A stretch of DNA of 64,000 nucleotides from Actinomycetes bacterium (lineage in GTDB: Bacteria; Actinomycetota; Acidimicrobiia; Acidimicrobiales; RAAP-2), in assembly GCA_021778895.1 (NCBI GenBank), contig JAJYBR010000002.1, positions 1 to 64,000 on the forward strand, given 5' to 3'. Under the pieces are notes generated by a model. It did no database searches, was not told where the DNA came from, and was given only the letters and a program-made list of their open reading frames with translations. Of this stretch, positions 1 to 64,000 are shown piece by piece. Positions within the stretch are counted from its first letter, which is position 1. Each line of letters opens with the position of its first letter. Both the position numbers and the translations under genes were made by a program.

Positions 1-653
1 GGGGCGGGCCGGGCCGCCGCGGCGGCCACGGCGCGCGACAGGCCGAGGGCCCGGGCGCGCCCGGCGGCGCTGAGGCGGACGTTGCGGCTGGACAAGGCCA
101 GGCCGTCGTCCTCGCGCACGATCGGGCAGGCCGTGACCTCAACCGCGAACCCGAGGTCGGCGACCATCTGGCGCACCATGGCGAGCTGCTGGAAGTCCTT
201 CTCGCCGAAGTAGGCCCGGCCCGGGCCGGTGACGGCGAAGAGCTTGGCGACGACGCTCGCCACGCCGTCGAAGTGGCCCGGACGGTCGGCCCCCTCCAGG
301 TGCTCGGTCATCCCGCCCACGTGCACCGTCGTGGCCACGGGCGCAGGGTAGGTCGGCCACATCTCCTCCAGGCTCGGCTCGACCAGCAGGTCCACGCCGA
401 GCGCGGCGGCCCGCTCCCGGTCGGCCTCGGGCGTGCGGGGGTAGACCCGCAGGTCGGCGGCGTCGTTGAACTGGCGCGGGTTGACGAAGATGGTCAGGAC
501 CACGTAGTCGCCCCGGGCCTGCGCGGCCCGCACCAGCGAGTCGTGGCCCGCGTGCAGGGCGCCCATGGTGGGCACGAGTCCGACGGTGCGACCCCGCTGG
601 CGCGCGGCCTGCGCCGCGTGGCGCCACGCGTCGAGGTCGCTGACCGCCTCCAT
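1..653 (-). CDS. panC: Pantothenate synthetase (3' end outside window)
   Basis: Pantoate-beta-alanine ligase, the ATP-dependent last step of pantothenate synthesis in the cytosol. About 217 codons are visible and the gene runs off the left edge. The N-terminal segment reads [14 protein letters not shown], whose HAGH is the HxGH nucleotide-binding signature, and further on [10 protein letters not shown] matches the conserved KDxQQ region. The start ATG at 651-653 overlaps the stop of the upstream DUF2520 gene as ATGA, so the two are probably translationally coupled. It is the last visible gene of the minus-strand cofactor operon. Family assignment is firm; the length cannot be compared because the C-terminus is missing. 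Confidence 0.93.
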
Positions 654-1366
654 CAGGCCGGCAGGGACACGTCGCGGTCGCGCAGCGCCAGGGCCTCGCG
701 GGCCAGGGCCACGTAGGTGTCGCGCTCCTCGGGCGGCAGCGCGGCCAGGTGCGCGTCGATGGTGGCCATGTCGCCACGGGAGGCCGGGCCCGTCAGGGCG
801 GCGCGCGGGCCCCGCGCGGCCGCGTCGTCCAGGGCCTGGCGCGACAGGTCGAGGAAGTCGGCCAGCTCCAGCCCGCTCAGGCGCGCCAGGCGCTCCACGT
901 GGCCCAGCAGGGCCACCAGGTGGTTGGCCGCGACGGCGGCGGTCGCGTGGTAGAGGGCGCGGCGCTCGTCGGGGACACGGATCACGCGTCCTTCGAGCGA
1001 GGCCACCACCTGAAGGACCAGGTCGTCGCCGGCCACCGCGTAGGTCGCCCCGACCAGGCGGTGCGCGCCGACGCGCGGCGAGGACAGCACGGCCAGCGGG
1101 TGCAGCGAGGCCACGCGCGGGTGCCCGGCCAGCGGCGCCAGGGTCAGCGAGCCGGCGATGTGGGCCACGACGCGCCCCGCGTCGGGCGCCAGGCGCGCGG
1201 CGGTCTCGGCGACCGCGTCGTCGGGCGTGGCCAGCAGCACGAGGCGGGCCGGGCCCACCGCGGCGAGCTGGTCGTGGTGCACCAGGCGCACCCGGTGCCC
1301 GTGGGCACTCAGGGCGCGGGCGAAGGACTGGCCGGCACGGCCGACCCCGACGATGGCGATTTCCAT
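653..1366 (-). CDS. Rossmann-fold DUF2520 protein
   Basis: 237-residue NAD(P)-binding protein. The N-terminus is a Rossmann fold with GVGRAGQ as the dinucleotide-binding glycine motif (residues 7-13) and a substrate-region segment ASLHPLAV near residue 87. The second half is the helical DUF2520 domain, similar in layout to 6-phosphogluconate dehydrogenase and ketopantoate reductase. It sits between folK and panC and overlaps the panC start (ATGA). From that position, a role as a ketopantoate-reductase-like enzyme in pantothenate synthesis is an inference; the family has no settled function that I know of. The ATG at 1366 is preceded by GGGGGAGCC, a fair ribosome binding site. Confidence 0.8.
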
Positions 1367-1402
1367 GGCTCCCCCCGTTCCGGCCCCGAAGGTGCCGTTC
1401 GG

Positions 1403-1870
1403 TCACTCCACTTCGTCGAGTGTACCCAGCACGGCGACCTTCCCGCCCGCGTCCGCCACGGCCGGCGCCGAGACCAGGTCCGGTGCCAGCTCGCGCCACG
1501 GCACCAGGACGAAGGCGCGCTCGAAGGCGCGGGGGTGCGGGACGGTCAGCTCGGGGTCGTCGCTGGTGTAGCCGTCGATCCAGATCACGTCGACGTCGAG
1601 GGTGCGGGGCCCCCAGCGGACGGTGCGCTCGCGGCCCCGCGCGTCCTCGGCGCGCCGGGCCCGCTCGAGCAGCGCGGCCGGCGGCGCCTCGGTCGTCACC
1701 TCGACGACCAGGTTCCAGAAGTCCGGCTGGGCGACGCCGCCGACCGGCTCGGTCACGTAGACCCGCGAGACCCGCACGGGCTCGCCCGCGGCCACCGCCG
1801 CGACGCCGGCCACCAGGTGCGCGCGCCGGTCACCCAGGTTCGACCCGAGGGAGAAGAACGCCCGCCTCAC
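1403..1870 (-). CDS. folK: 6-hydroxymethyl-7,8-dihydropterin pyrophosphokinase
   Basis: HPPK transfers pyrophosphate from ATP to 6-hydroxymethyl-dihydropterin, the step before dihydropteroate synthase. The 155 residues are normal for the family. The N-terminal [11 protein letters not shown] is the HPPK signature, and [13 protein letters not shown] holds the paired aspartates that bind magnesium. [14 protein letters not shown] is also conserved. The GTG start at 1868-1870 overlaps the folB stop (GTGA), which fixes the start. It belongs to the folate run folE-folP-X-folB-folK. Confidence 0.95.
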
Positions 1871-2229
1871 CGCTGCACGCGGCGGCGCACGCCGACGGTC
1901 GCGACGTCCTCGACGACCGGGGGGCGCAGTTTGCGCGCCGTCACCGTTACGGCCTCGAGCTCGCCGTCACTGGCCAGCACCGCCCGGGCCACGTGGTCGG
2001 CCAGCGCCTCGAGCAGCTGGAAGCGGCCCTCGCTCGCCACCCGGGCCGCCAGGGCCAGGACCGCGCCGTAGTCCGTCGTGGCCGCGACGTCGTCGACCTG
2101 GCCGGCGCGCTCCAGGGGACGCTCCAGGTCGAGGTCCATCTCGACGGGCTGCTCGCGGTGGCGCTCGTGCTCCAGGACGCCCACCACCACCGACACCCGC
2201 AGGCCGCGCAGCTCGATCCGGTCGCTCAC
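1867..2229 (-). CDS. folB: Dihydroneopterin aldolase
   Basis: Cleaves 7,8-dihydroneopterin to 6-hydroxymethyl-dihydropterin and glycolaldehyde. About 120 residues, normal size. The opening DRIELRGLRVSVVVGVLEHE matches the family start (IxLxGLxxxxxHGVxxxE), with V-L replacing the usual H-G. The DYGAVLALA segment and the Glu of FQLLEALAD follow. The GTG at 2227-2229 with GGAGGGGGCC just upstream is the best start; longer readings run into the gene before. The stop overlaps the folK start. Confidence 0.92.
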   Translation of the reverse strand: MSDRIELRGLRVSVVVGVLEHERHREQPVEMDLDLERPLERAGQVDDVAATTDYGAVLALAARVASEGRFQLLEALADHVARAVLASDGELEAVTVTARKLRPPVVEDVATVGVRRRVQR

Positions 2230-2242
2230 CGCGGCCCCCTCC

Positions 2243-2737
2243 TCACGGTGCCTCGGGCAGGTCCGAGAGCATCGCGCGGCCGTCGGGGCCGAGCGAGCGC
2301 CGGAAGAGCCGCTCGACGAGGGCGATGGCCGGGGGCACGGCCACGGTGCCGCTCCAGACCAGGTAGCCCGCGACCACTCCGAGGATGCGGTCCGAGACGT
2401 CGTCACCGTGCAGGAGCGTCACCTGGCCCGAGGCCGCCGACGCCGCCAGGTCCCGGTAGCACGCCGACAGCACGTCGCGCTGGCCCGAGCCCGTGCGCAG
2501 GCCGTAGTGGACGCTCACCATCCCGTGCGCCTCGTAGGCGGTGGCGTTGGGCCACAGCGGGAGCAGCGAGACGATCCGGGTGAAGCCCTGGTGCTGGAGC
2601 CAGAGCAGCTCCTCGTCGCGGCGGACCCGCCGGTGGACGGCGGTCGAGCCGCCGGGCCGCTCGGCGACCGCCAGGCGGCCCCGGTAGACCCAGGTGAAGC
2701 CCCGCGGCTCGATCCCGACGGACCACTTGGACTTCAC
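2243..2737 (-). CDS. Degenerate dual-specificity-phosphatase-like protein
   Basis: 164-residue protein between folP and folB. Its fold signature resembles the cysteine-dependent tyrosine/dual-specificity phosphatases: a strand-helix core (WLQHQGFTRIVSLLPLW) followed by VTLLHGDDVSDRILGVVAGYL. The P-loop of such enzymes is HCx5R; here it reads HG-DDVSD-R, so the catalytic Cys is Gly. It should therefore lack phosphatase activity, though it could bind a phosphate or a pterin phosphate. The GTG start at 2735-2737 overlaps the folP stop (GTGA), so it is made with the folate enzymes. A link to removing phosphate from dihydroneopterin triphosphate is tempting but speculative given the missing Cys. 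Confidence 0.6.
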   Translation of the reverse strand: MKSKWSVGIEPRGFTWVYRGRLAVAERPGGSTAVHRRVRRDEELLWLQHQGFTRIVSLLPLWPNATAYEAHGMVSVHYGLRTGSGQRDVLSACYRDLAASAASGQVTLLHGDDVSDRILGVVAGYLVWSGTVAVPPAIALVERLFRRSLGPDGRAMLSDLPEAP

Positions 2738-3531
2738 GCGACCGCCTCGGAACGGCGCCCGACCAGCAGGTCGCGCGCCTGGGCGGTCGCCGCGACGTCG
2801 TGGACGCGCACCAGGTCCACCCCGCAGGCCATGGCCCACGTGGCGGTGGCGAGGGACGCCTCCAGGCGCTCGGCGACGTTGGCCGTCCCGGTCAGGGTGT
2901 CGAGGAAGCGCTTGCGGCTGGTGCCCACGAGGACGTCGGCCCCGTAGCCGTGGGCCAGGGTCACGATCTCGCCCAGGTGCCCGAGCAGGGCCCAGTTCTC
3001 GTCGGCGGTCTTGGAGAACCCGATGCCCGGGTCGAGCCACAGCCGGGGGACCCCGGCGCTGCGCGCGCGCACCGCCCGCTCCTCCAGGAAGGCCACGACC
3101 TCGCCGACGATGTCGGGGGAGGTCGGCGCCTCGGGGGTGGTGGCGGGCAGGCCCCGGCTGTGCATGGCCACGATCCCGACGCCGAGCTCGCCGGCCAGCT
3201 CGACCAGCTCGCCGGTGACGTCATTGATGATCGTCGCCCCCGCCGCGACGGTGGCCCGCGCCACCTCGGGCTTGGACGTGTCGACCGAGACCACGACCTC
3301 GCCGGCCAGCGCCGCCACGACCGGCACCACCCGCGCGATCTCCTCGTCGGTGCTCACCAGGGTCGCCCCCGGACGCGTCGACTCCCCGCCGATGTCGATG
3401 ACGTCGGCGCCGGCCACCCGCAAGGACCGGCCGCGCTCGATGGCGGCGAGCGTCGTCGGGGTGCGCGAGTCGGGGAAGAAGGAGTCGGGAGTGACGTTGA
3501 CGATCCCCATGACGCGGGGGCTCAGCGCCAC
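2734..3531 (-). CDS. folP: Dihydropteroate synthase
   Basis: Condenses p-aminobenzoate with 6-hydroxymethyl-dihydropterin pyrophosphate; the sulfonamide target. 265 residues. [15 protein letters not shown] is the pterin-binding N-terminal signature, [12 protein letters not shown] the second, then [26 protein letters not shown] and VGTSRKRFL. Two starts are possible: GTG at 3529-3531, overlapping folE by 10 bp, or ATG at 3508-3510 directly before GIVNVTPDS. The longer form is listed because of the coupling, but the family often begins close to the shorter one. Confidence 0.95.
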
Positions 3532-4103
3532 GGGGAGCGCCTCTGGTGGATGTACTCGAGGGCCTCGGCGCGATAGGCCGGGTCGTCACGGAAGATGCCG
3601 CGCACCGCCGAGGTCACGGTCGTGGCTCCGGGCTTCTTGACCCCGCGCATGGACATGCAGAAGTGCTCGGCCTCGAGCACCACGATGGAGCCGCGCGGAT
3701 GCAGCTCGTGCTCGAGCGCCTCGACGATCTGGGTCGTCATCCGCTCTTGGACCTGCAGGCGCCGCGCGTAGCCCTCGACGAGGCGGGCCATCTTGGACAG
3801 CCCGGTGATGCGGCCGTCGGGCCCGGGCAGGTAGGCGACGTGGGCCTGGCCCACGAAGGGCAGCAGGTGGTGCTCGCACAGCGACGTGAAGGCGATGTCG
3901 CGCACCATGACCATCTCGTCGTGCCCGGCCTCGAAGGTGACGCGCAGGTGCTCGCCCGGGTCGGCCTCGATGCCCTCGAACAGCTCGACGTACATGTCGG
4001 CCACCCGGCGCGGCGTGTCGACGACGCCCTCGCGCTCGGGGTCCTCGCCGATCGCCGCGAGCAGCTCGCGCACCAGGCGCTCGACGCGCGGCCGGTCGAC
4101 CAC
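3522..4103 (-). CDS. folE: GTP cyclohydrolase I
   Basis: Converts GTP to 7,8-dihydroneopterin triphosphate, the first step of folate synthesis. 193 residues. Zinc ligands are visible in [10 protein letters not shown] and in [10 protein letters not shown] (the HxxC pair), with the substrate motifs [14 protein letters not shown] and TRR between. The GTG at 4101-4103 shares one base with the stop of hpt and gives the normal family N-terminus ([20 protein letters not shown]). Neighbours hpt upstream and folP downstream fit the usual tilS-hpt-(ftsH)-folE-folP order, but ftsH is absent here. Confidence 0.95.
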
Positions 4104-4672
4104 TAGACGGCGCCCACGTAGGTGTAGATGGCGTCCAGGTTGCGGTAGCGCTCGGCCACGTCGAGGCCGTAGCCCACCACGAAGGACGGACCGATGGAGA
4201 AGCCGACGTAGCGCAGGTCCTGCTCGACGCGCTGCTCGCCCTCCTTGAGCAGCAGCGCGCAGACCTCGAGGCTGCGCGGCTCGCGCGCCCCCAGGTACTG
4301 GCGCAGGTAGTTGAGGGTCAGGCCCGAGTCGACGACGTCCTCGATCACCAGGACGTCGCGTCCCACCAGGTCGACGTCGAGGTCCTTGACGATGCGCACC
4401 ACGCCGCTCGTCTTGGTCGCCGCCCCGTAGCTCGAGACGGCCATGAAGTCGACCTCGACGGGCAGCTCGATCGCGCGCATCAGGTCCGACATGAAGTTGA
4501 CGGCCCCCTTCAGCACCCCGACCAGCAGCGGGGGCCGCCCGGCGTAGTCCCGCGTGATCTGGGCGCCCAGCTCGCTGACGCGCTGGGCCAGCTCCGCCGA
4601 CGACACGACGACCTCCCCCAGATCGTGCGCCGCCCAGTGCGCGTCCACGGCCGCATCCGCAGGGGAGTCCAT
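4103..4672 (-). CDS. hpt: Hypoxanthine phosphoribosyltransferase
   Basis: Purine salvage: hypoxanthine or guanine plus PRPP to IMP or GMP. 189 residues with a slightly long N-terminus. The PRPP-binding loop is [14 protein letters not shown], the flexible loop is SSYG, and the [10 protein letters not shown] and [15 protein letters not shown] regions are typical. The ATG at 4670-4672 lies 27 bp after the tilS stop. Type I PRTase family; the start could be slightly internal but no better site is seen. Confidence 0.94.
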
Positions 4673-4699
4673 GTCGGCAAAGCGTAGCGGAGCGGGTCC

Positions 4700-5584
4700 T
4701 CAGCCTCCCTCGTCGAGGCGGAGACGCCGCCCCGAGCGGCTGAGCCGGTGGCCCCCGCCGAGCTCGGCGGCCCGCGCGTGCCCCTCGACGACCGCGATGG
4801 CGCGCTCGACCTCGGCCGAGGAGGGCGGATGGCGCTCCTCGTCGAGGCGCAGGCGCTCGCGCAACCAGCGCCGCAGGCGGGCCCGCGGCCAGCTGGTCAG
4901 CTCGCGGCAGTCGACCTCGCCGAGGGCCCGCGCGTCGGCCGCCACCTCGTCGAGCCACCGGCGCTCCTCGGCCAGCAGGCCGGCCTGGCGCGCGAGCAGC
5001 GGCACGACGTCGCGCTCGGCCACCGCGTCGAGCAGCGGCACCACCTGGTGGCGCACCCGATTGCGCACGAAGCGCAGGTCGTCGTTGGACTCGTCGTGGG
5101 CGAACGGCACGCCCGCCGCCTCCACGAAGGTGCGCAGCGCGGCCCGCCGCAGGCCGATCAGCGGCTTGGTCGGGTCGCCGACGAGGGGGCTCAGGCCATC
5201 GACGCCCGCCCCGCGCAGCAGGTTCACCAGGACCGTCTCGGCCAGGTCGTCCATGGTGTGCCCGGTCAGCGCCCCCGCGGGCAGCAGCCCGCGCCGCGCC
5301 GCGCGCGCCCGGGCCTCGAGATTGGGCCCCGGCGCGACGGCCGTGCGGTGGATGGTGACCGGCGTGGCGAGGCGCTGCCCCATCTCGGCGACCAGGGCGG
5401 CGTCGCGGACGCTCGCCGCGCGCAAGCCGTGGTCGACGTGGTGGACGTGCACCTCGAGGCCCGCCGCTTGGGCCAGCAGCCACAGGCCGACTGAGTCCGG
5501 CCCGCCCGACACCGCCAGGTCGACCGCCGTGCCCGCCGGCGGGAAGCGGCACAGCGCCAGCAGCGCCTCGGCGGGGTCGCCCAC
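4700..5584 (-). CDS. tilS: tRNA(Ile)-lysidine synthetase
   Basis: Modifies cytidine 34 of tRNA-Ile(CAU) to lysidine using ATP and lysine. 294 residues, i.e. the short form. [10 protein letters not shown] is the PP-loop (SGGxDS) near residue 25; [26 protein letters not shown] and [14 protein letters not shown] are all diagnostic. The GTG start at 5582-5584 lies 9 bp after the znuB stop, so transcription probably continues from the zinc transporter genes into tilS-hpt-fol. Confidence 0.95.
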
Positions 5585-5593
5585 GGCGCCAGG

Positions 5594-6424
5594 CTAGGCC
5601 GCGACGCGCTGGCCGTGGACCTGGCCCACGCGCGAGCGGACCCGAGCACCCAGGTAGGCCAGCGACGCCAGCGCCGTGATCCAGAAGCTGGTCGGCCCCC
5701 CGATCCAGATGGCGAGCGCCAGGCCGATCCACGAGGACGCCAGGGCCAGGGCCATCGCCAGGACCAGCGCGCGCGCCGGCCGGCCGGTGAGGGCCGCCGC
5801 CGTGGCCGCCGGCGCGACGAGGAGGGCGAAGACCAGCAGCACGCCCACGATCTGGATCGCCACGACCGTCGTCAGCGCCAGCAGGCTCATGAACAGCACC
5901 GAGTAGGCCATCGGCGAGACGCCGCGCACCGCGGCCGACTGCGCGTCGACCGACACGAACAGCAAGGGTCGATAGACCAGAGAGACCGTGAGCAGCACCG
6001 CCGCCGACAGGCCCGCCACCAGCCAGACGTCCCCCGTCGTGACCCCGAGGATCTGTCCGAACAGGATCGAGTACGTCGCGTTGGCGTAACCGCTGTAGAG
6101 CGAGATGAAGAGCACACCGAGTCCCAAGGCGGCCGTCAGGGTGACCCCGACGACCGCGTCGCGGTCGTCCAGGGAGGCGCCCGCCAGGCCGATCACCAGT
6201 CCGGCGCCGAGACAGAAGACCAGGAGACCCGCGACGGGGGCCAGGCCCAGCAGCACCGCACCGGCGGCCCCGGCGAAGCCGATGTGGCCGATGGCGTGGG
6301 CGGCGAAGGCCTGGCGGCGCAGCACCACGAAGTAGCCCACCGCCCCCGCGGCCAGCGACACCGCGGTGACCGCGTAGATGGCGTTCTGGACGAAGGAGAA
6401 GCCGAGCAGCGTCGTCAGGCTCAT
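5594..6424 (-). CDS. znuB: Metal ABC transporter permease (ZnuB type)
   Basis: Integral membrane subunit of an ABC-3 family metal importer, 276 residues with about eight hydrophobic segments. The segment [23 protein letters not shown] [15 protein letters not shown] near residue 200 is the family's transmembrane signature, and [10 protein letters not shown] near residue 45 is conserved. ATG at 6422-6424 overlaps the ATPase stop (ATGA). Linkage to the Zur-type regulator suggests zinc; manganese cannot be ruled out. Confidence 0.88.
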
Positions 6425-7272
6425 CGCGTCACCTCGTCGTAGACCTCGTCCAGGTGGGCGTGGGGGTCCTCGTTCTCGTGGACGTGCCCGTGGGGGTGCG
6501 GGTGGGCGAACTCCTCGTCGAGGCCCACGATCACGCGGCGCCCCCGGGCCGTGTGGACGATCTCGATGGGATGCCCGTAGAGCTCGCTCAGCGTGGCCTC
6601 GTTGACCACGTCGTCGGGGCTGCCGCAGCGGACGTGGCCGCGCGCGATCCACACCACGCGGTCCACGATGGGCGCCAGCGGGTTGAGGTCGTGGGCCACG
6701 ACCAGCACGGCCGCGCCCGTCTGGTCGCGCACCAGGTTGATGAGGTCGACGACCTCGGCTTGGGCGGCGAGGTCCAGCCCAGCCAGGGGCTCGTCGAGCA
6801 GCAGGAGCTCGGGGCGAAAGACGGTGGCGTGCGCGATGGCGATGCGCTGGTGCTGCCCGCCCGAGAGCGTGCGCAGCGGCCGATCGGCGAAGGTCGTCGT
6901 CCCGGTCAGGGCGAGGGCGCGCGCCACGACGTCGGCCCGGGCGCGGTCGCGCCGCCACCCGACGGTCGGCCCGTCGTAGCCGAGGCCCACGTAGTCGCGG
7001 CCCGTCATGGTGGACAGGGTGTCGGCCGCCCGCGACTGGGCCACGTAGCCGACCCGGGGGTCGCCTCGGTGGGGCGGCGCCCCGAAGACCGACACCGCGC
7101 CCGCGCTCAGGGGCACCAGGCCCACGACGGCGCGCAGCAGCGTGGACTTGCCCGCCCCGTTCGGTCCCAGCACCGCGGCGACCGCGCCGCGCTCCAGGCG
7201 GAACGTCGCGCCCTGCCAGATCACGCGGCGGTCCAGGGTGACGGCGGCATCGCGAACCTCGAGAACACTCAT
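6421..7272 (-). CDS. znuC: Metal ABC transporter ATP-binding protein (ZnuC type)
   Basis: Cytoplasmic ATPase of the importer, 283 residues. Walker [10 protein letters not shown], signature [14 protein letters not shown] and Walker [13 protein letters not shown] are intact, with the switch His in VVAHDLN. The C-terminal extension is His-rich ([14 protein letters not shown], then DPHAHLDE), which may bind metal. ATG at 7270-7272 overlaps the znuA stop (ATGA) and has GGAAGG about ten bases upstream; a second ATG at 7279-7281 is in frame but too close to that site. Confidence 0.92.
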
Positions 7273-8192
7273 GGTGCGCATCCTTCCTTTTGCAGGGCGT
7301 GGCGAATCGCGCCGATCACGTGGCGCAGCTGGACCACGTCGCTCGGGGCCGTCAGCGTCTCGGTGACCCGGACGACCGGCACCCCGTGGGCCTGGGCCAC
7401 CCGGACCATCTCCTGGGTGAGCGGCGTCGCCGTCTGCACGTTGTCGACGAGCAGGGCCGGGTGGTGGGTCAGCTGGACCAGGGCCAGCGCCAGGTCGTGG
7501 ATCGAGGGGTCGACCGAGTTGCCAATCGCCAGGCGCAGGGGCTCGGGCGTCACGATGCGCAGCCCCATCGCCGAGACCAGGTAGGTGGCGACGTCCTCGG
7601 TGGCCGCGACCGGCACGCCCGCACAGACCCGCTTGATGGCGCGGACCTGGCCGGCGAGCTGCGCCAGCTCGCCCGAGACCTGCCGCGCGCGGCGGGCGAT
7701 CGCCGGGCCGCTCGGCAGCGACGCCAGGCGGGCGGCCAGCGCCGCGACCATCCGGCGCGCGGCGGTGAGGTCGTAGAAGAGGTGGGGGTTCTGGCCCGTC
7801 GAGACGTGCATCAGGTGGGCCACGTCGATCACGGCGACGGGCTGGGACCGCGCCGCGACCAGCTGGGACAGCCACGCGTCGTAGCCGGCGCCGTTCTCGA
7901 TGATGAGCGTCGCCTGGGCGACGTGCGTGGCGTCCGCGGGCGTCGCCTCGTGGTTGTGGGGGTCGGCGTTGGGATCGCTCAGCAAGGAGACGACCTTCGC
8001 GTCGGGTCCCACGACCGCACGGGCCAGCGCGGCCCACTCCGAGACGCCCGCGACGATGACGGGGCGTGCGGGTTGGGGACGGCTCGCCCCGCCGGCCGCC
8101 GGCCCGGCGGCCGGGGTCAGCACACTGGCCGCGCCCAGGGCCAACGCCCCGGCCGCGGCCACGACCACCCCGCGTCTCCAGACTGGAATCAT
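7269..8192 (-). CDS. znuA: Metal ABC transporter substrate-binding protein (ZnuA type)
   Basis: Extracytoplasmic metal-binding component, 307 residues. A hydrophobic signal segment (residues 8-28) is followed by a mature ZnuA/TroA fold: DPHNHEATPAD gives the first metal His region, GQNPHLFYD the second, and ATEDVATYLV and IGNSVDPS the C-lobe. No lipobox Cys is seen, so it may stay in the membrane by its signal anchor or be secreted. The long His-rich loop of E. coli ZnuA is not present. The start ATG at 8190-8192 lies inside an operator-like palindrome and 7 bases after a TAACAT box, so the mRNA is probably leaderless. Confidence 0.88.
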   Translation of the reverse strand: MIPVWRRGVVVAAAGALALGAASVLTPAAGPAAGGASRPQPARPVIVAGVSEWAALARAVVGPDAKVVSLLSDPNADPHNHEATPADATHVAQATLIIENGAGYDAWLSQLVAARSQPVAVIDVAHLMHVSTGQNPHLFYDLTAARRMVAALAARLASLPSGPAIARRARQVSGELAQLAGQVRAIKRVCAGVPVAATEDVATYLVSAMGLRIVTPEPLRLAIGNSVDPSIHDLALALVQLTHHPALLVDNVQTATPLTQEMVRVAQAHGVPVVRVTETLTAPSDVVQLRHVIGAIRHALQKEGCAP

Positions 8193-8220
8193 TCCACATA
8201 TGTTATCTGGAATCGTTCTG
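8184..8220. promoter_or_regulatory. Pair of Zur/Fur-type operator palindromes between znuA and zur
   Basis: Two copies of a 13-bp near-palindrome lie 24 bp apart: TGGAATCATTCCA at 8184-8196 and TGGAATCGTTCTG at 8208-8220. The first covers the znuA start codon and presumed transcription start; the second lies over the upstream promoter region of both genes. They flank the minus-strand -10 box TAACAT (8200-8205). The arrangement fits repression of znuA and of zur itself by a Fur-family dimer. Confidence 0.65.
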
Positions 8221-8239
8221 TATTACAAGCGCAGGGGAC

Positions 8240-8245
8240 TACACT
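8240..8245 (+). promoter_or_regulatory. -10 box of zur (leaderless)
   Basis: TACACT ends six bases before the GTG start at 8252, so the transcript should begin at or near the start codon. The second operator copy (8208-8220) covers the -35 position. Confidence 0.55.
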
Positions 8246-8251
8246 GGCCCC

Positions 8252-8644
8252 GTGGCCACCGAGCGCAACACCGCCCAGCGGCGCGCCATCCTCGAGGGAC
8301 TGGCCCGCACGGCGGGCTTCATCAGCGCGCGGGACCTGCACGCGGCCGTCGGGGGCCAGGGCACCACGGTGTCGCTGGCCACCGTCTACGCACAGTTGCG
8401 CCGCCTGGTGGAGGCCGGCCAGGTCGACGTGGTCATGACCGAGCGCGGCGAGAGCCTCTTTCGCCGCTGTGCGACCGATGCCCACCACCACCACCTCTCG
8501 TGCCGGGAGTGCGGGGCGACCGTCGACATCGACGCACCCCTGCTGGAGCGCTTCACCGCCGAGCTCGGCGAGCGCACCGGCTACGACGACCTCTCCCACG
8601 TCCTCGAGCTGACCGGGCGGTGCCCCGCGTGTCGGGCCCAGTGA
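8252..8644 (+). CDS. zur: Fur-family regulator, probably Zur
   Basis: 130-residue metal-dependent repressor. The N-terminal winged helix (TAQRRAILEGL ... ISARDLHAAV ... VSLATVYAQLRRLVEAG) is followed by the metal-binding region DAHHHHLSCRECG and a closing pair CPAC, i.e. two CxxC motifs forming the structural zinc site. Divergent from znuACB with paired operators between, so zinc-responsive control is the most likely role. No SD is visible; GTG at 8252 follows a TACACT box by six bases. Confidence 0.88.
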   Translation: MATERNTAQRRAILEGLARTAGFISARDLHAAVGGQGTTVSLATVYAQLRRLVEAGQVDVVMTERGESLFRRCATDAHHHHLSCRECGATVDIDAPLLERFTAELGERTGYDDLSHVLELTGRCPACRAQ

Positions 8645-9387
8645 GCGCCACGGGCGCGCTGCCCGTCCTGGACCTGCCGGCGGCCTGGACGCCCGGCGTG
8701 CGCGCCTTCGTCACGACCCGCGCCGGCGGGGTCAGTGCCGCCCCCTTCGACACGCTCAACCTGGGCGACCACGTGGGCGACGACCCCGCGTCGGTCGCCG
8801 AGAACCGGCGCCGGGTCGCTGCCGCGGCCCGTGTGGCCCCGGTCTCCCTGATCACCATGGACCAGTGCCACGGCCGCGAGGTCGCCTGGGCCGCCCCGGG
8901 AGCCCCGGCCCCGGCCGACGCGCTGGTGTGCGAGCGCGACGACCTGGCCCTCGCGGTGCTGGTCGCCGACTGCCTGCCCCTGGTGCTGTGCGACCCGGAG
9001 TCCGAGCGCTTCGCCGTCGTACACGCCGGGTGGCGCGGCCTCGACGCCGGCGTGCTCGCCGCGACGCTCGCCCACTTCGCGGAGCCACGCCGCGTGTTCG
9101 CGGCGATCGGGCCCGGCATCTCGCCCGCGCGCTACCAGGTGGGCCCGGAGGTCGCGGCGCGCTTCGCTGACGTCCCGGGCGCCCTGGCGCCCGACGCGGG
9201 CGACCGCTCGCGCCTGGACCTGGTGGCCGTGGCGGTCGCCCAGCTCCACCAGCTGGGCCTGGCCCCCGACCAGGTGCACCGGGTCGACGCGGCCACCGAC
9301 GACAACGCCCTCTTCTTCTCGCACCGCGCCGGGGCGCCGACCGGCCGGGTGGCCCTCGTCGCCCGTCGCGACCCGGGGGCGTCGTGA
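8641..9387 (+). CDS. pgeF: Peptidoglycan editing factor (YfiH/PgeF, laccase-domain family)
   Basis: 248-residue cytosolic enzyme of the multicopper-oxidase-like YfiH family, known to hydrolyse misincorporated amino acids from UDP-MurNAc. Conserved metal ligands sit in MDQCHGREV, VLVADCLPLVL and VVHAGWRGL; the tail RDPGAS is short. The GTG at 8641-8643 overlaps the zur stop (GTGA) and the gene's own stop overlaps murL the same way. Placement directly before murL and murD2 supports the cell-wall precursor quality-control role. Confidence 0.9.
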   Translation: MSATGALPVLDLPAAWTPGVRAFVTTRAGGVSAAPFDTLNLGDHVGDDPASVAENRRRVAAAARVAPVSLITMDQCHGREVAWAAPGAPAPADALVCERDDLALAVLVADCLPLVLCDPESERFAVVHAGWRGLDAGVLAATLAHFAEPRRVFAAIGPGISPARYQVGPEVAARFADVPGALAPDAGDRSRLDLVAVAVAQLHQLGLAPDQVHRVDAATDDNALFFSHRAGAPTGRVALVARRDPGAS

Positions 9388-10667
9388 GCCGCTCGCGCGC
9401 CGAGGTCTTCGCCTACCGCGGCCTCGAGGTCGAGGCCGACGTCCTGCGCGCCCACTACGACCTCGACGGGCGCGCCTTCGTCGAGGAGGTGGCCTTCGAA
9501 GGGGTCGGCGACCTGCGCGCCCCGGCCCCGCGGGCCGGGGCCACGCTGTGGTACCTGGTGGCTGGCCTGTCGTACCTGAAGGCCGGGGCGGCGCGCCACG
9601 TCGACCTCACCGCGACGCCGGTCGGTCCGGCCGGCCGCGCCCTGCTCGCTGCGGCCATCCGCGACGGGCTCGGCGAGTTCGCCGTGCGCAACGACCTGGA
9701 CCTCTCCGACGTCGAGGTCACCGGAGGCGCGCCCCTCGTGGCGGCCCTGGCCGCGGGGGACCCCCGCCGGGTGTTGGTGCCCTTCGGCGGCGGGATCGAC
9801 TCGGTCGTCGCCTTGGAGGAGCTGCCCGCCGACCTCGACCAGGCGCTCTTCATCGTCAGCCCGGCGAGCGGCCCCTTCGCCGCCCTCGAGGCCACGGCCG
9901 GCGTCACCGGTCGGCCCGTGGTGCGCGCGTCGCGCCGGCTCGACCCGGCCCTGACCTCCGACGCCAGCCTGTGGCGCGGCCACGTGCCGGTCACGGCCAT
10001 GGTGACGCTGCTGGCCGCGACCGCCGCGGCGGCGAGCGGGCGCGGCGGCGTCGTGATGAGCAACGAGCGCTCGGCCTCCGAGCCCAACCTGGTCCGGGCG
10101 GGCCGCCCGGTCAACCACCAGTGGAGCAAGTCCTGGGACGCCGAGCAACTGCTCGGCGCGGCCCTGGCCGAGTCCGTCGGCGACGCCCTGGTCGTCGCCA
10201 GCCTGCTGCGCGACCGCTCCGAGCTGTGGGTGGCCGAGCGCTTCGCGCGCCTGCCCCAGTACCACGAGGTCTTCCGCAGCTGCAACCGGGCCTTCGCCCA
10301 GGACCCCGCGCGCCGCGCGACCACCTGGTGCGGCCAGTGCGACAAGTGCCTGTTCGTCAACCTGGTGCTGGCCCCCTTCGTGGCGCGCGACCGCCTGGCC
10401 GCGATCTTCCACGGCGAGCCCCTGGCCGACCCGGCGCGCCTCGACCAGCTGCGCACGCTGGTCGGCCGGGGCGCCGAGCCCAAGCCCTTCGAGTGCGTGG
10501 GCGACCCGGCCGAGAGCGCGGCCGCCCTGCGGCGCGCGGTGGCCGCGCCCGCCTGGGCGGGCGTCGCGCACCTCGCCGCGCTCGCCGCCGAGCTCGGCCC
10601 GGTCCCCGACGCCGACCTGCTCGAACCCGCTGGAGAGACCCGTGTTCCATCCCACTGGCTTCGCTGA
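9384..10667 (+). CDS. murL: UDP-MurNAc-L-Ala-L-Glu epimerase
   Basis: 427 residues, matching MurL. This ATP-dependent enzyme inverts the terminal L-Glu of UDP-MurNAc-L-Ala-L-Glu to D-Glu, an alternative to glutamate racemase plus MurD first characterised in Xanthomonas. A PP-loop-like motif LVPFGGGIDSVVALE lies near residue 132; NERSASEPN, FRSCNRAF and the cysteine cluster TTWCGQCDKCLF (about residue 315) are characteristic. The GTG start overlaps pgeF (GTGA) and the gene overlaps murD2 by 26 bp. Whether murI is absent cannot be judged from this window. Confidence 0.88.
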   Translation: MSRSRAEVFAYRGLEVEADVLRAHYDLDGRAFVEEVAFEGVGDLRAPAPRAGATLWYLVAGLSYLKAGAARHVDLTATPVGPAGRALLAAAIRDGLGEFAVRNDLDLSDVEVTGGAPLVAALAAGDPRRVLVPFGGGIDSVVALEELPADLDQALFIVSPASGPFAALEATAGVTGRPVVRASRRLDPALTSDASLWRGHVPVTAMVTLLAATAAAASGRGGVVMSNERSASEPNLVRAGRPVNHQWSKSWDAEQLLGAALAESVGDALVVASLLRDRSELWVAERFARLPQYHEVFRSCNRAFAQDPARRATTWCGQCDKCLFVNLVLAPFVARDRLAAIFHGEPLADPARLDQLRTLVGRGAEPKPFECVGDPAESAAALRRAVAAPAWAGVAHLAALAAELGPVPDADLLEPAGETRVPSHWLR

Positions 10668-11955
10668 CCTGGCGGGGCGCCGCGTGGGCGTCCTCGGCTA
10701 CGGCCGCGAGGGCCGCGCGACCGAGGCCCGGCTGCGCGCGGTCGGCGCCGAGGTCGTGATCGTCGACGACGACCCCTCGGTCGGCGTGCTGGTGACGAGC
10801 ACCGGGGGCCTGGCGGCACTGGCCGCCTGCGACGTGGTGCTGAAGGGCCCGGGCATCGCGCGCCAGCGCGCCGACGTCGTCGCCCTGCGCGAGCAGGTCC
10901 CCGTGACCTCGGCGCTGAACCTCTGGTTCTGCGAGACCGACCTCTCGCGCGTCATCGCCATCACGGGCACCAAGGGCAAGTCGACGACGACCGCGCTCGC
11001 GGTCCACGCCCTCACGTGCCTAGGCGAAGAGGCCCGCGCCGTCGGCAACATCGGCCAGCCCCCCTACGACCCGACCCTCGCCGCGTGGTCGGGCTACACC
11101 GTCGTCGAGGTCTCGAGCTACCAGGCCCCCGAGATCGAGCGGGCGCCCGCGGTCATCGCGATCACGTCGCTCGGGTCGGACCACCTCGACTGGCACGGCT
11201 CGCTCGACCAGTACCACGCGGACAAGCTCTCCTTCACCCGGGCGGCCGGGCCCCACGTCACGGTGATCGCCGACCAGCCCGAGCTGATCGCGCGCCGCGA
11301 CCTGCTCGGCGGCGCCGTCGAGGTGGCGGGCCCGATCGGGCTCGCCAGCGCCTTGCACCTGGCCGGCGCCCACAACGACGGCAACGTCGGCGTGGCCGTG
11401 GCTGCCGTGGCCGCACTCCTCGGGCGCCCTCGCGAGGACGTCGCCGCCGCGCTGGCCGCGGGCGCGGCGAACTTCGCGCCCCTGGCCGGGCGCCTGAGCG
11501 TCGTGGCGACCGAGGACCGCCCCAGCGGGCAACTGCGCTACGTCGACGACGGGCTGGCGACCGCACCCCTGCCGGCCGTGGCCGCGCTCGCGGTCTTCGC
11601 CACCGAGCCCGTCGCCCTGATCGCCGGGGGCCACGACCGCGGTGTCGACTACGCCCCGCTGGCCCGGGCTGTTGCCGATCGGGACGCGCCCACCCTGGTC
11701 GCCGTCATGGGGCCGGCCGGCACCCGCATCGCCCAGAGCATCCGATCGGCCAGCGCGGACGTCGCGGTCGTCGAGGTCGAGGACCTGGACCAGGCCGTCG
11801 CGCGGGCTCGCGACTTCCTCTCCGCGGGTGGCGTGGTGCTGCTCTCGCCCGCCGCGCCGAGCTTCGACCGGTACCGCAACTGGGAGGAGCGCTCGGCCGA
11901 CTTCGCCCGCGCAGCACGGGACGCTGGGAGCCTGGGAAGGGATTCGAACCCTTGA
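10642..11955 (+). CDS. murD2: UDP-MurNAc-L-alanine:L-glutamate ligase (MurD2 type)
   Basis: 437-residue Mur ligase. The nucleotide motif is ITGTKGKSTTT (about residue 113), followed by VVEVSSYQ, the DHLDWHGS region and YVDDGLATAP (DDSxATNP-like). The pairing with murL indicates it adds L-Glu rather than D-Glu. GTG at 10642 is preceded by GGAGAG and lies inside the murL end. The last nine codons run into the antisense tRNA-Thr gene; the tail GSLGRDSNP is read from tRNA sequence and is unlikely to matter for function. Confidence 0.87.
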   Translation: MFHPTGFADLAGRRVGVLGYGREGRATEARLRAVGAEVVIVDDDPSVGVLVTSTGGLAALAACDVVLKGPGIARQRADVVALREQVPVTSALNLWFCETDLSRVIAITGTKGKSTTTALAVHALTCLGEEARAVGNIGQPPYDPTLAAWSGYTVVEVSSYQAPEIERAPAVIAITSLGSDHLDWHGSLDQYHADKLSFTRAAGPHVTVIADQPELIARRDLLGGAVEVAGPIGLASALHLAGAHNDGNVGVAVAAVAALLGRPREDVAAALAAGAANFAPLAGRLSVVATEDRPSGQLRYVDDGLATAPLPAVAALAVFATEPVALIAGGHDRGVDYAPLARAVADRDAPTLVAVMGPAGTRIAQSIRSASADVAVVEVEDLDQAVARARDFLSAGGVVLLSPAAPSFDRYRNWEERSADFARAARDAGSLGRDSNP

Positions 11956-12001
11956 CCTGCGCATTACGAATGCGCTGCTCTACCAGCTGAGCTACCCAGG
12001 C
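11929..12001 (-). tRNA. tRNA-Thr (CGT anticodon)
   Basis: Cloverleaf on the minus strand: acceptor GCCTGGG/CCCAGGC, D-arm TAGCTCAGCTGGTAGAGC, anticodon stem GCGCA/TGCGC with loop TTCGTAA giving CGT, and T-arm GGGTTCGAATCCC. The discriminator is T and CCA is not encoded. The 3' end overlaps the convergent murD2 coding end by 27 bp. Confidence 0.95.
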
Positions 12002-12038
12002 GCGCAGGACACACTACCGCACGGGCTCCGCGGGCCGT

Positions 12039-13118
12039 CTAGGCGGAGGCCAGCCCGATGAGCAGGTCGCTCAGCATCAGCACCTCGTCCATCGAGGTCG
12101 CCAGGCGCCGGTGCGTCTCGGCGATCAGCTCGAGCGCGACCAGGCTGGAGCGGGCGCGCGACGTGCCGCGCGGCCCGGCCGGGTCCTCGAGCGCCTCGAC
12201 CAGCCGGTCCCGGTAGACCTCCGAGAGCACGCGCAGTCCCCAGGCGATCTCCTCGACCCGGAAGCGCCGCTGCTCGCGCCGCTGGCTCGCCTCGATCTCG
12301 CGGCGCGGCGTGGCCCGCGCGCCCACGGCCTTCTCATCCTCGCGGCGCCGCGCGGTCTCGGCGCTCTGCCAGGCGACCAGGGGCGCCATCGCGGCGTCCA
12401 GGCCCCGCTCGATCTCGTCGACCAGACCCATCACCGCGCTCAGCTCGCCGCTCAGGCGCGACGGGATGCCGCGCCAGCCCGCCAGTCGCTCGGCCAGTGC
12501 CGGGTCGCGCACCAGGACCCGCGCCCGACGCAGGTCGCCGTTGGCCGCCGCCGCGGCCGCCTGAGCGGCCGCGGGATCAGCGCCCTCGGCCTCCAGCGCA
12601 CCGACCAGGGAGTCCGGGCTGAGGGCCCGCCACCGGATCACCACGCAGCGCGAGACGATGGTCTCGAGGCCGGCGGGCAGGTCCCGTGCGGTGAGCAGGA
12701 AGATCGTGCGCTCGGGGGGCTCCTCCAAGGACTTGAGCAGCGTGGCCGCCGTCGCGGCCGCCCCGGCGACCGAGAGCTCGATGTCCTCGATGATCACGAT
12801 CTGGTACCCGGCGCCCAGGGGCCGGCGGCGGGCCACCCGCTCGGCCTCGCGCAGCTCGTCGACGCGCCAGGTGGTGCCGGCCCGCTCGATCACCGTCACG
12901 TCGGCGTCGACGCCCTCGAGCACGCGCCGGCACGTCTCGCAGGTGCCACAGCCCGCGTCGGGGCACTGGAGGGCGGCCGCCATGGCGGTCGCCGCCTCGT
13001 GCAGGTCGACGCCCGGCGGCCCCACGAGCAGGTAGGCGTGCACCGGCCGGCGCACGTGGTGACGGACCTGCTCGGCCGCGCTCGCCTGGCCGACGAGCCG
13101 GTCCAGGACGTCAGGCAC
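12039..13118 (-). CDS. holB: DNA polymerase III delta' subunit
   Basis: Clamp-loader subunit, 359 residues, AAA+ fold. The P-loop region GPPGVDLHEAA lacks the GKT and should not bind ATP, as is common for delta'. A zinc module CPDAGCGTCETC follows, then VIIEDIE (Walker B-like), LLKSLEEPP and a TARD segment. The GTG start at 13116-13118 overlaps the tmk end by 8 bp; tmk-holB adjacency is widespread. Confidence 0.9.
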   Translation of the reverse strand: MPDVLDRLVGQASAAEQVRHHVRRPVHAYLLVGPPGVDLHEAATAMAAALQCPDAGCGTCETCRRVLEGVDADVTVIERAGTTWRVDELREAERVARRRPLGAGYQIVIIEDIELSVAGAAATAATLLKSLEEPPERTIFLLTARDLPAGLETIVSRCVVIRWRALSPDSLVGALEAEGADPAAAQAAAAAANGDLRRARVLVRDPALAERLAGWRGIPSRLSGELSAVMGLVDEIERGLDAAMAPLVAWQSAETARRREDEKAVGARATPRREIEASQRREQRRFRVEEIAWGLRVLSEVYRDRLVEALEDPAGPRGTSRARSSLVALELIAETHRRLATSMDEVLMLSDLLIGLASA

Positions 13119-13722
13119 CCCGCCACCCGCCGGCGGCCAGCACGGCGTCGACGGCGGCGTCGACCGCCGCGAGGTCTCCCGACCCGTCGAGCACCACCCA
13201 GTGGTCGGGGTCGGCCGCCGCCAGGGCTTGGTAGCCCGCGCGCACGCGCTCGTGGAAGGCCAGGTCCGCCGACTCGAAGCGGTCCTGGTGGTCGCGCCGC
13301 CGCCGCTCGTCGGCGACCTCCGGCGCGATGTCGAGGAGCACCGTCAGGTCGGCCCGGCACGAGCCGATCGCCAGGTCGGTCGCCGCGCCCACCAGGGCCA
13401 GGTCGAGGCCGCGCCCGTAGCCCTGGTAGGCGATGGTCGAGGCAGCGAAGCGGTCGGCCACGACGGTCGTGCCCGCGGCCAGCGCCGGCTCGATCACCGT
13501 GGCCACGTGGTGGGACCGGTCCGCGAGCATCAGGAGCGACTCGGTGGCCGGCGCCATGGGCGTGGCCGCGTCGAGCAGCCACCGGCGCAGCTCGGCGCCC
13601 AGGTCGCTGTCACCGGGCTCGAAGGCGAAGCGGGCCCCGAGGGCCGCCGCCACCCGGCGCGCCTGGGTCGTCTTGCCGCACGCGTCGATGCCCTCGAAGA
13701 CCAGGAACCGCCCCCGGCTCAC
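13111..13722 (-). CDS. tmk: Thymidylate kinase
   Basis: Phosphorylates dTMP to dTDP. 203 residues. P-loop FEGIDACGKTTQ at the N-terminus, DRFAASTIAYQGYGRGL (DRYxxSxxAYQ motif), VLLDIAPEVADERRRRD (LID region) and FHERVRAGY. The usual TREPGGT loop is replaced by AFEPGDSD, keeping E-P-G. GTG at 13720-13722 overlaps the topA stop (GTGA), defining the start and the operon topA-tmk-holB. Confidence 0.94.
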   Translation of the reverse strand: MSRGRFLVFEGIDACGKTTQARRVAAALGARFAFEPGDSDLGAELRRWLLDAATPMAPATESLLMLADRSHHVATVIEPALAAGTTVVADRFAASTIAYQGYGRGLDLALVGAATDLAIGSCRADLTVLLDIAPEVADERRRRDHQDRFESADLAFHERVRAGYQALAAADPDHWVVLDGSGDLAAVDAAVDAVLAAGGWRGA

Positions 13723-16433
13723 GACGCGCTCTTCGGGCGCCGCGCCGCCGTCGCCCGGCTTGGGCGCTTGGCCGCGCGCGCCGCGGTTGACCGCGTGGCC
13801 TTGACCACCTTGGCCGTGCCCGGCTTGGGTGCGGCCGCGCGCGGTCGCGCGGACCGCGGGGCTCGCGGCTCGGCGTTGCGCCGCTCGGCCAGCAGCTCGC
13901 CGGCGCGCTCCAGCGTGATGGTCTCGGGCGTGTCGCCGACGCGCAGCGTCGCGTTGCTCTCCCCGTCGGTCACGTAGGGGCCGAAGCGTCCCGTGCGCAC
14001 CACGACTGGCCGGTGGGTCACCGGGTCCTCGCCGAGCTCGCGCAGGGGTCCGGCCGCCGCGCGCCGGCCGCGCGCCTTGGGCTGGGCCAGCAGGGCGACG
14101 GCCTCGTCCAGCGTGACCGTCATCACCTGGTCTTCCTCGGCCAGCGAGCGCGTCTCGGAGCCCCAGGTCACGTAGGCGCCGTAGCGGCCGTGGTTGACCA
14201 GCACCGGCTCGCCGTCCGCGGGGTGGCGGCCGAGCTCGCGGGGCAGGGCCAGCAGCGCCAGCGCCTGGTCCAGGGTCAACGTCTCGGGCGACATGCTCGC
14301 CAGCAGCGATACGGTCCGGGGCTTCTCGGCGCCCGCCTCGCCGCGCTGGACGTAGGGGCCGTAGCGGCCGGTCTTGACGAGGATCTCCTCGCCCGAGGCG
14401 GGGTCGAGGCCCACCACCCGGTCGCCCGAGGGCGCCTCCAGCAGCTCGAGGGCGCGCGCCACGCTCAAGGTGTCGGGCTCGGTCGCCTCGGGGATCGAGA
14501 CGCGGTCCTCGCCGTGGACCAGGTACGGGCCGTAGCGGCCCGAGCGCACCGACACCGCCAGGCCGTCGGGGGCGACGCCCAGGGGGAGCGAGTTGATCGC
14601 CGCGAAGTCGAAGTCGCCGGCCTCGCGCGTGGCCCGGTGCAGGCCGCGGCGCGCGAAGTCGCTGTCGGCTGCCGGGTCGCCGAAGTAGAAGCGGCGCAGC
14701 CAGGGCTCGAGGTCCTGGTGCCCATCGGCGATGGCGTCGAGGTCGTCCTCCATGGCCGCGGTGAACTGGTAGTCCACCAGGTCGGGGAAGTAGGCCTCGA
14801 GCAGGTTCACCACCGCGAAGGCCCGGAACGTCGGCACCAGGGCCTTGCCCTTCTTCCACACGTAGCCGCGCCGGTCGATCGTCTTCATGATCGACGCGTA
14901 GGTCGAGGGCCGGCCGATCCCGAGGTCCTCGAGCTGCTTGATCAGCGTGGCCTCCGAGTAGCGGTCGGGCGGCTGGGTCTGGTGGTCGCGGGCCTCGGCG
15001 CTGCGGACCGCGACGGCGTCGCCCTCGCGCAGCGGCGGCAGCAGGCGCTCCTGGTCGGCCAGCTCGGCCTCGGGGTCGTCGGACCCCTCGACGTAGGCCC
15101 GCCGGAACCCCGCGAACTCGATCTGGAGCCCCGTGGCCACGAGCTCGACCGTCTGGTCGGGATCGCTCAGCGTGGCCCGCAGGCGCACCCGGCGCTGGCG
15201 CAGGCGCGCGTCGACCATCTGGGAGGCCAGCGTGCGCTTCCAGATGAGCTCGTAGAGCACGCGCTCGTCGCCACCGAGGAGCGCCTCGGCCTCCTCCAGC
15301 GTGCGGAAGGTCTCGCCCGCGGGGCGGATGGCCTCGTGGGCCTCCTGGGCGTTCTTGACTGAGCGGTCGTAGCGGCGCGGGGCACTGGCCACGTACTCGG
15401 ACCCGTAGAGCTCGGTCGCCATGTGGCGCGCGGCCTCCAGCGCCTCGCTGGACAGCGTGGTCGAGTCGGTGCGCATGTAGGTGATCCAGCCCTGCTCGTA
15501 GAGGCGCTGGGCCGCCCGCATGGTGCGCTCGGGGTCGAAGCGCAGCTTGCGGCTGGCCTCGATCTGCAGCGACGAGGTCATGAAGGGTGGCTGGGGGCGC
15601 TGGACCCGCGGCGTCTCGGTGATCGAGGCCACCTGGCAAGGTGCCCCCACGAGGTGCGTCGCCAGGCCGGTGGCCTCGGGGCCCCCGAGAGCCACGACCG
15701 CCTCGTCGACGAGCTGGCCGCGCGCGTCGAAGCTCTTGGCGCTCGCCAGCGCGCGGCCGTCGAGCAGGTCGACCCGCGCCTCGAAGGTGCCGCCGTCGAC
15801 CGCGGCGCGCACGACCACGTCGTGCCAGCTGGCCGAGGCGAAGGCCATGCGCTCGCGCTCGCGCTCGCAGACCAGGCGGGTGGCCACTGACTGCACGCGC
15901 CCGGCCGAGCGCGCCTTGTCGACGGCCCGCCACAGCACGGGCGACACCTCGTAGCCCACCAGCCGGTCGAGGAACCGGCGCCCCTCCTGGGCGTCGACCA
16001 GGCGGTTGTCCAGGTCGCGCGTGTCGCGCACGGCCCGCTCGATGGCCTCGGGGGTGATCTCGTGGAAGACCATGCGCCGCACCGGCACCTTGGGGTGCAG
16101 GACCTCGAGCAGGTGCCAGGCAATGGCCTCGCCCTCGCGGTCCTCGTCGGTCGCGAGGTAGACCTCCTCGACGCCCTTCAGGGCCGCGCGCAGCTCGGTG
16201 ACCACCTTGGTGCGGTCCCGGCTGACCACGTAGACCGGCTTGAAGTGGTCATCGGGGTTGATCCCGAGGCGGGCCCAGGGCTCGGACTTGACCGCCGCGG
16301 GGATCTCGGCGGCGCTCTGGGGCAGGTCGCGGATGTGGCCCACCGAGGGCTTGACCACGAAGTCGGCGCCCAGCATCCCCTGGATGCGCGTGGCCTTGGC
16401 CACGGACTCGACAATCACCAGTGCTCGCGCCAT
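13719..16433 (-). CDS. topA: DNA topoisomerase I
   Basis: Type IA topoisomerase relaxing negative supercoils, 904 residues. Toprim domain at residues 1-140 with VIVESVAKA, SVGHIRDLP and ATDEDREGEAIAW; the active-site Tyr is Y319 in GWITYMRTDS. The C-terminal third holds four repeats of about 70 residues, each with a GRYGPYV-type motif, and ends in a Lys/Arg/Ala-rich tail, the actinobacterial arrangement without zinc ribbons. ATG at 16431-16433 has GAGGTAGGA upstream. Confidence 0.96.
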   Translation of the reverse strand: MARALVIVESVAKATRIQGMLGADFVVKPSVGHIRDLPQSAAEIPAAVKSEPWARLGINPDDHFKPVYVVSRDRTKVVTELRAALKGVEEVYLATDEDREGEAIAWHLLEVLHPKVPVRRMVFHEITPEAIERAVRDTRDLDNRLVDAQEGRRFLDRLVGYEVSPVLWRAVDKARSAGRVQSVATRLVCERERERMAFASASWHDVVVRAAVDGGTFEARVDLLDGRALASAKSFDARGQLVDEAVVALGGPEATGLATHLVGAPCQVASITETPRVQRPQPPFMTSSLQIEASRKLRFDPERTMRAAQRLYEQGWITYMRTDSTTLSSEALEAARHMATELYGSEYVASAPRRYDRSVKNAQEAHEAIRPAGETFRTLEEAEALLGGDERVLYELIWKRTLASQMVDARLRQRRVRLRATLSDPDQTVELVATGLQIEFAGFRRAYVEGSDDPEAELADQERLLPPLREGDAVAVRSAEARDHQTQPPDRYSEATLIKQLEDLGIGRPSTYASIMKTIDRRGYVWKKGKALVPTFRAFAVVNLLEAYFPDLVDYQFTAAMEDDLDAIADGHQDLEPWLRRFYFGDPAADSDFARRGLHRATREAGDFDFAAINSLPLGVAPDGLAVSVRSGRYGPYLVHGEDRVSIPEATEPDTLSVARALELLEAPSGDRVVGLDPASGEEILVKTGRYGPYVQRGEAGAEKPRTVSLLASMSPETLTLDQALALLALPRELGRHPADGEPVLVNHGRYGAYVTWGSETRSLAEEDQVMTVTLDEAVALLAQPKARGRRAAAGPLRELGEDPVTHRPVVVRTGRFGPYVTDGESNATLRVGDTPETITLERAGELLAERRNAEPRAPRSARPRAAAPKPGTAKVVKATRSTAARAAKRPSRATAARRPKSAS

Positions 16434-16487
16434 TCCTACCTCGTCACCGCGCCGTGGCTCCTCGGGAACCCCTTCGGGAGGGTGACC

Positions 16488-18857
16488 CTACTCCTCAGCG
16501 GGCGGAGCCGCGACGATCTCGTACTGCGGGTTGAGGATCACGGCCTCGCGCCGCAACGAGGTGACGGTCCCGCGGACCAGGAGCCGCGTGCCCCGCTCGA
16601 TGCCCGGAACGGCGCTGCGGCCCTGGAAGACCAGGGTCACCGAGCCCGACGGGTCGGCGATCACGCAGCGCAGCTCGTGGCTGCCGCCTTCGTGGTTGAT
16701 GGCGATCGCCCGCACCCGCCCGGCGATCTCGGCGTTCTGGCGCTGGCGCAGGGCACCGATGGGGAAGGCGCCGCTGGAGCGCTGGGCCAGGCGCACGTCG
16801 GCCTCCAGGTGGGCGTCCTCGCGCACGCCCCCGCGCACCACCTGCTCGCTCACCGGCTCGTTGGTGGTGACCCCGGCCGCGGTGCGGGTCGGGGCCATGC
16901 GGTAGGGGATGATCGTGGCCGCGGTGCGCGGCACGTGCATGACGGCGCCGGCGATGGCGTCGGCGGTGCGGTCGTGCAGCAGGCGCTGGAGGCGCGAGGA
17001 GTAGCCGCGGCGCGGCAGGATCACCATGCAGAAGACGTCGGGGTCGCGCACCACGTCGGCCACCAGCTCGAGGGCCGCCCGGTCGACCCGGCGGTCCTCG
17101 CACTCGACGACCTCGAGGGGGATGCGCGCCGACGCCGTGTTGGCCGCGCCCCAGGCCTGCTCCAGGCGCTTGGTGACCATGGGGTCGATGTCGAAGTGGA
17201 CCGCGCGCACCGAGTAGGCGTTGAGCGTGGACACGTAGCGCAGCGCGCGCTCGGTCACCAGGTCGTAGTGGTCGACGAACACCACGACCCGGTTCATCCG
17301 GATCGAGGACAGCGAGCGGGCGCGGCTGGACTCGAAGGCCTGCTCCTCGAGCTCGTACTGGCGGTTGAAGCGCACCAGGCCCCAGTACATCAGGGGGCCC
17401 ACGACGACGATGATCCACGCGCCCTCGGTGAACTTGGCCAGGATGAAGATCAGCACCACCAGGGCGGTCACCGTGGCCGAGGCCGCGTTGGCCACCACGC
17501 CGAAGCGCCACCGGCCTTGGCGCTCGCGCAAGTGGCGGGCCACCATCCCGGCGCCCGCCATCGTGAACCCGGTGAAGACCCCGATGGCGTAGAGGGCGAT
17601 CAGCGCGTTGACCTGGGCCCGGAAGATCAGGATCAGCGTCAAGGACACGATGCCGAGGACGATGATCCCGTTGGAGAAGGCCAGCCGGTGGCCGCGCTTG
17701 GTCAGCTGGCGCGGCAGGTACCGGTCGGTGGCGACGTAGTTGGCGAGGAACGGGAACCCGTTGAACGAGGTGTTGCCCCCGGTGTAGAGGATGAGCAGCG
17801 TCGCGAACTGCACCAGCAGGAAGATGAAGTGCCCGCCGCCCGAGGCACCGAACACCGCGCGGACCTCCTGGCTCACGACCGTCGGCGTGCCCGCGGCGTA
17901 GGGCAGCGCGTGTGTCCAGGCCGCGAGCAGCGTGGTGCCCAGCAGCAAGAAGGCCAGGACCGTCGCCATGACGACCAGCACCTGGCGGGCGTGGCGCGAC
18001 TCGGGGCGCCGGAAGGAGGCCACGCCGTTGGAGATGGCCTCGAGCCCGGTCAGTGACGACCCCCCGTTGGCGTAGGCCCGCAGCAAGGTGAGGAAGGCCA
18101 GTCCCATCAGGAGGCCCGACCCGCGCTCGCCCAGGCGGTGGTCGACCAGCAGGTGGGCCGCGGGCTGGGCGACGTGGTGCAGCGAGCCGAGCGCCTTCTT
18201 GACGTAGCCCACGACGATCGTGATGCCGAGCATCGCGATGTAGAAGTACGTGGGGAAGGCGAAGTAGCTGCCCGCCTCGCGCAGGCCGCGCAGGTTGCCG
18301 AAGATCAGGATCACGACCACCGCCACGGTGATGGGCACCGTGTAGGGGGCCAGGTTCGGGAACGCGCTGGTCAAGGCGGCCGTGCCGGCCGAGCACTGGA
18401 CCGCGACGGTGACGATGTAGTCGATCAGCAGGGCCACGGCCGCCACCTGGGCGATGCGGGGGCCGAAGTTGTCACGCGCCACCACGTAGGAGCCGCCGGC
18501 CGTCGTGTAGTACTTGATCACGTCGAGGTACGAGGTGGTCACGAAGAAGAGCACCCCGAGGATGACGAACATCACCGGCACCACCAGGCTGAAGGCGGCC
18601 AGCCCGATGAAGGGGGTCATCTGGACGAGGATCTCCTCGGTGCCGTAGGCCGACGACGAGATGCAGTCGGGGGCCAGGACCCCGAGCGCCACGGTGCGCC
18701 CGAGCCGCTCGGCGCCCAGCTGCTCGGTGACCAGCGGCCGGCCGAGCAGGACACGCTTGAGGCGGTAGCCCAGGGTCTCGGGGTAGACGACCGACACGTT
18801 GGCGTGCGACGTGAGGACCGGCGTGTTGCTGGAGATCTGCTTGTCGGCCTCAGACAC
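16488..18857 (-). CDS. APC/KUP-like permease with cytoplasmic USP-like and OB-fold domains
   Basis: 789 residues. Residues about 50-520 form a twelve-segment APC-superfamily permease (APDCISSSAYGTEE, TTAGGSYVVARDNFG, GGSSLTGLEAISNGV), the group that includes KimA/YdaO potassium importers. Residues about 540-660 look like a universal-stress-type domain (VVVFVDHYDL ... VVILPRRGYSSRL-like VILPRRGYSSRLQ). The last 90 residues form an OB-fold (LRCVIADPSGSVTLVFQGR ... ILNPQYEIVAAP) that elsewhere in Actinomycetota is a separate small protein. GTG at 18855-18857 is 7 bases after a TAGTGT box; a longer reading into the divergent trkA region is not supported. Divergent from two TrkA genes, so potassium uptake is the likely job. 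Confidence 0.82.
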   Translation of the reverse strand: MSEADKQISSNTPVLTSHANVSVVYPETLGYRLKRVLLGRPLVTEQLGAERLGRTVALGVLAPDCISSSAYGTEEILVQMTPFIGLAAFSLVVPVMFVILGVLFFVTTSYLDVIKYYTTAGGSYVVARDNFGPRIAQVAAVALLIDYIVTVAVQCSAGTAALTSAFPNLAPYTVPITVAVVVILIFGNLRGLREAGSYFAFPTYFYIAMLGITIVVGYVKKALGSLHHVAQPAAHLLVDHRLGERGSGLLMGLAFLTLLRAYANGGSSLTGLEAISNGVASFRRPESRHARQVLVVMATVLAFLLLGTTLLAAWTHALPYAAGTPTVVSQEVRAVFGASGGGHFIFLLVQFATLLILYTGGNTSFNGFPFLANYVATDRYLPRQLTKRGHRLAFSNGIIVLGIVSLTLILIFRAQVNALIALYAIGVFTGFTMAGAGMVARHLRERQGRWRFGVVANAASATVTALVVLIFILAKFTEGAWIIVVVGPLMYWGLVRFNRQYELEEQAFESSRARSLSSIRMNRVVVFVDHYDLVTERALRYVSTLNAYSVRAVHFDIDPMVTKRLEQAWGAANTASARIPLEVVECEDRRVDRAALELVADVVRDPDVFCMVILPRRGYSSRLQRLLHDRTADAIAGAVMHVPRTAATIIPYRMAPTRTAAGVTTNEPVSEQVVRGGVREDAHLEADVRLAQRSSGAFPIGALRQRQNAEIAGRVRAIAINHEGGSHELRCVIADPSGSVTLVFQGRSAVPGIERGTRLLVRGTVTSLRREAVILNPQYEIVAAPPAEE

Positions 18858-18864
18858 CAGCAGA

Positions 18865-18870
18865 ACACTA
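18865..18870 (-). promoter_or_regulatory. -10 box of the APC permease (leaderless)
   Basis: TAGTGT on the minus strand, seven bases before the GTG at 18857. It selects this GTG over the upstream in-frame extension. Confidence 0.5.
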
Positions 18871-18926
18871 AGCGATCCCGCTCGCTCAGTTGCGGCCCGC
18901 GAAGAACGTGTGGTCAGATGGTCCCC

Positions 18927-19580
18927 GTGCACGTCATCGTGGTCGGCTGCGGCCGTGTGGGGTCCGAGTTGGCCATGGGCCTGGCCGACACCGGCCACTC
19001 CGTCGTCATCGTCGACAAGAACCGCGACGCGCTGCGCCGGCTGACCCGTTACCACGGCAAGACGCTGGTGGGCTCGGGGTTCGACCGCGACATCCTCTTC
19101 AAGGCCGAGGCGCGCCACGCCGACGCGCTGGCCGCCGTGACCAGCGGGGACAACACCAACATCCTGTGCGCGCGCATCGCCCGGGACACCTACGGCATCA
19201 AGAACGTGGTCGCGCGCATCTACGACCCCCAGCGCGCCGAGATCTACCTGAAGCTCGGGATCCCGACCGTGGCGACGTCGCGCTGGACGACCCAGCAGGT
19301 GCGCCGCTGGCTGCTGCCCTCGGACGACTCCATCGAGTGGTCCGACGGTGCGGGCACGATGCACCTGGTGGAGCGCATCGTCCCCGACGCCCTGGCCGGG
19401 CGGCCCCTCAGCGAGTTCAACCGGGGCGACCGGGTGCGCGTCGTCGGCCTGGTGCGCGGCGGCTCGGGCCGCATCGACGTGGAGGGCCTCTTCGCCCAGG
19501 AGGACGACACGCTGGAGTTCCTGGTCACCGCGGCCGGCCTCGACGAGCTCGATGCGCTGTTGCAGCGGAGGACGCCGTGA
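18927..19580 (+). CDS. trkA: TrkA-type potassium uptake regulator, first copy
   Basis: 217-residue RCK protein: an N-terminal NAD-binding Rossmann domain (VHVIVVGCGRVGSE; acidic VDKN at the end of strand 2) and a C-terminal RCK-C domain from about residue 135. It gates potassium transporters in response to nucleotides. GTG at 18927 gives the canonical HVIVVGCGRVG start; ATG at 18918 is an alternative. A TCAGAT box lies 7 bases upstream. The stop overlaps the second TrkA gene (GTGA). Confidence 0.9.
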   Translation: MHVIVVGCGRVGSELAMGLADTGHSVVIVDKNRDALRRLTRYHGKTLVGSGFDRDILFKAEARHADALAAVTSGDNTNILCARIARDTYGIKNVVARIYDPQRAEIYLKLGIPTVATSRWTTQQVRRWLLPSDDSIEWSDGAGTMHLVERIVPDALAGRPLSEFNRGDRVRVVGLVRGGSGRIDVEGLFAQEDDTLEFLVTAAGLDELDALLQRRTP

Positions 19581-20245
19581 GGGTGGTCATCGCCGGCGGC
19601 GGCTCGGTGGGCACGGCGATCGCCCTGGACCTCCTGGACCGGCACCACCAGGTGACGCTGCTCGAGCAGGTCACGACGGTCGCCGAGCGGCTCAAGACCC
19701 TGCTGCTCGGGGTGAACGTGATGGCCGCGGACGCCTGCGAGTACTCCTCGCTGGTGGCCGCCGACCTGCGCAACGTGGACGTGGTGATCGCGGCGACCGG
19801 GGACGACGAGGACAACCTCGTCGTGAGCTGGCTGTCCAAGCAGGAGTTCGGGGTGCCCCGGGTGATCGCCCGCATCAACAACTCGCGCAACGCCTGGCTC
19901 TTCAACGAGAGCTGGGGCGTCGACGTGTCCGTGTCGACTCCCGCCCTGATCACGTCCCTGGTCGACGAGGCGGTCGAGGTGGGCGCGATGATCAACCTGC
20001 TGGACCTGGCCGACGGGCGGATGCGCCTCATGGAGGTGACGCTGGCCTCGGACTCGCCGGCTGTGGCCAACGAGGTCACCCTGGACGACCTGCGCCTGAG
20101 CGACGCCGTGCGCGTGGTGGCCGTGGTGCGTCACGACCAGCCCCTCACGCCCACCCCCTCGATGCGCTTCCAGGAGCACGATCACGTGATTCTCCTGGCC
20201 CGCGCGGAGGCGGCCGAGGAGGGAGCCGAGCCCTTCGTCGGCTAG
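19577..20245 (+). CDS. trkA2: TrkA-type potassium uptake regulator, second copy
   Basis: 222-residue RCK protein, tandem paralogue of the previous gene. Rossmann motif VVIAGGGSVGTAIA at the start, with LLEQ closing strand 2, and an RCK-C domain ending in HDHVILLA. The GTG overlaps the first copy's stop, so the two are coupled and likely form a hetero-assembly. The pair diverges from the APC permease, as in many Actinomycetota. Confidence 0.9.
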   Translation: MRVVIAGGGSVGTAIALDLLDRHHQVTLLEQVTTVAERLKTLLLGVNVMAADACEYSSLVAADLRNVDVVIAATGDDEDNLVVSWLSKQEFGVPRVIARINNSRNAWLFNESWGVDVSVSTPALITSLVDEAVEVGAMINLLDLADGRMRLMEVTLASDSPAVANEVTLDDLRLSDAVRVVAVVRHDQPLTPTPSMRFQEHDHVILLARAEAAEEGAEPFVG

Positions 20246-20255
20246 GACCCAGCCG

Positions 20256-20261
20256 TAGCAT
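20256..20261 (+). promoter_or_regulatory. -10 box of the HAD hydrolase gene (leaderless)
   Basis: TAGCAT, six bases before the GTG at 20268; lies just after the trkA2 stop, so the HAD gene probably has its own start. Confidence 0.5.
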
Positions 20262-20267
20262 GGGGCC

Positions 20268-21035
20268 GTGAGGGCCGCTTTCTTCGACTTGGACAAGACG
20301 GTGATCGCCAAGTCCTCCCTGGTCGCCTTCGGTCCCCAGCTCCACGCGCGGGGCCTGCTCCACCGGCGCACGCTGGTGCGCGCGGTCGTGACCCAGATGC
20401 TGTTCCTGCGCTTCGGGGCCGACGAGGACCGCCTGGCCAAGATGGGCCGGGCCGTGCTCAAGGTGACGCGGGGCTGGGACGCCGACGAGATGCGCGAGCT
20501 GGTCGCCTCGACCCTCAACGAGGTCATCGAGCCCCTGGTCTACGCCGAGGCCCGGGCCCTGATCGACTACCACCGCAGCCGGGGCGACGAGGTGTGGCTG
20601 GTGTCGAGCTCGCCGAGCGAGGTCGTCGAGCCCTTCGCCGCCCTCCTCAACATCACCGGGGCCATCGCCTCGCGGGCCCGTATCGACGCGGAGGGCAAGT
20701 TCACCGGGGACATGGACTTCTTCGCCCGGGGCGCCAACAAGGCCGTGGCCATCGTCGAGCTGGCCGAGCAGCGCGGCATCGACCTCGCCGAGTCCTACGC
20801 CTACTCGGACTCCGAGACCGACGCCCCCATGCTCGAGGCCGTGGGCCACGCCTACGCCGTCAACCCCGACCGGGCCCTGGCCCGCCTGGCCCACGACCGC
20901 CAGTGGCCGATCCTGAGCTTCACCCACCCGGTGCGCGCGGCCAGCGGCTCGCGCTCGCGCACGCCGTACCTGGTGAGCGTGGTGATCCTGGGCCTGGCGG
21001 CCGTGCTCGGCCGCTCGCGCGCGCGCCGGCCCTGA
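20268..21035 (+). CDS. HAD-IB family phosphatase with C-terminal membrane anchor
   Basis: 255 residues, SerB-like HAD hydrolase. Motif I AAFFDLDKTVI (DxDxT), motif II WLVSSSPSEVV, motif III Lys in ARGANKAVAIVEL, motif IV YSDSETDAPML. A cap of helices sits between I and II. The last 25 residues (TPYLVSVVILGLAAVLG) are hydrophobic followed by SRARRP, suggesting attachment to the membrane inner face. The substrate cannot be read from sequence; phospholipid-related or lysophosphatidate phosphatases are related members. Confidence 0.85.
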   Translation: MRAAFFDLDKTVIAKSSLVAFGPQLHARGLLHRRTLVRAVVTQMLFLRFGADEDRLAKMGRAVLKVTRGWDADEMRELVASTLNEVIEPLVYAEARALIDYHRSRGDEVWLVSSSPSEVVEPFAALLNITGAIASRARIDAEGKFTGDMDFFARGANKAVAIVELAEQRGIDLAESYAYSDSETDAPMLEAVGHAYAVNPDRALARLAHDRQWPILSFTHPVRAASGSRSRTPYLVSVVILGLAAVLGRSRARRP

Positions 21036-21045
21036 GACCGGGGGC

Positions 21046-21999
21046 CTAGAGGGTCAGCAGGTCGCGCGCCCCGGTGTCCGAGGACGGGTGGCGCAACTTG
21101 CTCATGGCGCGGGCCTCGATCTGGCGGATGCGCTCGCGGGTCAGGTTCATCTCGGCGCCCACGTCCTCGAGGGTGCGGATCTCGCCGGCCCCGTCGAGGC
21201 CGAAGCGCATGCGCAGGATCTTGCGCTCGCGCTCGTCAAGGGGCTCGAGCAGCTTCTCGATGGCCTCGGGCATCATCTTGACGGCGGCCACGTCGAAGGG
21301 CGACTCGGCCGAGCGGTCCTCGACGACGTCGCCGAGCTCGGCGTCACCGTCCTCGCGCAGCGGCTCGGACAGCGAGATCGGCTCGGAGCGGAAGCGCAGC
21401 GCCTCGATGAGCTTGTCCTCGGGCATCTCGCACTCGTCGCACAGCTCCTTGATGGTGGGCGGCCGACCGAACTTGAGCTCCAGGCGTGACTGGGCCTTCT
21501 GGACGCGGGCCAGGGTGTCGCCGGCGTGCACCGGGAGCCGGATGGTCCGGCCGGTGTTGGCGATGCCGCGGGTGATCGCCTGGCGGATCCACCACGTGGC
21601 GTAGGTCGAGAACTTGAAGCCCTTGCGCCAGTCGAACTTCTCGACCGCGTGCATCAGACCGAGGTTGCCCTCCTGGATCAGGTCCAGCAGCGGCAGCCCG
21701 GAGGCCTGGTACTTCTTGGCGATCGACACGACCAGGCGGAGGTTCGACTGGACGAAGTCGCGCTCGGCCTGCTCTCCGCGGTGCACGGTGCGCCGCAGCG
21801 CCTGGCGCCGCGTGGGGGCCAGCTTGACCTTCTTGTCGGCCTCGGCGGCCTCGATCTCGCCCCGGGCCTCGCGGCCCTCCTCGATGAGCTGGGCCAACTG
21901 GACCTCATCGTCCTTGGTCAGCAGGGCGTACTGCCCGATGTCGGAGAGATACAGACGGACGAGGTCCTCATCGTCGCGGTCGACGCGATCCTTGGCCAT
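21046..21999 (-). CDS. RNA polymerase sigma factor, SigA/RpoD family
   Basis: 317-residue group 1/2 sigma-70 factor. Region 1.2 DLVRLYLSDIGQYALLT, region 2 (SNLRLVVSIAKKY, LLDLIQEGNLGLMHAVEKFD, FSTYATWWIRQAI), region 3, and region 4.2 with LTRERIRQIEARAMSKLR. No long 1.1 region, so it is either the housekeeping factor with a short N-terminus or a SigB-like group 2 factor. ATG at 21999 has GGAAGGAG eight bases upstream; an in-frame ATG further up lacks such a site. Confidence 0.93.
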   Translation of the reverse strand: MAKDRVDRDDEDLVRLYLSDIGQYALLTKDDEVQLAQLIEEGREARGEIEAAEADKKVKLAPTRRQALRRTVHRGEQAERDFVQSNLRLVVSIAKKYQASGLPLLDLIQEGNLGLMHAVEKFDWRKGFKFSTYATWWIRQAITRGIANTGRTIRLPVHAGDTLARVQKAQSRLELKFGRPPTIKELCDECEMPEDKLIEALRFRSEPISLSEPLREDGDAELGDVVEDRSAESPFDVAAVKMMPEAIEKLLEPLDERERKILRMRFGLDGAGEIRTLEDVGAEMNLTRERIRQIEARAMSKLRHPSSDTGARDLLTL

Positions 22000-22033
22000 G
22001 GTCTCCTTCCAGAGGCTCCACCTAGACATCTCG

Positions 22034-22039
22034 GTTATA
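22034..22039 (-). promoter_or_regulatory. -10 box of the sigma factor gene
   Basis: TATAAC on the minus strand, about 35 bases before the start codon, leaving a short leader with a good ribosome binding site. Unlike many genes here it is not leaderless. Confidence 0.45.
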
Positions 22040-22125
22040 CGGAGCCGCGCAACCTCCGATCGGCGCTCCGGACATCCGCTCCAGCGGGCCTTCTAGCCTA
22101 CTGGCCCGCTCCCCGCCTTTGACCC

Positions 22126-23862
22126 CTACGCGGGCCGGAACCCGTTGGTGATCGGCATGCGCCGGTCCCGGCCGAAGGCCTTGGACGTGATGCGCACCCC
22201 GGGGGGCGACTGGCGGCGCTTGTACTCGGAGGAGTCGACCAGGCGCACGATGCGCACCACGAGCTCGGGGTCGTAGCCGAGGGCCACCATCGCCTCGGCC
22301 GTGAAGTCGCGCTCGACGTAGAGCTCGAGCAGCGGGTCGAGTTCCTCGTAGGGGGGCAGCGACTGGTCGTCGCGCTGGTCGGGGCGCAGCTCGGCCGAGG
22401 GGGCCTTCTCCAGCACGGTCTCGGGGATCGGCTCGGGGTCGCCGTCGCGGCGCGCGCGGGCGTTGCGGTGGCGGCACAGCTCGTAGACCAGGGTCTTGGG
22501 CACGTCCTTGATCACCGCGAACCCGCCCGCCGAGTCGCCGTACAAGGTGGAGTAGCCGGTCGCCATCTCGGACTTGTTGCCCGTCGTCAGCACGATCGCC
22601 CCGGTGGCATTCGACAGCGCCATCAGGATGACGCCCCGGATGCGGGACTGCAGGTTCTCGTCGGTCAGGCCGGTCGGCTCGCCCGCGAGCAGGGGCGCGA
22701 GCACGTCGGCCAGGGCCGCGTGCACCGACTCGATCGGCACCTCGGCCAGGTCGATGTCGAGGCGCTCGGCCACCGCGGCGGCGTCGCTCAGGGATCCCGG
22801 CGAGGAGTACCGGCTGGGCAGCGCCACCCCGCGCACCGCCGCTGCCCCAACCGCGTCGACGGCGATCGTGGCCACCAAGGACGAGTCGATCCCGCCCGAC
22901 ATGCCCAGCACGACCGAGCGGAAGCCGTTCTTGCGCAGGTAGTCCCGGGTGCCCACGACCAGGGCCTGGTAGATCTCGGCGACGTCGTCGGCCGGCTCGG
23001 CGACCGGCCCGCGGCGCGGCGCCGGCGGGGCGCCCAGGGTCTCGATCGGGACGCCGACCGGGGAGGCCGCCGCCTCGACGTCGACGACCAGCAGCGCCTC
23101 GTCGAAGGCGCCGGCACGCGCCAGCACCTCGCCTCGGGCGTCCACGACCACGCTCTGGCCGTCGAAGACCAGCTCGTCCTGGCCGCCCACCAGGTTCACG
23201 TACGCGATGGGGCAGCCGACCTCGCGCGCGCGCTCGACCAGCATGCGCTCGCGCTCGACCCGGCGCCCGCGCGCGAAGGGCGAGGCGTTGGCGACGACCA
23301 GGAGCGTCGCGCCCTGGGCGGCCAGCTCGGCGGCCGGACCGGCCGCGGCCCACACGTCCTCGCAGATCAGCAGGCCGACGGCCACGCCGCGGACGTTGAC
23401 GATGGCGTGGGGGCCGACCCCGCGGCGAAAGTACCGCCGCTCGTCGAAGACGTCGTAGTTGGGCAGGAGGCGCTTGGTTGCTGTGGCCACCACGTCGCCG
23501 CGATCCACCGCCACCAGGGCGTTGGCCACGCGGGGGTGGTCGGGGCCCTCGGGCACGTCGCGGCTGTCCCCCGAGGCGGCGAGCTCGACGCTCGGACCCT
23601 CGGGCAGGACCGTCCCGATCAGGGCCGCGGGCCCGAGACCACTGGCCACGACCGCCAGGGCGGCGCGGGCCGACTCGATGAACCCCTCCTTGAGCAAGAG
23701 GTCCTCGGGCGGATAGCCCACCAGGGCCAACTCGGGGGTCACCATCAGGTCGGCGCCAGCGGCCGCGGCCGCCGTGCGCAGGCGGCCGATCGTCGCGACG
23801 TTGTCGGCCAGGCCTCCGACCACCGCGTTCATCTGGGCGAGTGCGAGGCGGACCACCGGCAC
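22126..23862 (-). CDS. nadE: Glutamine-dependent NAD+ synthetase
   Basis: 578 residues: N-terminal nitrilase-type glutaminase (catalytic Glu in TPELALVGYPP, Lys in TKRLLPNYDV, Cys in GLLICEDVW) and C-terminal NAD synthetase with PP-loop VLGMSGGIDSSLVA and TTGNKSEMATGYSTLYGD. It amidates nicotinate adenine dinucleotide using ammonia from glutamine. GTG at 23860-23862 follows a TAGGCT box by six bases. Length is a little under the 670-680 of mycobacterial NadE, matching the shorter bacterial type. Confidence 0.95.
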   Translation of the reverse strand: MPVVRLALAQMNAVVGGLADNVATIGRLRTAAAAAGADLMVTPELALVGYPPEDLLLKEGFIESARAALAVVASGLGPAALIGTVLPEGPSVELAASGDSRDVPEGPDHPRVANALVAVDRGDVVATATKRLLPNYDVFDERRYFRRGVGPHAIVNVRGVAVGLLICEDVWAAAGPAAELAAQGATLLVVANASPFARGRRVERERMLVERAREVGCPIAYVNLVGGQDELVFDGQSVVVDARGEVLARAGAFDEALLVVDVEAAASPVGVPIETLGAPPAPRRGPVAEPADDVAEIYQALVVGTRDYLRKNGFRSVVLGMSGGIDSSLVATIAVDAVGAAAVRGVALPSRYSSPGSLSDAAAVAERLDIDLAEVPIESVHAALADVLAPLLAGEPTGLTDENLQSRIRGVILMALSNATGAIVLTTGNKSEMATGYSTLYGDSAGGFAVIKDVPKTLVYELCRHRNARARRDGDPEPIPETVLEKAPSAELRPDQRDDQSLPPYEELDPLLELYVERDFTAEAMVALGYDPELVVRIVRLVDSSEYKRRQSPPGVRITSKAFGRDRRMPITNGFRPA

Positions 23863-23868
23863 GTGCGA

Positions 23869-23874
23869 AGCCTA
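23869..23874 (-). promoter_or_regulatory. -10 box of nadE (leaderless)
   Basis: TAGGCT on the minus strand, six bases before the GTG start. Confidence 0.5.
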
Positions 23875-23913
23875 CCGGCACGCCCGCGCAGGCCCCCAGA
23901 GGAGTCCGCGCGA

Positions 23914-23931
23914 GTTTCACACGGGGTTAAC
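23914..23931 (+). promoter_or_regulatory. Candidate GlnR-type box upstream of glnII
   Basis: GTTTC, seven bases, then GTTAAC. Read on the other strand it is GTTAAC-n7-GAAAC, close to the actinobacterial GlnR box GTnAC-n6-GAAAC but one base longer in the spacer. It lies about 86-103 bases upstream of glnII, and a GlnR-like gene lies in the same cluster. Confidence 0.35.
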
Positions 23932-24016
23932 ACAACGCGGTGCGCCGGCGAGTCGCGACCGCCAGACTTGAGGGGTCGCGAGGGGCGCGACCGACGTCAG
24001 CACTGGAGGAGCCGAA

Positions 24017-25117
24017 GTGGCGTACCAGGCCGAGTACATCTGGATCGACGGGGCCGAGCCCACGCACGGTCTGCGCTCGAAGACCAAGATCGTCGCCGAC
24101 GGCAAGAAGCCGCCGGTGTGGGGCTTCGACGGGTCGAGCACCAACCAGGCCACCGGCAGCTTCTCGGACTGCGTGCTCCAGCCGGTCTTCACCTGCCCGG
24201 ATCCGCTGCGCGGGCCCAACGACGTCCTCGTCATGTGCGAGGTGCTCAACGCCGACCTGACCCCGCACCCCACCAACACGCGGGCCGCGGCGGTCGCGGC
24301 GGCCAAGAAGTACGCCAGCTTCGAGCCGATGTTCGGGATCGAGCAGGAGTACACGTTCTTCCAGGACGGCCGCCCCTACGGCTGGCCCGACGTGGGCTTC
24401 CCCGCCCCCCAGGGCCCCTACTACTGCGGCGTGGGCGGGAACAAGCTGCCCGGGCGCGACATCGTCGAGGCCCACACGCTGGCCTGCCTGCGCGCGGGCC
24501 TGGCCATCGAGGGCACCAACGCCGAGGTCATGATGGGCCAGTGGGAGTTCCAGGTCGGGGTCCTCAGCACGGTCGCCGTGGGGGACCAGCTCTGGACGGC
24601 CCGCTGGCTGCTCCAGCGCATCGCCGAGGACTACGGCGTCGACGTCAGCTTTGACGCCAAGCCCGTCCAGGGCGACTGGAACGGGGCGGGCGCCCACACC
24701 AACTTCTCGACCAAGCAGATGCGCGCGGCCGGCGGCTTCGACGCGATCATCGCGGGCTGCGAGGCCCTGGCCACGCGGGCGCTCGAGCACGTCGAGAACT
24801 ACGGCGTGGGCATCAAGGACCGCCTGACCGGCGCCCACGAGACCGCCCCGTGGTCGTCGTTCTCCTACGGGGTCTCGAACCGCGGCTCGTCGGTGCGCAT
24901 CCCCGGAGCCGTGGCCCGCGACCAGCGCGGCTACCTGGAGGACCGGCGCCCCAACGCCAACGCCGACCCCTACGTCGTGGCGCGCCTGATGGTCGAGACG
25001 ATCTGCGGGGCCGCCACGGCGCCGCGCCGGGCCCCGGCCGCCAAGCCGGCGCGGGCCGCCGCGCCCGCCCGGACCAGCCGAGCCGCCACGGGCGCGAAGG
25101 CCGTCGCGCGCCGCTAG
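24017..25117 (+). CDS. glnII: Glutamine synthetase type II
   Basis: Eukaryote-like GSII, 366 residues; makes glutamine from glutamate, ammonia and ATP. AEYIWIDGAEP and WGFDGSSTNQA form the N-terminal domain; GIEQEYTFF and GDWNGAGAHTNFSTK carry metal and substrate ligands; PWSSFSYGVSNRGSSVRIP is the ATP/Arg region. Residues 335-366 form an Ala/Lys/Arg/Pro-rich tail not usual for the family. GTG at 24017 has GGAGGA seven bases upstream. Followed by type I glnA after 28 bp. Confidence 0.94.
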   Translation: MAYQAEYIWIDGAEPTHGLRSKTKIVADGKKPPVWGFDGSSTNQATGSFSDCVLQPVFTCPDPLRGPNDVLVMCEVLNADLTPHPTNTRAAAVAAAKKYASFEPMFGIEQEYTFFQDGRPYGWPDVGFPAPQGPYYCGVGGNKLPGRDIVEAHTLACLRAGLAIEGTNAEVMMGQWEFQVGVLSTVAVGDQLWTARWLLQRIAEDYGVDVSFDAKPVQGDWNGAGAHTNFSTKQMRAAGGFDAIIAGCEALATRALEHVENYGVGIKDRLTGAHETAPWSSFSYGVSNRGSSVRIPGAVARDQRGYLEDRRPNANADPYVVARLMVETICGAATAPRRAPAAKPARAAAPARTSRAATGAKAVARR

Positions 25118-25122
25118 GGCGG

Positions 25123-25138
25123 CCCCCGAGCGTGGGGG
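25123..25138 (+). promoter_or_regulatory. Small hairpin between glnII and glnA
   Basis: CCCCC-GAGCGT-GGGGG, a five-pair stem. The right arm is the purine-rich stretch that would act as the glnA ribosome binding site (ATG at 25146), so folding could lower glnA translation. No U-run follows, so it is not a normal terminator. Confidence 0.3.
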
Positions 25139-25145
25139 TGCAACA

Positions 25146-26444
25146 ATGAGCAGCGTGCAGAGCCAGGCGCAGTACGTGCTGCGAACGGTCGAGGAGCGGC
25201 GCGTCCGCTTCGTCCAGCTGTGGTTCACCGACGTGCTGGGGCGCCACAAGGCGTTCCACGTGACCCCGGCCGAGCTCGAAGACGCCCTCGACCAGGGCAT
25301 GACCTTCGACGGCAGCGCCATCGACGGCTTCTCGCGCACCAACGAGTCCGACGTCCTGGCCCGGCCCGACCTGACGACCTTCCAGCTGCTGCCCTGGTAC
25401 CACGAGGGCGACGGCGTCGCCCGGGTCTTCTGCGACATCCACAACCTGGACGGGACACCCTTCGCGGGCTGCCCGCGCCAGCAGCTGCGCCGGGTGCTGC
25501 GCGAGGCCCACGACGCGGGCTACACGTTCTTCGTGGCCCCCGAGGTGGAGTTCTTCTACTTCGCGGACCCCCCGATCAACTCGGCCCCCCAGCCCATCGA
25601 CAACGGCAGCTACTTCGACCTGGCCCCCGACGACACGGGCAGCCAGCTGCGGCGCCGCAGCGTGCTGATGCTCGAGGAGATGGGCATCGGCGTCGAGCAC
25701 GCCCAGCACGAGGACGCCCCGGGCCAGTACGAGATCGACTTGCGCTACACCGACGCCCTCTCGATGGCCGACACCGTCATGTCGGTGCGCTTCGTCGTCA
25801 AGGAGCTGGCCCGCCAGGCCGGCGTCTTCGCCAGCTTCATGCCCAAGCCGCTGTCGTGGACCCAGGGGTCGGGCATGCACACCCACCTGTCCCTGTGGCG
25901 CGACGACGAGAACGCCTTCATCGGCGACGGCCCCTACGGGCTGTCCCCGGTCGCGACGCACTTCCTCGCGGGCCTGGTGCGCCACGCGCCCGAGATCACC
26001 GCGATCACCAACCAGTGGGTCAACTCCTACAAGCGCCTGGTCCCAGGCCAGGAGGCCCCCTCCAATGCCGACTGGGCCCGCTTCGACCGGGCCGCGCTGG
26101 TGCGCATTCCCTCGGTCAAGCCGGGGCGCATCGACTCGACGCGTCTGGAGTACCGCTCGCCGGACCCGGCCGCCAACCCCTACCTGGCCTTCGCGGTCAT
26201 CCTGGCTGCGGGCCTGCGCGGCGTGGTGGGCGACTACGAGCTGCCGCGAGAGGGCGAGGCCGTGGGCCGCCTGCCCCAGTCGCTGGCCGAGGCCGTGGAC
26301 CTGATGGAGACCTCGTCGCTGTTGCACGAGACCCTGGGCGAGCACCTGGTGGAGTGGTTCTTGCGCAACAAGCGCGCCGAGTGGGACGCCTACCGTGGTC
26401 AGGTGACGCCATTCGAGCTCGAACGGTACCTCCCACTGCTGTGA
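25146..26444 (+). CDS. glnA: Glutamine synthetase type I (alpha-like)
   Basis: 432 residues. MTFDGSAIDGF, APEVEFFYF, GQYEIDL, GSGMHTHLSL, NSYKRLVPG and STRLEYRSPDPAANPYL are the GSI motifs. The size and lack of the 25-residue insertion point to the GSI-alpha group, which is not controlled by adenylylation, although a Tyr is present at the equivalent place (GDYELP). ATG at 25146 after GGGGGTG. Its stop overlaps the GlnR-like gene (GTGA). Confidence 0.93.
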   Translation: MSSVQSQAQYVLRTVEERRVRFVQLWFTDVLGRHKAFHVTPAELEDALDQGMTFDGSAIDGFSRTNESDVLARPDLTTFQLLPWYHEGDGVARVFCDIHNLDGTPFAGCPRQQLRRVLREAHDAGYTFFVAPEVEFFYFADPPINSAPQPIDNGSYFDLAPDDTGSQLRRRSVLMLEEMGIGVEHAQHEDAPGQYEIDLRYTDALSMADTVMSVRFVVKELARQAGVFASFMPKPLSWTQGSGMHTHLSLWRDDENAFIGDGPYGLSPVATHFLAGLVRHAPEITAITNQWVNSYKRLVPGQEAPSNADWARFDRAALVRIPSVKPGRIDSTRLEYRSPDPAANPYLAFAVILAAGLRGVVGDYELPREGEAVGRLPQSLAEAVDLMETSSLLHETLGEHLVEWFLRNKRAEWDAYRGQVTPFELERYLPLL

Positions 26445-27136
26445 TCGACGTCGTCCTGTGCGTGCCGTCCTGCGAGGGACCGATCCGCAAGGCCCTCGAG
26501 GTCACGGGCGTCACGCCGGCCGTCGCCAGCTCGGGGCGCCTGGCCGAGGTCAGTGCGCTCGAGCCCGCGGGCGGCTTCGCCGGGGCCGTCATCAACGCGG
26601 CCGGGTTCCCCTTCACCGAGGCGATGAACCTGTGCCGCCAGCTGCGCCACCGCACCACGTCGGTCGGGCCGATCATCCTGCTCGTGGACCACTACCAGCT
26701 CGACGACCTGACGTTCCGGGAGGACCTGTTCGACGACTTCGTCGTGGGGCCCTTCGACGTGAGTGAGCTGGCCACGCGGCTGCGGCACCGGCTGCGGCGC
26801 GCCGGCAACGAGTCGGTGGCCGCGCGCGTGGAGCACGGCGACTTGGCGATGAACCTGGAGACCTACCAGGCCACGATCGCCGGCCGCGTGATGGACCTCA
26901 CGTACATGGAGTACGAGCTCCTCCGGTTCCTCGCGACGAACCCGCAGCGGGTCTTCACCCGGGAGACGCTGCTCAGCCGGGTGTGGGGCTACGAGTACTA
27001 CGGGGGGGCGCGCACCGTGGACGTCCACGTGCGGCGCTTGCGGGCCAAGCTCGGCGAGGAGCACGCCCACCTGATCCAGACGGTGCGCTCGGTCGGCTAC
27101 CGCTTCGGCGTGCCCGAGCGCGAGGACGGCGACTAG
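26441..27136 (+). CDS. GlnR-like atypical OmpR-family regulator
   Basis: 231 residues. C-terminal winged helix (LTYMEYELLRFLATNPQRVFTRETLL, ARTVDVHVRRLRAKL, IQTVRSVGYRFG) with an N-terminal receiver-like domain. The acidic pair and phospho-acceptor Asp of ordinary receivers are missing: the site after strand 3 reads GAVINAAGF, with no Asp. It is translationally coupled to glnA through a GTGA overlap. Context and the phosphorylation-independent receiver fit GlnR, the actinobacterial nitrogen regulator, but sequence alone does not prove that. Confidence 0.78.
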   Translation: MIDVVLCVPSCEGPIRKALEVTGVTPAVASSGRLAEVSALEPAGGFAGAVINAAGFPFTEAMNLCRQLRHRTTSVGPIILLVDHYQLDDLTFREDLFDDFVVGPFDVSELATRLRHRLRRAGNESVAARVEHGDLAMNLETYQATIAGRVMDLTYMEYELLRFLATNPQRVFTRETLLSRVWGYEYYGGARTVDVHVRRLRAKLGEEHAHLIQTVRSVGYRFGVPEREDGD

Positions 27137-27140
27137 GCGC

Positions 27141-27500
27141 TCAGTGCGCGGGCGCGTGCGCCCACAGCTCCACCTCGGCGCGCGCGCCGAGGGGCAACTC
27201 GGCCACGGCGACCGCCGAGCGCGTGGGACGCGGGACGCTGAAGGTCTCGACCCACACCTCGTTGCAGGCGTCGAAGTCGTCCATGGACACCAGGAACAGC
27301 GTGGCCTTGACGACCTGGTCCAGGGAGGCTCCGGCCTCCTCCAGCACGTGCTGGGCGTTCTCTAGGGCCTGGCGCAACTGGCCGGCGGCACCGCCCTCGG
27401 CCATGGTGCGGACCTCGCGGTCCGGCAGCAGGCCCAGCTGGCCCGAGATCACGACGAGATCGCCCGCGCGACGCCACGGGGAGTAGGGACCGACAGTCAT
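27141..27500 (-). CDS. ridA: RidA family enamine/imine deaminase
   Basis: 119 residues of the YjgF/YER057c/UK114 family, which hydrolyses reactive 2-aminoacrylate-type enamines. VISGQLGLLPD, QALENAQHVLEEAGASLDQVVKATLFLVSMDDF and PTRSAVAVAELPLGARAEVEL are diagnostic; the Arg of PTRS is the catalytic Arg. Convergent with the GlnR-like gene, 4 bp apart. ATG at 27498-27500; nine bases separate it from the Fe-S carrier upstream, so the two are an operon. Confidence 0.9.
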   Translation of the reverse strand: MTVGPYSPWRRAGDLVVISGQLGLLPDREVRTMAEGGAAGQLRQALENAQHVLEEAGASLDQVVKATLFLVSMDDFDACNEVWVETFSVPRPTRSAVAVAELPLGARAEVELWAHAPAH

Positions 27501-27509
27501 GGCGCCTCT

Positions 27510-27875
27510 CTAGCTGAACGAGTTGCCGCACCCGCAGGTGTGGGTGGCGTTGGGGTTCGCGATGTGGAAGCCGGCGCCCTGGAGGCCGTCGGAGAAGTCC
27601 ATGATCGACCCGGTCAACAACTCGGCGCTGGCGCCGTCGACGGCGACCGAGACGTCACCGAAGTCCGAGACGATGTCGTCGTCGGCGATCTCGGAGTCGA
27701 AGAACAGGTCGTACTGGAAGCCCGAGCAGCCCCCGGACTTGACCGCGATGCGCAGCACCAAGCGGTCGGTGGACTCCTCGGCGGCGATGAGCTCGGCGAC
27801 CTTGGCCGCCGCGTTCGCGGTCAGCGTGATCGGCTCGGCCACGGCGGCCTGGGGACTCGTGGTGACGTCGGTCAT
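27510..27875 (-). CDS. erpA: A-type iron-sulfur cluster carrier
   Basis: 121 residues of the HesB/IscA/ErpA family that hands Fe-S clusters to target proteins. The three ligand cysteines are present: KSGGCSGFQYDLFF and the C-terminal HTCGCGNSF. The N-terminal 15 residues (TDVTTSPQAAVAEP) are an unstructured extension. ATG at 27873-27875 has GGGAGGTG upstream. ErpA versus IscA cannot be separated with certainty; it diverges from the Fe-S scaffold-type ATPase Mrp. Confidence 0.9.
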   Translation of the reverse strand: MTDVTTSPQAAVAEPITLTANAAAKVAELIAAEESTDRLVLRIAVKSGGCSGFQYDLFFDSEIADDDIVSDFGDVSVAVDGASAELLTGSIMDFSDGLQGAGFHIANPNATHTCGCGNSFS

Positions 27876-27935
27876 GGCACCTCCCTGGTGTGGACCCATG
27901 GTACCGGGCGCCGCGCGCACCCGTGCCGGTCCCGG

Positions 27936-27941
27936 TAGCGT
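27936..27941 (+). promoter_or_regulatory. -10 box of mrp (leaderless)
   Basis: TAGCGT, six bases before the GTG at 27948. Confidence 0.5.
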
Positions 27942-27947
27942 CCCGGT

Positions 27948-29084
27948 GTGGGACTCCCCGACGACATCCGCGCCCGCCTGGGCGACCTTCCCGACCCCGA
28001 GCTCGGGATCTCCGTCGTCGAGCTGGGCATGATCGGCGCGATCACGGTGGGGCCCGAGGGCGACGCCGTGGTGTCGGTGGCCCTGACGACGGCGGGCTGC
28101 CCCCTGCGCACCCAGATCACCCGCGACGTGCGCGAGACCGCCCGCCAGGTCGCCGGCGTGCGCGCTGTCCGGGTCGAGTTCTCCGAGATGGGACCGGCCG
28201 CCAAGCGCGCCGCCCTGGAGCGCGTGCGCTCGGCGGCCCAGGACCGCAGCGCGCTGACCAGCCTCGCGCCCGCCGTGCCGGTGCTGGCCATCGCCTCGGG
28301 CAAGGGCGGCGTCGGCAAGTCCTCGGTCGCGGCCAACCTGGCGGTCTCGCTCGCGCGGCTCGGCCACGTCGTCGGGGTGCTCGACGCCGACGTGTGGGGC
28401 TTCTCGCTGACCCGCCTGCTCGGGGTCACCGGTCCCGTCGAGGCCACCGGGGGCCGGATGCACCCGGTGCGCCAGCGCGTGGGCGCCGGCGAGCTGCGCG
28501 TCCTGTCGATGGGGCTCCTGGCCGAGGACGGCCGCGCCCTAGCCTGGCGGGGCCTGATGGTTCAGAAGGCGGTCGCCCAGTTCCTCGAGGATGCCGACTG
28601 GAGCGGGATCGACTACCTGGTCGTCGACACGCCCCCCGGGACGGGGGATATCCCCATGACGCTGGCGCGGCTGCTGCCGCGCCTGGGCTTGGTGCTGGTC
28701 ACGACCCCGAGCCGCGCGGCCAGCCGGGTCGCCGCCCGCAGCGCCGACTTCGCACGGGGCCACCACCTGCGGATCCTCGGCGTCGTCGAGAACATGGCGC
28801 CGCTGACCTGCGCCCACGGCGAGGTGCTCGCCCCCTTCGGCGCCGGCGGCGGCCAGAGCCTGGCCGACGAGCTCGGGGTCCCGCTCCTGGCGTCGATCCC
28901 CCTGCAGGCGGCCCTGTCGGCGGCGGCCGACGAGGGACGCCCCCTGGCCCTCGACGAGCCGGCCGACGGCGAGTTCCTCGCCCTGGCGCGCCGGGTGCGC
29001 GACGACCTCGCCCCGCCGCCCGGGCGTGCGGGATGCTCGGCCCGCCTGCTCGACGCGCTGGACCGCGCCGTCGCAACCCGCTGA
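27948..29084 (+). CDS. mrp: Mrp/ApbC Fe-S carrier P-loop ATPase
   Basis: 378 residues: N-terminal MIP18/DUF59 domain (DPELGISVVELGMIGAI; TTAGCPLRTQI) and a ParA-like ATPase with deviant Walker A ASGKGGVGKSS and VVDTPPGTGD. The C-terminal CxxC that bridges Fe-S clusters in many Mrp proteins is reduced to CAHG here; loss of that motif is frequent in Actinomycetota. GTG at 27948 is six bases after a TAGCGT box. Divergent from erpA, consistent with shared Fe-S work. Confidence 0.9.
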   Translation: MGLPDDIRARLGDLPDPELGISVVELGMIGAITVGPEGDAVVSVALTTAGCPLRTQITRDVRETARQVAGVRAVRVEFSEMGPAAKRAALERVRSAAQDRSALTSLAPAVPVLAIASGKGGVGKSSVAANLAVSLARLGHVVGVLDADVWGFSLTRLLGVTGPVEATGGRMHPVRQRVGAGELRVLSMGLLAEDGRALAWRGLMVQKAVAQFLEDADWSGIDYLVVDTPPGTGDIPMTLARLLPRLGLVLVTTPSRAASRVAARSADFARGHHLRILGVVENMAPLTCAHGEVLAPFGAGGGQSLADELGVPLLASIPLQAALSAAADEGRPLALDEPADGEFLALARRVRDDLAPPPGRAGCSARLLDALDRAVATR

Positions 29085-29126
29085 GCCCGCGGCCCCGCGC
29101 GGGGCGCTGGGGCGGGTTCGCGCGGG

Positions 29127-29888
29127 TCAGTCGTCGTAGCCGGGCTCACCCGGCAGCGTGATCCAGGCGTGCCCGCCGCGCTCGCGCAGGTGCGGCTCGA
29201 CGCGCGTGATCGGTCCCAGACCCTCCGCCCAGGCGAGCGCGGCGGCGACGTCGGGCAGCAGGGCCACCTGTCGCAACGTCTGGATCGTCGGCAGGATCAG
29301 GGTGAACGTGCCGCGCGCGCCGGCCGCGAGCGCGTCGACGGGGCGCACCCAGGTGTGGGCCACGGTCTCGCCGCGGTCGTGGGCGGCCACCTGCTCGGGG
29401 GGAGCGGGGACCAGGAAGAAGCGGGTGTCGTAGCGCCGGGGCTGGCCGAGCGGCGTCACCCAGTGGCCGATGTAGCGCATCTGGCCCACGTCGAGGCGCA
29501 GCCCCTCGCTGGCCAGGACCTCGCCCAGAGTGCTGCGACGCTCGTTCAACGCCGCCTGCCAGACCGGGAGCGCGTCGGGGTCGGCGGCCGGGGCGTCGGC
29601 TAGCAGCAGGCCGGCCTCCTCGAAGAGCTCCCGGGCGGCGGCCACGAAGTAGGCCAGCCCGCCCGAGGCGACGCCGAGGATCCGCGACGCGGTGGCGTCG
29701 TCGAGACCGGTCACGCGCGCGTCGAGGGCGCCGTCCTCGGCGTCGAGCGCGCCTCCGGGGAAGACGTGCGCACCGCCCACGAACTCGCTGGCCGGGTTGC
29801 GGCGCACCATCAGGACCTCGAACCCGTCGGGTCCGTCGCGCAGGGGCAGGATCGTGGCGGCCGCGCGGATCACCAGGGGGTCGGCCAT
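29127..29888 (-). CDS. NUDIX hydrolase (NUDT19/CoA-pyrophosphatase-like)
   Basis: 253 residues. The NUDIX box core [11 protein letters not shown] is present near residue 85, preceded by a conserved [14 protein letters not shown]. The upstream Glu of the box is replaced ([12 protein letters not shown]), a feature of the NUDT19-like group acting on coenzyme A derivatives. Substrate is inferred only. ATG at 29886-29888 lies five bases after a TAGGTT box. Confidence 0.82.
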
Positions 29889-29893
29889 GAGCC

Positions 29894-29899
29894 AACCTA
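29894..29899 (-). promoter_or_regulatory. -10 box of the NUDIX gene (leaderless)
   Basis: TAGGTT on the minus strand, five bases before the ATG. Confidence 0.4.
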
Positions 29900-29973
29900 C
29901 CGCCGCGTCGATGACCGGCACCCCTGCGCCCCGCACTACATTTGGGGAGATTCGCCCCGCCCGAAGGAGCAAC

Positions 29974-30900
29974 GTGGCTAAGAGACCCCCCGCCAAGCGC
30001 CCACCCGCGCCCGCCACCGTTGGACGGCCCGCCGGCCTGTTCACGTGGCTCGCCATCGGCCTCGTCGTCTTGGTCGTCGTCGCCCTGGTCGTCATCAAGG
30101 TCGTCTCGGGCACCTCGAGCCCCACGGCCTCGACCTTCACTCCGACCAGCGCCAGCGTGGCCAACGAGCTGGCGTCGGTCCCCGCCTCGGTGTTCAACAC
30201 CGTCGGCGTCACCTCCCCAGCGGTGCCGGTCTCGGCGCCCATCCCGCTCAAGGGCCAGCCCGAGCTCACCGGCAAGAGCTCGACGGGCGCCATCGTGCCC
30301 GAGGTGTTCTATCTCGGCGCCGAGTACTGCCCCTACTGCGCCGCCGAGCGCTGGCCGACGATCATCGCCCTCAGCCGCTTCGGCACCTTCAGCGGGCTGG
30401 GCGACATGATCAGCTCGACGCGCTCGGTCGAGCCCTACCAGGGCACCCCGACGTTCACCTTCGTGCGCGCGCACTACCGCTCCCGCTACGTGGCCTTCGC
30501 GTCGGTCGAGCAGTACACCAACGTGTGGGACAGCGCCGTCGGCTTCTACTCGACGCTCCAGACGCCGAGCAAGGAGGAGGCCGCCGTCTTCAAGAAGTAC
30601 GACACCTCCAAGTACATCCCGGGCATCTCGGCCTCCCAGGACTACTCCATCCCCTTCGTGTCCCTCGGCAACCGCTACCTGATCTCGGGGGCCAGCTACA
30701 CGCCCCAGCTGCTGGCGGGCTTGTCGCGTGACACGATCGCGGCGGGCCTCGCCAGTGCCTCCAACCCGGTGACCGTGGCGATCGTCGCCGCGGCCAACTA
30801 CGACACCGCGGTCATCTGCTCGATGACCAAGGACCACCCGGGCAACGTCTGCACCAGTCCGGGCGTCGTGGCCGCCAAGAAGGCCCTGCACATCTCGTGA
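29974..30900 (+). CDS. DUF929-type membrane-anchored thiol oxidoreductase
   Basis: 308 residues. A basic N-terminus and one membrane segment (about 20-42) place the rest outside the cytoplasm. The extracytoplasmic part is a DUF929 domain: thioredoxin-like [19 protein letters not shown] with a CPYC active site near residue 115, and cysteines [13 protein letters not shown] near the end. It likely forms disulfides in secreted proteins, re-oxidised by the VKOR gene whose start overlaps its stop (GTGA). GTG at 29974 with GAAGGAG five bases upstream. Confidence 0.82.
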
Positions 30901-31376
30901 GTCCGGCCCCGGGACCCGTCGCGCGATGGGTCCCGGTCGTCACGCTGCTGCTCAGCCTGGCGGGTCTCGGCGTCTCGGGCTACTTGACGTTCACCCACTT
31001 CGCGGGCACCCGCTACCTGGCCTGCTCGGCGACGGGACTCGTCGAGTGCGGCGTCGTCACCACCTCCCCGCAGTCCTACATCCTCGACATCCCGGTGGCC
31101 GTGCTCGGCCTGATCGACTTCGTCGCCCTGGTCGCGCTGATGACGCCGGGTGCCTGGCGCTCGACGCGCGGCTGGGTCCACTGGGCGCGCCTCGCCCTGG
31201 TCACGGTCTCGATGGCCATGGTCCTGTGGCTGGTCGCGGCCGAGATCTTGATCATCGGGCACATCTGCATCTGGTGCACCGCGGTCCACGTGATCACGTT
31301 TGCGCTCTTCGCGATCGTGCTGGCCTTCAGACCAGTCCTGGACCTCGCAGCAGTCCCCGACGCTCCGACTCGGTGA
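30897..31376 (+). CDS. Vitamin K epoxide reductase family protein
   Basis: 159 residues with four to five membrane segments. VKOR-family disulfide machinery passes electrons from a thiol oxidoreductase to quinone. The loop Cys pair is in [14 protein letters not shown] and the quinone-site CxxC is [11 protein letters not shown]. Coupled to the DUF929 gene, forming a DsbA/DsbB-like pair. The 3' end overlaps the convergent whiB gene by 50 bp. Confidence 0.9.
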
Positions 31377-31587
31377 GTCCACCCCAGATCCCGTGACTCT
31401 CCTTGAGGGTGAGTGAGCTCTCCAGGCAGGTCGTCCGCACGGCGCACTCGACGCAGATCCGCTTGGCCGCGGCCTCGCGCGAGCGGCGCTGATCGCGGGC
31501 CTCGCCGGTGTCGGGGGCGAAGAAGAGCGACTGCTCGCTCCCCCGGCATGCTCCCTGCTGGCGCCACGGCGCCGCCTGCACTGTCAC
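31327..31587 (-). CDS. WhiB-family Fe-S transcription regulator
   Basis: 86 residues with the four WhiB cysteines: GACRG, then RICVECAVRTTC (Cx2Cx5C), followed by the [15 protein letters not shown] turn that contacts sigma. WhiB proteins are restricted to Actinomycetota and their phages. GTG at 31585-31587 with GGGGGA upstream is chosen; in-frame starts up to 31638 exist. A TAGTGT box lies near 31611-31616 on the minus strand. Which WhiB subclass it is cannot be told. Confidence 0.9.
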   Translation of the reverse strand: MTVQAAPWRQQGACRGSEQSLFFAPDTGEARDQRRSREAAAKRICVECAVRTTCLESSLTLKESHGIWGGLTESERRGLLRGPGLV

Positions 31588-31658
31588 TGCCCATCCCCCA
31601 CGAGGGGGCACACTAGCCAGCGCGACGGTCCGGGGCAAGGGGCGTTGTGGGGCTGGAC

Positions 31659-31664
31659 TACGCT
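31659..31664 (+). promoter_or_regulatory. -10 box of the response regulator (leaderless)
   Basis: TACGCT, six bases before the GTG at 31671. Confidence 0.5.
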
Positions 31665-31670
31665 GAGCCC

Positions 31671-32096
31671 GTGGCCACCGTCCTCATCGTCAGCGACCTG
31701 CCCGCACTGCGCGCCGAGCTGCGCGCGACCCTCGAGGGCCCCGAGATCGAGATCGACGAGGTCGAAACCGGCCGTACCGCCCTGGATCGCGTGCGTGAGG
31801 GGGGCATCGACCTGGTGATCACCGACATGCAGGTCGGGTCCATGGGGGGCATGGCCATCACCATGGAGATGCGCAACGAGGAGTCCTACGGGGCCGCCGA
31901 GTCCGTGCCCGTGCTGATGCTGCTGGACCGTCGGGCTGACGTCTTCCTGGCGCGGCGCGGGGGAGCCGATGGCTTCCTGGTCAAGCCCCTGAATCCGCGC
32001 CGCGTGCGCGAGGCCGTGCGCGCGCTGCTGCGCGACGAGACCTACGAGGACGACTCGTGGCGTCCCGCAACCGTCCGGGTGGGCACAACCGAGTGA
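31671..32096 (+). CDS. Receiver-only response regulator
   Basis: 141 residues, a lone receiver domain. The phospho-acceptor is D in LVITDMQVGSMGG and the conserved Lys is in FLVKPLNP; the acidic pair at the N-terminus is weak (VSD). No output domain, so it acts by protein contact. GTG at 31671 is six bases after TACGCT. Its stop overlaps the CBS-domain gene (GTGA). Confidence 0.85.
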   Translation: MATVLIVSDLPALRAELRATLEGPEIEIDEVETGRTALDRVREGGIDLVITDMQVGSMGGMAITMEMRNEESYGAAESVPVLMLLDRRADVFLARRGGADGFLVKPLNPRRVREAVRALLRDETYEDDSWRPATVRVGTTE

Positions 32097-32926
32097 GCGA
32101 CGACCGGCCGCGGCGGTCGGGTCTGCATCTGCGAGGAACACGCCATCACCCCCGGGAGGACCGCAGTCCGAGCCCCGAGGCCCGGGCGATCCACGCCCGC
32201 GTCGACCAGTTGGCGACCCGCGAGCTCCGCGACGTGATGACCCCGCGCACCGACGTGGTCTTCCTCACCATCCCGGTATCGCCCGAGGCCGTCGCCGAGG
32301 CCGTGCGCGACACGGGCCACTCCTGCTTCCCCGTCGTCAACGACGAGCTGGACGACATCGATGGCGTGCTCTTCGTGAACGACCTGTTCCGCTCGACCAC
32401 GGTGCGCCGGGCCATCGGGGTGTCGCTGCCCGACGCCGAGGAGATCGCGCGCAAGATCCGCCGCCCGCTTCTCCTGCCCGAGACGCTCGACCTCCTCGAG
32501 AGCCTGCGCGAGATGCGCGACCAGCATCGGAGCTTCGCCGTCGTCGTCGACGAGCATGGCGGCGTCGCCGGTGTGGTCTCCATCCGCGACATCCTCGAAG
32601 AGCTCGTCGGCGACTGGAGCGACGAGTTCGACCGCGAGGATGAGCCCGCGATCCTGCGCATCCGCGAGGGGCGCTGGCTGGTCGATGGCCAGACCCACGT
32701 GGATCGCGTGAGCGAGGAGCTGGGTCTCGACATCCCCGAGGGGGACTACGTCACCCTCGCCGGGTTCGTCCTCGACCTGGCCGGCGTGATCCCCCAGCCC
32801 GGCGACATCTACAGCGCCGACGGGTGGAGCTTTCGCGTGCAGTCGATGGACCGGCGCCGCATCAGCGAGATCGTCGTCGAGCACCACCCCGACGTGCCGA
32901 ATCCCGCCGACGAGCCCATCGTGTGA
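32093..32926 (+). CDS. CorC/HlyC-like CBS-pair protein
   Basis: 277 residues. Two CBS domains (MTPRTDVVFLTIP ... FPVVND; RSFAVVVDEHGGVAGVVSIRDILEELVGD) and a C-terminal CorC_HlyC domain (RWLVDGQTHVDRVSEELGL). There is no DUF21 membrane domain, so it is the soluble form like E. coli CorC, tied to magnesium/cobalt efflux or cell-surface stress in other bacteria. GTG at 32093 overlaps the response regulator stop; an in-frame ATG at 32057 would overlap it by 40 bp and is less likely. Confidence 0.85.
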   Translation: MSDDRPRRSGLHLRGTRHHPREDRSPSPEARAIHARVDQLATRELRDVMTPRTDVVFLTIPVSPEAVAEAVRDTGHSCFPVVNDELDDIDGVLFVNDLFRSTTVRRAIGVSLPDAEEIARKIRRPLLLPETLDLLESLREMRDQHRSFAVVVDEHGGVAGVVSIRDILEELVGDWSDEFDREDEPAILRIREGRWLVDGQTHVDRVSEELGLDIPEGDYVTLAGFVLDLAGVIPQPGDIYSADGWSFRVQSMDRRRISEIVVEHHPDVPNPADEPIV

Positions 32927-32982
32927 GATTGGCCGAGCGGGGCCCACCGACTAGGATGGCCCGGTCGCGGGGCTACCCGCTA

Positions 32983-33060
32983 CGGGCTGTGGCGCAGTTT
33001 GGTTAGCGCGCTGCGTTCGGGACGCAGAGGTCCCCGGTTCAAATCCGGGCAGCCCGACCA
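32983..33060 (+). tRNA. tRNA-Pro (CGG anticodon)
   Basis: Acceptor CGGGCTG/CAGCCCG, anticodon stem CTGCG/CGCAG with loop TTCGGGA giving CGG, T-arm CCCGGTTCAAATCCGGG. Discriminator A and an encoded CCA at 33058-33060. Confidence 0.96.
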
Positions 33061-33086
33061 CCATGGCAGTGCGGCCGTGGTCGATT

Positions 33087-33159
33087 GCCCCCATCGTCTA
33101 GCGGCCTAGGACACCACCCTTTCAAGGTGGCGGCACGGGTTCGAATCCCGTTGGGGGTG
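33087..33159 (+). tRNA. tRNA-Glu (TTC anticodon), integration target
   Basis: Acceptor GCCCCCA/TGGGGGT, anticodon stem CCACC/GGTGG with loop CTTTCAA giving TTC, T-arm ACGGGTTCGAATCCCGT. The discriminator is G, CCA not encoded. The 3' half is the left copy of the 47-bp att repeat, so the gene remains complete after integration. Confidence 0.96.
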
Positions 33160-33162
33160 CTC
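33116..33162 (+). repeat. Attachment-site repeat, left copy (within tRNA-Glu)
   Basis: 47 bp from the anticodon loop (ACCCTTTCAAGG...) to three bases past the tRNA (GTGCTC), identical to 51424-51470. Flanking bases differ on both sides, so the repeat ends are sharp. Confidence 0.93.
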
Positions 33163-33220
33163 TTCTTCCTTCCTGGTCAGAGTGCGTATCTCGGCGAGCG
33201 CGCCAGGCCCCAGCGACCAC

Positions 33221-33279
33221 TTCCATAGCATCTTCCATAACTTCGCCGTGCCCGGGGCGTCCCAAGAGGTCCCATAACT
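33221..33279. repeat. CCATAACT motifs near the left att (possible integrase arm sites)
   Basis: TTCCATA at 33221-33227, TCTTCCATAACTTCGCC at 33231-33247 and CCCATAACT at 33271-33279. The same CTTCCATAACTccGCC string recurs inside the right end at 51197-51217. Position and repetition suggest arm-type binding sites of the integrase or excisionase. Confidence 0.45.
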
Positions 33280-33322
33280 GCGGCGAGTGCACGCGGGCGT
33301 CGGGCAGGAACCCGTCCTGTCC

Positions 33323-33643
33323 ATGAACACGACAGCCACCACCAGCCACCCCGGTCCCGACCGGTTCCTCACGGTGCCCGAGCTCATCGAGCGCTGGCCG
33401 ATCGGGCGCAACTCGACCTACGCGCTTCTAAAAAGCCCCGATTTTCCGCGGGCCCTGGTCTTGCTGCGCCAAACCAACGGCCAGGCGCGCTCCATGGGCT
33501 ACCTCGAGGCCGACATCCGGGCCTTCGAGGAGGCCCACATGGTGCACGCGAGCGAGCTCGAGCTCGACGTCGAGCCCGACGCGGACGCTCCAGCCGGCCT
33601 GCCGCCGGCCAAGCGGGCCCAGCCACGCCGGAGGACCCGCTGA
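33323..33643 (+). CDS. AlpA/excisionase-like helix-turn-helix protein
   Basis: 106 residues. FLTVPELIERWPIGRNSTYALLKSPDFPRAL is a MerR/AlpA-type winged HTH and GYLEADIRAFEE its recognition-wing helix. The second half is acidic, then basic (AKRAQPRRRTR). Lies directly upstream of the integrase, sharing one base, so an excisionase or directionality role is likely. ATG at 33323 has only a weak SD (GGCAGGAA, about 12 bases away). Confidence 0.72.
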   Translation: MNTTATTSHPGPDRFLTVPELIERWPIGRNSTYALLKSPDFPRALVLLRQTNGQARSMGYLEADIRAFEEAHMVHASELELDVEPDADAPAGLPPAKRAQPRRRTR

Positions 33644-35166
33644 TGCCGGCCAAGGGATCTACCGGCACCACCCGGCGCCCGCCGCTGCGAAGCGACCGCG
33701 GCGTCAAGCTCTACGCACCCACGTTGTCGAAGCCCTATTTTCGTGTGGTCGCGGCCGGCCAGGTCGAGCGCACGAGCGCTCCCGTGCCACTCGAGCACCT
33801 CGCCGCGAGCGCGGCCGCCAAGTTCGCGGGCCGCGACCTCGACGCCGTGACGGTGCGAGCGCGACGCGAGGCCGACGATCTCTTCGACCAGATGGTGCGC
33901 TGGGCCAAGCATCAGACGAGCCCGACGCGACGAGGCGAGCGCACGGTGGACGCCCTCTGTGACCGACGGCTCGAGGAGTTGCGCGCCAAGGGGCGGGCGC
34001 GCTCAACGATCGATCTCAACGAGAGCCTGATGCGCCTCTACGTGCGTCCGGCGATCGGCCACGTCGAGGTCGCGGACTGGAGCCCGGAACACTCACTCGC
34101 CGTGCTGAACGCAGCGCGTGAGACCTGTGGGGCCGAGCGCGTCGCCGACCTCGGCAAGGTGCTGCGCAGCCTCGTCACGCTGGCCCATCGCAAGCCGCTG
34201 TGGCTCTCGCGCGACGAGGACCCGATGGAGGGAGTGGAGTTCCGCGTGCGCGCCACGAGACAGGGCGAGAGCGTCCACTACGTGCCCATGAAGGAGCGCC
34301 CCTCGACCGACCAGGTCGAGTCCCTGTCCACCTCGATGCAGGAGGTCGGGTGCTCGACCCAGGCCTTCCACGACGGCCGGCCGACGACGCGCGTCACCGT
34401 CGACCGGGGGTGGGGCTGGCTGTTCACCCAGACCATGGGCAAGTGTGGACCTCGCTTCGGCGAGGGGGTGGCCCTCACCGTGACGAGCGTGGCGCGCCCG
34501 CTCGCCGAGGTCCTCTCGGCGATTGAGGAGGACCTCACGCTCAACCCGGCCAGTCGGGCGGCGCGGCGCAAGGCCGTCATCGACCTGCCCCACGGCTACG
34601 CCATCGATCCCGGGCGCCGCCTGATCAACATCTTCGAGACAGTCGAGTGGGAGGGCTCCACGCCCTACATCGCCCCGCCCGAGGAGCGCGCCTCGGGCAA
34701 GGCGCCCAAGTCCGAGAAGGAGCGCTGGACGATTTACCCGGCGAGCCTCGTGAAAGCGATGGCCGGGCGCTGCGCCGAGCTGCTCGAGCGCTTCGGGCCC
34801 GAGCTGGGTCCCCACGCGCTGCTCTTTCCCGCCGGCGACCACTACTTCGTCCAGGTGCCCTTGGACCCGCGACGGCCCTCACGGGGCACGCGCTGGCAGG
34901 ACCAGGACTGGTGGAGTCGCAGCCACTTCCGAAAGACGATGTACCGCAACGCCGCCGCCCGGGCGGAGGGGTGGCCAGACACACCGAACTTCCCCTTCGA
35001 GAACCTGCGCCACCACTTCGCTACCTGGGCCAAGCGCCACGGGTACCCGGACGAGCTCATCAGCCACTGCATGGGCCACGCCACGGTCGACTACACCCAG
35101 CGGCGCTACTTCCGCACCGGCGCCGACACGATTCCCGACGGCATGGCGGCTTCGGAGGGACTATAA
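33643..35166 (+). CDS. Tyrosine recombinase (island integrase)
   Basis: 507 residues. N-terminal SAM-like/core-binding region (about 95-180, TVDALCDRRLEELRAKGRARSTI) and a catalytic domain: R271 in CGPRFGEG, R456 in NLRHHFATW, His in CMGHATVDYTQ, Tyr nucleophile Y489 in RRYF. The His of the usual HxxR is Glu here (E453-N-L-R). A roughly 100-residue insertion sits between the first Arg and the second box. Expected to recombine the 47-bp tRNA-Glu repeat. Start ATG overlaps the excisionase stop. Confidence 0.88.
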   Translation: MPAKGSTGTTRRPPLRSDRGVKLYAPTLSKPYFRVVAAGQVERTSAPVPLEHLAASAAAKFAGRDLDAVTVRARREADDLFDQMVRWAKHQTSPTRRGERTVDALCDRRLEELRAKGRARSTIDLNESLMRLYVRPAIGHVEVADWSPEHSLAVLNAARETCGAERVADLGKVLRSLVTLAHRKPLWLSRDEDPMEGVEFRVRATRQGESVHYVPMKERPSTDQVESLSTSMQEVGCSTQAFHDGRPTTRVTVDRGWGWLFTQTMGKCGPRFGEGVALTVTSVARPLAEVLSAIEEDLTLNPASRAARRKAVIDLPHGYAIDPGRRLINIFETVEWEGSTPYIAPPEERASGKAPKSEKERWTIYPASLVKAMAGRCAELLERFGPELGPHALLFPAGDHYFVQVPLDPRRPSRGTRWQDQDWWSRSHFRKTMYRNAAARAEGWPDTPNFPFENLRHHFATWAKRHGYPDELISHCMGHATVDYTQRRYFRTGADTIPDGMAASEGL

Positions 35167-35391
35167 GGCGCCCGTGCCAGACGCCCGGCTTTACCGAACG
35201 AACCCGGCAACCAAGGGCCCACAATGTCCGCGTAATGCACGTTCTCAGCTCTGCCAATGCGCCGGTGGTATGGCGTGGCCTTTTTGGAGATCATCGGGTC
35301 GCACGATGAACCACAGCGGGCATCACGTAGACCATTCATGACGAGGACAATCGATGCACCGAACACTTCGCTTCGTGTGACGGGTTCCACC

Positions 35392-35397
35392 TAGATT
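35392..35397 (+). promoter_or_regulatory. -10 box of the defence operon (leaderless)
   Basis: TAGATT, seven bases before the ATG at 35405. The 238 bp between integrase stop and this gene hold no other gene that I can support. Confidence 0.5.
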
Positions 35398-35404
35398 TGA
35401 CGAC

Positions 35405-38400
35405 ATGACCAGATTGGAGATCCTCACCCCGCCCGCACGCGTGCGCGGTCTCGTTCCTGGTCACGTGGTGGAGATTCTGAGCGCCCGCCCCCGGGGTGGT
35501 GACGCCCTCGAAGTCACCTACCGATCCGACGAGGGTGAGCTCGGTTCCCAGTTGCTCTACCGCGCCGACGAGGCTCGCCTGGAGCTGGTCGAAGCGGACG
35601 CCCGAGACTTCAGGGCCGACGGCGAACTCTTTCGCCTCGTCGCCGAGGCCCATCGCATCAGCCTCGCGCACCTCTTCGATCCGCTGCTCGCGGTGCACAC
35701 CTCGGTCGTCGAGCCCTTGCCCCATCAGATCACGGCCGTCTACGAGCTGATGCTGCCACGCCAGCCGCTGCGCTTCCTGCTGGCCGATGACCCGGGCGCC
35801 GGCAAGACCATCATGTCGGGTCTCTTCATCAAGGAGCTGGTCGTGCGTGGCGACGTCGAGCGCTGCCTCGTGGTCTCACCGGGCTCTCTGGCCGAGCAGT
35901 GGCAAGACGAGCTCTTCTCGAAGTTTCAGCTGCCCTTTGACATCTTCACCAACGAAAAGGCCGAGGCAGCGCGAAGCGGCAACTACTTCAGCGAGCACCA
36001 CCTCGTAATCGCGCGCCTCGACAAGCTCTCACGTGACGAAGAGCTCCAGGAGAAGCTCTTCGCCCCCGGCGTGGAGTGGGACCTCGTCATCTTCGACGAG
36101 GCCCACAAGCTCTCGGCCTCCTACTTCGGGCGCGAGGTGAAGTACACCAAGCGCTACCAGTTGGCCCAGCGCCTCGGCGCGCGCGCCCGGCACCTGCTGC
36201 TACTCACGGCGACTCCCCACGCGGGTAAAGAGGAGGACTTCCAGCTGTTCTTGGCCCTGCTCGACCCCGACCAGTTCGAGGGGCGGCCCCGCGCGGGCAC
36301 CTCACCGGTCGACGTCACCGACATCATGCACCGCGCGGTGAAAGAGGACCTGCTCACCTTCGAGGGCAAGCCCCTGTTCCCCGAGCGCGTGGCCGAGACG
36401 ATCCCCTTCGCGCTCAGTGAGGACGAGGCCGAGCTCTACGACGCCGTCACGGCCTACGTGCGCGAGCAGTTCAACCGTGCCGACGAGTTGGAGAACAAAC
36501 GGCGCGGCACGGTGGGTTTCGCGCTCACCGTCCTCCAGCGCCGCCTCGCCTCCTCGCCCGAGGCGATCCTGCAGTCCCTGCGCCGGCGTCGCGATCGCTT
36601 AAGCGCTCGACTCGAAGAGGAGGCGCGCCCCACGACGCCGCTGCAGGGACGAAGCCTGGACGAGGACGAGCTCGACGAGCTCGACGAGGCACCCGATACC
36701 GAGTTCGACGCCGAGGAGAGCGAGATCCTCGACGAGGCGACCGCCGCCACCACGACCGCACAGTTGCGCGAGGAGATCGCCGCCCTCGAGAGGCTAGAGG
36801 CAGTGGCACAGCGTCTGCGGGTGCACGGGCGCGACGCTAAGTGGCAGGCGCTCGCCGGCGTACTCGGCGAGATCTTCTCTCCCGGCTCTTCCCCCATGGC
36901 CGATGAGCACGCCAAGCTCGTCGTCTTCACCGAGCACCGCGACACGCTCAACTACCTAGTTGAGCGCGTCTCGAGCTACCTCGGTCGCCCTGACGCCGTC
37001 GTCGCGATCCACGGCGGAGTGAACCGCGCCGAGCGCGCCGCTCGCCAGGAGGCCTTCACGAACGATCCCCGCGTTCAGGTTCTCGTCGCGACCGACGCGG
37101 CGGGCGAGGGCATCAACCTCCAGCGGGCCCACCTCATGGTCAACTACGACCTGCCCTGGAACCCCAACCGACTCGAGCAGCGCTTCGGGCGCATCCATCG
37201 CATTGGCCAGAAGCAGGTCTGCTACCTCTGGAACCTCGTCGCGGGCGAGACCCGCGAGGGCGAGGTCTACCAGCTGCTGCTGCGCAAGCTCGACGAGGCC
37301 CGGACCTCGCTCGGCGGACAGGTCTTCGACGTGCTCGGCAAGCTGAACTTCGACGGGCGGCCCTTGAAGGACCTGCTCATCGAGGCCATCCGCTACGCCG
37401 ACCTACCCGAGGTGCGCGCCCAGCTCGACCAGGTGGTCGCCTCCGCGCTCGACGTCGAACACCTGCGCCGACTCATCGCCGACCAGGCTCTGGCCAGCGA
37501 GGCCATGGACATCGCCAACGTATTTCGGGTTCGCCAGGAGATGGAGTTGCGCGAGGCCCGCCGACTCCAGCCGGGACTCATCGAGAGCTTCTTCCTCGAC
37601 GCTTTTGCGCGCCTCGGTGGCCGCTACTACGAACGCGAGCCGCGCCGCTTCGAGATCACTTTCGTGCCCGCCGACCTTCGGCGCCACCGCAGCCGCACCT
37701 CCTCGCGTGAACCGGTCCTCGAGCGTTACGAGCGCGTCGTCTTCTCCCGCGAGCTCATCGCGCCCCCCGGCGAGGTTCGCGCCGCCTTCCTCGCCCCCGG
37801 ACACCCCTTGCTCCAGGCCGTCATCGACCTCACGCTCGCTGCGCACCGGACCTTGCTCGACGAGGGTGCCGTCCTCGTCGACCCCCGTGACGCGGGACTC
37901 AGCCCCCGAGCGCTGGTCTTTCTCTCGCACCAAGTCCGAAACGGCCAGATCACCGTAAGTGGTCGACCGCGCGTCATCTCCGAGCAGCTCCTTTTCGTCG
38001 AGGTGGACGCCGACGGACACCAGCGCGCGGCAGGTGACGCCCCCTACCTCGACTACCGCCCGCTCGCCGCCTCCGACCCGTCTCCGGGCGAGATCCTCGC
38101 ACGGCCCGAATGCGCCTTCGCGCGCAGAGACGTCGGTGACCTGGTGATGGACTACGCGGTGACGACCGTGGCCCGCGAGCACGCGGACGCGGTGCGTTCA
38201 CGCATGCGAGCTCGTGTCGAGCGCACGGCGCTCGCGGTGCGCGATCGGCTCACCAAGGAGATCGCCCACTGGGATCACCGCGCCGCGACTCTGCTCGAGC
38301 AGGAAGCCACGGGCAAGGTCAACGCCAAGCTGAACGCCCGCGAAGCCCAGCGCCGGGCCGATGAGCTAAGCGCACGCCTGAGCGCCCGTTTGGCCGAGCT

Positions 38401-38908
38401 CGAGCGCGAAGGCGACGTCGCCTCACTCGCGCCGCGCATCGTGGGCGCGGCCCTCATCATCCCCCAGGGGCTGCTCGATCATCTAGGCGGCGTCGCCCCG
38501 GCGACAACGACCACGAACGGCGTCGATCGACTGGCCGTTGCCGCTCGGGCGCGCGAGATCGTGATGGATCGCGAGCGCGCCATCGGTTTCGTGCCCGTTG
38601 ACCGCGAGTTCGATCACGTCGGCTACGACATCGAGAGCCTCAACCCCGCGACCGGTGAGGTCCGCTTTATCGAGGTGAAGGGCCGCGTCGACGGCGCCGG
38701 CCAGATCACCGTCACGCGCAACGAGCTGGTGACGGCGCTCAACCGTCCAGAGCAGTTCATCCTCGCCGTCATCGAGTTCGCGTCCGACGGCTCGTATCGC
38801 GAGACCTACCTGCGTGCGCCCTTCCACGACAACCCGAGCTTCTCGGAGATCTCGCGGACTTACGATTTAGCAAAGCTCATCGCCGAGGGCGTGCCCGATG
38901 TCGCGTGA
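35405..38908 (+). CDS. SNF2/SF2 helicase with C-terminal DUF3883 nuclease-like domain
   Basis: 1167 residues, first gene of the putative defence operon. Helicase core: Walker A DDPGAGKT (K134), DEAH box at 231-234 (VIFDEAHKLS), TATPHAG, then VVFTEHRDT, VLVATDAAGEGINLQ and RFGRIHRIGQ, all SNF2/COG0553-like. An acidic insert (EDELDELDEAPDTEFD) lies about residue 420-435. C-terminal residues about 1050-1140 are DUF3883: GYDIES ... FIEVKGR gives D1075, E1090 and K1092, a spacing fitting the PD-(D/E)xK nuclease signature. Likely couples ATP-driven DNA translocation to cleavage; DrmD of DISARM is a related helicase, but drmA, drmB and drmC are absent here. Confidence 0.85.
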   Translation: MTRLEILTPPARVRGLVPGHVVEILSARPRGGDALEVTYRSDEGELGSQLLYRADEARLELVEADARDFRADGELFRLVAEAHRISLAHLFDPLLAVHTSVVEPLPHQITAVYELMLPRQPLRFLLADDPGAGKTIMSGLFIKELVVRGDVERCLVVSPGSLAEQWQDELFSKFQLPFDIFTNEKAEAARSGNYFSEHHLVIARLDKLSRDEELQEKLFAPGVEWDLVIFDEAHKLSASYFGREVKYTKRYQLAQRLGARARHLLLLTATPHAGKEEDFQLFLALLDPDQFEGRPRAGTSPVDVTDIMHRAVKEDLLTFEGKPLFPERVAETIPFALSEDEAELYDAVTAYVREQFNRADELENKRRGTVGFALTVLQRRLASSPEAILQSLRRRRDRLSARLEEEARPTTPLQGRSLDEDELDELDEAPDTEFDAEESEILDEATAATTTAQLREEIAALERLEAVAQRLRVHGRDAKWQALAGVLGEIFSPGSSPMADEHAKLVVFTEHRDTLNYLVERVSSYLGRPDAVVAIHGGVNRAERAARQEAFTNDPRVQVLVATDAAGEGINLQRAHLMVNYDLPWNPNRLEQRFGRIHRIGQKQVCYLWNLVAGETREGEVYQLLLRKLDEARTSLGGQVFDVLGKLNFDGRPLKDLLIEAIRYADLPEVRAQLDQVVASALDVEHLRRLIADQALASEAMDIANVFRVRQEMELREARRLQPGLIESFFLDAFARLGGRYYEREPRRFEITFVPADLRRHRSRTSSREPVLERYERVVFSRELIAPPGEVRAAFLAPGHPLLQAVIDLTLAAHRTLLDEGAVLVDPRDAGLSPRALVFLSHQVRNGQITVSGRPRVISEQLLFVEVDADGHQRAAGDAPYLDYRPLAASDPSPGEILARPECAFARRDVGDLVMDYAVTTVAREHADAVRSRMRARVERTALAVRDRLTKEIAHWDHRAATLLEQEATGKVNAKLNAREAQRRADELSARLSARLAELEREGDVASLAPRIVGAALIIPQGLLDHLGGVAPATTTTNGVDRLAVAARAREIVMDRERAIGFVPVDREFDHVGYDIESLNPATGEVRFIEVKGRVDGAGQITVTRNELVTALNRPEQFILAVIEFASDGSYRETYLRAPFHDNPSFSEISRTYDLAKLIAEGVPDVA

Positions 38909-38946
38909 GCTAGACCCGCAAACTCATACCGAGCACGAGGAGTGAC

Positions 38947-41805
38947 GTGGCCCGCAAGCTGATCGAAGTCGCCCTGCCCCTGAAGGCGATCAACGAGGCC
39001 TCGGCCCGCGAGAAGTCCATCCGCCACGGGCATCCTTCGACCCTGCACCTCTGGTGGGCGCGTCGTCCCCTGGCCGCCGCTCGCGCGGTCCTCTTCGCTC
39101 AGCTCGTCGACGATCCGTCGGCCCACCCCGACCTCTTTCCCACCGAGGAGGATCAGCACGTCGAGCGCGAGCGGCTCTTTCGCATCCTCGAAGACCTCGT
39201 CGTCTGGGAGAACACGACGAACGAGGACGTGCTGCAGCGCGCCCGGGCCGAGATCGAGCGCTCCTGGCGTCTCACCTGCGTCGAGCACGCCAACGACCCT
39301 CGCGCCGCCGAACTCTACGACCCCGACGTGCTGCCGGCCTTTCACGACCCGTTCGCTGGTGGCGGCGCCATACCCCTCGAGGCCCAGCGCCTCGGACTCG
39401 AGAGCTACGCCTCGGACCTCAATCCCGTCGCCGTCCTCATCAACAAGGCGATGATCGAGATCCCGCCGCGCTTCGCCGACCGTCCACCGGTCAACCCCGA
39501 AACCCGCCAGCGCACGACAACCGGCGCCTACCGCGGCGCCCAGGGTCTGACCGAGGACGTACGCCACTACGGCACGCTCCTACGTTCCCTCGCGCACGAG
39601 AAGCTCTCCGCCTACTACCAGCCCATCCGCGTCACGCCCGAGATGGTCGAGCGCCGCCCCGACCTTCGCCCCTACCAGGGCCAAGACCTCACGGTCATCG
39701 CATACCTGTGGGCGAGGACCGTGAAGAGCCCCGACCCCGCCTTCCACGATGTCGACGTCCCACTCGTCACTTCCTTCGCCCTCTCTACGAAGTCGGGCAA
39801 GGAGGCCTGGGTCGAACCGATCATCCACGATGACCGCACTGGCTACCGCTTCGAGGTCCGGCTCGGCCCGGTTCCCGAGAGCGCCAAGTCGGGCACGAAG
39901 TCTGCTCGCGGGGCGAACTTCGTGTGCCTCCTCTCCAACTCAGCGATCCAGCCTTCCTACATCAAGGGGGAAGGTCAATCAGGACGGATCGGCGATCGTC
40001 TCTTAGCGATCGTGTGCGAGGGAGCTCGCGGGCGCATCTACTTGGACCCCACCGATGAGCAGGAAGAAGTTGCCCGATGTGCGGCACCGACGTGGCGACC
40101 GGAACTCTCGCTGCCTGACGATCCTCGCAACTTCTGGACCAAGGACTACGGCCTCACGACCTACGGCGACCTCTTCACGCCACGCCAGCTGCTCGCTCTC
40201 ACGACCTTCTCCGACCTACTTGACGATGTGCGGGGGGTGGTACGGCGCGACGCGGTGGCGGCGGGGCTCCCCGACGACTCCAGCGGACTGGCCGACGGCG
40301 GAAACGGGGCTCGTGCGTACACCGAAGCAGTCGCTGTCTACCTCGCGTTTCTCATCAGCCAGCTATCCAACAGTGAGAGTTCTATCTGTCGCTGGGAACC
40401 TGGAAACCAACAAGTTCATGGAGTCTTCTCTCGTCAGGCCATACCGATGGTTTGGTCGTTCGCGGAGACGAATCCTCTTTCGACTTCAACTGGGAGCTTC
40501 TCTAACCTGTTGGAACGTCAAGTTAAGGGAATGCTCTCCCTAATGGCTGGTGGATGTGGTGAAGCGAAGCAACTTGACGCCCAGCACCAAACCTTGACCA
40601 AGGACAAGGTCGTCTCGACCGATCCGCCCTACTACGACAACATCGGCTACGCTGACCTTTCGGACTTTTTCTACGTATGGCTACGACGTAACCTGGGTTC
40701 AACGTTCCCGGAACTCTTCGCGACGGTAGCGACGCCGAAGGCCGAAGAGCTCGTGGCGACGCCGTATCGGCACGGCTCGAAGGAGTCAGCTGAGTCCTTC
40801 TTCCTCGCCGGCATGACCGAAGCGATGGCGCAGCTAGCGGAACAGGCTCATCCCGCACTCCCCATCACCATCTACTACGCCTTCAAGCAGTCCGAGACGA
40901 CGACGAGCGAAGGGACCACGTCCACAGGCTGGGAGACGTTCCTCGAGGCCGTCGTCCGAGCCGGCCTCGAGGTATCGGGCACGTGGCCGATTCGAACTGA
41001 GCTCTCGAATCGGATGATCGGGCTAGGCACAAACGCCCTCGCCTCCTCGATTGTGCTGGTGTGTCGGCGACGTCCAGTAGCAGCGACGCCAACAACGCGC
41101 CGCGAGTTCGTGGCGCGACTTCAGCAAGAACTCCCCCAGGCACTGCTCCTCCTCCAAGAAGCGGCCATCGCACCAGTTGACCTTCAACAGTCCGCCCTCG
41201 GTCCCGGCATGGCGATCTACACCTCGTACCGCGAGGTTCTCAACTCTGACGGGTCCCGGCTCGCTGTGAGAGAGGCGCTCGCACTCGTCAACGAGACCCT
41301 CGACGCCGTGATCGCCCAGCAGGAAGGTGACTTCGACCCTGACACTCGCTGGGCGATCAGCTGGTTCGAGCAGTTCGGCTTCGAGCCCGGCGACTTCGGG
41401 GTCGCCGAGACTTTGTCCAAGGCCAAGAACACCTCAGTGGCGGGTGTCGCCGCTGGCGGTATCGTCCGGGCTGACGGCGGCAAAGTCCGATTGCTTAAAC
41501 CCACCGAGCTCTCCGCCGAGTGGGATCCAGTGAAGGATGCTCGGCGGTCGACTTGGGAAGCGCTTCACCACCTCATCCGCGTGTTGGGTGAAGGTGGCGA
41601 GGCAGAAGCAGCAGAGCTCGTGAGTGCACTCGGCTCGACGGCCACGACTGCCCGCGAGCTCGCCTACCGGCTCTACGTCGTTTCCGAGCGGGCCGGTCGC
41701 GCCTCCGACGCCCTCCTCTACAACGGCCTCGTCCAGAGCTGGACCGAGATCCAAGTTCAGGTGGGGTCTACCACGTCCGTATCAAGCCAAAACCAACTGT
41801 TCTAA
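38947..41805 (+). CDS. DUF1156-family DNA methylase (COG1743)
   Basis: 952 residues. DUF1156 opens the protein (KLIEVALPLKAINEASAREKSIRHGH, LHLWWARRPLAAAR). SAM-binding motif I is HDPFAGGGAIPLEAQ (D134 to G140); the catalytic motif IV is TDPPYYDN (D559-P-P-Y562), the type that methylates exocyclic amino groups (N6-adenine or N4-cytosine). GTG at 38947 has GAGGAG six bases upstream; 38 bp after the helicase and 8 bp before the next gene. The stretch about 40-40.7 kb is poorer in GC, as if the target-recognition part was exchanged. Probable modification or self-recognition enzyme of the system. Confidence 0.87.
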   Translation: MARKLIEVALPLKAINEASAREKSIRHGHPSTLHLWWARRPLAAARAVLFAQLVDDPSAHPDLFPTEEDQHVERERLFRILEDLVVWENTTNEDVLQRARAEIERSWRLTCVEHANDPRAAELYDPDVLPAFHDPFAGGGAIPLEAQRLGLESYASDLNPVAVLINKAMIEIPPRFADRPPVNPETRQRTTTGAYRGAQGLTEDVRHYGTLLRSLAHEKLSAYYQPIRVTPEMVERRPDLRPYQGQDLTVIAYLWARTVKSPDPAFHDVDVPLVTSFALSTKSGKEAWVEPIIHDDRTGYRFEVRLGPVPESAKSGTKSARGANFVCLLSNSAIQPSYIKGEGQSGRIGDRLLAIVCEGARGRIYLDPTDEQEEVARCAAPTWRPELSLPDDPRNFWTKDYGLTTYGDLFTPRQLLALTTFSDLLDDVRGVVRRDAVAAGLPDDSSGLADGGNGARAYTEAVAVYLAFLISQLSNSESSICRWEPGNQQVHGVFSRQAIPMVWSFAETNPLSTSTGSFSNLLERQVKGMLSLMAGGCGEAKQLDAQHQTLTKDKVVSTDPPYYDNIGYADLSDFFYVWLRRNLGSTFPELFATVATPKAEELVATPYRHGSKESAESFFLAGMTEAMAQLAEQAHPALPITIYYAFKQSETTTSEGTTSTGWETFLEAVVRAGLEVSGTWPIRTELSNRMIGLGTNALASSIVLVCRRRPVAATPTTRREFVARLQQELPQALLLLQEAAIAPVDLQQSALGPGMAIYTSYREVLNSDGSRLAVREALALVNETLDAVIAQQEGDFDPDTRWAISWFEQFGFEPGDFGVAETLSKAKNTSVAGVAAGGIVRADGGKVRLLKPTELSAEWDPVKDARRSTWEALHHLIRVLGEGGEAEAAELVSALGSTATTARELAYRLYVVSERAGRASDALLYNGLVQSWTEIQVQVGSTTSVSSQNQLF

Positions 41806-41813
41806 GGCGAGCC

Positions 41814-44800
41814 ATGGCGACGACGAATCGAGACCGCATCAATCGAGCCCTTGACCTGCTTCGCGATGGACTCGGCCCATTCGTCGAGCGTGAACTGCTG
41901 CGCGTGAGCAAGGTCGACGCCACGACCCTCGCCGAGCGCTACCTGCCCGACGACCGGATCAACCGAGGCAAGGTCCCCTCGGAGTGGGACGCCGGAACAC
42001 TCCTGAAGGCCATGTGGGACGCCTGGCAGCCGGTCTTTCGCACCACCCTCGGTCCGAGCGAGCGCAGCCTGGTGTCGGAGTTGCGCACCACGCGTAACCA
42101 CGCCGCGCACCAACAGCCCTTCAGTTTCGACGACACCTACCGCGCTCTCGACTCGGCCGAGCGACTCCTCAACGCCGTCTCGGCGCCCGAACAGGCGGGC
42201 GAGATCGCGCGCTCCAAGGGCGAGCTGCTTCGCTTGCGCCACGAGGAGCAGTCACGGGCCGAGCGCAAGAAGGCGGCGGACGCAACCGTTTCGTCACAAG
42301 GCTCGGTCCAGCTGCCGGCGTGGCGCGACGTCGTCGCCCCCCACGACGACGTCGCCCAGGGGGTGTACCAAAACGCCGAGTTCGCGGCCGACCTTTGGCA
42401 GGTCTACCTTGGTGGCGCCTCCTCGGAGTACCAGGACCCGCGAGAGTTCTTCGCCCGTACTTACCTGACCGAGAGTCTCCGGGCGCTTCTGCGTGGGGCC
42501 TTACGACGTCTCTCAGGCACGGGTGGAGATCCGGTCATCCAGCTGCAGACCAACTTCGGCGGCGGCAAGACCCACTCGATGCTGGCCCTCTACCACTTGG
42601 TTTCGGGAGCGGAGGTCTCGACCCTGCCCGGAGTCGAGGAGATCGCGAAGGAGGAGGGGCTCAACGCGCTACCTGCGGCTCGGCGGATCGTTCTCGTGGG
42701 GACCAAGATCTCCCCGGCCACGCCCTCGGTCAAGCCCGACGGGACGGTCGTGCGCACACTCTGGGGCGAGCTCGCCTACCAGCTCGGCGGGGCCGAGGCC
42801 CACGCCCTCATCGCCGACGACGATGAGCACGCAACCAGTCCCGGTGACGTCCTGCGCACCCTCATGGACACGTTCGGACCCTGCGTGATCCTCGTCGACG
42901 AGTGGGTCGCCTACGCCCGCCAGCTCCATGACGACTTCGATCTCGCCGGAGGCTCCTTCGACACCCAGTTCACCTTCGCCCAGGCCCTTACCGAGGCCGC
43001 CAGCGCGGCGCGGGCGTGCCTCCTCGTCGTCTCACTGCCCGCCTCGGACACCGGGTCGAGTGCCGGTGAAGACATCGAGGTCGGTGGTGAGCGGGGTCGA
43101 GCTGCGCTCGCGCGACTGCGCAACGCGGTCGGACGAGTGGAGACGTCCTGGCGACCCGCCAACGCCGAGGAGAGTTTCGAGATCGTGCGCCGACGACTCT
43201 TTAGCCCGCTCAGTGGCCGCGAGCAGTTCGTCGCGCGCGACGCAGTCGCCACCGCCTTCGCCCAGCTCTACCAGGCGAACGCGGAAGCCTTTCCGACTGA
43301 GTGTGGCTTTCCCGAGTACGAGAAGCGCATCCGCGATGCCTACCCGATCCATCCGGAAGTCTTCGACCACCTCTACGGCGACTGGTCCACCCTGCCGAAG
43401 TTTCAGCGCACTCGCGGCGTGCTGCGCCTCATGGCAGCTGTCATTCACGCGCTGTGGACGAGTGGCAATCGTGATCCGCTGATCCTGCCCGCACACCTGC
43501 CCCTCGACCACGACGCCGTTCGCAGTGAGCTCACACGCTACCTACCGGACAACTGGAACCCGATCATCGACGCCGACGTGGACGGCCCCTCGTCGCTTCC
43601 CGCACGCCTCGACGAGCAGGTGCCCGAGCTGGGTCGCTACCTCGCCGCTCGTCGCGTGAGTCGAACCGTCTTTCTCGCCACGGCTCCCACTACCCAGGCC
43701 GCCAACCGGGGGGTCGATGACCGCCACGTCCGGCTGGGGGCCGTCATGCCCGGCGAGCCGCCGGCCAAGATCACCGACGCTCTCCGTCGCCTTACTCAGG
43801 CGGCCACCTATCTCTACAACGACCAAGCCCGCTTCTGGTTCGACACGCAACCGACCGTGACCAAGCTGGTGGCCGACCGGTCGTTGCGCCTCCAGCGCGA
43901 CCAGCCCGACGATGTTCTGCGCGAGCTGCGCCGTCGCGTAGAGAACGCGACCGGCCACGAGTTCCCTGGGGTCCACAACCTCCCTCAGAGTGGCGCCGAC
44001 GTCCCGGACCTGCCCACGACGCGCCTCGTCACCCTGCGGCCCGAAGACGCGTACCTGCGCACCCCCGACGACGACAGTCCAGCCCAGCGCCGGGCCCGAG
44101 AGCTGCTCGAGTCTCGCGGCACGGCGCCGCGGACCTATCGCAATACCCTCGTCTTCCTCGCACCGGACCAGTCCCGCTACGACGACCTGAAAGTGGCGAT
44201 CTGTGACTACCTCGCCTGGATCGAGGTGCTCGACGACCATGAGACCCTTAACCTCACGCCCTCCCAGGTGCGCCAGGCCGAGACTCAGCGTGACGCGGCC
44301 ACGCGACGGGTGGACGCTCAGGTGCCCGAGACCTACCAGTGGTTGATCGTGCCCACTCAAGCCAGTCCGAAGGACCCGCTCGTCCTGAGCGCCCAGAAAC
44401 TATCCACTTCAGGTGCGCTCGACGCTCGCGTGAAGCGCAAGCTCGTGCAGGACGGCCTTCTGGCTCCCGTCCTCGGAGCCACCACTCTGCGCCAGGAGCT
44501 CGACCGAGTTCCCCTCTGGCCGAGTGACGCCAGCTCAGTTGCCATCGCTCGACTGGTCGAGTACTTCGCGAGCTACCCCTACCTGACGCGCCTCAGCGAG
44601 CCGAGTGTCCTTTACCGAGCAATCGAATCCGGAGTGAGCCAGCTCATGTGGCAGACCGACACCTTCGCCTACGCCGAAGGGCTGGATAGCGCTTCGGGGC
44701 GCTACCTCGGGCTTCGCGGCGGTGAATCGGTCTCGGTCCAGGACGGGGACCCGGGACTTGTGGTTCAGGCCGACGTCGCCGCGGCTCAGTTCGAGCGTGA

Positions 44801-45149
44801 GACGCCCACCGTCTCCAGCCCCGACACTCGTGACGCTTCGGGCCAGGCTAACTTCGGACTCGAAGCCCAGGGCGCAGAGCCGGCGACTACGACGCCAACC
44901 GGCCCGGCACTCCCGCGGCGCTACCACGCGACCGTTCATCTCGACCCCCAGCGAGCGAGTGAGGTCACCCGCGTCTACCAAGAGGTCGTCTCGCACCTCG
45001 TGAGTTCGTCCCTCGACGGCGTCACCGTCAAAGTGACTCTCGAGATCGAGGCTACGAGCACTGAGGGATTCTCCGACGCTCTGGTCCGCATCGTCAGCGA
45101 GAACGGCACCACGTTGAAGTTCTCTCAGCAAGCCTTCGAGGAGAACTAG
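41814..45149 (+). CDS. Swt1-type HEPN domain fused to DUF499 AAA ATPase (COG1483)
   Basis: 1111 residues. Residues 1-155 match the Swt1-family HEPN domain: WDAGTLLKAMWDAWQPVF, SLVSELRTTRNHAAHQQ and FDDTYRALDSAERLL; the Rx4H ribonuclease motif is R94-N-H-A-A-H99. The rest is DUF499: Walker A NFGGGKT (K252, T253), Walker B CVILVDEWVAYARQ (D362, E363), then a long helical part and a C-terminal SNF-like Ca 80-residue domain (YHATVHLDPQRASEVTRVYQEV). A nucleotide-dependent sensor or assembly platform controlling an RNase is the inference. ATG at 41814, 8 bp after the methylase. Confidence 0.85.
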   Translation: MATTNRDRINRALDLLRDGLGPFVERELLRVSKVDATTLAERYLPDDRINRGKVPSEWDAGTLLKAMWDAWQPVFRTTLGPSERSLVSELRTTRNHAAHQQPFSFDDTYRALDSAERLLNAVSAPEQAGEIARSKGELLRLRHEEQSRAERKKAADATVSSQGSVQLPAWRDVVAPHDDVAQGVYQNAEFAADLWQVYLGGASSEYQDPREFFARTYLTESLRALLRGALRRLSGTGGDPVIQLQTNFGGGKTHSMLALYHLVSGAEVSTLPGVEEIAKEEGLNALPAARRIVLVGTKISPATPSVKPDGTVVRTLWGELAYQLGGAEAHALIADDDEHATSPGDVLRTLMDTFGPCVILVDEWVAYARQLHDDFDLAGGSFDTQFTFAQALTEAASAARACLLVVSLPASDTGSSAGEDIEVGGERGRAALARLRNAVGRVETSWRPANAEESFEIVRRRLFSPLSGREQFVARDAVATAFAQLYQANAEAFPTECGFPEYEKRIRDAYPIHPEVFDHLYGDWSTLPKFQRTRGVLRLMAAVIHALWTSGNRDPLILPAHLPLDHDAVRSELTRYLPDNWNPIIDADVDGPSSLPARLDEQVPELGRYLAARRVSRTVFLATAPTTQAANRGVDDRHVRLGAVMPGEPPAKITDALRRLTQAATYLYNDQARFWFDTQPTVTKLVADRSLRLQRDQPDDVLRELRRRVENATGHEFPGVHNLPQSGADVPDLPTTRLVTLRPEDAYLRTPDDDSPAQRRARELLESRGTAPRTYRNTLVFLAPDQSRYDDLKVAICDYLAWIEVLDDHETLNLTPSQVRQAETQRDAATRRVDAQVPETYQWLIVPTQASPKDPLVLSAQKLSTSGALDARVKRKLVQDGLLAPVLGATTLRQELDRVPLWPSDASSVAIARLVEYFASYPYLTRLSEPSVLYRAIESGVSQLMWQTDTFAYAEGLDSASGRYLGLRGGESVSVQDGDPGLVVQADVAAAQFERETPTVSSPDTRDASGQANFGLEAQGAEPATTTPTGPALPRRYHATVHLDPQRASEVTRVYQEVVSHLVSSSLDGVTVKVTLEIEATSTEGFSDALVRIVSENGTTLKFSQQAFEEN

Positions 45150-45326
45150 CCCCTCGGACCGACCGTGCACCCGACGGCCTCGTGTCACGAGGGGTGGCTC
45201 TTGAGGTGCAGTCCGCCTGAACCCCTACCGGGGCGTCGAGGCCTTCGGTCAAGCTGGCACAGGTTAGAGGGGAACCCGCGCTCAGCCCGGGTTGCGCCGC
45301 ACTCCGCGCCGCGGACGGTCATCTCC

Positions 45327-45566
45327 ATGCCGAGAGACCTGCCTTCGACGTACAAGTTCACCGTCACCAGCGGCGAGCGCACTGTATCCCTGCGGGACGC
45401 TGTTACCGCCGTGTGGAGCGGCCAGGCGTCGCCGAACGACTTCGAGGTCGAGATTGCCCCCGTCATACCTCAGTCGCCTAGCTATCTCAGGGGCCGAGAG
45501 GTTGAGTACTCGAACCAGAGTCCCCAACCTCTCGTGTCACACGGCTCATCTACCACTGAGGTATGA
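45327..45566 (+). CDS. Small unknown protein coupled to the recombinase-like gene
   Basis: 79 residues beginning MPRDLPSTYKFTVTSGERTV and containing SLRDAVTAVWSGQASPNDFEVEIAP, then a low-complexity polar tail. No family recognised. An in-frame start at 45165 would give 133 residues but the extra part looks non-coding. The stop overlaps the ATG of the next gene (ATGA), which is the main reason to accept it as real. Confidence 0.45.
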   Translation: MPRDLPSTYKFTVTSGERTVSLRDAVTAVWSGQASPNDFEVEIAPVIPQSPSYLRGREVEYSNQSPQPLVSHGSSTTEV

Positions 45567-48226
45567 CCGTGCCGACTCCGACTACGTCTGCCGCGCCGTG
45601 GCGGGGCTTCGTTGACCCAAGAGGACTCCGCCTCGCTCCGGATTTGCAGGCACGTCTCGATGCCGGGGAACACATCCTCTTCGGCGGTCGATCCTCCTCC
45701 AGCGGTAACAAGGGCCGTGATCTGGCGGCGCGGGACGTGCTCGCGGCGGCAGAGCAGTTCGCCGAAAAGACCGGGCTGGACTTTCGCCCCGTCATGCCTT
45801 CACTCGAGGAGATCACGCTCCGCCTGGCAAACTGCCGCTCCGAGAGTTTTGACGGAGGGGACGGTCAGCGATTCTCGTGCCGGTTTCTCCTCATCGACCT
45901 CATTGCGGAGGCTCAGATCGCCCTCCTCGTCGCCACGTCGTCAGGCGCCAAGATCACGGTCGATGACGACCAACCATTCGTCAAGAGGGCCGCCCAGGAG
46001 TACAAGCGGGTGGGCGCCGCCATCTTCTCCGTCAAGGAACTCGATCGTGGTGGTCGCCAGGACTGGGCACTCGCGCCCCTCATCATGGCCATTCAGGCGA
46101 ACAATGGCGCGCTATCGGACGAGATCGGCTGCGGTCCCATCGACGAGGGCCGCTCCATGATTGCCTTCGTTCAGGGCACGAGCGCCAAGAAGATGGCCAT
46201 GGGGATGCCCAAACGGACACGACGAGAGCAGCGGAACCGAACCGGCACCGAGATGGTCGGCGGGCAGGTGGCCTATCACCTCAGTTCACCCCCGCCACCC
46301 GGCTTTGGCGTCTGCTGGCTTCGGGGAGCGGCGACCAATCCGACCGAGCGAGTGCTCTACCTCGACACCGAGGCGTGTCGCCCCGCCGAGAGCGCCGTTG
46401 CATCGGGCCTCGGCTCGGTGCGCTACCCCGACGGTCACCCCTCGGCCGGGCAACTCGTGGATCAGGTGGCGAACGTCAGGTACGCACTCACCCACTATGG
46501 TCGCCCTGGTTACACAAAGCGCTCAATCGTTCTCGAGTTGGCCGCTCGCCACTACTCCACCGTGATGCTGCGGGGCAATCACTCCCCGTCGACCACCATC
46601 AGTACGGATGACGGCACCAAGGTGCTCGACGCGATCATCGACAATCTCGAGGTCTACGAGTTCGGCGTTCTGAGTCGCAACATCGGCTCTGGGATCGAGC
46701 CTGTCGAGATCTCCGGATGCGTGCCCCCAGACGGACCGTGGGCCAGTCCGGGGGACTTCGCAAGGATCCGCGCCTCCCTGAAGGAGACCGACGCGTCGAC
46801 GGCACAGGAGGTGTACCTCACCTTCTCTGGACTACGTGTGGCATACAACGGTTCGCCAGCCGTGATGCTCTCGGGGAAGAGGACTGGCACCGGACGTCAG
46901 CGGGACGAAACCCCGCGCTACCGCTTCGCGCGGGCCGATGGCTATCCCCACAAGGTCCGCTCCGTAGCTGAGAGCCGAAAGGTGAGCGCCCAGGCCTTTG
47001 CCGAGAGCATCGTCCAGGGGATCCTCGCGGTGGATGGCGTGTCTCTCGAGGCCTTCGATCCCGAGCGGTTCGGTGAACCGCGAGACACCAAGCTCGACCA
47101 GTTGCGAGCTCAGCGCACAAACGTGCTGGCCAGTCTGGACGCTCTCGCCAAGCGCACCGCCGCCCTCGAGAAGCGCCTCTTCGAGATGGGAGAGGACGGC
47201 GAACTCGTCCTGAGGGGCGCACTGCTCGCAAGGGTCCAAGAGGACTACAACCACATAGTTGAGCAAGAGCAGCCCGAGCTGGCTAATCGCCTGCGCCTCG
47301 TCGAGCACGAGGTGGCCGAGCGTGAATCCCTGCTGCCCCGCTCGACGCCTGCCGATCAACTTTTGCACCTCGTGGCGTCGCTGCGAGATTCCACCGATCG
47401 GAGCTACCGCGGCCAGTGGCTGGCGAGTCTCCGACAGGTCGTCTTTACGTCGAGCCTAAAGTTGGTCGACGGCCTACAGGTGCGAACCGTCAGTTGGGAA
47501 GGGCTCGTCGTGCTCGAGGCCCGAGGAGAGGAGTTCGCCATCCCCTTCGCCGGCGACTACGAGTACGGCGTTCGCCTGCGCAATCGCGAAATGACCCGTG
47601 GCCTCGTAGATCGGGTCCTTGATGCCCTTCGATCTGGGATGCCCATCAGTGCTTCCGAAGTGAGCCGGCCGACCTTGGTCATTCCCTCCGTGGCCGCCGC
47701 GCTGGGCGTCCCCACCTCCCACATGGCCCTCAACGGCTGCCGGGACCCGCGCGTGCTCAGAATCGCGGTCGCCATCCTCGAATCCCCGGACAGGACTGAC
47801 GCCGATGTCGGTATGACCCTCTCAGAGAGCGAGGCTCTCGTCGCCCGCATCCGCACTGTTCACGGCGGCGAGGCCGCCTTACGATCTTGGATCAAGTCGC
47901 CAGATCCCGTCCACGCGGCGTTCTACGCCGTGGCTGCCGCCAACGGCGGGAGGGTAACTGCGGAGCACGTCCTTCGCCTCGTCCCTTCGACATCGCTTGG
48001 CCAGATCTACAACGTTGCGGGGGAACTGCGCCGCTCCTCATCGCGATGGTCCACCCAACGCAAGAAGGGCTACGTCCTAGCCCCCTGTGCCTGTGGCTCG
48101 TTCGCAGCAGATCTGTTAGAGATCCCGGAACCCGTTGGTGCGGTGTGTCTCGACTGTCGCACCGATGAGTCCGGCCTCGAGTGGCCGGCCGAACCCTATG
48201 ACGAGTACCGCTCCCGGGTTCTCTAG
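45563..48226 (+). CDS. Large serine-recombinase-like protein, possibly degenerate
   Basis: 887 residues. The layout resembles large serine recombinases: an N-terminal resolvase-like part (HILFGGRSSSSGNKGR; AAIFSVKELDRGGR), a recombinase-like part (MPKRTRREQRNRTGTEMVGG; LDAIIDNLEVYEFGVLSRN), a coiled coil at about 510-600 (LDALAKRTAALEKRLFE; LRLVEHEVAERE) and a helical C-terminus. The zinc cysteines normally between the recombinase part and the coiled coil are missing; instead a zinc-ribbon pair CAC...CLDC closes the protein. Resolvase motifs are weak, so activity is doubtful. If it is not a recombinase, its function is unknown. ATG overlaps the small ORF before it. Confidence 0.5.
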   Translation: MTVPTPTTSAAPWRGFVDPRGLRLAPDLQARLDAGEHILFGGRSSSSGNKGRDLAARDVLAAAEQFAEKTGLDFRPVMPSLEEITLRLANCRSESFDGGDGQRFSCRFLLIDLIAEAQIALLVATSSGAKITVDDDQPFVKRAAQEYKRVGAAIFSVKELDRGGRQDWALAPLIMAIQANNGALSDEIGCGPIDEGRSMIAFVQGTSAKKMAMGMPKRTRREQRNRTGTEMVGGQVAYHLSSPPPPGFGVCWLRGAATNPTERVLYLDTEACRPAESAVASGLGSVRYPDGHPSAGQLVDQVANVRYALTHYGRPGYTKRSIVLELAARHYSTVMLRGNHSPSTTISTDDGTKVLDAIIDNLEVYEFGVLSRNIGSGIEPVEISGCVPPDGPWASPGDFARIRASLKETDASTAQEVYLTFSGLRVAYNGSPAVMLSGKRTGTGRQRDETPRYRFARADGYPHKVRSVAESRKVSAQAFAESIVQGILAVDGVSLEAFDPERFGEPRDTKLDQLRAQRTNVLASLDALAKRTAALEKRLFEMGEDGELVLRGALLARVQEDYNHIVEQEQPELANRLRLVEHEVAERESLLPRSTPADQLLHLVASLRDSTDRSYRGQWLASLRQVVFTSSLKLVDGLQVRTVSWEGLVVLEARGEEFAIPFAGDYEYGVRLRNREMTRGLVDRVLDALRSGMPISASEVSRPTLVIPSVAAALGVPTSHMALNGCRDPRVLRIAVAILESPDRTDADVGMTLSESEALVARIRTVHGGEAALRSWIKSPDPVHAAFYAVAAANGGRVTAEHVLRLVPSTSLGQIYNVAGELRRSSSRWSTQRKKGYVLAPCACGSFAADLLEIPEPVGAVCLDCRTDESGLEWPAEPYDEYRSRVL

Positions 48227-48271
48227 ATTGCTTAAGGCGTCGCCCCTCATGATCATGGACGCACACGCTCG

Positions 48272-50227
48272 TCAAGCGAAGTGGTCACGCATGTACTGCT
48301 CTCCGACCTCGAGGTTCACTCCGGCGATACCGACGAGGAAGCGGCACCGTTCGCGCTTGGTGTTCTCATCGCCGGTTCCGAATCGTGACGTGGGATGCTT
48401 CCTCTTCGTGGCCATCGTCGCATAGCACTGGGTCTTCGCACGAGTGAGCGCAACGTACAGCAGACGACGCTCTTCGTTGACATCCGCGTCATGGAACGGC
48501 ATCTGCTCATTCTCGACGCCTACGACGATCGCGGTGTCGAAGGTGAGGCCCTTGGACTTCGCCATTGTCATCAGCCGCACGCCTTCGGCCTCCTTGAGGG
48601 CCTCGTCAGCCCCCTTCGGCTCAAGCTGAGAGAGGAAGCGTGTCAGGGGTACCTCTGGTTCGATGACTGGTCGCACCAACTCCAGAAGGCGCACCGCTTC
48701 ATCGCTCAGCGCAGGGATGCCCAGCTCAGTAAGCCACGCGCCCGTACTTGCCTCTTCCAGCACCCAGTCCGTCCACGAGGCGCCAGGGTGACCGAGACGC
48801 CAGGCTTCGATGTCGGCGTGCGCCGTCGCGAGTCGGCGCTCAACGACCTCCATAGTGCCGGCAGCGGCGCGCCCGATTCGAGGACCCACGCCGGAGAACC
48901 CCGCGTCACGCAGACGCCTCAGAGACTCAGCGAAGCCCTCCGACGGACCACACTGGTCATAGGCCGCTTCAGCCACCTCCACGTTCGTTCCGGTCACGGG
49001 TCCGACGAGTGCCCACCACGCGAGGGCGTCGTTCGAGTTGTATGCCAACTGGCCCAGTGCGATCACTGCCCGGAGGCGCAACGAGGCCAGAGCTGTCTTC
49101 ACCCATTCCACATTGGCCAGAGTCAGCCCTTGAGCCTCAAAGTAGGGCCGCAGCACCTCGGCCCAGGTATCCGCCTGAGTGCGCACCAACACCGCCACCT
49201 TGGCGCTGGGGTCTTCCTGCAGGCGAGAGGCCGCAACCTGGGCCACGGCAGCGGCTTCAGCATCTCCGTTCTCGAAGCGCAAGTAAGCGAAGGTTCCCGG
49301 CACGGCGCCGGCAGCGGTGCTGAGCGGAGGTCGAGCAGTCCGATCTGGGGCCGCCCCGATCACTGCTCCCGCGACTGCAACGATGTTCGCTCCGAACCGT
49401 CGGGTTTCGGTCAAGGTGTAGTCCTCACAGCCAGCAAACCGACTGTCGAACTCCCGGATGCCCGCGGGGTCCGCGTAGCGCCACCCGTAAATCGACTGGT
49501 CCTCATCGCCGATGGCCATGACTCGAACACCCTTTGAGGCAAGGGCTTCAACGAAGGCGACGTCAGCCGCGTTGAGGTCCTGGAACTCGTCGACGATGAG
49601 GAGATCCACCTCGGGTTCAACGTCGCCTCCGAGGTCCTCGATCGCCTCCTTCGCTCGGAAAGAGAGCTCCGCGAGCAGTGTGTAGCCGAATCGCCGACGG
49701 TGCTCGTCCCAGAGACCCATGTAGTGATCCCGAAGCGCCGGATCGATCGTCGCGAACGGCGTCGCCTTGCCGTAGAGGTCCTGCCACTGGGCGGCCATCT
49801 CCCGCTCAAGGTCCTTCACTCTCTTCACCCTGAGGCCTCTGTAGCCAAGGTCGCGGAGGAGATGAGCCTGGTGCTCGTGGATCAGCTCAGTCACTTCCCA
49901 GCTGTCGGCGATGCGGATCGGCGCTGGCAGAGCGCGACTCCCGAGGTCGAGCAGCCACGTGAGGGCGTAGGACGCGACGGTCGCGGGCTCGTTGACGACG
50001 TTGTCAAGCCCGTGCTCCGCAAGCGTTCCCGCGAACTCCGCAGTAGCAGCGCGAGTGAACGTCAGCATCTTCGCTCGTACCTCTTGCTCATGGAGCTTGC
50101 CCAACAGCGCGATCGCGGTCAGAGACTTACCGGTGCCGGGACCGGCCTGCACCCGCCCGTGCTTGGTGGTGTCGTGATCAGCAACCCTCCTCTGCGCTGG
50201 TGACAACATGGTCTCGTCGAACGGCAT
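48272..50227 (-). CDS. UvrD/Rep-like superfamily 1 DNA helicase
   Basis: 651 residues. Motif I QAGPGTGKSLTA, motif II LLIVDEFQDLN, motif III GDEDQSIYGWRYAD, motif IV TRRFG region, motif V MTMAKSKGLTFDTAIVVG and motif VI RRLLYVALTRAKT are all in place. Convergent with the recombinase-like gene, 45 bp apart. It could belong to the defence cargo, as UvrD-type helicases often do, or serve element maintenance. The ATG at 50225-50227 is preceded by only a modest SD (GGAGAC). Confidence 0.92.
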   Translation of the reverse strand: MPFDETMLSPAQRRVADHDTTKHGRVQAGPGTGKSLTAIALLGKLHEQEVRAKMLTFTRAATAEFAGTLAEHGLDNVVNEPATVASYALTWLLDLGSRALPAPIRIADSWEVTELIHEHQAHLLRDLGYRGLRVKRVKDLEREMAAQWQDLYGKATPFATIDPALRDHYMGLWDEHRRRFGYTLLAELSFRAKEAIEDLGGDVEPEVDLLIVDEFQDLNAADVAFVEALASKGVRVMAIGDEDQSIYGWRYADPAGIREFDSRFAGCEDYTLTETRRFGANIVAVAGAVIGAAPDRTARPPLSTAAGAVPGTFAYLRFENGDAEAAAVAQVAASRLQEDPSAKVAVLVRTQADTWAEVLRPYFEAQGLTLANVEWVKTALASLRLRAVIALGQLAYNSNDALAWWALVGPVTGTNVEVAEAAYDQCGPSEGFAESLRRLRDAGFSGVGPRIGRAAAGTMEVVERRLATAHADIEAWRLGHPGASWTDWVLEEASTGAWLTELGIPALSDEAVRLLELVRPVIEPEVPLTRFLSQLEPKGADEALKEAEGVRLMTMAKSKGLTFDTAIVVGVENEQMPFHDADVNEERRLLYVALTRAKTQCYATMATKRKHPTSRFGTGDENTKRERCRFLVGIAGVNLEVGEQYMRDHFA

Positions 50228-50496
50228 CTAGTCTCCTGTGCTGGTGATCTGCCAGCCGCGTAAGGTGACCGGACCCGCGGAGTCCGGCCAGTTGCTGGTG
50301 GATCCAGAGTGGCAGACGTCCGTCCACAACCGGTGTATGCGGTCGCCGCAACTTCCGCGCCAGTGCGCAAGACGTACCGTGCTGAATCTCTGATTCACGA
50401 GATCCGTACAACTCGAAGACACCCGTGAGGCAGGTTCCGGCTTGAGCGAAGAGCCCCCGGGGCCCGGTCATCCACCGAGCTCCGGGGACTCACGGC

Positions 50497-50709
50497 CTAC
50501 TCGTGCATCTGGGGCCACGAGCGCCCGCGGTACAGCACATCCCGCGTGCAGTTGAGGGCCGTGGCGAGGGCCACTACGTCCTCAAAGCCGCTCACGTGCA
50601 CACACCGCTCGGCGCCACTCTCGGAGGTCAGCGTAACGGGGTACGTACCGTCACTCGACCGCTCATTGACGGTAATCATGCCCGTCTTCCAATGATGAAG
50701 TTGAACCAT
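50497..50709 (-). CDS. Small hypothetical protein
   Basis: 70 residues, MVQLHHWKTGMITVNERSSD ... VHVSGFEDVVALATALN ... GRSWPQMHE. ATG at 50707-50709 with AAGGAG eight bases upstream supports translation. The 269 bp between this gene and the UvrD gene hold no gene I can support. No family recognised; possibly a small regulator or product of the element. Confidence 0.55.
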   Translation of the reverse strand: MVQLHHWKTGMITVNERSSDGTYPVTLTSESGAERCVHVSGFEDVVALATALNCTRDVLYRGRSWPQMHE

Positions 50710-51423
50710 TCTTGGTCTCCTTCTTGATAGGGCCAGTCCCAACGTCCGGGCCAGCGGCGCCATCGCGCCGCCACCTGCTATGGCGAGTTCTCGGCTCCGC
50801 TACATCACTTTTTCGAGACTTTTTCGCCACCCACGTAGAAGTCGCTACGACCACTTCACGCCCCCGGCGCTACACACGTCCCATGACGAAACCGCACCCG
50901 ACTTGGGTGCGGGCCACTCCGGAAGGTGGCGAGGAGTCCGAAGGACCTCAGCAGGGCGTCATGTCCCGGCTCGCCCACCCGATACGCCCCCATCTCAAGC
51001 GACTCCCGCCATGCGTCTTGGATGACGGTGCAAGACAGGACCAACACGGCATCGTCTCGAGGCGCAAAGGGTCCTCTTGTCGCAGTCGAGCGCTACGGTC
51101 GACGCGATGTCCCCATTCATGCCGACCTGCGACGCTCGAGCCAAGTGCGCCCGCGGGCGATGCGCTGCTTGCAGGTCTGACCGCGCCGGAGCGTTCTTCC
51201 ATAACTCCGCCATAACTTTGCTCGTGTTGCGACGTGTGAGAAGGTCCCACCAGGACCTTTGCCTTTCGGCACGAAAGGACCGCGACGCTGACGTCGAACC
51301 GCGGCCAAAGGCCAAGTCACCACTGGCTTCTCACGCCACAGCCCAACGCACGACTGGCGATTGGAAGAGGTCGCAGCCCCGCCCAACATCTCGATCTGGG
51401 CCCTCCTTGAGGTCAGGTTTTCA
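50710..51423. other. Non-coding right end of the island
   Basis: 714 bp without a credible gene; ORFs here are short, lack ribosome sites and do not resemble proteins. It contains the paired CCATAACT motifs at 51199-51217, matching those at the left end, about 210-225 bp inside the right att copy. AT-richer short runs (CACTTTTTCGAGACTTTTTCG near 50806) occur. Probably the att-side recombination arm and vestigial sequence. Confidence 0.5.
51199..51217. repeat. CCATAACT motifs near the right att (possible integrase arm sites)
   Basis: CCATAACTccGCCATAACT: two copies 11 bp apart, i.e. about one helical turn, within CTTCCATAACTccGCC shared with the left end. Confidence 0.45.
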
Positions 51424-51470
51424 ACCCTTTCAAGGTGGCGGCACGGGTTCGAATCCCGTTGGGGGTGCTC
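51424..51470 (+). repeat. Attachment-site repeat, right copy
   Basis: 47 bp identical to 33116-33162, i.e. the 3' 44 bases of tRNA-Glu plus three more. There is no 5' half of a tRNA next to it, so it is an att remnant and not a gene. Confidence 0.93.
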
Positions 51471-51804
51471 ACGATCGTCCCTGGTCACGCGCATAATCCT
51501 GTCCGGCACCCTGACCTTCGAGGCGACTCACGCGGTCCACACCAGCGAGATCGACCTCGCAGATCGCGAGGACTCGGTCCGGTCTCCGGCCCAGCGCTCC
51601 TTGTCCCCCCCGGGCTCCACGGGCACCCCGCGCCGGGCCCTTCGGCGCAGCGAGCCGCACCACCGAACCTCCCGGCGCCTCTGTGGAGATGCGCCGAGAG
51701 GTTCAGTCGACATCCTCGTACTGCATAGTCTCCCAGGAGCGGGGCGACGCAACGAAGGGCAGATCCTGTTGGAGGAGATCAGACTCTCGAGCCGGCGCCG
51801 CCAA
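51471..51804. other. Spacer between island and GNAT gene
   Basis: 334 bp outside the island. An ORF frame runs through it into the GNAT gene but its sequence is low in protein-like pattern and it crosses the att copy, so I treat it as untranslated. A GGAGGAG string at 51772-51778 is the only strong ribosome-site look-alike. Confidence 0.4.
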
Positions 51805-52512
51805 ATGGGCCAGAGCCTTGAGCTGCTCTCGAGTGCGGGGCCGACGCCTCGTGGCGAGTCCGGTCCGGACTTCTGGATCACCTGTAGCGGTGTGGAGAGC
51901 CCTGACGCCAATGTCGCCCTCGTCGAGTCGCACGACCCCGCGACCTTGCGACACGTGCTCGGGGTCATTGACGAAACCAAGCTGCCCGTCACCCTGGTGC
52001 TCGCGGGATCCGGACGCGACGTCGACTTGGGCGACGACTGGCGGCACCAGGGCGACATGCCGCTGATGGAGATCTCCCTTTCGAACCGAGACTTCGCGCG
52101 CGATGGCCGCGTGCGCGCGGCCTCGTCGTCCGACGTCGACGCCATCAGCGAGTTGCTGGCCAGTGCTTACTCCATCAATCGCGAAGAGAGCGACGCCGTC
52201 GCGGCCTTCGCTGCATGGGGCCGTACCGACGGCACTTTCTGGCTGCTCGTCGACGAGCGTCCCGTGACGACTGTCTTCACCACGGTCATCGACGATGCGG
52301 TGTGCGTGTGGAGCCTGGCCACGCCCGAGCCCTACGCCCGGCGCGGGTACGCCCGCGCACTTCTCGATGAGGTCCTCGCTCGCGCCCGCGACGGCGGCGC
52401 GCGAATCGGCATCCTCGCCGCGACGCCCGCCGGCGAGCTGCTCTACACGCACACGGGCTGGCGGACGATCGAGACGTGGCAACTCTTCACCCGCTCACCC
52501 GCGACGCCGTGA
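51805..52512 (+). CDS. GNAT-family N-acetyltransferase
   Basis: 235 residues. The C-terminal half (from GRVRAASSSDVDAISELLASAY) is a GNAT domain: the acetyl-CoA loop is ARRGYARALLDEVLARAR (Q/RxxGxG/A), then AATPAGELLYTHTGWRTIETW. The N-terminal half is typical of a two-domain actinobacterial group. ATG at 51805 is a compromise: no SD precedes it and TTG or other starts just after GGAGGAG cannot be excluded. Substrate unknown. First native gene right of the island. Confidence 0.75.
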   Translation: MGQSLELLSSAGPTPRGESGPDFWITCSGVESPDANVALVESHDPATLRHVLGVIDETKLPVTLVLAGSGRDVDLGDDWRHQGDMPLMEISLSNRDFARDGRVRAASSSDVDAISELLASAYSINREESDAVAAFAAWGRTDGTFWLLVDERPVTTVFTTVIDDAVCVWSLATPEPYARRGYARALLDEVLARARDGGARIGILAATPAGELLYTHTGWRTIETWQLFTRSPATP

Positions 52513-52748
52513 CCACTGACGTGCCCCCCGTTCGTTGGGCCATCTTGTGATAGGTGGGCCTGCCCGCTCTCCCTCACGCGACAGCTGCCCGACATCACCT
52601 GGCGCCCCATGAACGCTGCGCGGTTCTGACCGGCTTCGTGCGGAGATGGCACGCCTGCGCGCACGGTTCCTTGATGAATGGGCCGGCCTGACAGCACCAA
52701 GATGAAGGCGGTACCCTGCGTGTAGGGCCTCGAGGAAGGAGGCCGACG

Positions 52749-54203
52749 ATGACCCGCCTGATCCTGGTGGTCGTGGTGGTAGCCCTCGTGGTGGTGGCGA
52801 TCCGGCGTCCTTGGCATCGGTCCTCCAAGGCACCAACAGCGGACGCGGCACGAGAGCCCACGCCAGAAGGTGCCACCTCACAGGTCCGGCAACCGCAGAT
52901 CGACCTCGGGCCGTCGAGGGGCTCATTCTCGCACCAGCTCGAGCGCTGGCGCCGGGCTGGCCTCATCACCGAGGAGCAGGCGGCGGCGATCACTCGCCTC
53001 GAGTCACCCGAGTCGTCGGTCGCGAACGCACCACGGTCCGCTGCCATCGCCGAGACCGTGGGCTACGTGGGAGCGATCCTCGCCGTCGTCGGGCTCGGGC
53101 TGATCGTCGCGCGCTACTGGGCCAACCTCAACACGCCGGTGCGGCTCGCCGGAAGCGGTGCCCTCGCGCTCACACTCGGACTCGGTGGCGGGTGGGTGTC
53201 CGAAGCGGCCGGCGCGTCGTGGCGGCGACTGCGCTGGTTCCTGTGGCTGGCCAGCACCGCAGCCGCCGGACTCTTCGCCTACGTCGCGACGCGGGCCACC
53301 AGTTCGCCACCGCCACGTGCTGAGGTCGTGGTGCTCGTCACGGCGCTCGTCGTCGGGACCTTGAGCTTCGTCATGTGGCGGGGACGCTTCCGTCCGATCC
53401 AAGAGTTCACGACCCTCGGCGCGGGCGTCGTCGCCCTCGGTGCAGTCTCACGACTCGTCGGCACGCCGACCTGGATGTCCGTGGGTGTGTGGCTCGGAGC
53501 CGTCGTCGTGCTGGCCCTAGCCATAAGCCACTTGGTTCCCACGCGCATCGTCGCCGAGATCGTCGGGGCCATCGCCCTCTACGTGGCCGCCATCATGCTG
53601 ATCAACCACAGCATCGGGCCCGGTGGTCTCCTCAGCCTGGCGGGTGCCCTGGCGCTGCTGGGGGTCGCCGCGGCGCCGCGTCTGGTTCGGGTCCGGGGTG
53701 AAGCGCTGCTCCTCACGGTGACGGGGGCCGTGGTGCTCGCCCAGACCGCGCCGCCGACACTCAGCTACTTCGCCGAGCATGCCGGCCTCGCGACGGGCGG
53801 GCTCGTCTGGCTGTTCGGGGCGAGCGCGCTGCTCATCGGCGCCACCATGCCAATGCGGGGGGCGCGCCTCACCCGCTGGGCGGGATCGCTGACCGCTCTG
53901 GGCGGCGCCGCGATCATCGCCGCGGAGTACCCGGATCGCGCGCCCATCGTCGGCTTGGTCACGGCCGTGGGTCTGCTGGTGCTCGGAACGCGACCCGACG
54001 AACTCGGAGAGTCGGTCATCGGCGCCATCGGACTGCTGGTGAACGTTCCCTGGCTCATCGTTCGGCTCTTTCCTGGCCAAGTGCGTGCTCCGCTGGTGAC
54101 GCTCATCACGGGCGCCCTGTTCGTGGTGCTCGCGCTCGTGCTGGCTCGCGAGCACTCCCGCGCACCGCACGGTCACTCACCGGGGGGCCGGTTGCGGCAC
54201 TAG
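52749..54203 (+). CDS. DUF2157-like multi-pass membrane protein
   Basis: 484 residues. A first membrane segment at residues 3-18, a soluble part with the DUF2157 signature (LERWRRAGLITEEQAAAI), then about twelve hydrophobic helices to the end and a His-rich tail. Function unknown. ATG at 52749 has GAGGAAGGAGG eight bases upstream. The 236 bp before it hold no other gene that I see; TACCCT near 52710 may be its -10 box. Confidence 0.75.
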   Translation: MTRLILVVVVVALVVVAIRRPWHRSSKAPTADAAREPTPEGATSQVRQPQIDLGPSRGSFSHQLERWRRAGLITEEQAAAITRLESPESSVANAPRSAAIAETVGYVGAILAVVGLGLIVARYWANLNTPVRLAGSGALALTLGLGGGWVSEAAGASWRRLRWFLWLASTAAAGLFAYVATRATSSPPPRAEVVVLVTALVVGTLSFVMWRGRFRPIQEFTTLGAGVVALGAVSRLVGTPTWMSVGVWLGAVVVLALAISHLVPTRIVAEIVGAIALYVAAIMLINHSIGPGGLLSLAGALALLGVAAAPRLVRVRGEALLLTVTGAVVLAQTAPPTLSYFAEHAGLATGGLVWLFGASALLIGATMPMRGARLTRWAGSLTALGGAAIIAAEYPDRAPIVGLVTAVGLLVLGTRPDELGESVIGAIGLLVNVPWLIVRLFPGQVRAPLVTLITGALFVVLALVLAREHSRAPHGHSPGGRLRH

Positions 54204-54361
54204 GCCGGCGGAGCTGGTTGCTCGCATCCAACCCGTTAGCACCCCGCTTCGAGAGAAAGTGCCCGCGACGAACTCAGCGACGACGGTCTCGCGGTCGCTG
54301 CGAGTGTCAAGGAGACGTGCCATCGACTGCCTCCATGATGCGATGCGAAAGGTGATCCATC

Positions 54362-54367
54362 TAGTGT
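54362..54367 (+). promoter_or_regulatory. -10 box of the HNH endonuclease (leaderless)
   Basis: TAGTGT, seven bases before the ATG at 54375. Confidence 0.5.
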
Positions 54368-54374
54368 CAATGCG

Positions 54375-55301
54375 ATGAAGGCCTACGTGGCCGTGACGGA
54401 CCCTGACTGGTACCGCTACCTCGCGGCGCGGCCCGAGATCCGGGAGGCCAACTTCTGGCGCCCGTACGGCGGACGCCAGTTCAAGGTCCTCGACCCAGGC
54501 GAGCCCTTCATCTTCAAGACCAAGGCTCCTGACAACTTCCTCGTCGGGGGTGGCATCTACGAGGGTTTCGTCTCGTTGCCCATCTCTCGCGCGTGGGAGA
54601 TCTTCGGCGAGGGCAACGGCGTCGAGAGCGCCGATCGCCTCATCGCGCGCATCCGCTCGATCACCCGTGAATCCAGAGAGCAGATCGGCGACCGAGAGAT
54701 CGGGTGCATCCTCTTGCGCGACCTCCATTTCGTCTCTGCCGACGAGAGGATCCCGACTCCGTCTTCCTTCACGAGGAACACGGTTCAGGGTCGGGGCTAC
54801 GAATGCCCCGGCGGAGACCCGGTCATCGACGCGATGGCCCAGGTCCTCCTCGGACAGGCCGACGCTGTCGACCTCTTCTCCGGAGAGAATGCGCCGCTCG
54901 GGCCGACGCGCGGCGAACCTCGACTGGTCACACCCCGACTCGGCCAGGGAGGTTTCAAGGCACTCGTCGAAGAGGCGTACGGGCGCCGATGCGCGGTCAC
55001 CGGTCACCGGATCCTCCCCACGCTGCAGGCGGCGCACGTGCTCCCCGTGGCCTCCGGCGGCCAGCATCGGGTCGACAACGGGATCTTGCTGCGCTCCGAC
55101 GTGCACACCCTGTTCGATCGCGGGTACTTGGGAGTCGACGACCGGTACCGGCTTCGCGTCAGTCCCCGTTTGAGATCGGAGTTCGGCAACGGCGAGGAGT
55201 TCTACTCCCGCGAGGGCTCGGTGATCTCCCTGCCCTCCCGCGTACCCGAGCGACCCTCGCCAGACTTCCTGACCTGGCACCTCGCCCACGTGTTCCGCTG
55301 A
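54375..55301 (+). CDS. HNH endonuclease with N-terminal EVE/PUA-like domain
   Basis: 308 residues. The N-terminal 150 residues (AYVAVTDPDWYRYLA, NFWRPYGG, GEPFIFKTKAP, FLVGGGIYEGF) are the PUA/EVE-like module that reads modified bases in related proteins. The C-terminal domain from RCAVTGHRILPTLQAAHVLP to LLRSDVHTLFDRG is HNH: His in AAHVLP and the N/H pair in DNGILLRSDVHTLFD. This is the layout of type IV-like, modification-dependent restriction. It lies 3 kb outside the island in its own transcription unit. Confidence 0.87.
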   Translation: MKAYVAVTDPDWYRYLAARPEIREANFWRPYGGRQFKVLDPGEPFIFKTKAPDNFLVGGGIYEGFVSLPISRAWEIFGEGNGVESADRLIARIRSITRESREQIGDREIGCILLRDLHFVSADERIPTPSSFTRNTVQGRGYECPGGDPVIDAMAQVLLGQADAVDLFSGENAPLGPTRGEPRLVTPRLGQGGFKALVEEAYGRRCAVTGHRILPTLQAAHVLPVASGGQHRVDNGILLRSDVHTLFDRGYLGVDDRYRLRVSPRLRSEFGNGEEFYSREGSVISLPSRVPERPSPDFLTWHLAHVFR

Positions 55302-55314
55302 GTGTCTCTCGCTC

Positions 55315-55326
55315 CACGGGCCCGTG
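55315..55326. repeat. 12-bp perfect palindrome after the HNH gene
   Basis: CACGGGCCCGTG, 14 bp after the HNH stop. No U-run, so terminator function is uncertain. The rest of 55302-55545 shows no gene. Confidence 0.3.
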
Positions 55327-55545
55327 CCGCGACGGCGTGCTCCCCTGCGTCGAGAACCCCGTGATCCCTCCGTGCTCTGCCGCGGAGTGCGGGCGGCACG
55401 CCTCCATGCAACCCGGTGCGACGCTCCGATCGCCTCGTCGTGCGACACCACCGATGCTGCCCCGAACGACCCGTGGCGACACGCCGGCCCACGAAGCGCG
55501 GACGCGCACGGCAAGATACACAGGACGGATCACGACGGAGGCGCC

Positions 55546-56460
55546 ATGAAGTTGAGCAAGGACCTGCTGTCAGAGCTGCGCGTCGAACCCGGCGAGCCCG
55601 CACGGCTGGACCGACGCAGCACCGAGCACGTGCGCGCCAACTGGCCCGGGGAAGGCAGCGGTCACGAGGCCGATGAGCCCCGCAAGCAGCTGGCCCACGA
55701 GGATCTGGCGGCGTTCACCCGGGAGCTCGAAGGAGCCCAGGAACTGCTGTGGGCCTCCGGGACGCACGCCGTGCTGATCGTCCTGCAAGCACTCGACGCC
55801 GCCGGCAAGGACGGGACCATCAAGCACGTCATGTCGGGGGTCAACCCGCAGGGGTGCCGCGTCGTCGCCTTCAAGCAGCCCTCGGCGACGGAGGCCGCCC
55901 ACGACTTCCTGTGGCGGGCCAACGCCGCCCTGCCCGCCCGCGGCGAGTTCACCATCTTCAACCGCTCCTATTACGAGGACGTCCTCGTCGTGCGCGTGCA
56001 CCCCGAGATCCTGGCCAAGGAGCACGCCGCCCCCGAGACCAACTCCCACTTCTGGCGGCGCCGCTACGACGACATCAACGCCTTCGAGCACCACCTGCAC
56101 CGCAACCACACGAGGATCGTCAAGATCTTCTTGCACCTCTCGAAGGACGAGCAGCGCCGCCGCTTCCTCGACCGGCTCGAGGACCCGGCCAAGCGCTGGA
56201 AGTTCTCCAGTGCCGACCTGGTCGAGCGCGGGTTCTGGGACGACTACCAGAGCGCCTACGAGGAGGCCCTGAGCGCCACGTCGACCTCCTGGGCGCCGTG
56301 GTACGTGGTGCCGGCGGACCACAAGTACGAGCTGCGCGCCCTCGTGGGGGGCATCATCGTCGACGCCATCGACCAGCTCGACCTGCGCGCCCCCGCCGTC
56401 GACCCCTCGCGCGCCGACGACCTCGACCGGGCCCACCGGTCCCTGCTCGCCGAGGGCTGA
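55546..56460 (+). CDS. ppk2: Polyphosphate kinase 2 family protein
   Basis: 304 residues, a one-domain PPK2 that makes nucleoside di- or triphosphates from polyphosphate. Walker A LDAAGKDGTIKHV near residue 90, GEFTIFNRSYYEDVLV (Walker B/lid-side) and WKFSSADLVERGFWDDY in the lid. ATG at 55546 after CGGAGG. The subclass (class I acting on NDP, or III on NMP and NDP) needs comparison. An in-frame start at 55324 adds a non-protein-like segment. Confidence 0.92.
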   Translation: MKLSKDLLSELRVEPGEPARLDRRSTEHVRANWPGEGSGHEADEPRKQLAHEDLAAFTRELEGAQELLWASGTHAVLIVLQALDAAGKDGTIKHVMSGVNPQGCRVVAFKQPSATEAAHDFLWRANAALPARGEFTIFNRSYYEDVLVVRVHPEILAKEHAAPETNSHFWRRRYDDINAFEHHLHRNHTRIVKIFLHLSKDEQRRRFLDRLEDPAKRWKFSSADLVERGFWDDYQSAYEEALSATSTSWAPWYVVPADHKYELRALVGGIIVDAIDQLDLRAPAVDPSRADDLDRAHRSLLAEG

Positions 56461-56508
56461 CCGCTCCGGCGCGTCGCGCACGCCGGGCCGCGGCCCGATG
56501 CTGTCGTG

Positions 56509-58005
56509 TCAGCGCGCCGTTGGGAAGGCCAGGCTGGCCTCGGAGGCGGCGGCCGGTGCCGGCCAGCGCACGGTGACGGCCTTGGACCGGGTGTAGAAGC
56601 TGACGCCTTCGGGCCCGTAGATGTGGCGATCCCCGAACAGGGAGTCCTTCCAGCCGCCGAACGAGTAGTACGCCAGGGGCACGGGGATGGGGACGTTGAT
56701 CCCGATCATTCCCACGCGCACACCCCGATGGAAGCGTCGCGCGGCCTCGCCGCTCGAGGTGAACAGGGCGGTCCCGTTGCCGTAGGGGTTGGCGTTGATC
56801 AGCGCGATCGCCTCGTCCACGTCGGCCGCCCGCACGACGGCGAGCACCGGCCCGAAGACCTCCTGGCGGTACACGTCCATGGCGGTCGTCACGCGGTCGA
56901 GCACCGTCGGCCCGACGAAGAAGCCGTTCTCGTGGCCCGCGACGACGAGCCCGCGCCCGTCGACCAGGACACGGGCACCCTCCTCGGCGCCCCGCGCGAT
57001 CAGCCCCTCGATGCGCTGCTGGGCGCTGCGCGTGATGACCGGTCCCATCTCGCTGTCCGGAGCGCGACCGGGCCCGACCCGCACGGCCCGTGCCTGCTCG
57101 CCGACCTGGTCGAGCACGGCGTCGCCGTCGGGTCCCACGAGCACGGCGACCGAGACCGCCATGCAGCGCTCGCCCGCCGAGCCGAAGGCCGAGGCGACCA
57201 GGTGGCCCGCGGCGAAGGCCGGGTCGGCATCGGGCAGGACCACCGCGTGGTTCTTCGCCCCGCCGAGGGCCTGCACCCGCTTACCCGCCGCCGTGGCGCG
57301 CTCGTGGATGTGCCGGGCGATCGCCGTCGAGCCGACGAAGGAGATGGCGGCCACGCCGGGGTGGTCGAGCAGCGCCTCGACGGCCGTCGCGTCGCCGTGG
57401 ACGACGTTGAGGACCCCGTCGGGCAGGCCCGCCTCCTGGGCCAGGCGCGCGAGCAGGACCGACGCCGACGGGTCGCGCTCGGAGGGCTTGAGGATGAAGG
57501 TGTTCCCCGTGGCGATCGCCAGGGGGAACATCCACATCGGGACCATCGCGGGGAAGTTGAAGGGCGTGATGCCCGCCACCACCCCGAGGGGCTGGCGATA
57601 CGAGAAGAGGTCGACGTCGCTGGACACCTGGTCGGAGTAGTCGCCCTTGAGCAGCGTCGGCACCCCGCACGCGTGCTCGATGACCTCGAGACCGCGCTGG
57701 ACCTCGCCGCGGGCGTCGCTGAACACCTTGCCGTGCTCGTCACAGATCACCCCGGCGAGCTCGTCGAGGTGCGCGTTGACCAGCTCGCGCAGGGCGAACA
57801 GGACCCGGGTGCGCTGGCTCAAGGAGGACTCGGCCCACGAGAGGGCCGCCTCGGTGGCAACCCGCACCGCTTGGTCGACCAGGGCGTCGCTGGCGAAGGG
57901 CACCTGCGCGGTCTGCTCGCCGGTGGCGGGGTTGCTCACGGGCCCGGTGCGCGCCTCCGGCTCGGTGACCTCGCGTCCGCCGATCCAGTGTGCGATCGTT
58001 CTCAT
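56509..58005 (-). CDS. mmsA: Methylmalonate-semialdehyde dehydrogenase (acylating)
   Basis: 498 residues, CoA-dependent aldehyde dehydrogenase of valine and inositol breakdown: (methyl)malonate semialdehyde to propionyl- or acetyl-CoA. Starts IAHWIGGREV; ITPFNFPAMVPMWM, VGSTAIARHI, LGGAKNHAVV, catalytic Cys in GSAGERCMAVS, and NPYGNGTALFT, GWKDSLFGD. The lack of a conserved Glu general base in LGGAKN is typical of MMSDH. ATG at 58003-58005 with GGGGG six bases upstream. Confidence 0.93.
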   Translation of the reverse strand: MRTIAHWIGGREVTEPEARTGPVSNPATGEQTAQVPFASDALVDQAVRVATEAALSWAESSLSQRTRVLFALRELVNAHLDELAGVICDEHGKVFSDARGEVQRGLEVIEHACGVPTLLKGDYSDQVSSDVDLFSYRQPLGVVAGITPFNFPAMVPMWMFPLAIATGNTFILKPSERDPSASVLLARLAQEAGLPDGVLNVVHGDATAVEALLDHPGVAAISFVGSTAIARHIHERATAAGKRVQALGGAKNHAVVLPDADPAFAAGHLVASAFGSAGERCMAVSVAVLVGPDGDAVLDQVGEQARAVRVGPGRAPDSEMGPVITRSAQQRIEGLIARGAEEGARVLVDGRGLVVAGHENGFFVGPTVLDRVTTAMDVYRQEVFGPVLAVVRAADVDEAIALINANPYGNGTALFTSSGEAARRFHRGVRVGMIGINVPIPVPLAYYSFGGWKDSLFGDRHIYGPEGVSFYTRSKAVTVRWPAPAAASEASLAFPTAR

Positions 58006-58067
58006 CTCAACCCCCAGAAACGGGCCCTTGCGGGCCCGCGTCGCCAGCGTAGGCCCAAAGCCCGGGG

Positions 58068-58073
58068 TAGCGT
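58068..58073 (+). promoter_or_regulatory. -10 box of the FAD oxidase gene (leaderless)
   Basis: TAGCGT, eight bases before the ATG at 58082. Confidence 0.45.
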
Positions 58074-58081
58074 CAGCAGAG

Positions 58082-59677
58082 ATGGGGGCTCGCCTGTTCG
58101 GCTGGGGCACCGAGAGCGGCGACCTCTCCGCAGCCGAGGCGCACGCCCTGCTGGACCGGGTGCGCCCCTGGCTGGCCGTGACCGAGCCCGTCGACCCGCC
58201 CACGCTGTCCGAGGTCGACCTGGCACCCCCGCGCCTGGCGCCCGCGGGACCCGTCAGCGCCTGGTTGCGCACCGACCCGCTGGCCCGGGCAACCCACACC
58301 TACGGACAGGGCTACCGCGACCTCGTGCGTCGCCTGGAACGCCGCTTCGCACCGGCCCCCGACGTGGTCGCCGTGCCGCCCGACGAGAACGGCGTCGTGG
58401 CAACCCTCGAGTGGGCCGACGCCCACGACGCCGTGGTCGTCCCCTTCGGCGGCGGGACCTCGGTCGTCGGTGGCATCGAGGCTCCCTCCGACGACCCCCG
58501 GCCCGTCGTCAGCCTCGACCTCGAGGGACTGCACGGCGTGATCGAGGTGGACACGGCCTCGCGGGTCGCGCGGTGCCGTGCCGGCACACGGGGCCCCGAC
58601 CTCGAAGCGGCCCTGGCCCCCTACGGCCTGACCCTGCGCCACTTCCCCCAGTCCTTCGAGTTCTCGACCGTCGGCGGCTGGCTCGCCACGCACGCCGCCG
58701 GGCACTACGCGACCGGACCGACCCGCATCGACGACGCCGTCGCGTCGCTGCGCGCGGTCACCCCGCGCGGCATCCTCGACACCGGCCGCCACCCCAGCTG
58801 GGGCGCGGGCCCGGACGTACGGGCCCTGGTGCTCGGCTCCGAGGGAACCCTCGGGGTCATCACCGAGACGTGGCTGCGCGTCGTCGCCCGGCCCACCTTC
58901 CACGCCCGGGCGGTCGCCCGCTTCGCCGACGTCGAGGCCGGCATCGCCGCCTCGCGCGCCATCGCCCAGTCGGGCTTGCGCCCGGCCAACGCCCGGCTGC
59001 TCGATCCGGTGGAGGCAGCGGTGTCGGGCGCCGGAGACGGGAACGAGGCCCTCCTCCTGCTCGCGTGCGAGTCCGCGGACCACCCGGTCAGCGGCGAGAT
59101 GACCCGCTTGCGCGAGCTGGCGGCCGACCACGGCGCCAAACTCCGTGACGGCGTCGGGCGACCCGACGCCCCGTGGCGCGACGCGTTCGTGCGCGCGCCC
59201 TACGCCCGCGACGTGCTCGTGCGCGCCGGCCTCTTGGTCGAGACCTTCGAGACCGTCACCACGTGGGACCGGCTCGACACCTTGCGCCACGCCGTCGTCG
59301 ATGCCGCCGCGGCGGCGCTCGCCGCCTCGGGGTCCCCGGGCGGGCTCGTGAGCTGGCGCCTGACCCACCTGTACCCCGATGGCGCCGCCCTCTACCTCAC
59401 GGTCCTCGCTCCCGCTCGCGCCCGCGACCGGGTCGGGCAGATCGACGAGGTCCGTGCGGGCCTGCTCGCGGTCCTGGCCGACGCTGCGGCCCCGGTGACC
59501 CATCACCACGCCGTGGGCCGCGTCCACCAGCCGGCCCACACGGCGAGCAGCCCGGCGCTCGCCACCGCTCTCCTGGTGAGCGCGAAGGCCGTCCTCGATC
59601 CGCGCGGACTCCTCAACCCGGGGGTGCTCGTCGCCTCCTCGCGCCCTGGTCACCAGCCCCGGGACCACGTAGGGTAG
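58082..59677 (+). CDS. FAD-binding enzyme similar to alkyldihydroxyacetonephosphate synthase
   Basis: 531 residues, VAO/FAD-linked oxidase family. LFGWGTESGDLSAAEAHALLDRV at the N-terminus recalls the AGPS start (WGW). The FAD pyrophosphate loop is VPFGGGTSVVGG (about residue 122), then FSTVGGWLATHAAGHYATGPTRIDD and LGSEGTLGVIT. The C-terminal oxidase domain ends THHHAVGRVH, where a His-His pair is used by AGPS to bind substrate. Ether-lipid synthesis is the inference; D-lactate dehydrogenase-like enzymes are the alternative. Confidence 0.82.
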   Translation: MGARLFGWGTESGDLSAAEAHALLDRVRPWLAVTEPVDPPTLSEVDLAPPRLAPAGPVSAWLRTDPLARATHTYGQGYRDLVRRLERRFAPAPDVVAVPPDENGVVATLEWADAHDAVVVPFGGGTSVVGGIEAPSDDPRPVVSLDLEGLHGVIEVDTASRVARCRAGTRGPDLEAALAPYGLTLRHFPQSFEFSTVGGWLATHAAGHYATGPTRIDDAVASLRAVTPRGILDTGRHPSWGAGPDVRALVLGSEGTLGVITETWLRVVARPTFHARAVARFADVEAGIAASRAIAQSGLRPANARLLDPVEAAVSGAGDGNEALLLLACESADHPVSGEMTRLRELAADHGAKLRDGVGRPDAPWRDAFVRAPYARDVLVRAGLLVETFETVTTWDRLDTLRHAVVDAAAAALAASGSPGGLVSWRLTHLYPDGAALYLTVLAPARARDRVGQIDEVRAGLLAVLADAAAPVTHHHAVGRVHQPAHTASSPALATALLVSAKAVLDPRGLLNPGVLVASSRPGHQPRDHVG

Positions 59678-59694
59678 GACACCCGGAGGGAGCC

Positions 59695-61356
59695 ATGCGA
59701 CACGAGACCGACCTGGCCACGACCGACACGCGTGGCCCCGTGGAGATCGCGCCACGCGTCTACTGGGTCGGCTCGCTGCGACGCGACGAGCGGTTCCAGA
59801 CCCACGCGTACCTGCTCGCCGCCGGCGACCAGTCCGTCCTCATCGACCCGGGCTCCCCGCTGACCATCGAGGCCACTCTGGCCAAGGTGCGCCAGGTCCT
59901 CGACCCGCACTTGATCCGCTGGGTCGTGTGCCACGACGCCGATCCCGACGGGTGCGCGAGCCTGCCCGCGCTCGACGACGTGGTCAGCCCGAGCGCGGCG
60001 GTCGTCACCGAGTGGCGGGCAGCCGCTCTGTTGCGCCACTACGGTTCGCGCCTGCCCCTCCACCTCATCGAGGAGCACGACTGGGCCCTCGACCTCGGCG
60101 GCGGGCGCCAGCTGGAGTTCACCCTCACGCCCTACCTGCGCTTCCCCGGGGCGCTGTGCTCCTACGACACCGCCAGCCGCGTCCTGTTCACCGGTGACCT
60201 CTTCGGCGGCCTCACCAGTGGCGAGCATCTCTGGGCGGCCGACGAGTCCTACTTCGAAGCGGCCCGCGCCTTCCACGAGCACTACATGCCGAGCGGGGAC
60301 ATCCTGCGCGCCGGCCTGGCGACGCTCCAGCGCCGCTGGCGGCATCCCGAGGTGATCGCGCCCCATCACGGACAGGTCATCCCGTCGCGCCTCATCGCAC
60401 CGATGTTCGAGCGCCTGAGCACCCTGGAGTGCGGCATCTTCCTCAACGCCCGCGACGACCTCGACCTCGGCGCCCTGCTCCAGGCCGCCGCCATGGAGCG
60501 CAAGCTCGAGCACGCGCTGCTGGCCAGCGCCTCTCTGCCAGTTCTGGCCGAGCGCGCCCTCGGCGTCTTGCGCGAGCACCTGCCCGTGATCGGGCTCGAG
60601 GCCTACGTCGTGACCGAGGACGAGGGACTGGTGCTCTTCGCCGACGCGGACCAGTTCGCGGGCACGCCGATAACGGCCAATCCCCACCGCTCCAGCGAGC
60701 CGTTCCTGTCGATCGGCGGCGACGGCACCCTGCCGCCGACCCGGGTGTACCTCCTGCTCGCCGAGGACGCCGAGTTGCCTCGCCAATTCGCGACGGCCCT
60801 GGTGCGCCTGGCCGAGCCCATCCGCGTCGCCTTCATCGAGCATCTCCAGCAGCGCCGCGCCCGTCAGGATCACGAGCGCATGCTCGCCGAGACCATGACC
60901 GACCACCTGACGGGTTTGCACAACCGGCGCATTCTCGATGAGCTCTACGCGGCGAGCGACCCCGGGGCCATCTTGATGATCGACCTCGACCGGTTCAAGC
61001 CGATCAATGACGCCCACGGTCACGACGCCGGCGACGCAGCGCTGCGCGAGGTGGCTGCGGTGATCCACGCCAACATCCGCAGCCGGTCGGACCTCGGCGT
61101 GCGCTACGGCGGCGACGAGTTCCTGGTCGTGCTGCGCGAGGCCGACGAGACGTTCGCCGTGCAGGTCGCCGAGCGCATCCGCCGCCAGATCGAGCTCCTG
61201 ACGGTGCGCGGGTACGAGATCGGCCACCTGTCAGTCAGCGTCGGCGTCGCCCTACACTCGAGCGGCGAGCCCCTGGAGGTCGCGATCACCCGGGCGGACC
61301 AGGTGCTCCTGGCCGCCAAGGTTGCGGGGCGCAACCGCATCGCAACGGCGTGGTGA
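59695..61356 (+). CDS. ODP (diiron MBL-like) sensor fused to GGDEF diguanylate cyclase
   Basis: 553 residues. Residues about 15-240 are an ODP-type metallo-beta-lactamase fold as in flavodiiron proteins: IDPGSPLTI, then CHDADPDGCASLP (H...DPD), FTGDLFGG, and PHHGQVIPS. The family can hold a diiron centre that binds oxygen. A middle GAF-like region (about 260-390) is followed by GGDEF: LTGLHNRRILDEL, MIDLDRFKPIND and RYGGDEFLVVL, with the RxGGDEF active site intact; no RxxD I-site is seen directly before it. It should turn oxygen or redox state into cyclic-di-GMP. ATG at 59695 after GGAGGGAG. Confidence 0.85.
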   Translation: MRHETDLATTDTRGPVEIAPRVYWVGSLRRDERFQTHAYLLAAGDQSVLIDPGSPLTIEATLAKVRQVLDPHLIRWVVCHDADPDGCASLPALDDVVSPSAAVVTEWRAAALLRHYGSRLPLHLIEEHDWALDLGGGRQLEFTLTPYLRFPGALCSYDTASRVLFTGDLFGGLTSGEHLWAADESYFEAARAFHEHYMPSGDILRAGLATLQRRWRHPEVIAPHHGQVIPSRLIAPMFERLSTLECGIFLNARDDLDLGALLQAAAMERKLEHALLASASLPVLAERALGVLREHLPVIGLEAYVVTEDEGLVLFADADQFAGTPITANPHRSSEPFLSIGGDGTLPPTRVYLLLAEDAELPRQFATALVRLAEPIRVAFIEHLQQRRARQDHERMLAETMTDHLTGLHNRRILDELYAASDPGAILMIDLDRFKPINDAHGHDAGDAALREVAAVIHANIRSRSDLGVRYGGDEFLVVLREADETFAVQVAERIRRQIELLTVRGYEIGHLSVSVGVALHSSGEPLEVAITRADQVLLAAKVAGRNRIATAW

Positions 61357-61378
61357 GCGCCAGAAGGTAGGAGAAGGC

Positions 61379-61816
61379 ATGCGATTCACCGACGCGGTCA
61401 TCGAGGGCTTCCGTCGGGCCTTCGATTTCCGGGGCACCTCGACGCGGCCGGCCTACTGGTGGTTCTTCCTGCTCGACGTCCTGGTGAGCCTGGTGGCCGA
61501 CTTCGGGCACGCCCCGACGCTGGCCGGGATCTGGGAGCTGCTGCTCCTGATCCCGCTGCTGTCGTGCGGCGTGCGGCGCCACCACGACGCCGGCCGCTCG
61601 GGCTGGTGGATCCTGACCTCGCTGGTGCCCGTGTGGGGCTGGGTGCTGCTGGCCTACCCGACCAAGATGGTGGACAACCGCTACGCCGGTTCGGGGTCGA
61701 TCGACTCCCCCCACGGCGGGTCGACGCCCGTGTGCCCGACGTGCGGCCACCGCTCGATGCCCGGCGAGCGCTACTGCACCAGCTGCGGCACGCCGCTCCT
61801 GCCACCGCCGCGCTGA
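61379..61816 (+). CDS. DUF805 membrane protein with C-terminal zinc ribbon
   Basis: 145 residues. DUF805: FRRAFDFRGTSTRPAYWWFFLLDVLV, then LSCGVRRHHDAGRSGWW, with three or four membrane segments. The end carries a zinc ribbon CPTCGHRSMPGERYCTSCG. Function unknown. ATG at 61379 with TAGGAGAAGG upstream. The neighbour has a near-identical ribbon, so both may bind the same partner. Confidence 0.82.
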   Translation: MRFTDAVIEGFRRAFDFRGTSTRPAYWWFFLLDVLVSLVADFGHAPTLAGIWELLLLIPLLSCGVRRHHDAGRSGWWILTSLVPVWGWVLLAYPTKMVDNRYAGSGSIDSPHGGSTPVCPTCGHRSMPGERYCTSCGTPLLPPPR

Positions 61817-61869
61817 ACTCCGCGAGCGTCACGGTCCGGTCGTAGGCTCGCCCCCAGACGGGAGGCGCC

Positions 61870-62352
61870 ATGACGGGAGCGATCTTCGCGGTGGGCTTGG
61901 TGGGCTTGGTGATCGCGGTGATCGCGGCCGGCGTGCTGCTCACGATCGTGCCGATGTGGCGGATCTTCCGGCGCGCCGGCAAGCCCGGCTGGGCGGCGAT
62001 CGTCCCGATCTTCAGCCAGTACACGCTCTGTGAGGTCGTGGGACGTCCGGTGTGGTGGCTGATCTGGCTCCTGATCCCCTACGTCAGCATCGTGTTCTGG
62101 CTGATCTTCGCCATCGACCTGGCGCGGTCCTTCGGCCGCTCGACCGGCTTCGGCGTCGGCATGTGGCTCCTGCCGATCATCTTCGTGCCGATCCTGGGCT
62201 ACGGCTCGTCCCCCTACCTCGGGCCCCGAGCCGTCGGCCCCGGTCTCGACGACCACGTCCGCACCGGCTACACGACGTGCCCGACCTGCGGGCGCCTGCC
62301 CCTGCCCGGTGAGCGCTTCTGTGCCCAGTGCGGGACCGCCGTCGGGAGCTGA
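61870..62352 (+). CDS. DUF5684-like membrane protein with C-terminal zinc ribbon
   Basis: 160 residues, four hydrophobic helices (residues 5-27, about 52-80, 95-110) with MWRIFRRAGKPGWAAIVPIFSQYTL, the DUF5684 signature, and a ribbon CPTCGRLPLPGERFCAQCG at the end. The ribbon closely matches that of the preceding DUF805 gene, as if it was shuffled. ATG at 61870 with GGGAGGC upstream; TAGGCT near 61842 may be its promoter. Confidence 0.8.
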   Translation: MTGAIFAVGLVGLVIAVIAAGVLLTIVPMWRIFRRAGKPGWAAIVPIFSQYTLCEVVGRPVWWLIWLLIPYVSIVFWLIFAIDLARSFGRSTGFGVGMWLLPIIFVPILGYGSSPYLGPRAVGPGLDDHVRTGYTTCPTCGRLPLPGERFCAQCGTAVGS

Positions 62353-63837
62353 CTAGCCCCGCGTGGCGCCCGTGAACCGCGGCCGCCCGACGGCGCCCGC
62401 GACGATGTGCTCGATCCAACTGGCCGCCTCGAGCAGCTGCCACTCGGATCCCGGGCGCCCGAGCAGGGCCGCGCCGACGGGGAGCCCGCCGGCGAGACCC
62501 AGCGGCACGGTCGCGATCGGCCAGCCGGCGATGGCCGCGGGCATGGTGGCGGGGCTGGCCGCCGCGTGGTCGCCGAGCACCAGGTCGCACTTCCAGGCCG
62601 GGCCGTAGAGCGGCGCCAGGAGCACCTCGACCTGGTCGAGGGCGGGCTCCAGGCACGTGGTGCGAGCCCACGCCAAATTGCGCTCGCGCGCCGGGCCGTA
62701 GAGGGCCCCGGCGCGCCCGCCCGTCGTCAGGGCCCGCTCGAACAGGTCGTGGCCGAAGTGGCGCATCTCGATCTGCGGGTGCGCGTCCTCGTAGGCGACC
62801 ACCTCGGCCAGGGACGCTACGCCCTCGCCGGGCCGTCCCGCCAGGTACCCCGACAGGTCGTCGACCAGCTCAGCCAAAAGGACCGTGAGCTCGTCGTCCT
62901 GCTCGGTCTCGCCCGGCACGGCGACCGCGCGGGCGACGACCGGGTGCACCGCCGCCAGTTCCGCGACCACGGCATCGAAGAGGGCATCCGTCGCGGCGTG
63001 CCCGGTGCGCCAGGTGGTCGCGACAGCCAGGCGCGGAACGCTCGGGGCGGCGGGTGCCGTGCCCGTCAGGACCGACAGCAGGAGGCGCACGTCTTCCACG
63101 CTGCGCCCGAGGGGCCCCGGGCTGTCCTGGCTGGCGCTGATGGGCACCACGTGCTCGGCCGGCACCGCGCCGACGGTCGGCTTGATCCCGACGAGGCCGC
63201 ACAGGGACCCCGGACACATGATCGACCCGTCGGTCTCGGTCCCCACGGCCAACGGCGCCAGGCCCGCCGCGACCGCGGCGCCCGAGCCCGAGGACGAGCC
63301 TCCCGCCGAACGGTCCAGGGCGTAGGGGTTGGCGACCAGTCCACCCGTCGCCGAGTACCCGCTCGTCGATCGCGTCGAGCGGATGTTGGCCCACTGACTC
63401 AGATTGGTGCTGGCCAGGATCACCGCTCCCGCCTCGCGCAGTCGCGACACCAGGGGCGCGTCACGGCTCGGGCGGCTCACGAGGGCGCTCGATCCGGCCC
63501 ACCCGGGCAGACCGACAGCCTCGATGTTGTCCTTGATCACGACGGGCAGCCCGTGGAGGGGCCCGCGGGAGCGCTTCGCGCGGGTCTCCTCGTCGCGCTC
63601 GGCGGCGACCGCCATGGCCGCCGGGTCGAGGGCCGCCCACGCGTTCAGACCGATCGACCCGGCCGGGTCGTCGATGACGGCCGCCCGTTCGACCAGGGAG
63701 GACACCAGGTCCGTGGAGCGCACGTCGCCGCGCGCCAGCGCGTCGCGCAGCGCCACGGCGCCTTGCCAGGCCAGGTCGGCCGAGGCGGGGTGGGGATCGG
63801 GGGGCCCGGAGACCGGGCCGGTCGCGACGTCGCTCAT
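62353..63837 (-). CDS. Amidase-signature hydrolase
   Basis: 494 residues. Ser-cis-Ser-Lys triad: Lys in LPVVIKDNIEA, Ser pair in RSAGGSSSGSGAAVAAG and GTETDGSIMCPG. Related to the GatA/AtzE family. No GatB or GatC neighbours, so it is probably a free amidase and not the tRNA amidotransferase. ATG at 63835-63837 is six bases after a TACGCT box; an in-frame upstream ATG at 63906 overlaps the divergent gene. It ends one base after the zinc-ribbon gene, convergent. Confidence 0.88.
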   Translation of the reverse strand: MSDVATGPVSGPPDPHPASADLAWQGAVALRDALARGDVRSTDLVSSLVERAAVIDDPAGSIGLNAWAALDPAAMAVAAERDEETRAKRSRGPLHGLPVVIKDNIEAVGLPGWAGSSALVSRPSRDAPLVSRLREAGAVILASTNLSQWANIRSTRSTSGYSATGGLVANPYALDRSAGGSSSGSGAAVAAGLAPLAVGTETDGSIMCPGSLCGLVGIKPTVGAVPAEHVVPISASQDSPGPLGRSVEDVRLLLSVLTGTAPAAPSVPRLAVATTWRTGHAATDALFDAVVAELAAVHPVVARAVAVPGETEQDDELTVLLAELVDDLSGYLAGRPGEGVASLAEVVAYEDAHPQIEMRHFGHDLFERALTTGGRAGALYGPARERNLAWARTTCLEPALDQVEVLLAPLYGPAWKCDLVLGDHAAASPATMPAAIAGWPIATVPLGLAGGLPVGAALLGRPGSEWQLLEAASWIEHIVAGAVGRPRFTGATRG

Positions 63838-63843
63838 CGCCGC

Positions 63844-63849
63844 AGCGTA
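63844..63849 (-). promoter_or_regulatory. -10 box of the amidase (leaderless)
   Basis: TACGCT on the minus strand, six bases before the ATG at 63837. The divergent gene has TACGCT at 63879-63884. Confidence 0.5.
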
Positions 63850-63904
63850 GCGGCGTGGGTCCGCCCAGGCCCGCCGAGTACGCTCGAATCCGCGAGGAGG
63901 GGAC

Positions 63905-64000
63905 ATGGGCGAGAACGCGCATCCACCACGGGGCCTGCTGGCTCCGGTGACGGTGGCCGTCCCACCGGGCGTCGTCCCGGAGGACGACCCGCGTCGCGGC
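63905..64000 (+). CDS. Start of an unknown protein (cut by window edge)
   Basis: 32 codons: MGENAHPPRGLLAPVTVAVP, then PGVVPEDDPRRG. ATG at 63905 follows GAGGAGGGGAC, a strong ribosome site, with a TACGCT box 21 bp further up. Too short to assign a family. Confidence 0.6.
   Translation, partial: MGENAHPPRGLLAPVTVAVPPGVVPEDDPRRG

What the first reader, a model, noticed from the sequence alone, without database searches (positions are those of the whole stretch)
35405..45149. Three-gene operon: SNF2-DUF3883 helicase/nuclease, DUF1156 methylase, HEPN-DUF499 ATPase
A complete, tightly spaced operon (38 and 8 bp gaps) on a tRNA-integrated island. It joins a SNF2-like translocase bearing a D1075...E1090-x-K1092 nuclease-like signature, an amino-group DNA methylase (DPPY at 559-562), and a DUF499 AAA ATPase carrying a HEPN Rx4H (R94-H99) RNase-type domain. 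DUF499 and DUF1156 proteins are known from predicted antiphage loci, and DISARM has a related SNF2 helicase and methylase, but this set has no DISARM drmA/B/C, BREX pglZ or type I R-M subunits. It looks like DNA restriction plus a possible RNA-directed second line in one operon. Mechanism is inference.
Basis: partly seen in the sequence, partly recalled or inferred. Interest (0 to 1): 0.93.

Follow-up and report, generated by a model that had tools for sequence, protein, structure and literature searches.

The report
Known phage-defence operon, Hma
A genomic island beside a transfer-RNA gene carries a complete copy of Hma, an already described three-gene system that likely protects the bacterium from phages by marking its own DNA and cutting unmarked DNA, with a fused domain predicted to cut RNA as a second line.

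The parts
35405..38908 (+). HmaA: SNF2 helicase with C-terminal NOV_C/DUF3883 nuclease domain, 1167 aa
   Evidence: PADLOC HmaA 1491 bits over 1-1169 of 1176 positions; Pfam SNF2-rel_dom, Helicase_C, NOV_C
38546..38788 (+). NOV_C domain, aa 1048-1128, predicted PD-(D/E)XK nuclease; D1075, E1090, K1092
   Evidence: Pfam PF13020; model pLDDT 89; Hjc, SPARDA and EcoRV matches; D, E, K invariant in 42 rows
38947..41805 (+). HmaB: DUF1156 DNA methylase, 952 aa, GTG start; DPPY motif at aa 559-562 (40621-40632)
   Evidence: PADLOC HmaB 1451 bits over 8-965 of 967; PF06634; DPPY read
41814..45149 (+). HmaC: HEPN_Swt1-DUF499 AAA ATPase, 1111 aa
   Evidence: PADLOC HmaC 1032 bits over 3-941 of 941, aa 167-1110; Pfam HEPN_Swt1 and DUF499; Walker A GGGKT at 249-253
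41844..42182 (+). HEPN_Swt1 domain, aa 11-123, motif RNHAAH at aa 94-99
   Evidence: Pfam PF18731, 1.6e-33; motif read; lies outside the stretch matched by the HmaC profile
33087..33160 (+). tRNA-Glu(ttc), integration site of the island
   Evidence: ARAGORN
33116..33162 (+). left copy of the 47-bp exact repeat (island border)
51424..51470 (+). right copy of the 47-bp exact repeat (island border)
33643..35166 (+). tyrosine-type integrase of the island, 507 aa
   Evidence: PHROG integrase 3.9e-13; Pfam Phage_integrase 9e-06, 26.0 bits, just under its cut-off of 27.1
33287..33643 (+). small protein, weakly AlpA-like (possible excisionase/regulator)
   Evidence: Pfam Phage_AlpA E 0.059, below cut-off

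Best explanation
This operon is a complete Hma (helicase-methylase-ATPase) system, also called Type-1 BREX-related, on a tRNA-Glu island, and is predicted to protect its host by restriction and modification of DNA. HmaB (DUF1156, DPPY motif) likely methylates an amino group on host DNA. HmaC (DUF499 AAA ATPase) likely assembles the complex and senses foreign DNA. HmaA likely moves along unmodified DNA with its SNF2 motor and cuts it with its C-terminal PD-(D/E)XK domain. The HEPN domain fused to HmaC is predicted to cut RNA when the first line fails. Shown here: gene content, order, intactness, catalytic residues, nuclease fold (as a model), co-occurrence and island borders. Inferred: every catalytic activity, the order of events and the antiphage role.
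For: PADLOC HmaA/B/C match over nearly their whole profiles. 37 of 42 relatives with at least 7 kb held upstream of hmaC carry both other genes. The nuclease fold is supported, with D1075 kept in 44 of 44 and E1090/K1092 in 43 of 43 aligned HmaA rows. HEPN R, N and H are kept in 120 of 120 closest proteins listed; Walker A in 106 of 106 HmaC rows and the D of DPPY in 56 of 56 aligned HmaB rows. The same composition and model are in print (PMC8565338 passages; PMC12839542 section 29). PMC12839542 reports that an experimental study confirmed a phage-defence role of the helicase-nuclease in Halomonas meridiana (passage; that paper was not held).
Against: No activity was tested. 5 of the 42 loci lack one or both partners in the sequence held. 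The HEPN loop tryptophan is replaced in this clade and L021 has lost both it and the aligned arginine, so the RNA arm may be altered here. PMC8565338 calls HmaB an m5C methyltransferase in its text, against the adenine reading of PADLOC-DB and PMC12839542. Domains that PMC12839542 gives for the family (Tudor, inactive REase, RRM) were not tested here.
Confidence: 0.8

Rival explanations
1. A DISARM or BREX variant that has lost its other genes: the helicase is DrmD- or BrxHII-like and works with a methylase.
For: The helicase also matches DrmD (387 bits) and BrxHI/BrxHII (334 bits) models. PMC12839542 argues for common descent with Type-3 BREX (passages).
Against: HmaA scores 1491 bits, far above either. 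The NCBIfam DrmD equivalog scores 385.5 bits against its cut-off of 610. No DrmB, DrmC or PglZ model is among the listed rows for six island proteins.
Confidence: 0.03
2. The HEPN domain in this clade is not an active RNase: the system is restriction-modification only, and HEPN serves as a sensor or scaffold.
For: W97, kept in 116 of the 120 closest proteins listed, is A in the window and in P0015-P0018. In the wider set W is kept in 95 of 96 rows with an aligned motif; the exception, L021, also lacks the aligned R. HEPN of eukaryotic Swt1 is judged possibly inactive in PMC3710099 (passage).
Against: R94, N95, A98 and H99 are kept in all 120, the W97A clade included. PMC3710099 lists the DUF499-fused group as active (passage).
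Confidence: 0.2

Closest known systems
Hma (Payne et al. 2021, PMC8565338; passages read)
   Same: SNF2 helicase, DNA methylase and AAA ATPase in a three-gene operon; all three PADLOC models match
   Different: The HmaC profile covers aa 167-1110 only; the HEPN domain lies outside it. PADLOC's own synteny rules were not run.
Type-1 BREX-related system (Rakesh and Krishnan 2026, PMC12839542; section 29 and passages read)
   Same: DUF499 ATPase with N-terminal HEPN (1370 of 2446 taxa there), DUF1156 N6-methylase, SNF2 helicase with C-terminal PD-(D/E)XK nuclease (1921 taxa there), same proposed mechanism
   Different: Nothing found at the level of composition; the window's HEPN loop has A for W
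HEPN-DUF499 / SNF2-DUF3883 neighbourhood (Anantharaman et al. 2013, PMC3710099; passages read)
   Same: Swt1-like HEPN fused to DUF499 AAA ATPase, in operon with restriction-modification genes including SNF2-DUF3883
   Different: Described as a gene neighbourhood, not named as a system
Meiothermus taiwanensis WR-220 plasmid operon (NZ_CP021131.1)
   Same: Helicase-related, DUF1156 and Swt1-HEPN genes in the same order and strand with gaps of 37 and 6 bp; HmaC 56.8% identical over the whole length
   Different: On a 271-kb plasmid, not a tRNA island
DISARM and BREX
   Same: SNF2 helicase plus DNA methylase
   Different: HmaA, not DrmD or BrxHII, is the best helicase model; no DrmB, DrmC or PglZ in the listed rows

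Membership tests
Hma | HmaA helicase | tested here: met
   1491 bits, profile 1-1169 of 1176
Hma | HmaB methylase | tested here: met
   1451 bits, profile 8-965 of 967
Hma | HmaC ATPase | tested here: met
   1032 bits, profile 3-941 of 941
Hma | three genes in one operon | tested here: met
   Same strand, gaps 38 and 8 bp
Hma | antiphage activity | not testable with these tools
Type-1 BREX-related | DUF499 ATPase, with N-terminal HEPN in a subset | tested here: met
   Pfam DUF499 and HEPN_Swt1
Type-1 BREX-related | methylase with DUF1156 | tested here: met
   PF06634, 111.4 bits; target base not tested
Type-1 BREX-related | helicase with C-terminal active PD-(D/E)XK nuclease (in 79% of taxa) | tested here: met
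   Fold by model and D/E/K conservation; activity itself not tested
Type-1 BREX-related | N-terminal Tudor and inactive REase in the helicase, C-terminal RRM in the ATPase | not tested
   No model of these parts was made
DISARM | DrmA/DrmB/DrmC partners | tested here: not met
   No DrmB or DrmC in the listed PADLOC rows of six island proteins; DrmA appears only as a lower match of HmaA, 236 bits (25 of 52 rows shown)
BREX | PglZ present | tested here: not met
   No PglZ in the listed PADLOC rows of six island proteins (not all rows shown)

The most novel reading that the evidence does not exclude
A small clade of Hma systems, this one included, has changed the HEPN active-site loop from RNxWAH to RNxAAH while keeping R, N and H. 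Its RNA-cutting line is thereby retuned or switched off: a natural separation-of-function variant that would show whether the HEPN domain or the DNA nuclease carries Hma defence.
Probability: 0.25. Interest if true: 0.4.

Novelty: new member of a known kind. Interest (0 to 1): 0.2.

Why it matters
It settles that this island's operon is Hma and not a new system. It adds two usable facts: the catalytic residues of both predicted nucleases are kept across distant relatives, as expected if both work, and a clade with a natural change in the HEPN loop exists for comparison. A cultured Meiothermus with the same bare layout makes the two-line model testable.

Tried and rejected
Novel-system reading: rejected after PADLOC and the literature. 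DISARM/BREX membership: rejected.

Genes 45563-48226 and 48272-50227 as further parts of the system: rejected for now. BLASTP (E 1e-8) found no homolog of either, or of the integrase, in the other 109 loci held around HmaC relatives, though many of those loci are short. Gabija for the UvrD-like gene: best GajB match 136 bits, no GajA in the listed rows.

A conserved fourth gene between the Hma genes: not found. 47 same-strand ORFs of 200 aa or more in the gaps (up to two longest per gap, so some may be spurious) fell into 31 similarity groups, the largest of 9. This fits the published Hma-embedded candidates (passages).

No solved relative of HmaB (E 0.001) or HmaC (E 1) was found by sequence. 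Viral contigs gave no relative of the 887-aa protein. Serine recombinase reading of that protein: motifs fit and VIA-align 2 lists serine integrases spanning most of the chain, but many unrelated coiled-coil chains score as high or higher there, and Foldseek gave no match at E 0.001 or better, nor did a profile search of PDB sequences find one; it stays a lead.

Rows dropped: of 109 HmaC relatives, 3 under 300 bits; partners under 100 bits not counted; for the HEPN count, 9 gapped rows and L107, whose reading there does not align, were set aside, leaving 96 of 106. The 80 genome loci were chosen by similarity to a HEPN-bearing query, so they say nothing on how often HEPN is fused. The protein search scored 8000 candidates (a cap) and listed 120.

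Full report
Observation. The residues it named are all there: D1075, E1090, K1092; DPPY from 559; R94 and H99. Pfam gives SNF2-rel_dom, Helicase_C and NOV_C (PF13020; DUF3883 is its former name, recalled) in the first protein, DUF1156 in the second, HEPN_Swt1 and DUF499 in the third, all above cut-off.

Island. tRNA-Glu(ttc) lies at 33087-33160. Its 3' part recurs as a 47-bp exact repeat at 33116-33162 and 51424-51470. Between the copies lie an integrase gene, the three genes, an unannotated 887-aa gene and a UvrD-like helicase gene. GC is 0.659 inside, against 0.734 and 0.716 in the flanks. In the same genus another genome (G420) has a 72% identical integrase between two copies of the tRNA-Glu repeat about 9 kb apart, with a C5-cytosine methylase gene as cargo. 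HmaA matches at E 1e-100 or better occur in 2 of 61 genomes of the genus, the window's own included. The other, G438, holds an 89% identical HmaA on a contig with an integrase gene and a SMODS-type nucleotidyltransferase gene. The island is thus likely a mobile carrier whose cargo varies (inference).

Identity. The PADLOC models HmaA, HmaB and HmaC match over nearly their whole lengths with 1491, 1451 and 1032 bits. Hma was named in 2021 as a putative system, with 1,638 instances in 26 phyla (PMC8565338, passages). A 2026 survey (PMC12839542; section 29; passages) calls it Type-1 BREX-related: 2446 taxa, 1370 with HEPN fused to DUF499 and 1921 with a nuclease fused to the helicase. It proposes restriction-modification with HEPN as a last-resort effector. 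The pairing of HEPN-DUF499 with SNF2-DUF3883 was already in PMC3710099 (2013; passages), and the helicase-nuclease, COG1743 methylase and DUF499 operon in PMC7641849 (2020; passages). So composition and model are in print.

Co-occurrence. Among 80 genome loci found through HmaC, 42 have at least 7 kb held upstream of hmaC. Of these 37 carry both other genes, 2 only hmaA, 1 only hmaB, and 2 neither. hmaB and hmaC ORFs lie within 150 bp in 34 of 60 same-strand pairs; hmaA and hmaB in 5 of 38, with over 500 bp between them in 32 and another order in 1 (ORFs measured stop to stop). ORFs in the gaps are diverse, which fits the published Hma-embedded candidates (passages in PMC12111858, and PMC12988326). 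The window's copy is a bare one. So is that on a Meiothermus taiwanensis WR-220 plasmid, with gaps of 37 and 6 bp. Thermus thermophilus HB8 pVV8 has an occupied one, with Fic, HicA/HicB and HTH genes among the Hma genes and the helicase on the other strand.

Mechanism. The best-supported reading is restriction-modification with a predicted RNA-cutting backup. DPPY is the motif of amino methyltransferases (recalled), in line with the adenine reading of PADLOC-DB and PMC12839542 and against the m5C label in the text of PMC8565338; the base itself is untested. Everything beyond gene content, residues, fold and linkage is inference. The strongest caution from my own data is the W-to-A change in the HEPN loop of this clade: it may be neutral, a retuning, or a loss.

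Verdict. An ordinary, complete member of a described system, with one small clade-specific oddity. The neighbouring 887-aa gene is the less understood item on the island and is listed under things noticed.

Noticed in passing
window 45563-48226 (+): 887-aa protein with no Pfam, PADLOC, PHROG or NCBIfam match; 14 family members found, one being this cluster itself. It looks like a divergent large serine recombinase: R-x-S near the N-terminus in 14 of 14 and a DR-xx-R motif in 12 of 14 aligned rows (resolvase motifs recalled), C-terminal cysteines, and serine integrases among the VIA-align 2 rows over model residues of about 20-660. Foldseek itself gave nothing at E 0.001.
   Followed up: partly
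window 33116-51470; L128, L130, L134: The tRNA-Glu 3' end looks like an integration hot spot in this genus: paired copies occur about 14 kb apart in L128 and 9 kb apart in L130, the latter with a 72% identical integrase and other cargo; L134 has a copy near a relative of the 887-aa gene.
   Followed up: partly
window 48272-50227 (-): UvrD-like helicase of 651 aa inside the island, best matched by a phage helicase family (PHROG 1967, 182 bits); resembles GajB (136 bits) without a GajA in the listed rows.
   Followed up: no
L132:513-1898 (-) and L132:3377-4387 (-): In a same-genus genome the 89% identical HmaA shares a contig with a SMODS-type nucleotidyltransferase gene (CBASS-like, recalled) and an integrase gene.
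   Followed up: no
L021 (HmaC relative): A HEPN-bearing relative in which A stands at both R94 and W97 (RETANAAHH): perhaps an inactive HEPN.
   Followed up: no
window 54375-55301 (+): 308-aa protein just outside the island that reads like an HNH endonuclease (recalled look of the sequence); PHROG matches are of unknown function.
   Followed up: no
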